Source of the DNA: a virus
Strand: one strand, 5' to 3'
Length of the DNA stretch: 28,541 bases
IMG/VR virus record: IMGVR_UViG_3300047326_000001
Coordinates: 1-28,541 of that record
Below, piece by piece: positions 1 to 28,541 of this stretch (position 1 is its first letter; each line of letters begins with the position of its first letter). Position numbers and translations under genes: made by a program. Under the pieces are notes generated by a model, which was not told where the DNA came from, did no database searches, and saw nothing but the letters and a program-made list of their open reading frames with translations.

Positions 1-2
1 CA

Positions 3-1469
3 TCGATCTCGGGGCGTCAAAACCCATTCCTCGGTCTGCCCGATCCTCCGCCCGGCGTGCGACCGCGCACCGATCCCCCTTCGCGCGGCATGGCAATGGA
101 CGAGGCGCCTGGCGCGCCACCCGGAGGCGCGTGGGGCGCATGGGCGCAACAAGGGCTGTGGGGCGAGGGGTTATGGTTCCCGGGCTATCCATACCTCGCG
201 GAACTGGCGCAGCGGGCCGAATACCGCAACATGGTCGGCACGCTGGCCGAGGAATGCACGCGGAAGTGGATCAAGATCGTCAGCCGGGGGAAAACCGACA
301 AGACCGCTAAAGTCGAAGCGCTTGAGCAATCCATGATTGCGCTCAGCATGCGCAAAGCGTTTCATCGTGGAGTGGAACTCGACGGCTTCATGGGGATGGG
401 CGCGATCTACCTGGATTTGATGCACGGCGACACTCCGGTGTCGGACATCCCCGAGGAACTGGTGATGCCGCTGCCGCTGCTGCCCGGCAAGATCGGCAAG
501 GGATCGCTGAGGGGGTTTGTCCCGATTGATCCGACGTGGATGTCGCCCATGACCTACAATTCGATCGATCCGCTCAGGCCGGACTTTTTCGTTCCGTCGG
601 TTTGGTATGTGTTGGGGAAGCCCGTCCACGCGAGCCGACTGCTCATCGTGCGATCCCGCGAGGTGCCGGACATCCTGAAAGCAGCCTATAATTTCGGCGG
701 CCTGTCGATATCACAGATGGCCAAACCGTATGTCGATAACTGGCTTCGCACGCGGCAAAGCGTGTCTGACCTGATCCACGCCTTCACCGTGTTTGTGTTG
801 AAAACCAATCTGACATCGCTTCTGGCGAACACTGAGGCGATGATCGGCCGCCTGACAGCCTTTATTTTCGGGAGGGACAACAAGGGCTTGATGCTCGTGG
901 ACAAGGAAAGCGAGGAGCTTGAGAATGTTTCGGCTCCGCTTGGAAGCCTCGATAAGCTGCAAGCCCAGGCTCAGGAGCAGATGGCGAGCGTGAACAAAGA
1001 GCCGCTCATCAAGATGCTCGGCATCACGCCGTCGGGTCTCAACACAACGTCGGACAGCGAAATCCGCAACTGGTATGATCACGTTCGCGCGATCCAAGAA
1101 AGCACGCTTGGCGACCTCGTAACCACGGCGTTGAGCGTGATCCAGCTATCCGAAACCGGGGCGATCGATCCCGACATCAGCTACGAATTTGTCCCCTTGT
1201 GGGAGCTTGATGAGGCGGGCAAAGCGGCAGTGGAAAAGACCAAGGCGGACACCGACTCGGTTTACATGGCCGGATCGGTCATATCCAACGAGGAAGTCCG
1301 CACGCGCTTGGCGGGCGACCCATCCAGCCCATACCACGGCCTGGAGGGGGACGCGCCGGAGCCGATGGACGACATGGGCGGCGGCGAGAATGATAAGGAA
1401 GACGACGCCGATCGCGTTGACCGCGGTGGAGCGGAGGGATCAGAAACTGGCGCGAATAGCGGCGTGTAA
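3..1469 (+). CDS. Phage portal protein, DUF1073 family (5' end outside window)
   Basis: Portal proteins form the dodecameric ring at one capsid vertex through which DNA is packaged and to which the tail joins. The frame is open to the left edge, reading S-I-S-G-R-Q-N-P-F before the GTG at 57. That GTG and the ATG at 90 are therefore probably internal, and the true start lies upstream. Family features seen: a W-G-E-G-x-x-F-x-G-Y-x-Y-L-A-E-L-A-Q-R block near the N-terminus, then T-R-K-W-I-K, and later S-E-I-R-N-W-Y-D-H-V-R-A-I-Q-E, a typical DUF1073 segment. The C-terminal 60 residues are acidic and Gly-rich and look disordered. The stop overlaps the next ATG (TAATG), and a minor head protein follows, which is the standard portal context. 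Databases sometimes name this family anti-CBASS Acb1-like; position and motifs favour portal. Confidence 0.9.
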   Translation, partial: SISGRQNPFLGLPDPPPGVRPRTDPPSRGMAMDEAPGAPPGGAWGAWAQQGLWGEGLWFPGYPYLAELAQRAEYRNMVGTLAEECTRKWIKIVSRGKTDKTAKVEALEQSMIALSMRKAFHRGVELDGFMGMGAIYLDLMHGDTPVSDIPEELVMPLPLLPGKIGKGSLRGFVPIDPTWMSPMTYNSIDPLRPDFFVPSVWYVLGKPVHASRLLIVRSREVPDILKAAYNFGGLSISQMAKPYVDNWLRTRQSVSDLIHAFTVFVLKTNLTSLLANTEAMIGRLTAFIFGRDNKGLMLVDKESEELENVSAPLGSLDKLQAQAQEQMASVNKEPLIKMLGITPSGLNTTSDSEIRNWYDHVRAIQESTLGDLVTTALSVIQLSETGAIDPDISYEFVPLWELDEAGKAAVEKTKADTDSVYMAGSVISNEEVRTRLAGDPSSPYHGLEGDAPEPMDDMGGGENDKEDDADRVDRGGAEGSETGANSGV

Positions 1470-2281
1470 TGCCACGCAAACCGATCACGTCACCGACAGG
1501 TAAGCCGATCCGCCTAGCGCCCATCCGGCCGAACCTCGGGGTCGAGCGAGCCTACCAGCGTCGGATTGACGCGCTTGTTGAGCAGATGCAGCGCGACGTG
1601 ATCCGCACGATCAAGGCGACGTGGAACCGAAAGCCGCCGAAGATCGCGCAGGACGAAAGCAGTCCGGCCGCGCTTCGCGACGCGATGGAGAGGCTCGGCC
1701 GCGAGTGGGAAAGTCGGTTCGATGATTTTGCGCAATCAGCCGGGCGCAGGTTTGCTGGGGAGGCAACGGGTTCCGCAGACCGCGCGTTTGCCGATGCTCT
1801 GCGCAAAGCCGGGTTCACGGTAAAATTCCAGATATCGCGGAACGTCCAAGAGATATTCGCGTCCACCGTCCAGTCCCAGGTCGCGCTCATTCGCAATATC
1901 CCGGCCGAGACGCTAACGCAGATCGAGGGTCATGTGATGCGATCCGTCCAAGCGGGGCGAGACCTCGGCTCACTGGCGAAGGCGATGGAGGAGCAATTCG
2001 GCGTCACGAAGCGCCGGGCGGCCACGATCGCGCGGTCTCAAAACAACATCGCGACGGCCACGATCACCAAGGAGCGGCAGCGGGAGTTAGGGATAACGCA
2101 CGCGACATGGCTGCACTCGGCCGGCGGGAAGCATCCTCGGCCGGAGCATGTCGCGTTCAGCGGCAAGTCTTACGAAATCGCCAAGGGGGCATTTTTGGAA
2201 GAAAAGTGGACGTGGCCGGGCGTGGAAATCAACTGCCGCTGTGTGAGCCGGAGCATTATTCCCGGCATAACGGACATTTAG
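1469..2281 (+). CDS. Minor head protein, Mu F / SPP1 gp7 head morphogenesis family
   Basis: This 270-residue protein is expected to bind the portal inside the prohead and help initiate head assembly or DNA ejection. The C-terminus carries the family signature: H-P-R-P-E-H-V-A-F-S-G-K, then a W-x-W-P-G-V-E-I-N-C-R-C block ending in C-R-C. The middle (about residues 140-215) is helical, with an R-R-A-A-T-I-A-R-S-Q-N-N segment typical of Mu F-like domains. The start ATG at 1469 shares a base with the portal stop, so translation is probably coupled. In this family the domain follows portal and precedes the prohead protease, as here. The N-terminus is basic and Pro-rich and may be flexible. Confidence 0.9.
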   Translation: MPRKPITSPTGKPIRLAPIRPNLGVERAYQRRIDALVEQMQRDVIRTIKATWNRKPPKIAQDESSPAALRDAMERLGREWESRFDDFAQSAGRRFAGEATGSADRAFADALRKAGFTVKFQISRNVQEIFASTVQSQVALIRNIPAETLTQIEGHVMRSVQAGRDLGSLAKAMEEQFGVTKRRAATIARSQNNIATATITKERQRELGITHATWLHSAGGKHPRPEHVAFSGKSYEIAKGAFLEEKWTWPGVEINCRCVSRSIIPGITDI

Positions 2282-2318
2282 TGACACAACCCGCCGAAAC
2301 TGTTAGACGGGCTTGCTT

Positions 2319-3731
2319 ATGACGGCAACGCTCACGCTCGCGATCGATCAATCCCTCCGCACGAAGGACAAAGACGGTCGGCTGCACATTGCTTGGACGA
2401 ACATTTCAAAGGCCACGGTCAACCCCTACTATGGCCGCGAAATACCGGGCCATGAAGACCTCGGCCTCGATCCGAACCGCGTCTATCAGCTTTGGCGCCA
2501 TCCCGAAGAACTCGCGAAGGCCGCGCCGACATTCAACGGCATCCAGCTTATGAGCGCGCATTTGGGCGTGGATGCGAGCGGCGCGATGAAGGCGCAAGTC
2601 GCGGGCGCGCTGGGCAACGATGCAGAATTTCGGCCGCCATACCTCGGCAACTCGATGACCATCTGGTGGAAAGACGATATCGACGACATCGAGAGCGGGA
2701 AAAAGTGTCAGCTATCGTGCGGCTATTATTATAAGCCGGTGATGGAGCCGGGCGTGATAGATGGCTTGCACTATGACGGCAAAATGACCGAAATAGCGGC
2801 AAATCACGTCGCTTTGGTAAAAGAGGGTCGCGCTGGCCCGGATGTTATGGTCCACGATGAAAGGCTCAAACGAATGGCGGCATCTCCGCTCGCGTCCCGC
2901 AAGGCTCTCATGGTCAAGGGAGCACTCGCCGCCTACCTCAAACCGCAGTTGATGGCGGGAACCATTCTGGCGCTGGATAGCGCGTTGGGATCGGTCAACC
3001 GCGTCAACTGGAAAGCGCAGAAGCCCGCAGTATTGGCGGCCGTAACGGCGCTCGCCAAGCCGAAGCTCATTCCGGGCGCCTCGCTCGATGGGTTGAAGCT
3101 GGCCTTGGACAGCATGGACGAGGAGGAGGACGGCGAGGAGGAGGAGGATACGATCAAGACCAAGGACGAGGAGGAAGAGGAAGAGGAGACGGAGGAGGCC
3201 AAAGCCAAGCGTATGGCGATGGAAAAAAAGGCGCGCGACAAGAAGGCTCGCGATGCCAAGGCGCGCGATCGAAAAGCCCGCGACATGAAAGCGAAGGATT
3301 GGGAGGACGAGGAAGAGGAGGCGGAGGACGAGGATTTGTCCGAAAGCGAGCGCGAGGAGAAGAAAGAGGCTCGCGACAAAAGGGCCCGCGACATGAAGGC
3401 GAAAGACAAGAAGGCGATGGACGCCGCAATCGCGACTGCCACCACCGCTGTCATTGCCCGCATGAACGCCGCAGTCGAAGCGCGCGAGATTGTCCGGCCG
3501 ATCATTGGCAATGTCAGCATGGCGTTGGACAGCGCCGAGGCGATCTACAAGTTGGCGCTGGACGCTCACAAGGTCGATACGACCGGCGTCAACCCCGAAG
3601 GCTACCGCGCGATGGTCAAGATGATCCGCCGGCCAGGGGAGCAAACCCGCGTCCTGGCGCTCGACAGTGCCGGCGATGGCGGTGGGCTTGACGCCATGTT
3701 TCCCAGCCTTTCCCGCATCGGCCAAAGTTAA
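2319..3731 (+). CDS. Prohead protease-scaffold fusion, DUF2213 family
   Basis: Residues 1-185 match DUF2213, a group of phage prohead proteases of the herpes-protease type. Candidate catalytic residues are Ser133 (in C-Q-L-S-C-G-Y) and His163 (in A-A-N-H-V-A-L-V-K-E-G-R-A-G). The rest acts as a built-in scaffold: from about residue 265 to 370 it is almost entirely Glu/Asp and Lys/Arg with repeated K-A-R-D and K-A-K-D units, predicted as a long charged helix. A shorter C-terminal domain (about 371-470) probably contacts the capsid shell. A TTG at 2313 also gives an in-frame start, but ATG at 2319 is preferred. There is no strong ribosome site, only a weak AGACGG upstream. No separate scaffold gene is seen before the capsid gene, consistent with the fusion. 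Confidence 0.85.
   Translation: MTATLTLAIDQSLRTKDKDGRLHIAWTNISKATVNPYYGREIPGHEDLGLDPNRVYQLWRHPEELAKAAPTFNGIQLMSAHLGVDASGAMKAQVAGALGNDAEFRPPYLGNSMTIWWKDDIDDIESGKKCQLSCGYYYKPVMEPGVIDGLHYDGKMTEIAANHVALVKEGRAGPDVMVHDERLKRMAASPLASRKALMVKGALAAYLKPQLMAGTILALDSALGSVNRVNWKAQKPAVLAAVTALAKPKLIPGASLDGLKLALDSMDEEEDGEEEEDTIKTKDEEEEEEETEEAKAKRMAMEKKARDKKARDAKARDRKARDMKAKDWEDEEEEAEDEDLSESEREEKKEARDKRARDMKAKDKKAMDAAIATATTAVIARMNAAVEAREIVRPIIGNVSMALDSAEAIYKLALDAHKVDTTGVNPEGYRAMVKMIRRPGEQTRVLALDSAGDGGGLDAMFPSLSRIGQS
3115..3430 (+). repeat. Purine-rich GAG/GAA and K-A-R-D coding repeats in the scaffold
   Basis: Imperfect trinucleotide runs of GAG, GAC and AAG encode alternating acidic blocks and basic K-A-R-D / K-A-K-D repeats. 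The strand is strongly purine-biased here, which also creates a long open frame on the opposite strand with no protein-like character. Being trinucleotide, copy changes would alter scaffold length without shifting the frame. Confidence 0.75.
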
Positions 3732-3740
3732 GGAACGCCC

Positions 3741-4688
3741 ATGTCCGGTTCTTTCCAGACCTTCACGAATGTTCTTCAGGCGCCGGGCATCGCGGGCGAC
3801 TTCGCCTCGGCCAATCCGCGTGAGACCGCGCTATCCAGTCAGCAATATGGCAATGCCGGGTTTGTTGCTGGCCCGAACGGTTTGACGATCGGCCTGTTCG
3901 CATGGCTGGATTCGGCGACCTATCGCATTGCGAGCAACAGCGGCCCGGGTGTTCCGACTGGGTTCGTGCATCGCGCGCAAGAGGCGCTGATTACAACCTA
4001 TCTCAGTGCCTACGGGCTGACGATCCCGGCCGGCATGATGGTGGGCAACCTCTTCACGTCCGGCGACTTTTTCGTGGTCAATAATGGCACCACAGAAGCG
4101 ATCCCCGGCATGAAGGCATACGCCAACAATGGAACGGGCCAAGCATCGTTCGCGGCGACGGGAAACCCGACCACTGGCGGAACGAGCACGGCGAGCACGA
4201 TATCGGCGCAGACCGGCAGTTCGGCCGCGAGCACGATCGTCGATAACATACTCACCACCGGACCCAGCGTTACCGGAACGTTGGTGGTCGGCGGCGTGCT
4301 GTCTGGCACCGGGGTCGCAACCGGAACGACGATCGTCGCACAGCTTACCGGCACAGCGGGCGGCGTCGGAACGTATGAGATTGCGCCACGCAACCAGACC
4401 GTCGCATCCACCACGATCAGCGAAACCTACGGCCTGCTCACGATCGGCGGCACCGTGGTTTCCGGCTTCGCGGTGGGCCAGACACTCGTCGGCGCGAACG
4501 TCACCGCGGGCAGCACGATCACCGCGCTTGGGACTGGCACCGGAGGCGCCGGCACATACTACACGCAGACGCAGACCGCAGCCTCGGCGGCGATCAACAC
4601 ATACAGCAATACCGAAACAGCCTGGTATTGCAGGTCGTTTGGCGCACCAGGCGACGTGGTCAAAATTAGCAGCAACGCGAAGGGCTAA
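3741..4688 (+). CDS. Structural cement / head decoration protein (gp24-like) with two inserted beta modules
   Basis: Placement between the protease-scaffold and the major capsid gene, and an N-terminus resembling gp24-like cement proteins (G-I-A-G-D-F-A-S-A-N-P-R, then G-F-V-H-R-A-Q-E-A-L-I-T-T), point to a capsid decoration or cement protein that stabilises the shell. Residues about 162-290 are two tandem Gly/Thr-rich beta modules of the type found elsewhere in this operon (V-L-S-G-T-G-V, then G-T-A-G-G-V-G-T-Y). After them the core resumes with T-A-W-Y-C-R-S-F-G-A-P-G-D-V-V-K-I-S. A good ribosome site (AAGGAA at 3730-3735) precedes the ATG at 3741. The functional name rests on context and partial motif recall; the reading frame itself is secure. 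Confidence 0.68.
   Translation: MSGSFQTFTNVLQAPGIAGDFASANPRETALSSQQYGNAGFVAGPNGLTIGLFAWLDSATYRIASNSGPGVPTGFVHRAQEALITTYLSAYGLTIPAGMMVGNLFTSGDFFVVNNGTTEAIPGMKAYANNGTGQASFAATGNPTTGGTSTASTISAQTGSSAASTIVDNILTTGPSVTGTLVVGGVLSGTGVATGTTIVAQLTGTAGGVGTYEIAPRNQTVASTTISETYGLLTIGGTVVSGFAVGQTLVGANVTAGSTITALGTGTGGAGTYYTQTQTAASAAINTYSNTETAWYCRSFGAPGDVVKISSNAKG
4225..4423 (+). repeat. Dispersed beta module, copy 1 (cement protein)
   Basis: Encodes a 60-70 residue unit with V-L-S-G-T-G-V-A-T-G-T-T-I-V, then G-T-A-G-G-V-G-T-Y-E-I and Q-T-V-A-S-T-T-I. The same order of motifs occurs in the tail terminator, sheath and baseplate J genes. Boundaries are approximate. Confidence 0.75.
4424..4610 (+). repeat. Dispersed beta module, copy 2 (cement protein)
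   Basis: Tandem to copy 1. Encodes F-A-V-G-Q-T-L-V-G-A-N-V-T-A-G-S-T-I-T-A, then G-T-G-G-A-G-T-Y-Y and T-A-A-S-A-A-I. Boundaries are approximate. Confidence 0.72.
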
Positions 4689-4693
4689 CGGAC

Positions 4694-5827
4694 ATGCGGA
4701 TGCGCAATCCACAGATTGATACGCTCGCCGCTCGCTCCGGCATTGTCTTCGACGCAGCGATGGATTTCCTGGCACGGTTGCCCGAATACGGTGACGACGG
4801 CAAGCCGGTTCCGGGCAAGTTTGGCGCCCTGAATGCGGCCAAAGTGCAGATTGCTATGGACGAGTTCTTCGGCGCCAGCGATGCAGTGACGGCGAACACC
4901 TACAATCAGCAGACGCTGGTCACGTCGCCGAATGCTGGCGTTCTGAGCATGCTGTCCACCTACATCGACCCGAAACTGATCGAGGTTCTGCTTTCGCCGC
5001 TCAAGGCCGAAATGATCTATGGCGTGACCAAAAAGGGCGATTGGGTCACGCAGACCGCAGCGTTCGGGGTCATCGAAATGACGGGCGAGGCGGCCTCCTA
5101 TAACGATTTCAACCAGTCGGGCCGATCGGACATCAACGTCAACTGGCCGCAGCGCCAGTCCTACAATTTCCAGACGTGGACAGAATGGGGCGACATGGAG
5201 TTGGCCCGGTATGGTCTGGCCAAGGTGGACGCTGCCGCGCGCAAGAACCTGTCCAGCGCGAACACGCTCAACCGGCTGATGAACTTGATCTATTTCTACG
5301 GCGTGCCGAACCTCCAGAATTACGGCGGCCTGAATGATCCATCACTCGCCGCCGCGCTTACCCCCGCCACGAAGCTCGCTGGGGGCACGTCGTGGCAAAA
5401 CGCTCTGCCGACCGAAATCCTCGCCGACGTTCAAAGCGGGTTCGCTTCGCTCCAACAGGGCACGCACGGCACCAACGGCAACCTCGAATTGTCGGACGCG
5501 ATGACTTTGGGGATACACCCCGTGACCGACGTGTATCTGGCGAACACCAACAGTTTTGGCCTGACGGCAATGGAAATGATCCGCAAGGTGTTCCCGCGCC
5601 TCAAGGTTGAAACGGCGGTGCAATACCTGTCCGGCACCACATACAGCTATCAACTCATCGTGGACGAAATCGACGGCCAGCGGACGGCCGAGTGTGCGTT
5701 CAATGAGAAGATGAGAGCGCACCGGATCGAGAGCTACACATCCTCGTTTCGCCAGAAAAAGAGCGCGGGAAGCTGGGGGACGATCATCTACCGTCCGATC
5801 GGCATCGCCGCGATGGCAGGCATCTGA
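4694..5827 (+). CDS. Major capsid protein, DUF2184-type
   Basis: This 377-residue protein is the expected shell subunit. Features typical of the family are the early M-D-x-F-F-G-A-S-D-A segment, T-Y-I-D-P-K-L-I-E-V-L-L-S-P-L-K-A near residues 90-110, the aromatic stretch N-F-Q-T-W-T-E-W-G-D-M-E-L-A-R-Y-G around 170-185, and a conserved C-terminal R-Q-K-K-S-A-G-S-W-G-T-I-I-Y-R-P-I-G. No transmembrane or signal segments are seen. It follows protease-scaffold and cement genes, the normal order. ATG at 4694 and at 4700 (M-R-M-R) both fit, and the first is used here. No N-terminal propeptide cleavage site can be assigned by eye. It carries none of the inserted beta modules found in its neighbours. 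Confidence 0.86.
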   Translation: MRMRNPQIDTLAARSGIVFDAAMDFLARLPEYGDDGKPVPGKFGALNAAKVQIAMDEFFGASDAVTANTYNQQTLVTSPNAGVLSMLSTYIDPKLIEVLLSPLKAEMIYGVTKKGDWVTQTAAFGVIEMTGEAASYNDFNQSGRSDINVNWPQRQSYNFQTWTEWGDMELARYGLAKVDAAARKNLSSANTLNRLMNLIYFYGVPNLQNYGGLNDPSLAAALTPATKLAGGTSWQNALPTEILADVQSGFASLQQGTHGTNGNLELSDAMTLGIHPVTDVYLANTNSFGLTAMEMIRKVFPRLKVETAVQYLSGTTYSYQLIVDEIDGQRTAECAFNEKMRAHRIESYTSSFRQKKSAGSWGTIIYRPIGIAAMAGI

Positions 5828-5832
5828 CCGTC

Positions 5833-6252
5833 ATGGCTCTTGATCCCGCAGTCCAGGCCAAGCCAGCGTCCGGCCAGATGGTCATGGTCGCGTGCAAACA
5901 TCCGAACGGCGTGGTGCTCAATCTCGACCGGATCGTTCCGATCGGCAACAACGGTCAGGTGCGGGTTGTGCATGGCGCGAGCGTTCGGCTCGCCGGATGG
6001 TCGCACGAATACAACAAGGTCGATCCCGCGGCGGAAACCGGAGGCTACGTGCTGACGCCAATCCCAGCCGAGTTCTGGGTTGAGTGGTTGAAGGCTCACC
6101 CTGACTTCCCGATGCTCGTGGACAAGACCATCCTCGGCCCGCATCGCGATCACGTCGGACAGGCGCGCGATCATGCCGAAGTTCCGAAGATGTTTGCGCC
6201 GTCATCCGGCGATTTGAAGGCAATCGACGCTGCGAAATTAACGAAGGATTGA
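5833..6252 (+). CDS. Conserved-looking head protein of unknown function
   Basis: A 139-residue protein that I do not recognise. The first 75 residues look beta-rich (V-M-V-A-C-K-H-P-N-G-V-V-L-N-L, then V-R-V-V-H-G-A-S-V-R-L-A-G-W). A W-V-E-W-L-K-A-H-P-D-F-P segment and a charged, probably flexible C-terminus follow. It sits between the capsid protein and the DUF4054 connector, where capsid vertex or head accessory proteins usually lie. The gap from the capsid stop is five bases. No signal peptide or membrane segment is visible. The frame is convincing because it is flanked by tightly packed genes and has high-GC third positions; the function is open. Confidence 0.75.
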   Translation: MALDPAVQAKPASGQMVMVACKHPNGVVLNLDRIVPIGNNGQVRVVHGASVRLAGWSHEYNKVDPAAETGGYVLTPIPAEFWVEWLKAHPDFPMLVDKTILGPHRDHVGQARDHAEVPKMFAPSSGDLKAIDAAKLTKD

Positions 6253-6257
6253 GGCGC

Positions 6258-6731
6258 GTGTCGGAAACCACAACCTGCGGCGTCGTCACCTTCGACTACC
6301 TCATATGGTCATCGGTTTTCCCGGCATTGGCCGCATCGATCAACGAAGCGACGGCGCAGATGTATTGGAACCAGGCTGGGCTGTATCTCGACAATACTCC
6401 ATGCAGCCCCATCCAGAATTTGCAGACCCGGGCGATGATCCTCGGCTTGCTCACGGCGCACATCGCCACGTTATTCGGGACCATCAACGGCAATCCGCCC
6501 TCGCCATTGGTGGGGCGCATCAACAGTGCGGCCGAGGGGAGCGTCAGCGTCGCAACCGAGATGCCGGGGCCAGTATCCGCGGCGTGGTTCAACCAAACGC
6601 CTTACGGGGCGGCGGCATGGCAGGCGATGGCGCCTTACCGACAAGCCATCTACATCGCTGCGCCGCAAATCCCGCTCCCTGCGCAGAGCTATCCCGGCTT
6701 CTTCGCGGGATACAATTCATGGCCGCGCTAA
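6258..6731 (+). CDS. DUF4054 family head-tail connector/adaptor
   Basis: DUF4054 proteins follow the capsid gene in many myoviruses and are likely neck adaptors below the portal. Seen here: an N-terminal helix-rich half (F-P-A-L-A-A-S-I-N-E-A-T-A-Q-M-Y-W, then T-R-A-M-I-L-G-L-L-T-A-H-I-A-T-L). The C-terminus, F-N-Q-T-P-Y-G-A-A-A-W-Q-A-M-A-P-Y-R, matches the family's characteristic Q-T-x-Y-G-x-x-x-W ending. A TTG at 6249 gives a slightly longer frame. GTG at 6258 is chosen because AAGGA (6244-6248) lies nine bases upstream. Product is 157 residues. Its 3' end overlaps the next gene by 13 bases. Confidence 0.75.
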   Translation: MSETTTCGVVTFDYLIWSSVFPALAASINEATAQMYWNQAGLYLDNTPCSPIQNLQTRAMILGLLTAHIATLFGTINGNPPSPLVGRINSAAEGSVSVATEMPGPVSAAWFNQTPYGAAAWQAMAPYRQAIYIAAPQIPLPAQSYPGFFAGYNSWPR

Positions 6732-7369
6732 CCGGCGGGGACAAACTGATGGCGGCATTGGAAGCCATCGACAAGCGGTTGGCGACCGCCGGAACGGGTC
6801 CAAGCGTGAGCGCGGGATTTCTGGCGGGCGGCATCTATCCAGACAACATCACGTCCATTCCGATGGTGGCCTTTATCCAGGAGTTCGGCGGTCGGATCGA
6901 GCGAGAGCCGTCCGATCCTGACGAGGGTGGCGGGCAGACGATCTACCGCAAGGTCAACGCGGCCGGAACGGCGTTTCTTCGCAACGGTCGGTTTGTCAAA
7001 AAAGAGGATTCGAACTTCGCTAGCACGCATTACGTCGGGGCTTATGTCATCACCATCCCGCCGCGTCCTTTTTTCCGCAACGCCATCGCAAAGTATGGTC
7101 CGAAGTGGGGCGAGCAGATGGGATTACTGTTGAAGCGGTTTGATTTCGACGCGAGCAAGACGCTCAACGCGATGGGCAACATTATCCAGGGGCAAATCCA
7201 GACCAGTATTCTTGATCTTCGCGATCCGCCGCTAGCGCCATCGACCATCCGCCGGAAGTCGCAAGGCAAGGTGTCCGCACTCGCCAAGGCTATCGGCGGC
7301 CCTGCCAAGCCACTGATTGATACCGGCCTCATGTGGAACTCGGTCTCGTATGAAGTGAATGGCGCATGA
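6719..7369 (+). CDS. Head-tail joining / tail completion protein (HK97 gp10 / virion morphogenesis-like)
   Basis: The frame is open far upstream, but the ATG at 6719 (M-A-A-L-T-G-G-D) overlaps the preceding gene by only 13 bases and is the sensible start, giving 216 residues. Recognisable features are F-I-Q-E-F-G-G near the N-terminus, I-P-P-R-P-F-F-R-N-A-I in the middle, P-P-L-A-P-S-T-I-R-R-K, and P-L-I-D-T-G-L-M-W-N-S-V-S-Y-E-V at the C-terminus. This series is shared by HK97 gp10-like and Mu G-like proteins that act in neck or tail completion. The stop overlaps the next start (ATGA). The exact family is uncertain, but the motif order and position support the role. Confidence 0.72.
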   Translation: MAALTGGDKLMAALEAIDKRLATAGTGPSVSAGFLAGGIYPDNITSIPMVAFIQEFGGRIEREPSDPDEGGGQTIYRKVNAAGTAFLRNGRFVKKEDSNFASTHYVGAYVITIPPRPFFRNAIAKYGPKWGEQMGLLLKRFDFDASKTLNAMGNIIQGQIQTSILDLRDPPLAPSTIRRKSQGKVSALAKAIGGPAKPLIDTGLMWNSVSYEVNGA

Positions 7370-7758
7370 ACCTACATCAGATCGTCGCTGGCGCCGTGGC
7401 CACGATCAACCCGATGATCTATTGCTCGTTGAGCATGTCCGCCGGATACAACATCGGGCCAGATGGAACGCAGACGCCGAACTACGTCGTATTCCCCAAC
7501 CTTCCGGTCCAGGTCCAGGCGTTGAGCTATACCGATTTGATGAAGATGGGCGCGCTGAATATCCAGGGCACGCGGCGGAAGATTTATCTTAACGGAAACT
7601 GGGAAGGTCTGGACCGACAAGCGATCAAGGGCGGCGACTTGGTGCAGATGCCTGATATGCCCGGATTTCCAGGTCCGACCACGTGGCTTGTGGTGCAGGT
7701 TTTGGAGCACTGGCCGGACTGGTCATCGCTTGCGATCACGCTGCAAAACGGGAGTTGA
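7366..7758 (+). CDS. Neck/head-tail interface protein, unknown
   Basis: A 130-residue protein starting at an ATG that overlaps the previous stop by four bases (ATGA). It has a beta-rich composition with V-V-F-P-N-L-P-V-Q-V-Q-A-L-S-Y, then I-Q-G-T-R-R-K-I-Y-L-N-G-N-W-E-G-L-D-R and a D-L-V-Q-M-P-D segment ending in W-L-V-V-Q-V-L-E-H-W-P-D-W. Such proteins lie between the gp10-like protein and the terminator in comparable contractile phages and probably act at the head-tail joint. I do not recognise a named domain. There is no signal peptide or membrane segment. Function is inferred from position only. Confidence 0.68.
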   Translation: MNLHQIVAGAVATINPMIYCSLSMSAGYNIGPDGTQTPNYVVFPNLPVQVQALSYTDLMKMGALNIQGTRRKIYLNGNWEGLDRQAIKGGDLVQMPDMPGFPGPTTWLVVQVLEHWPDWSSLAITLQNGS

Positions 7759-7760
7759 CG

Positions 7761-7982
7761 ATGCCACTGGCAAAAGGCGCAAGTCTCTCGAAGAACATCG
7801 AGACTGAGCGGGCGGCTGGAAAGCCGGAGAAGCAAGCGGTGGCCATCGCATACAGTGTCGCTCGCCGCGGCAAGGATGCGGCTACCGTAACGGCGCCGAA
7901 CGGTGGTATCCCATCCGCACGCCACAAGGCTGAGGATGGCATGTTCTCAGCAGGCGATCTTTGGAAAGGGAGAGCATCGTGA
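7761..7982 (+). CDS. Small conserved phage protein with K-P-x-K-Q-A-x-A-I-A-Y motif
   Basis: A 73-residue protein starting at ATG 7761, two bases after the previous stop. The upstream TTG/GTG options would cut into the previous gene and are not used. The core (L-S-K-N-I-E-T-E-R-A-A-G-K-P-E-K-Q-A-V-A-I-A-Y-S) is a short motif that I recall from many small phage and bacterial proteins of unknown role. The remainder is Gly/Lys-rich. Its stop overlaps the next start (GTGA). It could be a small capsid- or DNA-associated protein, but nothing in the sequence shows a reaction. Confidence 0.65.
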   Translation: MPLAKGASLSKNIETERAAGKPEKQAVAIAYSVARRGKDAATVTAPNGGIPSARHKAEDGMFSAGDLWKGRAS

Positions 7983-8245
7983 GACCATCTACCGAGGAAC
8001 ATCCCGCAGAGCAGCCTGACATGCTGCCGTTGGAAACTGTGCCAGCGCCGGAACCGGCCCCAGAGGCGCCCGTAGAACCGGCGCAGCCCGGTCCTGAAGT
8101 CGCGCCAGAGCCGCCTATCCCCGCCGCAGAGCCGTCCGCACCACCGGCCAAGCCGGACGCCCTTGAGGCGTTCAAAGCCGAAATACTGGCCGAAGTCGCG
8201 GCGCTGCACGCCAAGATCGCCGGCATCCACAAGCGCTACGGCTGA
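7979..8245 (+). CDS. Small Pro/Ala/Glu-rich protein with C-terminal helix
   Basis: 88 residues from GTG 7979, which is preceded by a purine-rich ribosome site (GGAAAGGGAGAG) and overlaps the preceding stop by four bases. A TTG at 7961 in the same frame would put the start inside that ribosome site and is less likely. Residues 10-60 are Pro/Ala/Glu-rich (repeated A-P-E-P-A-P-E, P-A-Q-P-G-P-E) and probably form an extended linker. The last 28 residues (A-L-E-A-F-K-A-E-I-L-A-E-V-A-A-L-H) form an amphipathic helix. It may be a tether or assembly accessory between head and tail modules. The role is unknown. Confidence 0.65.
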   Translation: MRPSTEEHPAEQPDMLPLETVPAPEPAPEAPVEPAQPGPEVAPEPPIPAAEPSAPPAKPDALEAFKAEILAEVAALHAKIAGIHKRYG

Positions 8246-8991
8246 TGTCAGCAACCGTCAGCCCGACCCAGACGCAAATATTCACCGCACTTGTCACGGT
8301 GCTGGCGTCATTCGGGCTGGCGTCATCGTCACCGCAACTGCCGATCCCGATCATCCGCGGTCAGGTCAACCGTGTGCCGGAGCCGAGTGCTGCGGATTTC
8401 ATCGTTCTGTGGCCGATCGCGCGTGACCGGCTTGCTATGAATATCGACAGTTGGGTGGACACCCAGATCACCGGCAGCATCGCGAACAACGTGCTGACCG
8501 TGGCGATGGTGGTGCGAGGACAAGTCGATCCTGGCGCGAGCATCTATGCCGCTGGCATCACGCCGGGGTGCCAGATCGTCCGGCAACTCAGCGGCACGCC
8601 GAACGGTGTCGGCACCTACTCGGTCACGCCAACGGCGCCCGTCACCAGCATCACGCTTTACGCCGGCACGCTCGCCGCGCTGCAAAAGACAGAGATTACG
8701 ATCCAGGCCGATGTGCATGGGCCATCCAGTGCCGACAACGCCGCGCGCATCGCTACGCTGTTTCGCGATCAGTATGGCGTCTCGGCCTTCCAAACGGCAG
8801 GCATCGCGCTTTGCCCGCTCTACACGTCGGAACCGCGGCAAATGCCGTTCGACAACGGAGAGCAGCAAGTCGAAGAGCGATGGGTGGTCGACCTCTGCAT
8901 GCAAGCCGATGTCACGATCACAACGACAATGCAATTCGCCGACCAGCTTGATATCACTCTATTCAACGTCGAGACGGTCGGCGAGGCATAG
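8245..8991 (+). CDS. Neck / tail terminator protein (LIC_12616-like) with an inserted beta module
   Basis: The flanks match neck or tail terminator proteins that cap the tail tube next to the head. The N-terminal flank has I-I-R-G-Q-V-N-R-V-P-E-P and D-F-I-V-L-W-P-I. The C-terminal flank has T-I-Q-A-D-V-H-G-P-S-S-A-D-N-A-A-R-I-A-T-L-F-R-D and R-Q-M-P-F-D-N-G-E-Q-Q-V-E-E-R-W. In relatives, as I recall them, these two parts are joined directly by a short Thr-rich strand. Here residues about 70-143 are a Gly/Thr-rich module of the type repeated in this operon, which explains the 248-residue length. ATG 8245 overlaps the previous stop (TGATG). The sheath gene follows, as expected. Confidence 0.72.
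   Translation: MSATVSPTQTQIFTALVTVLASFGLASSSPQLPIPIIRGQVNRVPEPSAADFIVLWPIARDRLAMNIDSWVDTQITGSIANNVLTVAMVVRGQVDPGASIYAAGITPGCQIVRQLSGTPNGVGTYSVTPTAPVTSITLYAGTLAALQKTEITIQADVHGPSSADNAARIATLFRDQYGVSAFQTAGIALCPLYTSEPRQMPFDNGEQQVEERWVVDLCMQADVTITTTMQFADQLDITLFNVETVGEA
8452..8673 (+). repeat. Dispersed beta module, copy 3 (tail terminator)
   Basis: Encodes P-G-A-S-I-Y-A-A-G-I-T-P-G-C-Q-I-V, then S-G-T-P-N-G-V-G-T-Y-S-V and P-V-T-S-I-T-L. It is flanked on both sides by conserved terminator sequence, so it is an insertion. Boundaries are approximate. Confidence 0.72.
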
Positions 8992-9000
8992 GAACCATAC

Positions 9001-10956
9001 ATGAGCGCATCAATCAGCACGATCCCCGCCTCAACTATTGTCAGTGTGGTTCCCAGCGTCGTCAGCGGCGGCGGCGGCGCACTTGATTTGATCGAGTTGA
9101 TGCTGACGACAAATCCTCTTGTGCCGATCGGACAGGTGCTCAGCTTCCCCACGGTCGCATCGGTCCAGTCATATTTCGGCGCGACCTCGAACGAAGCGGC
9201 AGATGCGGCGGTTTATTTCTCCGGGTTCTCAGGTTGCACAAAGCTCCCTGGCGCCCTGTTGTTCGCGCAATACCCGCTCGCGGCTGTTGGCGGCTACGTG
9301 CGCGGCGGAGCGCTTGGCCTTACCCTGACGCAGTTGCAGGCGCTCACCGGATCGATGACCGTTGTGACGGACGCCGGCACTCAGACCAATGGCAGCTTGT
9401 CCCTATCGGCGGCCAGCAGCTTCGCCCTGGCGGCGCTGATCCTGCTGGAGGGTCTGCCGCTTGTGGGCGCGACGCAGGCGACCGCGACAGGCAGTATCGG
9501 CGCATCGTTTACCGGCACTGGCACCGGCACGAGTTTGGTCGTTACGTCGGTAACTGGATACATCTCGGCCGGGGATGTTCTGAGCGGGACCGGGGTTCCC
9601 GTCGGCACGCGGATCGTGAGCCAAAGCAGCGGCACAACCGGCGGCGCGGGAACCTACGTGACCAGCATTGCAACTACAGCGTCCGCCGCCGCCATCACAT
9701 CCGTAAGCACGTTCGTGGACATCACTGCCGTTGCGACAGGAACCATCACGGTCGGGCAGCAAATCACCGCGGCCTCCGGCATCACCGGCGTTTCGGTAAT
9801 CGCGTCGCAGGTATCAGGCACAACCGGAGGCGTGGGCATCTACCAGATGTCGCAGGCGCCAAACTCGACCAACACGCTCACCTCGCGGGCGCTTACGCTG
9901 GTCAACCCGGCTATCCAGTACAACACGACGGCGGCCGCTTTCGAGATACTGTCCGGGACAACTGGCGCAAACTCGTTCGTCAACTTCCCGACCGGCACAC
10001 TTGCCGCCTTGCTCAACCTCACGCTGGCGACTGGCGCGGTGCAAAGCGCGGGCGCCGCTGCGGCCGTGCCTGGCGCTTTTATGGCTGGCATTCTCGCAAT
10101 CACGACGAACTGGGCGACATTCCAGACCCTGTTCGATCCCGACCAGGGAAGCGGCAACACGCAAAAGCTGCTGTTCGCGGCGTGGGTCAATTCGACGAAT
10201 GACCGGTATCTATACCTCGATTGGGATACCGACATCACGCCGACTGAGAGCACCAATGCCGCCGCGTCGCAGGGGCAGATACTCGCGGCCAATGACAGCA
10301 GCGGAACGGCGCTCATCTGGGAGCCGTCCGAAACGAACCTGCATCACGCTGCGTTCCTCGGCAGTTATGTGGCGTCTCTGAACTTCGATCAAACAAATGG
10401 GCGCGCGACGGCGGCGTTCCGAAACCAGCCCGGCCTGACGCCATCGGTCACGACCGCTACCGTGGCGGCAAACCTGCTTGCGAACAATTACTGCTACTAT
10501 GGAATATACGGCACCGCGAACCAGGATTTCGACTGGTTCTATGACGGCGGCGTTATGGGCCCGTATCAATGGATTGATAGCTACGTCAATCAGATCTGGC
10601 TGAGTAATGCCTGCCAACTGGCGCTGATGGAAATGTTGGGGAATTACCTCAGCATTCCCTACAACCCGGTGGGATACGGCTACATTCGCGCGGCACTCGC
10701 CGATCCGATCGCGGCAGCGCTTAATTTCGGGGCGATCCGTCAGAACGTGCCGCTTTCGGCCGCTCAGGCATCCGAAGTCAACGCCATCGCCGGACAGACC
10801 GTGGCGCCGGTTCTCTCGACCGTTGGCTGGTATCTGGTCATCCAGCCGGCGACGGCTCAGGCGCGTGCCGCTCGCCAGTCGCCGACGATCATCCTGCTCT
10901 ACATGGATGGCGAAAGCGTTCAACAGGTAAATCTGTCGTCAATCCTAGTGCAATAA
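9001..10956 (+). CDS. Tail sheath protein, DUF3383 family, with two inserted beta modules
   Basis: DUF3383 proteins occupy the sheath position in contractile tails. The N-terminus (V-V-P-S-V-V-S-G-G-G-G-A-L-D-L-I-E-L) and F-P-T-V-A-S-V-Q-S-Y-F-G fit the family. So does the C-terminal half: N-Q-D-F-D-W-F-Y-D-G, W-I-D-S-Y-V-N-Q-I-W-L, then A-Q-A-R-A-A-R-Q-S-P-T. At 651 residues it is longer than the roughly 500 I expect. The excess lies at residues about 161-295, two tandem copies of the Gly/Thr-rich module between the helix around A-A-S-S-F-A-L-A-A-L-I-L-L and the strand I-Q-Y-N-T-T-A-A-A-F-E-I. An insertion there would lie on the outer tail surface. AGGAA sits just upstream of ATG 9001. The tube gene follows with its own AAGGAG. 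Confidence 0.8.
   Translation: MSASISTIPASTIVSVVPSVVSGGGGALDLIELMLTTNPLVPIGQVLSFPTVASVQSYFGATSNEAADAAVYFSGFSGCTKLPGALLFAQYPLAAVGGYVRGGALGLTLTQLQALTGSMTVVTDAGTQTNGSLSLSAASSFALAALILLEGLPLVGATQATATGSIGASFTGTGTGTSLVVTSVTGYISAGDVLSGTGVPVGTRIVSQSSGTTGGAGTYVTSIATTASAAAITSVSTFVDITAVATGTITVGQQITAASGITGVSVIASQVSGTTGGVGIYQMSQAPNSTNTLTSRALTLVNPAIQYNTTAAAFEILSGTTGANSFVNFPTGTLAALLNLTLATGAVQSAGAAAAVPGAFMAGILAITTNWATFQTLFDPDQGSGNTQKLLFAAWVNSTNDRYLYLDWDTDITPTESTNAAASQGQILAANDSSGTALIWEPSETNLHHAAFLGSYVASLNFDQTNGRATAAFRNQPGLTPSVTTATVAANLLANNYCYYGIYGTANQDFDWFYDGGVMGPYQWIDSYVNQIWLSNACQLALMEMLGNYLSIPYNPVGYGYIRAALADPIAAALNFGAIRQNVPLSAAQASEVNAIAGQTVAPVLSTVGWYLVIQPATAQARAARQSPTIILLYMDGESVQQVNLSSILVQ
9481..9705 (+). 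repeat. Dispersed beta module, copy 4 (sheath)
   Basis: Encodes V-L-S-G-T-G-V-P-V-G-T-R-I-V-S-Q, then G-T-T-G-G-A-G-T-Y-V and T-A-S-A-A-A-I-T. This is the closest match to copy 1 in the cement protein. Boundaries are approximate. Confidence 0.75.
9706..9885 (+). repeat. Dispersed beta module, copy 5 (sheath)
   Basis: Tandem to copy 4. Encodes I-T-V-G-Q-Q-I-T-A-A-S-G-I-T-G-V-S-V-I-A, then G-T-T-G-G-V-G-I-Y-Q-M. Boundaries are approximate. Confidence 0.7.
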
Positions 10957-10968
10957 GGAGCCAGGCCC

Positions 10969-11415
10969 ATGGGCGACATAACCGCTGCAAATGCAGTATT
11001 TATCGTGAGCGTTCCTTTGCTGCTTCCGATCCCGCAGCAACTGCAAGGGTTCGCGGCTGACAACATATTTGACTTCGATGACGTGGATGCGGCCGAGACG
11101 CTAATGGGCGTGGACGGGACATTGAGCGCCGGGATGATATTCGCGCCCAAAATGCAAAACATTACGTTGCAGGCTGACAGCGCATCAAACGGCTCGTTGT
11201 TCGATCCGTGGTATGCAGGCCAGCAGGCGGCAACCGCTGTATTCCCCGCGCAAGGCGTTGTCAGTTTTCCGTCATTGGGCACGTCCTGGACGCTCATTAC
11301 TGGTTTCCTCACGCGATACAAGCCGCTGCCGGACGCGAAGAAAATCCTGCAACCGAGGCGGTATCGCATCACGTGGCAATCCGTCTCGCCAGTGCCGATC
11401 GGGCTGGCCGGATAA
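10969..11415 (+). CDS. Tail tube protein
   Basis: A 148-residue protein placed directly after the sheath and before the tail assembly chaperone, the usual slot of the tube subunit in contractile phages. Recognisable features: T-A-A-N-A-V-F-I-V-S-V-P-L-L, then P-Q-Q-L-Q-G-F-A-A-D, a central M-G-V-D-G-T-L-S-A-G, and a C-terminal I-L-Q-P-R-R-Y-R-I-T-W-Q-S-V. I recall this arrangement from proteins labelled as phage tail or fibre proteins next to DUF3383 sheaths. AAGGAG at 10955-10960 lies eight bases before ATG 10969, one of the best ribosome sites in the window, fitting a highly expressed subunit. The tube assignment is by context and size. Confidence 0.72.
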   Translation: MGDITAANAVFIVSVPLLLPIPQQLQGFAADNIFDFDDVDAAETLMGVDGTLSAGMIFAPKMQNITLQADSASNGSLFDPWYAGQQAATAVFPAQGVVSFPSLGTSWTLITGFLTRYKPLPDAKKILQPRRYRITWQSVSPVPIGLAG

Positions 11416-11943
11416 ATGGCGCGGCGCACAGCCGTCGTCGTGATCGAGCGCGACGGGCGGGACAAAGGAGGGACGTTCGTGTTGACCGAAATGGCCGCAA
11501 TTCCCGCGACCGAATGGTTTATCCGCGCGATGCAACTGCTTGTGCGATCGGGCGCGGACGTGCCGCCGGACATCATGAGCCTGGGCGTGGCGGGCTTTGT
11601 CACCATCGGCATCGGCACCGTGCTCACCGGCCTCGGAAAGGCGCCCTTCCACGAAGTCAAGACGCTGCTGGACGAGTTGCTGACGTGCGTCACCTCGTAT
11701 CAGCCGGCGGCTGCGGCGTTCCCGATCACCCGATGGGATGCGATCAAGGGCCAGATCGAGGAGCCATCGACCATCCTCCAATTGCACACGGAGGTCGTGT
11801 CTTTGCACCTGGGTTTTTCACTGGCCGAAAGGCTCTCCAGCTTCCGCCAGTTAGTGGCCTCGATGATGACCGTGAATGGGCCAGATACGTCAATATTGAC
11901 GGACATGCAGGCGCCGTCGTCAGCGCCCGTCTCGCAACCCTGA
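11416..11943 (+). CDS. Tail assembly chaperone, short form (G-like)
   Basis: A 175-residue protein between the tube and tape measure genes, where long-tailed phages encode the chaperone that coats the tape measure during tail assembly. It is largely helical (E-M-A-A-I-P-A-T-E-W-F-I-R-A-M-Q-L-L near the N-terminus), without membrane or signal segments. The ATG follows the tube stop immediately. Near the 3' end, at 11811-11817, the sequence G GGT TTT is a canonical -1 slippery heptamer in this frame. The -1 frame stays open to 12050, the start of the tape measure gene. The last 35 residues after the heptamer look less structured, as is usual for the unshifted form. Confidence 0.72.
   Translation: MARRTAVVVIERDGRDKGGTFVLTEMAAIPATEWFIRAMQLLVRSGADVPPDIMSLGVAGFVTIGIGTVLTGLGKAPFHEVKTLLDELLTCVTSYQPAAAAFPITRWDAIKGQIEEPSTILQLHTEVVSLHLGFSLAERLSSFRQLVASMMTVNGPDTSILTDMQAPSSAPVSQP
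11811..11817 (+). promoter_or_regulatory. Candidate -1 ribosomal frameshift site GGGTTTT
   Basis: In the chaperone frame the codons are GGT TTT, preceded by G, so both tRNAs can re-pair one base back as GGG TTT. This fits the X-XXY-YYZ rule. A short possible stem, ACTGGC (11820-11825) with GCCAGT (11846-11851), begins only two bases downstream, closer than usual, so the stimulator is weak evidence. The position matches G/GT frameshift sites in other phages. Confidence 0.62.
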
Positions 11944-12050
11944 ACGATTTGCAGACCGTGTATGGTCTGGCCGATCTCTACATGCTGGTGGAAATCGTTG
12001 TGGTGGACAAGCACAATGAGCGCATCGCCGAGCATCCGGTGGATGACTGA
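11817..12050 (+). CDS. Tail assembly chaperone, frameshifted C-terminal part (T-like)
   Basis: The -1 frame from the slippery site continues for 77 codons and stops at 12048-12050, overlapping the tape measure start (TGATG). Joined to the first 134 codons of the upstream gene it gives a product of about 211 residues, against 175 unshifted. The segment A-R-L-A-T-L-N-D-L-Q-T-V-Y-G-L-A-D-L-Y-M-L-V-E-I-V-V-V-D-K-H looks like a genuine helical domain. The region from 11944 to 12049 would otherwise be the only sizeable non-coding gap in the tail block. An independent start inside this frame cannot be excluded, but no good ATG with a ribosome site is seen. Confidence 0.65.
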   Translation, partial: FTGRKALQLPPVSGLDDDREWARYVNIDGHAGAVVSARLATLNDLQTVYGLADLYMLVEIVVVDKHNERIAEHPVDD

Positions 12051-13858
12051 TGGCGACGGTAGTTGACGCCCTGACCGTCACGCTGGGCCTCGATGCGTCC
12101 GCTTTCAACGCGGGCCAAGCGCAGGCACGCGCAAGCCTGAAATCGACATCCGATGCTGCCACGCGAACCGCGAAGGAGATGGAGGCAGAAGGCGCGCGGG
12201 CGGCGCAATTCTTCTCGCAGATCAAGAACGAGGCACTGTCTCTTGTCGCCGTGCTTCTTGGCGGCAGGGGTTTCGAGGCATTCGCTCGCGACACGACACG
12301 ATCGCTCGCGGACCTCGGCCGACAGGCGCTGAATATCGGTGAAGCGGCTCCGGCGGTGGAGGCCTTCGCGATGGCGATCGAACGCATGGGCGGAAATGCC
12401 GCCAGCGCACGCGGCGTGTTGCAAAACTTCTCCCAAGCTCAAGCCGATTTCGTCAACTTCGGCAAGGGCAACTTCGGCGTCGATATGGCTCTCATCGGCG
12501 GCAACCTCGATACCACGCCCCTCGAAGCCATTCAGAAGTTCATGGCCTACATCGAAAGGGAGAGGAACAAGCCGGGCGGCATCCAGCGCATCAACGCGAT
12601 CAATCGCGAGGTGTTTGGTCTGGACGAAAGCACGATGAACGCGCTGTTGCAGATTGGAACTGTCGCCAATCTGAACCGTGAAATCCAGAAGTCCTACGAA
12701 CTGGGCACGCCAACGCAGGAGCAGATTGATCGCGTCACCAAGATGCAGACTGCATTAATCGGCTTAGGGCAGGCGGCGGAGACGGCCGGACGCAACCTGC
12801 TGTCTGATCTTGCGCCAGGCTTGACCGCTGTTTCTGGCGGCCTCTCCAAACTCATTTCAGAGCATCCGGAGAACGCAGAGGTTATTCTCGGCCTTGTTGG
12901 CGCATTGACCGCGCTGAGCGCAGTTCGGCTAAGTATCAAGCTGATGGGCTTGAGCGACGTGGTGGCTTCCTTGGGGGCGCTTTTGGCGCTTGCGACAAGA
13001 CTTACTGTGTTTGGGGGCCTAGCTGGCTTATTCACTTACCTGGGCTTTCGTATAGGGGGGGCGGGAGCCGGAGAAGACGACGAGATCAACCGCGAGCGTG
13101 CGGCGAACGGCGAGCCGCCGCTATCGCCCAACACGTCAACGCCGACACGTGACCCGGCGAAAGCATGGCTGCGCAACAAAGTAGATGCCATGCCAGACGG
13201 GCCGCTCAAACGCTTCCTCACAGAGAAATTCGGCACAGCCGCTATCGCGGATACCTCCATGTCTTCCGAACAGCAGGCTTTTCTAAAGACGCTGAGCGAC
13301 CCAGAGTCCGGCGGCGATTATTATGTGCGCAACGGCGGCGATGAATTGACCGATCTGTCTGAGTTTCCAACGTCGCCAAATCCTCACGGAAGCTCTGCGG
13401 CCGGCCGATATCAGTTCATGCCGGACACTTGGGCGGAAGTGTCGCGGGCACTTGGCCTTCACGATTTCAGCCCGGCCAGCCAGGACAAGGCTGCGTGGTA
13501 TTTGGCGGAGCGAGAATACAGCAGGCAAACCGGACGCGACCTGCTCACAGATTGGAAATCTGGCGGCCACGAGGACGATATCGCCCACGCATTGAAGGGG
13601 CGCTGGCCATCGCTTCCGGGAGGAAGCCAATCGAGAACGTCGTCATCGGACTTTTCACAGCGTCGGCTTAGAGACCTGGCTGACCCAGCGCTGCGCCTCA
13701 CTCCCCCCTCGGGAAAATCACAGTTGCAATCGGCCATTCCGTCATCAACAAACATCACGATCGGGAGCATCAACCTGCCGGGCGTGACCGATGCCAAGCG
13801 GTTCGCGGCAGACCTCCCCGGCGCGTTGGTCAATCAAGCAAATCGAGGGCTGGCCTGA
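12050..13858 (+). CDS. Tape measure protein with lambda R-like (GH104) lysozyme domain
   Basis: The first 400 residues have tape-measure character: an N-terminal segment (L-T-V-T-L-G-L-D-A-S-A-F-N-A-G) typical of these proteins, long Ala-rich helices, and a hydrophobic region at about 275-330. Residues about 404-525 resemble lambda R-type transglycosylases. They contain Q-A-F-L-K-T-L-S-D-P-E-S-G-G (candidate catalytic Glu419), then S-A-A-G-R-Y-Q-F-M-P-D-T-W, L-G-L-H-D-F-S-P-A-S-Q-D-K-A, and W-P-S-L-P-G-G. The domain probably cuts peptidoglycan during DNA entry. At 602 residues the protein is short for a tape measure, predicting a tail of about 90 nm by the usual 0.15 nm per residue rule. The start shares a base with the preceding -1 frame stop, a coupling seen for G/GT-tape measure pairs. 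Confidence 0.85.
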   Translation: MATVVDALTVTLGLDASAFNAGQAQARASLKSTSDAATRTAKEMEAEGARAAQFFSQIKNEALSLVAVLLGGRGFEAFARDTTRSLADLGRQALNIGEAAPAVEAFAMAIERMGGNAASARGVLQNFSQAQADFVNFGKGNFGVDMALIGGNLDTTPLEAIQKFMAYIERERNKPGGIQRINAINREVFGLDESTMNALLQIGTVANLNREIQKSYELGTPTQEQIDRVTKMQTALIGLGQAAETAGRNLLSDLAPGLTAVSGGLSKLISEHPENAEVILGLVGALTALSAVRLSIKLMGLSDVVASLGALLALATRLTVFGGLAGLFTYLGFRIGGAGAGEDDEINRERAANGEPPLSPNTSTPTRDPAKAWLRNKVDAMPDGPLKRFLTEKFGTAAIADTSMSSEQQAFLKTLSDPESGGDYYVRNGGDELTDLSEFPTSPNPHGSSAAGRYQFMPDTWAEVSRALGLHDFSPASQDKAAWYLAEREYSRQTGRDLLTDWKSGGHEDDIAHALKGRWPSLPGGSQSRTSSSDFSQRRLRDLADPALRLTPPSGKSQLQSAIPSSTNITIGSINLPGVTDAKRFAADLPGALVNQANRGLA

Positions 13859-13859
13859 T

Positions 13860-14576
13860 ATGCCAATCCCCGTCACGCCGAAGCCGCAATATCCGAACGT
13901 GCCAAACGCGCCGGGCGTTCCACCGTTGCAGCGTGTGGCGAGCGTCCAGGGGAGCATCGCGCCACTCGGGGCAGACGCTGTGAGCGCGCTGAGCGGCCTT
14001 GGAGCGCTTCTGGCGCCACAGTGGGGCCTGTTCAACTCAGACGGCTCCCCGGCCTTTGGGGGCGCCTCCAGCGGCATCCTGAGCGTTGTCCCCTCATTGA
14101 TTGGCCTGGGGGGCGGCCAGTCCGTAGGCGACGTGGAATACCGGCTCGACCATCGGATAGCCACTGCGCCGCAAGAGCAAGGCGCATTCCTGAGCTACAA
14201 CAAGGTCAGCACCCCGTTCAACGGGCGCGTCACCTACATCGTGAGCGGGTTTGAGGCGCAGCGGGGCGCGTTCCTCGCCGCGGTGCTGGCGGCGCAAAAG
14301 ACCACCAACCTCTACACTCTCATCATGCCAGAAACCTCCTACCCGTCGTGCGACATCGTCCACCACGACATGCGCCGCACGGCGGTTCGCGGGCTTACCA
14401 TGATCGCCGTCGATATCTGGGTGGAAGAAGTCCGTGTCACGGGAACAGCGGCATTCAGCAACACTGCGCAGCCGTCCGGCACAGATCAAACCAACGGTGG
14501 CACCGTGCAACCGCAGACGCTCACGCCGGAGCAGGAAGCGAAGGCCAACATCGCCGCCGGGGCGCCCGGTCTCTGA
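13860..14576 (+). CDS. Baseplate hub-proximal protein of unknown function
   Basis: A 238-residue protein starting at ATG 13860, one base after the tape measure stop; the frame is open a little further upstream inside that gene. The central domain contains R-V-T-Y-I-V-S-G-F-E-A-Q-R, then Y-T-L-I-M-P-E-T-S-Y-P-S-C-D-I-V-H-H-D-M-R-R-T and a strand-rich V-D-I-W-V-E-E-V-R-V-T-G-T. I recall this pattern from phage proteins located between the tape measure and the baseplate hub. The N-terminus is Pro/Gly-rich and low complexity, and the C-terminus is Gln/Thr-rich. It is probably part of the tail-tip ring that closes the tube, but no named domain can be given with confidence. Confidence 0.7.
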   Translation: MPIPVTPKPQYPNVPNAPGVPPLQRVASVQGSIAPLGADAVSALSGLGALLAPQWGLFNSDGSPAFGGASSGILSVVPSLIGLGGGQSVGDVEYRLDHRIATAPQEQGAFLSYNKVSTPFNGRVTYIVSGFEAQRGAFLAAVLAAQKTTNLYTLIMPETSYPSCDIVHHDMRRTAVRGLTMIAVDIWVEEVRVTGTAAFSNTAQPSGTDQTNGGTVQPQTLTPEQEAKANIAAGAPGL

Positions 14577-14893
14577 TGCCCCTCGCCATTCCGCTGCAAG
14601 CGGTCCCATCGCAGACAGTGAGCGTCGCGCTGAATAATCAGGCATGCCAGATCAACGTCTACACTCTGACGACTGGCCTCTACGTCGATTTGCTGGTCAA
14701 CGATGCGCAGATCATCGGCGGAGTGGTAGCACAAAATCTCAATGTCATCGTGCGGGATGCCTACCTTGGGTTCGTTGGCGATCTTGCCTTCGCGGACACT
14801 CAGGGCGATGACGACCCAGTTTATACCGGCCTCGGAAGCCGGTTTATTCTGGTCTACCTGTTTCCGTCCGATCTTCCGGCGGGGCTATCATGA
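14576..14893 (+). CDS. Phage baseplate plug family protein
   Basis: A 105-residue protein with ATG 14576 overlapping the previous stop (TGATG). Its pattern fits the small baseplate plug proteins in contractile systems. These are thought to fill the channel at the tail tip. Features are V-P-S-Q-T-V-S-V-A-L-N-N-Q-A-C-Q-I-N-V-Y, G-L-Y-V-D-L-L-V-N-D, a central D-A-Y-L-G-F-V-G-D-L-A-F-A-D-T-Q-G, and D-D-P-V-Y-T-G-L-G-S-R-F-I-L-V-Y-L at the C-terminus. The fold appears all-beta. It lies directly before the hub gene, overlapping it by four bases (ATGA), in agreement with the role. Confidence 0.74.
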   Translation: MPLAIPLQAVPSQTVSVALNNQACQINVYTLTTGLYVDLLVNDAQIIGGVVAQNLNVIVRDAYLGFVGDLAFADTQGDDDPVYTGLGSRFILVYLFPSDLPAGLS

Positions 14894-15903
14894 GCGGCAC
14901 GTCATCGCCTCCGTCCGGATCGTCCTACGTTCAGCGGCAACTGAATTTCACGATCACTTTGGGCAAGGGGACGTTTGGCCAGAGCGGGCAAAACACGGTC
15001 AAACTGAGCAATCTGCGAGCGAAGGTTGACGTCCTGAAAGGCGGATTTCCGGCGATGGATCAGGCGCAAATCCGCATCTACGGCGTGCAACCAGCCATCA
15101 TGAACCAGGTGAGCACCCTCGGCATCCCGCTTCAAATGATCCGGCTGGGCAATACTGTGACCGTGGAAGCTGGTGACACCACAAACGGTTTTGCCGTGGT
15201 CTATACGGGATACATGATGCGGTGTTGGCAGGACTTCAGCGAGGCGCCTGAGACATCACTGCAAATAGAGGCATTCGGCGGGATGGCAGCCGCGCTCTAT
15301 CCCGTGCCGCCGATCACGTTCCCCGGCAGCGCGGATGTGGCAACGATCATGTCGGGGCTGGCAAACACGATGGGGATGCGCTTCGAGAACAATGGCGTGC
15401 AGGTAAAGATTTCCAGCCCATACTTTGCAGGAACCGCGATGGAACAGGCTCACGCGCTGGCGCGAGCGGCCAATATCGAAATGTATCCCGATTTCTCGCA
15501 ACCCGCGGGGAACAGCTCAAGCCAAACGCCGGTCGCGGGAGGCACGCTCGCGATCTGGCCAAAACTCGGCACGCGGACGAAGGCGATCCCGCTGATTAGC
15601 GCGGCATCCGGTCTCGTGGGCTATCCGCAGTTCGAGTCCAACGGGATGACGTTTACGACGCTCTACAATCCAAACATCTTCCTTGGCGGCCAAATCCAGA
15701 TGCAGAGCAGCGTCGGCGCGGCGGCGACCACTGCGCCCTCGGATGCGCCGGTTCCCGCCGGAACCCAGACCGGGGGGCCGAATGGCTTGTGGTATGTTGT
15801 GGCGCCCCTCGCGCATGATCTTTCGTCGCAGTTGCCCGGTGGCCCGTGGTTCACCTCGGTGCATTGCCAGCGCATCCCCGGATCCCCGGGATCGTCGTCA
15901 TGA
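14890..15903 (+). CDS. Baseplate hub protein (T4 gp27 / P2 gpD type)
   Basis: A 337-residue protein in the hub position between the plug and the central spike. The N-terminal part has strands such as R-A-K-V-D-V-L-K-G-G-F-P-A-M-D-Q-A-Q-I-R-I-Y-G and G-N-T-V-T-V-E-A-G-D, followed by V-V-Y-T-G-Y-M. This is the pattern of hub barrels that form a pseudo-hexameric collar on the trimeric spike. The region at 150-205 (M-E-Q-A-H-A-L-A-R-A-A-N-I-E-M-Y) is helical, and a Gly/Ser/Thr-rich tail closes the protein. Its stop is shared with the next start. There is no lysozyme motif here; the peptidoglycan-cutting activity appears to lie in the tape measure instead. Confidence 0.74.
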   Translation: MSGTSSPPSGSSYVQRQLNFTITLGKGTFGQSGQNTVKLSNLRAKVDVLKGGFPAMDQAQIRIYGVQPAIMNQVSTLGIPLQMIRLGNTVTVEAGDTTNGFAVVYTGYMMRCWQDFSEAPETSLQIEAFGGMAAALYPVPPITFPGSADVATIMSGLANTMGMRFENNGVQVKISSPYFAGTAMEQAHALARAANIEMYPDFSQPAGNSSSQTPVAGGTLAIWPKLGTRTKAIPLISAASGLVGYPQFESNGMTFTTLYNPNIFLGGQIQMQSSVGAAATTAPSDAPVPAGTQTGGPNGLWYVVAPLAHDLSSQLPGGPWFTSVHCQRIPGSPGSSS

Positions 15904-16517
15904 GTGGATCGGGCGCGCCACTTCCGACAGATGGTGGGTTTGCGGGACAAGCCTGGGCGCAGTCCTCCGGCACGCAGTTTCAAGCCATCGATTTTATGAT
16001 CCGGCAAGTCATTGCCGGCAAGGCGTTCCTGGCGCTGGTGCTGATCAAGGCCGTGCATGGCGGAGGCGTCGGATCGCCAGCGAGCGTGGATGTGCAACCT
16101 ATGGTCAATCAGCAGGACGTGCTTGGCACGCAGACGCCGCACGGCGTCGTCTATGGAATGGCGTGTTGGCGCTATCAGGGAGGCGCAAATGCAGCAATCA
16201 TTGATCCGGTGGCCGGAGACATTGGCCTGGCCGCAATCTGTGACCGGGACATCAGCGGCGTAAAGCTCACCGGGACACCGGGACCAGCCGGATCGCATCG
16301 GCAGAACTCCTGGAGCGATGGCGTCTATTTCGGGTCCGTCATCGGTGCTACGCCAACGAACTACATTCAGATCGCCGCATCTGGTATCAACATCCAGTCC
16401 ACGGGGACGATTGCGATCATGGCGGCCGGCGGCACATCGATAGACGGAAGGGAGTTTCTCACGCACAAGCACACTGGTGTCCAAACAGGCGGCGGCGATA
16501 CGGGGAGTGTGGTCTGA
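15900..16517 (+). CDS. Gp138-family membrane-puncturing central spike
   Basis: A 205-residue protein from ATG 15900 (ATGA overlap with the hub gene). The early part (V-H-G-G-G-V-G-S-P-A-S-V-D-V-Q-P-M-V) followed by G-D-I-G-L-A-A-I-C-D-R-D-I-S matches the OB-fold of Gp138-type spikes. The later stretch with I-Q-I-A-A-S-G-I-N-I-Q-S-T-G-T-I-A-I-M is the repeating strand pattern of a beta-helix needle. Near the end, F-L-T-H-K-H-T-G-V supplies an H-x-H pair like those that bind iron at the tip of P2 gpV and phi92 gp138. The trimer would pierce the outer membrane on sheath contraction. Confidence 0.82.
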   Translation: MSGSGAPLPTDGGFAGQAWAQSSGTQFQAIDFMIRQVIAGKAFLALVLIKAVHGGGVGSPASVDVQPMVNQQDVLGTQTPHGVVYGMACWRYQGGANAAIIDPVAGDIGLAAICDRDISGVKLTGTPGPAGSHRQNSWSDGVYFGSVIGATPTNYIQIAASGINIQSTGTIAIMAAGGTSIDGREFLTHKHTGVQTGGGDTGSVV

Positions 16518-16871
16518 GTGGACACGCTTTTGCTCGACCTCACGGGTTGGGATTTGTGCCTCGATGCTAGTGGCAATATCGCCGTGGCGAGCGACCCCTA
16601 TAGCGTGGCGCAAGATGTCGCCTCCGCATGCAAGACCTTTCTCGGCGAGGTGTTTTACGACACGACGATCGGCGTTCCCTATCTTCAGCAGATACTCGGC
16701 CAATCGCCGCCGCTCAGCTTCATCAAGGCGCAATTGGTTGCCGCGGCATTGACCGTGCCCGGCTGCACAAACCCCACGGTCTACCTATCCGGTCTCACGG
16801 CGGCGCGCCAACTGACTGGACAGGTGCAATTCACCGATAGCAACGGAACCCAGCAGGCGGTGAATTTCTGA
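16518..16871 (+). CDS. Baseplate wedge protein, gp25 / gpW-like
   Basis: A 117-residue protein with GTG start directly after the spike stop. Family features are S-V-A-Q-D-V-A-S-A-C-K-T-F-L-G-E-V-F-Y-D, the common gp25-like segment in which the G-E-x-x-Y/F part is conserved. It is followed by G-V-P-Y and a C-terminal Q-V-Q-F-T-D-S-N-G-T. gp25-type proteins link sheath and baseplate wedges and nucleate sheath polymerisation. The order spike, gp25, baseplate J is characteristic of Mu/P2-like and related baseplates. The stop overlaps the next ATG (TGATG). Confidence 0.82.
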   Translation: MDTLLLDLTGWDLCLDASGNIAVASDPYSVAQDVASACKTFLGEVFYDTTIGVPYLQQILGQSPPLSFIKAQLVAAALTVPGCTNPTVYLSGLTAARQLTGQVQFTDSNGTQQAVNF

Positions 16872-18292
16872 TGTCAGGATCGACCAGCGTTCCCGGCATT
16901 ACCTTCACGGCCACGGGCTTTGTGGCTCCGGCTGAGAGCGCGATCGTCACCGGCCTCGATGCCGATTACAATGCGGCGTTTGGCGGAAACCTCAATACCT
17001 CTCCAACGACGCCGCAAGGGCAACTCATCACGTCCACTGCCGCGATGTTGGGCGACAGCAACGGTCAACAGGTCGCGCTCTACAACGGCGTCGACCCTGC
17101 ATACGCGACCGGGAGGCTGCAAGACGCGATCGGGCGAATTTACTTCCTGACGCGATTGCCCGCGATCTCGACCGTGTTGCAGGTGCAGTGCAATGGCCTG
17201 GCGAATGTGCCGATACCGGTGGGCGCGATCGTCACTGACAATCCGCAGGGCGGCAACCTGTATCTTTGCACAGGTGCCGGGACGATCGGAAACACCGGCA
17301 ACGTCACGCTGAGTTTCGCCGCAGCCGTGCCGGGTCCGCTCGCCGTTCCGGCGGCCGTCTACATCTACCAGGGCGTCACTGGCTGGTCAGGCGTGACCCT
17401 TATCTCCGGCGTGGTGGGCAGCAATGTCGAGAGCCGGGCAGCATTCGAGGCGCGGCGAGCGGCGTCGGTTGCGGCGAACGCCGCGGGCTTCCTGCCTGCC
17501 ATCGCGGGTGCCGTTGGCCAAGTGCCGGGCGTCATTGATTTTTATGTCACCGATAACTCAACCGGCTCTCCGGTGACGGTCGGCGGCGTCACGATAGCGG
17601 CAAATAGCCTCTATGTCTGTGTCGCAGGGGGTGCCGCGCAAGCCATCGCGCAAGCCATCTGGACGAAGAAAAATCCGGGATGCGGCTACACGGGGAACAC
17701 GACAGAAACCGTCTACGACACGAACTCGGGGTATTCGACGCCTTACCCTTCCTACAGCGTCACGTTTGAAATCCCGTCCGGAAACGCGATCTGCATGAAC
17801 GTGACGATCAAAAACTCGTCTATGGTGCCAAGCAACGCGCAACAGCTTATCGCCGCTGCCGCGCAAAGCGCATTTCTTGGCCAAGACGGCGGCCCGCGGG
17901 CGCGCATCGGGTCAGAGATATTCGCCAGCCGGTTTTACGCCGGCATCGCCAGCTTGGGCGCATGGGCGCAGATCGTCACCCTCACCATCGGATCTGTCAG
18001 TAGCACGGCGGCGACCTTCACGGGATCGATCTCTGGCACCACGTTGACTGTTTCCAGCGTTACCGGAACCATAGCCATCGGCCAGTTTGTCTACTCGATC
18101 GGAGTGGAAACGACTGCTGCGGGCACGATCATCACCGCGGGCAGCGGAACGTCATGGACTGTGGCGGTTAATCAGACCGTGGCAAGCGTGAGCATGGCGT
18201 CCGTGGCGGCGAGCCTCAATGACGTGCAACTGAACATCAACGTCGTTCCCACGCTACAGGCAGGCGATGTGAACGTGGTGCTTGGATCATGA
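16871..18292 (+). CDS. Baseplate J-like wedge protein (gp6 / gpJ) with one inserted beta module
   Basis: A 473-residue baseplate J family protein, the iris-forming wedge subunit. Features: D-A-D-Y-N-A-A-F-G-G-N-L-N-T near the N-terminus, A-T-G-R-L-Q-D-A-I-G-R-I-Y, and V-V-G-S-N-V-E-S-R-A-A-F-E-A-R-R in the middle, the usual E-x-x-x-x-F-x-x-R block. The C-terminus has L-N-D-V-Q-L-N-I-N-V-V-P-T. Residues about 377-445 form a Gly/Thr-rich module of the dispersed type, lying between the strand G-A-W-A-Q-I-V-T-L-T-I-G-S and the C-terminal strands. ATGA coupling to DUF2612 follows. I recall insertions at this place in other baseplate J proteins, so the site may be tolerant. Confidence 0.85.
   Translation: MSGSTSVPGITFTATGFVAPAESAIVTGLDADYNAAFGGNLNTSPTTPQGQLITSTAAMLGDSNGQQVALYNGVDPAYATGRLQDAIGRIYFLTRLPAISTVLQVQCNGLANVPIPVGAIVTDNPQGGNLYLCTGAGTIGNTGNVTLSFAAAVPGPLAVPAAVYIYQGVTGWSGVTLISGVVGSNVESRAAFEARRAASVAANAAGFLPAIAGAVGQVPGVIDFYVTDNSTGSPVTVGGVTIAANSLYVCVAGGAAQAIAQAIWTKKNPGCGYTGNTTETVYDTNSGYSTPYPSYSVTFEIPSGNAICMNVTIKNSSMVPSNAQQLIAAAAQSAFLGQDGGPRARIGSEIFASRFYAGIASLGAWAQIVTLTIGSVSSTAATFTGSISGTTLTVSSVTGTIAIGQFVYSIGVETTAAGTIITAGSGTSWTVAVNQTVASVSMASVAASLNDVQLNINVVPTLQAGDVNVVLGS
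18000..18205 (+). repeat. Dispersed beta module, copy 6 (baseplate J)
   Basis: Encodes F-T-G-S-I-S-G-T-T-L-T-V-S-S-V-T-G-T-I-A-I-G-Q-F-V, then G-S-G-T-S-W-T-V and Q-T-V-A-S-V-S-M. The G-G-x-G-T-Y box is replaced by G-S-G-T-S-W. Boundaries are approximate. Confidence 0.68.
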
Positions 18293-18873
18293 ACAATTTC
18301 GAGGAAACCATCCTCAGCCAGTTCGATGATAGTCCGACGATCGTGCAACTCATAACGAACCTCAACGCCTACATTGACCCGTCCACCAACATTGACGACT
18401 TCTACAACTTGCTTTGGAACGTGGACACAGCAGTCGGATACGGACTGGACGTGTGGGGCCGCATCGTCGGCGTGCAGCGTGTGCTGCAAATAGCGACAGT
18501 CAACTACTTCGGATTTACCGGGCCGCCAGGCGTATCCGGCCTCCCGTGGAACCAAGCGCCATTCTATCACGGCGAGGCTTTGACGCAGAATTATGCGCTC
18601 TCCGATGACGCATTCCGCGCACTGATCCTGGCAAAAGCCCTCGCGAACATCTGCAACGCCACGATCCCTGCCATCAACCAAATCCTCATCAATCTATTCG
18701 GGCCGAACGGGATACTTCCGGTCGCCGGCAATTCTTACTGCACAGACGGAAGGAATATGACGATGACCTACACATTCAGCGCTGCTCTCGATCCCGTGCA
18801 AACCGCTATTATCTATCAGTCCGGTGTGTTACCGAGACCGTGCGGAGTAGCTGCAACGGTGGTGGTGCTGTAA
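18289..18873 (+). CDS. DUF2612 family baseplate-fibre connector (gpI-like position)
   Basis: A 194-residue protein with ATG overlapping the baseplate J stop by four bases. The N-terminal helical part (E-E-T-I-L-S-Q-F-D-D-S-P-T-I-V-Q-L-I) leads to a conserved W-N-V-D-T-A-V-G-Y-G-L-D-V-W-G-R-I-V-G-V segment, the core of DUF2612. Further on is D-D-A-F-R-A-L-I-L-A-K-A-L-A-N-I, then a C-terminal strand set ending P-R-P-C-G-V. In position it corresponds to P2 gpI or T4 gp53/gp7-type connectors that join tail fibres to the wedge. Its stop overlaps the fibre gene start (TAATG). Confidence 0.82.
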   Translation: MNNFEETILSQFDDSPTIVQLITNLNAYIDPSTNIDDFYNLLWNVDTAVGYGLDVWGRIVGVQRVLQIATVNYFGFTGPPGVSGLPWNQAPFYHGEALTQNYALSDDAFRALILAKALANICNATIPAINQILINLFGPNGILPVAGNSYCTDGRNMTMTYTFSAALDPVQTAIIYQSGVLPRPCGVAATVVVL

Positions 18874-20282
18874 TGGACGCAAGCGCGGTCCCCTATAAAT
18901 TCGCTGGGCCGTGGGCAGCGGACGCAACCGCAGGATATGCCACCAACCCTGTGCCAGCTACGGCCAGCGGCGCGGCGGCCTCGCAGCAACTCGGCTTCCC
19001 GCCGCTAACGGCAACGCCCACAGGATCGGGGGGAACCCCGCCGAACATCGCAGACTTCAACGGTCTGGAGTTCTATAACACATCTTGGTTGCAATGGGTG
19101 CAGGCTGGCGGCCCGATCGCTTACGACGCAACGCTGTCAAGCAACATCGGCGGCTATCCGCGAGGTGCGGTCCTGCAATCAGCAGTCACATTCGGTCAAT
19201 TCTGGCAATCCACCGTCGATAACAACACATCTGATCCGGATACCGGCGGCGCAAACTGGCAGCGGCTACCGATCGGGCTGAGCGGCGTAGAGCCGTTGGC
19301 GATAGCGTCCAACACGACACTCACCCTAGCGAACTGGGGCCAGCTTATCGAGGTCGGCAACGGCGTCACCGTCACGACGCCGAACGCTAGCGCCGCGTCG
19401 TTTGGCATGGTGATCTCTTTTTATTTTCGCGCAAGCAACACCCTAACCCTCGGCAGCGGGTCATTCTTCGGAGGCGGCCTTGCCGGCTCTACGCTCGCGA
19501 ACCCGCCCAACGGCAGCTTTCTCAGCATCGTCTGCGACGGCGCGAACTGGCTCGTTCTTTCGTCGTCTCCTGACATCCTTGGCTACGCGACGCAAGCCTA
19601 CGTCACCTCGGCCGTGGCAACGGAAACCACACGCGCCGAGACCGCCGAGGCGCTGAAGGCGAACTTGTCCGGGGCCACGTTTACAGGGTCCGTGACGTTT
19701 GATGTCGCGATTTATCCCGAACAGGGTCTTCTTGTTGGGACAACATCGAACCCGATCGCAAACACCACCAATGGATGCCAGGTATTAGCGACCGGATCGA
19801 CGCAAATTTATGACGCGTCCGTCACTCCGCTGTCGCTAGGCGTGGGAACGACGGGCATCGTCCAAGCAATCTATTACGGCGCCACGCAGGTCGGTTCGAT
19901 CTCCACGAATGGCACCGGAACCGCCTACAATGTCACATCCGATGAAACTCTGAAAGTGGACGACGGGCTGATCCGGCCGGATGAAGCAACCGCCGCAGTG
20001 ATGGCGCTCCGGCCGACGTGGTTTCGCTGGAAATCTGATGTTGCGGCAGAATCGGAACCGGGTTTTTTTGCGCAGCATGTCCATCGGGCTTGGCGCTGGG
20101 CGGTGTCAGCCGGGCGTGGCGAGCCTGGCGATAGTGACTACCAGCCGTGGCAGATGGACGCCGGCAAATTCATGCCGCTGGTGATCGTCCATCTGCAGGA
20201 CTTGGAGCGACGCAATGCCGCTCTGGAGCTTCACGCAGCCGCGCTTGAACGCCGCCTTGCAAAACTGGAAAGCGCCGCATGA
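18873..20282 (+). CDS. Tail fibre with C-terminal S74 intramolecular chaperone
   Basis: 469 residues from ATG 18873; the longer frame from 18840 lies inside the previous gene. The N-terminal 150 residues (M-D-A-S-A-V-P-Y-K-F, then P-N-I-A-D-F-N-G-L-E-F-Y) resemble fibre attachment domains. Residues about 250-290 carry a short coiled coil (T-E-T-T-R-A-E-T-A-E-A-L-K-A-N-L-S-G) leading into a F-T-G-S-V-T-F strand. The C-terminus has the autocleavage motif S-D-E-T-L-K at Ser356-Lys361, followed by about 110 residues ending in a helix (L-E-R-R-N-A-A-L-E-L-H-A-A-A-L-E-R-R). In this family the domain trimerises the fibre and cuts itself off before Ser. No signal peptide is present, unlike every gene downstream. 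Confidence 0.86.
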   Translation: MDASAVPYKFAGPWAADATAGYATNPVPATASGAAASQQLGFPPLTATPTGSGGTPPNIADFNGLEFYNTSWLQWVQAGGPIAYDATLSSNIGGYPRGAVLQSAVTFGQFWQSTVDNNTSDPDTGGANWQRLPIGLSGVEPLAIASNTTLTLANWGQLIEVGNGVTVTTPNASAASFGMVISFYFRASNTLTLGSGSFFGGGLAGSTLANPPNGSFLSIVCDGANWLVLSSSPDILGYATQAYVTSAVATETTRAETAEALKANLSGATFTGSVTFDVAIYPEQGLLVGTTSNPIANTTNGCQVLATGSTQIYDASVTPLSLGVGTTGIVQAIYYGATQVGSISTNGTGTAYNVTSDETLKVDDGLIRPDEATAAVMALRPTWFRWKSDVAAESEPGFFAQHVHRAWRWAVSAGRGEPGDSDYQPWQMDAGKFMPLVIVHLQDLERRNAALELHAAALERRLAKLESAA

Positions 20283-22648
20283 AAGTCCTTTGGCGATTTC
20301 TCCTTATTTTTGCGACTCTATTTCCCGCGGCAGTGGTGGCGCAGCCGCAATCGCCCGGCATCTATGTGCCGTCCGGCATCACCTCACTGGATGCCACGAC
20401 CGTCAGCGCATCGGTTGCGTTTCCATCGACCGGATCGACCCTGAACCTCTTGGTCATCAACGCCGGACCATCGACCGTTTTTGTCGCGACCGGCAACAGC
20501 AGCGTCGTGGCGTCCCTCGCCAGCATCCCGATCCTGGCGGGCGGCGCGGTGGTTTTGCCTCAAAGTTACAACACGACCATCGCGGCGATCACGGCGAGCG
20601 GCACGGCGGCACTTTCGATCCAGAGCGGCACCGGTATCCCGTTCATCGTTTCGGGAGGCCTGGGTAGCCAGCCGACTAGCGGCTGCACCACCAATTGCAC
20701 GTTCACCGGCACAACGGTGATTGCCGGATCGCTGGGTCTGCCGGCATCAGCGGTCGGCGGCGCAACCCTCAATCTGCCCGAGGGCACGGCGCCATCGGCT
20801 CCAAACAACGGCGACATCTGGACGACCACGGCGGGTCTCTACGTGCGCATCGGCGGCACAACGATCGGCCCGATCGGCACTGGCGGCGGCTGCACCACCA
20901 ATTGCACGTTCACCGGCACGACCACGACAGCGGGCATATCCGACAGCGGCGGCATCAACACCACCGCCGCGACTGGATATCGGATCGGCGGCCAAAACGC
21001 GATATCGTGGTCCAGCCAATCCACCCAGCAAAGCATGGCGATCGGCCCGGGGGCAGGCGCCTCGCTGCCAAGCAATGGGACGTTTAGCACGTTCATTGGC
21101 TCTGGCTCTGGCGCCGCATTCAGCGGCGCGGGCGGGGAAGATACCTGCGTCGGCGTGATCTGTATGCAGTATCTTGTATCCGGCGTTTTCGACACCGCCC
21201 TCGGCGAGCACGCCATGGGTTACGAGGTCTCGGCCAACAGTTCCACCGCAATCGGTAATGACGATCAGCGTAACTATGTCAGCGGCGGCGGCAACACCAG
21301 TGTCGGCAAGTCGGCGATGTCGGTGGGTGGTGGCATCAATAATACTGCGCTTGGAACTCAGGCGTTAGCCGGCAACAGCACGACAGTAATCGTGGGCGGT
21401 ACGGCCACGGCCGGTGACACGATCAGCCTTACCTTTACGGGCGGGTTCACCGGGTCGCCGGCCACCACCACGCCGATCACGATCACGGGCGGCGAAACAA
21501 CAACGCAGATGGCGACGGCGCTGTTGACCGCGATCCAAGCCAACAGTGTGCTCAACACCGTCATGGGAACCGGCTCGCAAAGCTCAGCCAATCAATTGTC
21601 GCTGTTCTGGGAAGGCACTTGCACAACCGGACAAAGCATCGTCACCACATCCAGCATCACCGGCAGCGCGACGGAAACAATTGGATCAACATGTGGACCG
21701 ACCGGCGCCAACAACATCGCGATCGGCGAACAGGCGATCTTCGGCGTCTATGGACTAAGTACTGCGGCCTATAATATCGGTATCGGTCAGAATACGCTCA
21801 ACAATCTTGTGTCCGGCAATTTCAATGTGGCGGTTGGCCAGTCGCCGCTTTTCAACCTCACGACGGCCTCCGGCGCGGTCGGCATTGGCTTGAATGCGGG
21901 AGCGACCACAACCACCAATCCAGGGACGTATATTGGATCGGGCGCTGGTCAGTATCCGACCGGCGGAGGAAACGTCGCGTTCGGCCTTGACGCGCTTCAG
22001 GGCGCGAGCGCGGGGTCCACCGCGCAGAACGATGTGGCGTTCGGAAACTTGGCCTTGCAGGCAGCGACCACTGCGCAGCAAGACGTGGCGGTTGGCGGGT
22101 CGGCCGCCTTGCTCTGCACCACTTGTCAGCATCAGACGATTATCGGCTTTGGAGCGGGCGGCGCAATCACGACGGCCGATAAGTCAACGCTCATCGGCTA
22201 TAACGCTGGCGCAACCTATGTATCAGGTTTCGGCGTGGTCTTGGTGTGTTCCGGGAATTTCACGTGCACCACTCCGGCGGCCAATACACACGACTACATC
22301 AGCATCGACGGCGCGATTGTTGAGAACACGCAGGCGCCAACGATCGGGTCTGGGTTCGGAAGCGGCGCGTCGGTCCCTGTCGGCGCAAGCACGTTCTTGT
22401 TCGAGGTGAACGTTGGCACGGGCGGAACTGCATCGTCAGGCGTCATCACGATGCCGACGCCGGCCGCGCCGAACGCCTGGGGTTGTCAAGTGGTGGACGT
22501 GACCAATCCCGCTACGAGCAATACCGTAATCACGCCAAGCGGCGCCGGAACCACGGTGACACTGACGAACTATTCGCGCACAACCGGAGCGTTAGCCGCG
22601 TGGGCGGCATCGGATGTGCTACTCGTTGGCCCGTGCGGCGCCCTGTAG
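20279..22648 (+). CDS. Secreted YadA-like beta-roll protein, fibre- or adhesin-like
   Basis: A 789-residue protein with ATGA overlap with the fibre gene. Residues 1-22 form a clear Sec signal peptide (M-K-V-L-W-R-F-L-L-I-F, cleavage after A-V-V-A). Residues 23-128 are a beta domain also seen in the protein from 22917. A G-C-T-T-N-C-T-F-T-G-T box occurs twice (near 135 and 204). From about residue 250 to 650 there are some dozen repeats of the type N-x-A-x-G-x-x-A-L (T-A-L-G-E-H-A-M-G, I-A-I-G-E-Q-A, V-A-F-G-N-L-A-L), like the heads of YadA-type trimeric adhesins. They are broken once by a 105-residue insertion. No YadA membrane anchor is visible at the C-terminus. It could be a fibre shaft or a secreted surface protein. 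Confidence 0.78.
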   Translation: MKVLWRFLLIFATLFPAAVVAQPQSPGIYVPSGITSLDATTVSASVAFPSTGSTLNLLVINAGPSTVFVATGNSSVVASLASIPILAGGAVVLPQSYNTTIAAITASGTAALSIQSGTGIPFIVSGGLGSQPTSGCTTNCTFTGTTVIAGSLGLPASAVGGATLNLPEGTAPSAPNNGDIWTTTAGLYVRIGGTTIGPIGTGGGCTTNCTFTGTTTTAGISDSGGINTTAATGYRIGGQNAISWSSQSTQQSMAIGPGAGASLPSNGTFSTFIGSGSGAAFSGAGGEDTCVGVICMQYLVSGVFDTALGEHAMGYEVSANSSTAIGNDDQRNYVSGGGNTSVGKSAMSVGGGINNTALGTQALAGNSTTVIVGGTATAGDTISLTFTGGFTGSPATTTPITITGGETTTQMATALLTAIQANSVLNTVMGTGSQSSANQLSLFWEGTCTTGQSIVTTSSITGSATETIGSTCGPTGANNIAIGEQAIFGVYGLSTAAYNIGIGQNTLNNLVSGNFNVAVGQSPLFNLTTASGAVGIGLNAGATTTTNPGTYIGSGAGQYPTGGGNVAFGLDALQGASAGSTAQNDVAFGNLALQAATTAQQDVAVGGSAALLCTTCQHQTIIGFGAGGAITTADKSTLIGYNAGATYVSGFGVVLVCSGNFTCTTPAANTHDYISIDGAIVENTQAPTIGSGFGSGASVPVGASTFLFEVNVGTGGTASSGVITMPTPAAPNAWGCQVVDVTNPATSNTVITPSGAGTTVTLTNYSRTTGALAAWAASDVLLVGPCGAL
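20681..20712 (+). repeat. 32-bp perfect direct repeat, copy 1
   Basis: Starts GGCTGCACCACC and ends ACCGGCAC. Encodes the G-C-T-T-N-C-T-F-T-G-T box. The second copy lies 207 bases (69 codons) downstream in the same frame. Confidence 0.85.
20888..20919 (+). repeat. 32-bp perfect direct repeat, copy 2
   Basis: Same 32 bases as at 20681. Recombination between the copies would remove 69 codons in frame. Confidence 0.85.
21030..22235 (+). repeat. YadA-like coding repeats, interrupted at about 21377-21700
   Basis: Degenerate repeats with the pattern N-x-A-x-G-x-x-A in each unit, spaced 14-30 residues apart. The block at about 21377-21700 has different composition (G-G-T-A-T-A-G-D-T-I-S-L-T-F-T, then T-A-I-Q-A-N-S) and interrupts the array between A-L-G-T-Q-A-L and N-I-A-I-G-E-Q-A. 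Confidence 0.7.
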
Positions 22649-22656
22649 GAGACCAG

Positions 22657-22917
22657 ATGAAACGCTTTGCTCTCATTGTCATCGTGTTGCTTCCCGCGTC
22701 GGCTATGGCGCAGCAAAACGTCCAGCCGACCGTGGACGGCGCAACGGCGGCAATCACGCGGAACGCGACGTTGCTTGGGGATATGGCGCTCCAATTCAAT
22801 GCGCAACTGGCCGCCACGGTCGCGCAACTGGCTGCGGTGACGAAAGAGCTGGATGCGCTCAAAGCTGCGGCCGATGCGGCTAAGTCGAAGGCCAAAACGG
22901 AGGATAAGCCAAAGTGA
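22657..22917 (+). CDS. Small secreted coiled-coil protein
   Basis: An 86-residue protein from ATG 22657, preceded by TAGGAGA, a good ribosome site; the longer upstream frame lies inside the previous gene. Residues 1-18 are a typical Sec signal peptide (M-K-R-F-A-L-I-V-I-V-L-L, cleavage after S-A-M-A). The mature part is short and Ala-rich with heptad-like spacing (L-A-A-V-T-K-E-L-D-A-L-K-A-A-A-D-A-A-K), ending in a Lys-rich tail. No transmembrane helix or lipobox Cys is present. Its role is unknown; it could be a periplasmic chaperone or oligomerisation partner for the secreted neighbours. Confidence 0.75.
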   Translation: MKRFALIVIVLLPASAMAQQNVQPTVDGATAAITRNATLLGDMALQFNAQLAATVAQLAAVTKELDALKAAADAAKSKAKTEDKPK

Positions 22918-23618
22918 TGCGCCCACTCGCTGCCCGTTCGGCTGGTCGATGGCTGTCCCTGCTGGCTTTGGCCGCAGGGATCCCGGCTGCGCTGGCACAG
23001 TCCTACTCGCTCGTTGTCACCACCACGTCAGGCAACATCGCGATCCCTGCCGCATCGCCGGCAGTTATCGCGGTCAGCAACGCCGGGTCTAATCCGATGT
23101 GGGTCAATCCCGGCACTAGTTCGGCGGTGGTCGCGACCACCGGAAACATCCCTGTCCCGGCGGGATGTGTGGTGCCGCTTACGGTCGGCACTAGCACCTA
23201 TGTCGCGGCAATTTCGACCGGCGGATCGACCACGATGAACCTTGGCAAGTGGACTGGAGACCTCAATCCATTCTGTTCCGTAGGCGGTTCAGGCGGGGGC
23301 GGCGGCAGCGTGACCACCAATCCGAGCGCTTCGGTCCCTTCTACCCAATCAGCTTTTACGGTCACTACAGGCAATACATTCCAACAGGTGCTCGCAGCGA
23401 ATTCCAGCCGCACGGCTTGCTATGTTCAGAACACGTCCGCGCACACCGCCTATGTCTATTGGCTGGCGACCGGCACGGCGTCGCTGACAAACAGCGCACA
23501 GGTGCCGGCAGGGGCGGCTTTCACCTGCGCCAACGGAGCGGGCGGCGTTATCCGCACCGCCATCCAGTGGACGACGGGAACGGCGGCCGATCCCGGTGTC
23601 GCGACGGAGAATCAGTAA
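22917..23618 (+). CDS. Secreted protein with two related beta domains
   Basis: A 233-residue protein. ATG 22917 overlaps the previous stop (TGATG); a GTG three bases earlier is also possible. Residues 1-27 form a signal peptide (R-W-L-S-L-L-A-L-A-A-G-I-P-A-A-L-A). Domain A (about 28-118) has N-A-G-S-N-P-M-W-V-N-P-G, then N-I-P-V-P-A-G-C-V-V-P-L and Y-V-A-A-I-S-T-G-G-S-T. It matches residues 23-128 of the protein from 20279 (N-A-G-P-S-T-V-F-V-A-T-G, then S-I-P-I-L-A-G-G-A-V-V-L). A G-S-G-G-G-G-G-S linker leads to domain B (about 145-233), a further divergent copy. I recall this beta-sandwich type from phage virion proteins, but the signal peptide is unusual. Confidence 0.75.
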   Translation: MRPLAARSAGRWLSLLALAAGIPAALAQSYSLVVTTTSGNIAIPAASPAVIAVSNAGSNPMWVNPGTSSAVVATTGNIPVPAGCVVPLTVGTSTYVAAISTGGSTTMNLGKWTGDLNPFCSVGGSGGGGGSVTTNPSASVPSTQSAFTVTTGNTFQQVLAANSSRTACYVQNTSAHTAYVYWLATGTASLTNSAQVPAGAAFTCANGAGGVIRTAIQWTTGTAADPGVATENQ

Positions 23619-24673
23619 TGCGGTGGGTTCTCGCGGCGATGCTGCCGGCACTGGCGGGGCCGGCGTTCGGGCAGGGCGTGACGGGAGGCGGTGGAGGCGC
23701 GGCGGTTCGGGATGTCCAAGTCTTCGGGCTGACTGGCACTGCGCCGGCATGGTGCTCGTCTGCCGGAACCACATGCAATGCCGGTTCCGGGACTTGGACT
23801 TTACCGGCCTTTTGCGCCAGTGGAGGGGATAGCTGCGTCAGCGATGTCCTGCTCATCGCCGGCGGTCCTGGGGGCGGTGGGGGCGCGCAGGAGGCGCTTG
23901 GGACGGTCGGTTCTGGCGGTGCTTCGGGCGGCGCGGCCGCCTGCATCCGTCTCACGGTTGCCACGTCAACGCTTGGCGCTTCGCAGACCGTCACCGTTGG
24001 CGCAGGCGGTTCTGGCGGCGCGGGCGGAACATCGGGCGCTGGTGCGAACGGATCGTCCGGTAACAACACAACCTTCGGGTCGTTGTTCACGGCTTACACG
24101 GGCGGTCTCGGGGCGGGCGGGCAGACGGCGGCGATAAGTGGCTCCGGCGGCAGCGGCGGGGTGGGCGGGTCTGGTAGCGCCGGGTCGGGGTCAACCGCAG
24201 CTGGTGCCAACAATATAACCGGAGCGCAAGCGGGCAACATGAGTGCGGCAAATCCGTCGGGCGCTAATAATGCGAGCGGGATGAATGGAACAACTACGGT
24301 GGGCAATTCCGGGAACGCCGCGCCCTGCGTTGGAGGCTCGGGCGCTGGAGGCACCCTGCTTGTCAGCAGCGCAACGGCAGGTGGTTACGGAGGCGCGGCA
24401 ACCTCCTTGTTAAACTCGGGCGCGGGCGCCTCCGCAACCAGCGGCACGGCCGGGGCTGGCCCAAATCCTAACGTCAACGCCGCGATGTTTCCGTCAACCT
24501 CGGGAGCGGGCGGAGGTGGCGGAAACTCAGGCGGCACCGGGGGCGTGGGAGGTGGCGCCGCCAGCGGCGCCTACGGTTGCGGCGGCGCGGGAGGCGGCGC
24601 CGGCACTGTGGCGGGGGGAGCAGGAGGCACAGGCTGCGGCGGTTATGCCGTTGTGCTGACACGGCTGTACTAA
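23618..24673 (+). CDS. Secreted glycine-rich adhesin-like protein 1
   Basis: 351 residues from ATG 23618 (TAATG overlap); the frame is open upstream only as a shadow of the previous gene. Signal peptide at residues 1-18 (M-R-W-V-L-A-A-M-L-P-A-L-A-G-P-A-F-G). The mature protein starts with a strand segment (S-G-T-W-T-L-P-A-F-C-A-S-G-G-D-S-C), then V-L-L-I-A-G-G-P-G-G-G-G-G and long Gly/Ser/Ala-rich blocks. Six Cys, some in pairs near the ends, could form disulfides in the periplasm. Polyglycine blocks set between strands recall T-even gp38-type receptor adhesins with polyglycine sandwiches. It is a clear paralogue of the protein from 25625. Target and location are unknown. Confidence 0.75.
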   Translation: MRWVLAAMLPALAGPAFGQGVTGGGGGAAVRDVQVFGLTGTAPAWCSSAGTTCNAGSGTWTLPAFCASGGDSCVSDVLLIAGGPGGGGGAQEALGTVGSGGASGGAAACIRLTVATSTLGASQTVTVGAGGSGGAGGTSGAGANGSSGNNTTFGSLFTAYTGGLGAGGQTAAISGSGGSGGVGGSGSAGSGSTAAGANNITGAQAGNMSAANPSGANNASGMNGTTTVGNSGNAAPCVGGSGAGGTLLVSSATAGGYGGAATSLLNSGAGASATSGTAGAGPNPNVNAAMFPSTSGAGGGGGNSGGTGGVGGGAASGAYGCGGAGGGAGTVAGGAGGTGCGGYAVVLTRLY

Positions 24674-24864
24674 TGACCCGCATCCTCGCCCTGCTCCTCA
24701 TCCTCTCCGTTCCCGCGTCCGCCCAGCAGATCGGCTGCGGCTTCGTGGTGCAATCGTTCGTCGCCACATCAAGCTGTGGCGGATCACCACCGCCCGCGAC
24801 GTGCAGCAACAAACTGGATTTCTCGGCCTCTTGTAATAGCCAATATGCAGCGGTGGTCCTCTGA
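24673..24864 (+). CDS. 63-residue secreted Cys-containing peptide
   Basis: A small gene from ATG 24673 (TAATG overlap) to a TGA that overlaps the next ATG. Residues 1-17 are a textbook signal peptide (M-T-R-I-L-A-L-L-L-I-L-S-V-P-A-S-A). The mature peptide is about 46 residues with four Cys (I-G-C-G, S-S-C-G-G, A-T-C-S-N, S-A-S-C-N-S), enough for two disulfides, and a P-P-P hinge. It is short but tightly coupled on both sides and has the same signal type as its neighbours, so it is probably real. I recall similar C-S-N-x-L-D-F-x-x-x-C-N-S ends in alphaproteobacterial phage proteins. Function is unknown. Confidence 0.7.
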   Translation: MTRILALLLILSVPASAQQIGCGFVVQSFVATSSCGGSPPPATCSNKLDFSASCNSQYAAVVL

Positions 24865-25628
24865 TGCTCAAACGGCTCCTTCTCTCCGCCGCGTTCATGC
24901 TGCCCGGCGCGGCATGGGCTGCGGACGGCACGCTCGCGGTCACGCCGGGCAGCGGAGCCACGATCGTCACTTCGCCGGACGGGTCTGGCAACGTCGTGCC
25001 GCACTCCATTCCGTGCGATCACACCACGCCGACGCAATGCGCGGCGATCAATTCCAGCGGGCAGGCCGCGATCCAGGCGCCGCCGTCTCTGCCGCTGCCG
25101 TCTGGTGCGGCAACGTCGGCCAATCAGGAAGTCACGGCGGCGGGGACATCGGCCACATCCGCTCAGGCAGTCCAGGGCGTGACGAACGGCGTGCCCGCGC
25201 CAGTGGTGGACAGCACGGGCGCCAACTTCGCATCTATCGTGACGGCGATCACCAACGCTGCGATCACGCCCGTCACCGCCGCCGCACCCACCGTGAGCGC
25301 ATCGGCATCGGTCACGTCGCTCGTTCTCAAAGCATCCGCGACGATCTCGACGGGCGGCGTGAAGTATTTCCATGCAGAGAACATCACGTCCACGGCCGGA
25401 TACTGCGTGCTCTACAACGGCACAACCGCGCCATCGACCGGCGCATTGACGGCGGCGAATGTGCTGGGGTTTCAACGGCTCCCGGCGAACAGTTATTGCG
25501 ATTGGTCGGCAACGAACATCCCGATCGCGGCATCCAGCGGCGCCGTGGTCCTGGTGAGTTCTGCCGCCACGCCGTTTACCTACACAACCGGAACGATCAC
25601 CGCCGCGATTTACGGGCTTGCACAATGA
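24864..25628 (+). CDS. Secreted beta-rich phage surface protein
   Basis: A 254-residue protein with ATG 24864 sharing a base with the previous stop. Signal peptide at 1-19 (M-L-K-R-L-L-L-S-A-A-F-M-L-P-G-A-A-W-A). The N-terminal mature part is a short strand region with a C-D-H-T-T-P-T-Q-C pair of Cys. A low-complexity Ala/Thr/Ser helix follows (S-L-P-L-P-S-G-A-A-T-S-A-N-Q, a motif common in phage virion proteins). The C-terminal domain (about 150-254) is beta-rich with S-L-V-L-K-A-S-A-T-I-S-T-G-G-V-K-Y-F and G-Y-C-V-L-Y-N-G-T-T-A-P. This domain type is recalled from phage tail or virion proteins that lack signal peptides. The role is unknown. Confidence 0.72.
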   Translation: MLKRLLLSAAFMLPGAAWAADGTLAVTPGSGATIVTSPDGSGNVVPHSIPCDHTTPTQCAAINSSGQAAIQAPPSLPLPSGAATSANQEVTAAGTSATSAQAVQGVTNGVPAPVVDSTGANFASIVTAITNAAITPVTAAAPTVSASASVTSLVLKASATISTGGVKYFHAENITSTAGYCVLYNGTTAPSTGALTAANVLGFQRLPANSYCDWSATNIPIAASSGAVVLVSSAATPFTYTTGTITAAIYGLAQ

Positions 25629-26335
25629 GGCGCATCGCTCTCGCCCTCGCGCTCTGCACCGCCGTTCTTCCAGCCTGGGGCGGCGGCACGTCGGGCGGTC
25701 TTTCGCAGTTCTCCATCAATACGCAAGTGTTCACGGCGACCGGCACATACACGCCGTCCGCTAATCTTGTGTATGCCGAGGCGCACTGTCTTGGCGGCGG
25801 CGGCGGCGGTGGCGGTGTTACGGGCAATACGTCCGATGACATCGCATCGGGGGCGGGCGGAGCGGGCAGCGAGTCGATCGTTTGGCTCTCGCCCGCGACG
25901 ATCGGGGCCTCGCAGGCCGTGACGATCGGCGCGGCGGGAGCGGCAAGCGCGGCGGGGGCCAATTCCGGCGGGACTGGTGGCGTCACGTCAATTGGCGCGC
26001 TTTGCCAGGGCAACGGCGGGACCGGCGGCGGAGGGGCAAATTATTCATCGTCTTATGGCAGCGGCGGGGCGGGCGGACCCGCCGGCACCGGCACTATTAC
26101 TGGCACTGGGATGCCCGGTGAGAATGGGACCGGGTTGTTCTTTTCCGGCCTCCAAGCGTCCGGCGCCCAGGGCGGTTCATCGTCGCGCGGCGGTGGGGGT
26201 TTGGTGGGCGGGATTGCGGCGACCGGGCACGGATCGGGCGGGGCTGGATGTTACGAGGGCGCCTCGTCCTCGACATGCGCGGGAGGTGCGGGAACGGGCG
26301 GCATCGCTTGGGTGATTGAGTATATCGCGCAGTGA
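25625..26335 (+). CDS. Secreted glycine-rich adhesin-like protein 2
   Basis: 236 residues, ATGA overlap with the previous gene; the longer frame from 24776 is a shadow. Signal-like N-terminus (M-R-R-I-A-L-A-L-A-L-C-T-A-V-L-P-A-W-G), then a characteristic Q-V-F-T-A-T-G-T-Y-T-P-S-A-N-L-V-Y-A-E-A strand pair running into G-G-G-G-G-G-G-G and further Gly-rich blocks. It ends with G-I-A-W-V-I-E-Y. The F-T-x-x-G-T-Y/W-T-x-P module before polyglycine is common at the tips of phage fibres. It is paralogous to the protein from 23618 in order of parts, though shorter and with fewer Cys. A receptor-binding or surface-coating role is inferred. Confidence 0.76.
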   Translation: MRRIALALALCTAVLPAWGGGTSGGLSQFSINTQVFTATGTYTPSANLVYAEAHCLGGGGGGGGVTGNTSDDIASGAGGAGSESIVWLSPATIGASQAVTIGAAGAASAAGANSGGTGGVTSIGALCQGNGGTGGGGANYSSSYGSGGAGGPAGTGTITGTGMPGENGTGLFFSGLQASGAQGGSSSRGGGGLVGGIAATGHGSGGAGCYEGASSSTCAGGAGTGGIAWVIEYIAQ

Positions 26336-28107
26336 GATTGCCAGCCGCTTTTTTCGCGCTCCTGATCGGCTCCGCTCAAGCCCAGACCGTCACGCCCACA
26401 TCGTTCGGCATGAACCTGGGGGCGCCGGCAACCACGGTGCAGAAGGTCTTTGCCGGCACGTGCCGCTTGTGGAACGCATCCGGCATACAGGCGGCGCCCG
26501 GTGCCCAAGACGTGTCATGGGCCGCTGTGGAAACCGCGTCCGGCGTCTATTCCTGGACGCAGCTTGATACTCAGGTCGCGCAATGCCTCGCGCGGGGCCA
26601 GCAAATCATTTACACCTTCGGCAGCGTGCCGGGTTGGGCGAATGGCAATACGGGCGCATATACCCCCCCGACCTCATTCGCGACCCTGTATGCGTTTCAG
26701 AGCGCCGTCGTCAGCCGTTACAAAGGCGATGGGATTATTTACTCTGCCTGGGACGAAGCCAACGTCGGGGGCGGCTTCTGGTGGAACGGAACGCAGGCGC
26801 AGATGCTTGCTATTGCATCGAATTTATACTCCGTAGTCCACGCGACCGATCCCACGGCCAAAGTTGCAACGCCTTCTGTGGCCGGATGGGGAGGGCAGAT
26901 GTTCCCGTGGCTGCAAACCTATCTCGCGGCTGGCGGCGGCGCCTACGCTGACGCAATGGACGTGCATCTCTATCCCTACGAAAACGCAAGCCATAGCAGC
27001 ATCCCGGCGACGACCTCGGCCGAGGCGATCCCCAATCAGCTTGCTACATTCCAGAACATTTTTGCTTATTACGGGCAGGGATCGAAGCCACTCATCGGCG
27101 ATGAAGGCGGCTACGGCAATATGTCCAACTCCGGGCTGACGACGGCGCAGTTCCCGCCCTACGCCAGCAAGTGGCTGATCTTCAACGCCTCGGCCGGGCT
27201 GACCTCGTATAGCTGGTATGCCTACGACGATCCGAGCGCGTCCGGCTGGGGGCCGCTATGGGACGGTGGCAGCGGGCTGAACGCAACCGGCATCGCCTAC
27301 CGCGTCACGCAATCCTGGCTGGCCGGGGCAACGTTCACATCGGCGGCGGCGCGGGTCGCAAATACCAATCAGGTGCGCAATCCGACCGGCACGGGCATGG
27401 TCGCCGGTACGCCGGGAACGCCGCCAACGAATTGGAGCGTCTACAACCCCGATAGCGGCCACGGCATCACGACGAGTTGGGTGGGAACCTGCGCCTCCGG
27501 GGGCGGCGTCGAATGGCTGGTGAGCGGCACCGCGACGGCGGGGGCCACCGGCTACGTGCAGCTTTCGTTCGAGTCGGGAACTCACATCGCGGCGACAACG
27601 AATCAATGGTGGACGTTCGGGCTTGAAACTCAACTGCTGGCCGGATCGGTGATCCCGTCAGATGGCACCATCGTCATGGAAATGAACGAGAATAACAGCG
27701 GCGGCACCTATCTCGATCTGGTCCTCTACTATGTGTTTTCACCGTTCGGCGGCACCCTGGCGCAGAATGCGCAGACCTTCAGCACGCAGGCGACGAATGC
27801 CAGCGTGGCCTACGTCGTTCCGCAACTCACTGTCGCCTATTCGGCTGGCGACACGCTTTCGGTTCCGCTCTGCATCACCGCGCCATCAATGGATACCGGC
27901 TCGGAATATTCAGCCACGCTAACCGACGCCTCGGGCAACGCGCACCAGATCGTGTGGGACAGCGCGGGCGGCCCCACGTCCTACAGCACGTCCTACACCT
28001 ACGCACAGGACATCACCGGCAACCAGACCGCGCTATCGGGCACCGCGACGCTGACGGGAGCGCCGTTGTTTCTCAGCAACGCGCTGCGAAAGGGATGGAC
28101 GCCATGA
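26332..28107 (+). CDS. Secreted GH39/PslG-like glycoside hydrolase with C-terminal beta-sandwich
   Basis: 591 residues from GTG 26332, overlapping the previous stop by four bases (GTGA). Signal peptide at 1-17 (M-R-L-P-A-A-F-F-A-L-L-I-G-S-A-Q-A). Residues about 18-330 look like a clan GH-A TIM barrel of the GH39/PslG kind: F-G-M-N-L, G-T-C-R-L-W-N, Q-I-I-Y-T-F-G-S-V-P-G-W-A, candidate acid/base Glu142 in W-D-E-A-N-V-G, M-D-V-H-L-Y-P-Y, and candidate nucleophile Glu258 in I-G-D-E-G-G-Y. Residues about 345-590 form a carbohydrate-binding-like beta-sandwich starting N-Q-V-R-N-P-T-G-T-G. It probably cleaves an exopolysaccharide or capsule. The acid/base position has D-E-A rather than the common N-E-P, so substrate and activity are open. 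Confidence 0.78.
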   Translation: MRLPAAFFALLIGSAQAQTVTPTSFGMNLGAPATTVQKVFAGTCRLWNASGIQAAPGAQDVSWAAVETASGVYSWTQLDTQVAQCLARGQQIIYTFGSVPGWANGNTGAYTPPTSFATLYAFQSAVVSRYKGDGIIYSAWDEANVGGGFWWNGTQAQMLAIASNLYSVVHATDPTAKVATPSVAGWGGQMFPWLQTYLAAGGGAYADAMDVHLYPYENASHSSIPATTSAEAIPNQLATFQNIFAYYGQGSKPLIGDEGGYGNMSNSGLTTAQFPPYASKWLIFNASAGLTSYSWYAYDDPSASGWGPLWDGGSGLNATGIAYRVTQSWLAGATFTSAAARVANTNQVRNPTGTGMVAGTPGTPPTNWSVYNPDSGHGITTSWVGTCASGGGVEWLVSGTATAGATGYVQLSFESGTHIAATTNQWWTFGLETQLLAGSVIPSDGTIVMEMNENNSGGTYLDLVLYYVFSPFGGTLAQNAQTFSTQATNASVAYVVPQLTVAYSAGDTLSVPLCITAPSMDTGSEYSATLTDASGNAHQIVWDSAGGPTSYSTSYTYAQDITGNQTALSGTATLTGAPLFLSNALRKGWTP

Positions 28108-28110
28108 TAC

Positions 28111-28194
28111 ATGACAGTTACGGAATATATCGCGGCATGGTATGACCGCCTCAGCAGATCGGCGCATGCGGAGCCGTCTGTTGGGAGCGCTTGA
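28111..28194 (+). CDS. Very small ORF after the hydrolase, doubtful
   Basis: A 27-codon frame (M-T-V-T-E-Y-I-A-A-W-Y-D-R-L-S) four bases after the hydrolase stop. The first half has protein-like composition, but there is no clear ribosome site and other short frames overlap it (an ATG at 28104 giving 13 codons, an ATG at 28142 giving 68 codons in a third frame). It may be the remnant of a longer gene broken by frameshifts. Confidence 0.25.
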   Translation: MTVTEYIAAWYDRLSRSAHAEPSVGSA

Positions 28195-28218
28195 TGTTCA
28201 GACGGTCGGAGACCCAGA

Positions 28219-28485
28219 TTGCATGACGCCAGAAAGCGCGACTCCGGCCAGGGAAAATCACACCCAGATCACAAACATCAAAAATCCATCAAATATCGTG
28301 AGCATGGCGTTAGTTCAGACGTTTACACGTGGAAGCGTGCATGGCTGAACTCGTCGAATTGGGCGAATGTCCGCACCGGCTTGGTCTTAGCTGCTCTGAC
28401 CCAACTCATTCCGGTTGCATGGCATTTCCTTCAGGACCAGATCTGGACCCCGATCATGGCGTATTTCCATCTGCGCTGGAAATAA
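28219..28485 (+). CDS. Small single-span membrane protein, possible lysis/holin-like
   Basis: An 88-codon frame from TTG 28219, with GGAG (28208-28211) seven bases upstream. The N-terminal half is basic and His/Lys-rich. About residues 53-70 (G-L-V-L-A-A-L-T-Q-L-I-P-V-A-W-H-F-L) form a plausible membrane helix preceded by W-A-N-V-R, and the C-terminus ends H-L-R-W-K. From about 28340 onward the codons have the high-GC third positions typical of the window, so this part is likely coding; the first third is less convincing and the start is uncertain. A lysis gene is often found after tail fibres, but no family was recognised. Confidence 0.42.
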   Translation: MHDARKRDSGQGKSHPDHKHQKSIKYREHGVSSDVYTWKRAWLNSSNWANVRTGLVLAALTQLIPVAWHFLQDQIWTPIMAYFHLRWK

Positions 28486-28541
28486 CCCGGCGGCGGAGGC
28501 GCGATTGGATCGCGCGGGCCGGCGTGATCGGTGTTGTCTGG
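28341..28541 (+). CDS. Partial overlapping ORF running off the window
   Basis: A frame open from ATG 28341 (second ATG at 28419) to the window end, overlapping the membrane protein frame. Its last part reads E-I-T-R-R-R-R-R-D-W-I-A-R-A-G-V-I-G-V-V-W, an Arg cluster before an apparent hydrophobic stretch, as at the start of an inner-membrane protein. Overlap with an upstream membrane gene recalls nested lysis genes. The portion before about 28480 has weaker coding character, so the real start may be the second ATG. Truncated by the window. Confidence 0.35.
   Translation, partial: MAELVELGECPHRLGLSCSDPTHSGCMAFPSGPDLDPDHGVFPSALEITRRRRRDWIARAGVIGVVW

What the first reader, a model, noticed from the sequence alone, without database searches (positions are those of the whole stretch)
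20279..28107. Eight consecutive signal-peptide genes at the end of a phage tail operon
Every gene from 20279 to 28107 (starts 20279, 22657, 22917, 23618, 24673, 24864, 25625, 26332) begins with a Sec-type signal peptide, usually ending A-x-A before Q, and all but one are coupled by 1-4 base overlaps (the second has its own ribosome site). None of the genes upstream, including the S74 fibre, has one. Virion proteins normally assemble in the cytoplasm, so a whole run of exported products with fibre, adhesin and hydrolase architecture is unexpected. It may be a phage-encoded secreted surface system that alters host adhesion or polysaccharide, blocks superinfection, or decorates virions after lysis.
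Basis: partly seen in the sequence, partly recalled or inferred. Interest (0 to 1): 0.82.

Follow-up and report, generated by a model that had tools for sequence, protein, structure and literature searches.

The report
Exported tail-fibre-like proteins of a phage
The last eight genes of this phage tail operon encode fibre-, adhesin- and sugar-hydrolase-like proteins that carry export signals and paired cysteines, and many related phages do the same, which suggests that some tailed phages mature part of their host-recognition equipment outside the cytoplasm.

Summary
An unbiased gene caller gives 30 genes: 8/8 from 20279 to 28107 start with a Sec-type signal peptide, against 0/22 upstream. All form one coupled operon with no promoter- or terminator-like site. 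Independent evidence for real export: in related phages (131 loci), tail-end signal-peptide proteins of 200 aa or more have even cysteine numbers (51/54; 81/91 after clustering), unlike non-exported neighbours (about 40-48%). In the window the mature counts are 14,0,4,8,4,4,4,4. The products are tail-fibre/adhesin modules plus a PslG-like (GH39-type) glycosidase. The pattern is widespread: a related fibre family carries signal peptides in 54 of 60 viral loci, mostly myoviruses and one P22-like podovirus. An isolated phage, phiAO1, has a tailspike-like protein with one. In four relatives the baseplate-anchored fibre itself has one; three of these have a cysteine pair absent from all 121 homologues without a signal peptide. 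Most likely: late-made, Sec-exported, disulphide-bonded fibres and hydrolases that meet virions at lysis; freely released factors are the main rival. Export is well supported by inference; virion attachment is not shown. No description of exported tail fibres was found in the papers searched. New variant of a known kind.

The parts
16871..18292 (+). baseplate J-type wedge subunit (anchor for the comparison; no signal peptide)
   Evidence: phrog_6, E 1.9e-42
18289..18873 (+). phrog_587 structural/baseplate protein, last conserved gene before the fibres
   Evidence: E 9e-68; found in 149 loci
18873..20282 (+). baseplate-anchored tail fibre with C-terminal S74 chaperone domain; no signal peptide; homologous to annotated tail fibres of Bcep781-type phages
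   Evidence: phrog_12796 E 2.5e-28, Peptidase_S74 E 2.1e-5
20279..22648 (+). SP1: exported fibre/adhesin, 789 aa, signal peptide 1-21, 14 mature Cys; beta-sandwich, fibre module (PSAPNNGDIWTTTAGLYVRIGG), NxAxGxxAL-type repeats and a fibre C-terminal domain shared with signal-peptide fibres of relatives
   Evidence: phrog_6002 and phrog_4636; homology to SP fibres L200, L204, L203, L103, L175, L169
22657..22917 (+). SP2: small exported Cys-free helical protein, 86 aa; similar-looking small exported proteins follow large signal-peptide proteins in L197, L139, L082 and L208; candidate assembly chaperone or envelope factor
   Evidence: architecture only, no homology shown
22917..23618 (+). SP3: exported beta-sandwich protein, 4 mature Cys; N-terminal domain shared with SP1 and with two exported proteins of L012
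   Evidence: 48-50% identity to L012; viral fold matches (model pLDDT 51)
23618..24673 (+). SP4: exported glycine-rich protein, 8 mature Cys
   Evidence: Gly_rich_2 E 0.001, below Pfam's cut-off
24673..24864 (+). SP5: 63-aa exported Cys-rich peptide, 4 mature Cys
24864..25628 (+). SP6: exported 254-aa protein, 4 mature Cys, no family found
25625..26335 (+). SP7: exported glycine-rich tail-fibre-tip-like adhesin, 4 mature Cys
   Evidence: phrog_863 E 9e-20, phrog_6202 E 1.8e-15
26332..28107 (+). SP8: exported PslG/GH39-like (beta/alpha)8 glycosidase (putative catalytic E142 and E258) with a C-terminal domain (about 341-536) found in prophage-like proteins of Acetobacteraceae; 4 mature Cys

Best explanation
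The eight genes are a fibre/adhesin/depolymerase cassette in the second-fibre slot of a late tail operon. Their products are sent through Sec to the periplasm, the signal peptide is cleaved, and paired cysteines are oxidised there. Virions assemble in the cytoplasm with only the cytoplasmic S74 fibre. When lysis mixes the compartments, the oxidised fibres and adhesins bind the tail tip or one another, and the hydrolase, free or attached, opens exopolysaccharide. Supported here by sequence: signal peptides, one operon, fibre and hydrolase homology, cysteine pairing, the same pattern in many related phages. Inferred: actual translocation and cleavage (very likely), disulphides (likely), joining the virion at lysis (about even odds).
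For: Signal peptides 8/8 vs 0/22. Cysteine parity: 51/54 even in tail-end SP proteins of 200 aa or more vs 61/161 (SP-less neighbours) and 273/569 (upstream); 81/91 after 40% clustering vs 40/97 and 45/100. Fibre identity. Same slot in relatives: SP rate 127/655 at +1 to +10 vs 24/1366 upstream, and the slot holds a second tail fibre in cultured relatives, e.g. AB1 gp76. A related fibre family has SPs in 54/60 viral loci, including a P22-like podovirus (L197, phrog_578 neighbour). The baseplate-anchored fibre itself carries an SP in L130, L037, L156 and L004; it is the only copy found in the L037 genome and the L130 contig; 3 of 4 have a Cys pair absent in 121/121 SP-less homologues. Isolated phage phiAO1 has an SP tailspike-like protein. 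No + strand promoter-like site from 18 to 28 kb.
Against: None of the window's eight has the known baseplate-binding N-terminal domain, and its anchored fibre is SP-less. No proteomics. SP2, SP3, SP5 and SP6 have no characterised relative. The SP scorer is heuristic. Only 4 of 125 baseplate-domain fibres have an SP. Post-lysis fibre attachment is known to me only from in vitro work on other phages (T4, P22).
Confidence: 0.5

Rival explanations
1. Exported and released soluble factors: glycosidase and free adhesins accumulate in the periplasm and are liberated at lysis to strip exopolysaccharide and to coat receptors on debris and neighbours, so progeny are not trapped; they are never virion parts.
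For: SP8 is PslG-like and aligns with exported host enzymes, one encoded beside a flippase-like gene. The eight lack the baseplate-binding domain. A tail-type hydrolase with a signal peptide has been noted in a phage genome (PMC10975493).
Against: In four relatives the exported protein is the baseplate-anchored fibre itself, with no second copy found in the two records searched whole; many products are fibre modules in the fibre slot.
Confidence: 0.33
2. Morons: secreted surface proteins made in the lysogen that change host adhesion or exclude superinfection (Lom-like).
For: Exported proteins in tail regions are a known moron type (own knowledge: lambda Lom). Several relatives lie in bacterial genomes as prophages.
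Against: Every gene is coupled to the late tail operon, with no + strand promoter-like site; no outer-membrane anchor family was found.
Confidence: 0.1
3. The N-termini are hydrophobic fibre N-termini, not working signal peptides; the proteins stay in the cytoplasm.
For: No experimental cleavage data; heuristic scorer.
Against: Cysteine parity separates these proteins from SP-less neighbours; in the related fibre family SP-less members begin directly at the mature domain; several cleavage sites are textbook A-x-A|Q.
Confidence: 0.05

Closest known systems
Tail fibre modules of Bcep781 / Acinetobacter AB1 / Aeromonas 56-type dwarf myoviruses
   Same: Gene order baseplate J - phrog_587 - fibre - second fibre; homologous anchored fibre
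   Different: The fibres checked there have no signal peptide
Acetobacter phage phiAO1
   Same: Closest cultured relative by the baseplate gene (53%); its tailspike-like PhiAO1_380 has a signal peptide and 2 mature Cys
   Different: One large exported tailspike, not a run of eight
PslG of Pseudomonas aeruginosa (GH39-type exopolysaccharide hydrolase)
   Same: Best solved-structure match of SP8; catalytic glutamates conserved in alignment with host relatives
   Different: Joined to a phage-type C-terminal domain; only weak sequence similarity (E 0.008 to other GH39 enzymes)
Filamentous phage coat proteins (from own knowledge)
   Same: Virion proteins exported through Sec, some with disulphides
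   Different: Those are membrane-assembled, non-tailed virions

Membership tests
Tailed-phage tail fibre/receptor-binding modules | Encoded directly downstream of baseplate genes | tested here: met
   same slot as second fibre in cultured relatives
Tailed-phage tail fibre/receptor-binding modules | Sequence homology to fibre/spike families | tested here: met
   SP1, SP7 and SP1 to fibres of relatives; not for SP2, SP3, SP5, SP6; SP4 below cut-off
Tailed-phage tail fibre/receptor-binding modules | Baseplate-binding N-terminal domain | tested here: not met
   Absent from the eight; present in 18873-20282 and in SP-bearing fibres of L130, L037, L156, L004
Tailed-phage tail fibre/receptor-binding modules | Present in the virion | not testable with these tools
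   needs proteomics
Trimeric autotransporter adhesins | C-terminal YadA membrane anchor | tested here: not met
   No Pfam match in SP1
Morons (lysogenic conversion genes) | Own promoter and terminator | tested here: not met
   Coupled genes; no + strand promoter-like site; the scan is E. coli-type only
GH39 / PslG-like glycosidases | (beta/alpha)8 fold with two catalytic Glu | tested here: inconclusive
   Foldseek best hit PslG E 2.7e-7, but model mean pLDDT only 41; E142 and E258 aligned with host relatives
GH39 / PslG-like glycosidases | Reaches the Pfam GH39 gathering score | tested here: not met
   No Pfam match for SP8
Sec-exported, disulphide-bonded proteins | Signal peptide and even cysteine number | tested here: met
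   parity rule as in PMC7678975

The most novel reading that the evidence does not exclude
Some tailed phages export receptor-binding fibres through Sec, oxidise them in the periplasm and attach them to virions at lysis, so that the virion is completed outside the cytoplasm.
Probability: 0.45. Interest if true: 0.92.

Novelty: new variant of a known kind. Interest (0 to 1): 0.78.

Why it matters
Fibres of tailed phages are taken to fold and assemble in the cytoplasm. A recurrent export signal on fibre proteins of related phages, with matching disulphide-type cysteines, points to a different maturation route and makes it testable in phages with bacterial hosts in culture. It would affect annotation of receptor-binding proteins (signal-peptide genes are easily filed as host or moron genes), engineering of fibres and depolymerases, and ideas on how progeny escape exopolysaccharide and debris.

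Tried and rejected
SP8 used directly as a query found no relatives in viral contigs, and SP1 only partial ones, so the survey was anchored on the baseplate genes. YadA-type autotransporter, moron and lysis-gene readings were weighed and set aside. NCBIfam gave nothing. The SP3 structure model was weak (pLDDT 51) and its PDB matches not significant; the SP8 model is also low-confidence, so its PslG match is a lead backed by sequence. The phages collection had no relative of the SP1 N-terminal domain or SP6. Literature searches found no exported tail fibres. Host or contig-boundary artefact rejected: genes are coupled through the junction and codon usage fits throughout; G+C rises only modestly, from 0.59-0.63 to 0.62-0.67.

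Full report
What was checked. The window is one IMG/VR record of 28,541 bases, linear and probably a fragment. It carries portal, head protease, sheath, tape measure, hub, baseplate wedge and phrog_587 genes of a dwarf myovirus; the closest cultured relative by the baseplate gene is Acetobacter phage phiAO1 (53%).

Signal peptides. A codon-usage gene caller blind to signal peptides gave 30 genes with all eight reported starts. The scorer downstream of the S74 fibre and 0/22 upstream; the probability of that split is 1.7e-7. Control rates are 2/334 internal pseudo-starts and 24/1366 upstream genes of related loci. Seven of the eight genes overlap the preceding gene by 1 or 4 bases; the other has an AGGAG site. 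No + strand promoter- or terminator-like site lies between 18 and 28 kb (the only + strand terminator-like hit is at 28508).

Real export. Exported proteins of Gram-negative bacteria prefer even cysteine numbers (PMC7678975). The window's mature proteins have 14,0,4,8,4,4,4,4. Across 131 distinct related loci, 51 of 54 Cys-containing tail-end SP proteins of at least 200 aa are even, against 61/161 SP-less neighbours and 273/569 upstream proteins. After clustering at 40% identity with further loci: 81/91, 40/97, 45/100. Cysteine parity is not an input of the SP scorer, so it is an independent sign of an oxidising compartment. Sequences are related, so the p-values are only indicative.

What the proteins are. 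SP1 has fibre/spike matches and shares modules with SP fibres of relatives. SP7 matches tail-fibre families strongly and SP4 weakly a glycine-rich domain; glycine-rich SP proteins recur in L037 and L105. SP8 aligns weakly with GH39 xylosidases (E 0.008) and with exported host glycosidases, one of them next to a flippase-like gene; its low-confidence model has PslG as best solved match. Its C-terminal domain occurs in other, prophage-like proteins of Acetobacteraceae. SP2, SP3, SP5 and SP6 are uncharacterised.

How general. Downstream of phrog_587, SP genes make up 127/655 positions +1 to +10, some of them lysis genes, against 1.8% upstream. A fibre family with the motif GQVPTAAQWNSYF (alignment A3) has a called SP in 54 of 60 viral loci; most of the rest begin at the mature domain. 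Most of these are myoviruses of the same type; L197 is P22-like (head-closure neighbour phrog_578). Other myovirus types occur too (L195, L213, L214). Fibres checked in eight cultured gamma/betaproteobacterial relatives have no SP, while phiAO1's tailspike-like protein does.

Link to virions. The baseplate-anchored fibre (homologue of 18873-20282) normally has no SP, but has one in L130, L037 (Bradyrhizobium oropedii), L156 and L004 (the L004 start was chosen by hand). In the L037 genome and the L130 contig it is the only copy found. Three of the four share a Cys pair (NCAAS, GGC) absent from 121/121 SP-less homologues (Fisher 1.3e-5, not corrected for relatedness). This is the best sequence evidence that exported fibres are still virion fibres. 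For the window itself it is indirect.

Mechanism. Shown by sequence: one coupled operon behind the tail genes, signal peptides, fibre/hydrolase homology, cysteine pairing, recurrence. Inferred: late expression, export, oxidation, release at lysis. Open: attachment to virions versus free action. Post-lysis attachment is plausible because fibres and tailspikes of T4 and P22 attach to particles in vitro (own knowledge, not tested here).

Verdict. A real and recurrent feature, not described in the papers searched: new variant of a known kind, with a more radical reading (virion completion outside the cytoplasm) that present evidence does not exclude.

Noticed in passing
window 22657-22917; L197 7950; L139 18437; L082 17177; L208 7624: A small (75-86 aa) exported, helix-rich protein, without mature Cys where counted, follows a large exported protein in several phages; its size and place resemble a fibre-folding chaperone (T4 gp57A-like, from memory), but no homology was shown.
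   Followed up: partly
L037 1409, L153 1356, L105 784 (with SP); L078 257, L137 718 (without): A small phage protein with an RxRDDGxAP motif, encoded upstream of the tail genes, occurs with and without a signal peptide.
   Followed up: partly
L130 14006-16642: An SP-bearing protein carries a C-terminal S74 endosialidase-chaperone domain, so an S74 fibre can be exported too.
   Followed up: partly
L009 (phiAO1) 3391-5514: The cultured phage phiAO1 carries a gene annotated as catalase inside its tail region.
   Followed up: no
window 7759-8244: The caller left a 486-base gap between structural genes; the frame tried there has stops, so a gene with a different start or a frameshift may have been missed.
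   Followed up: no
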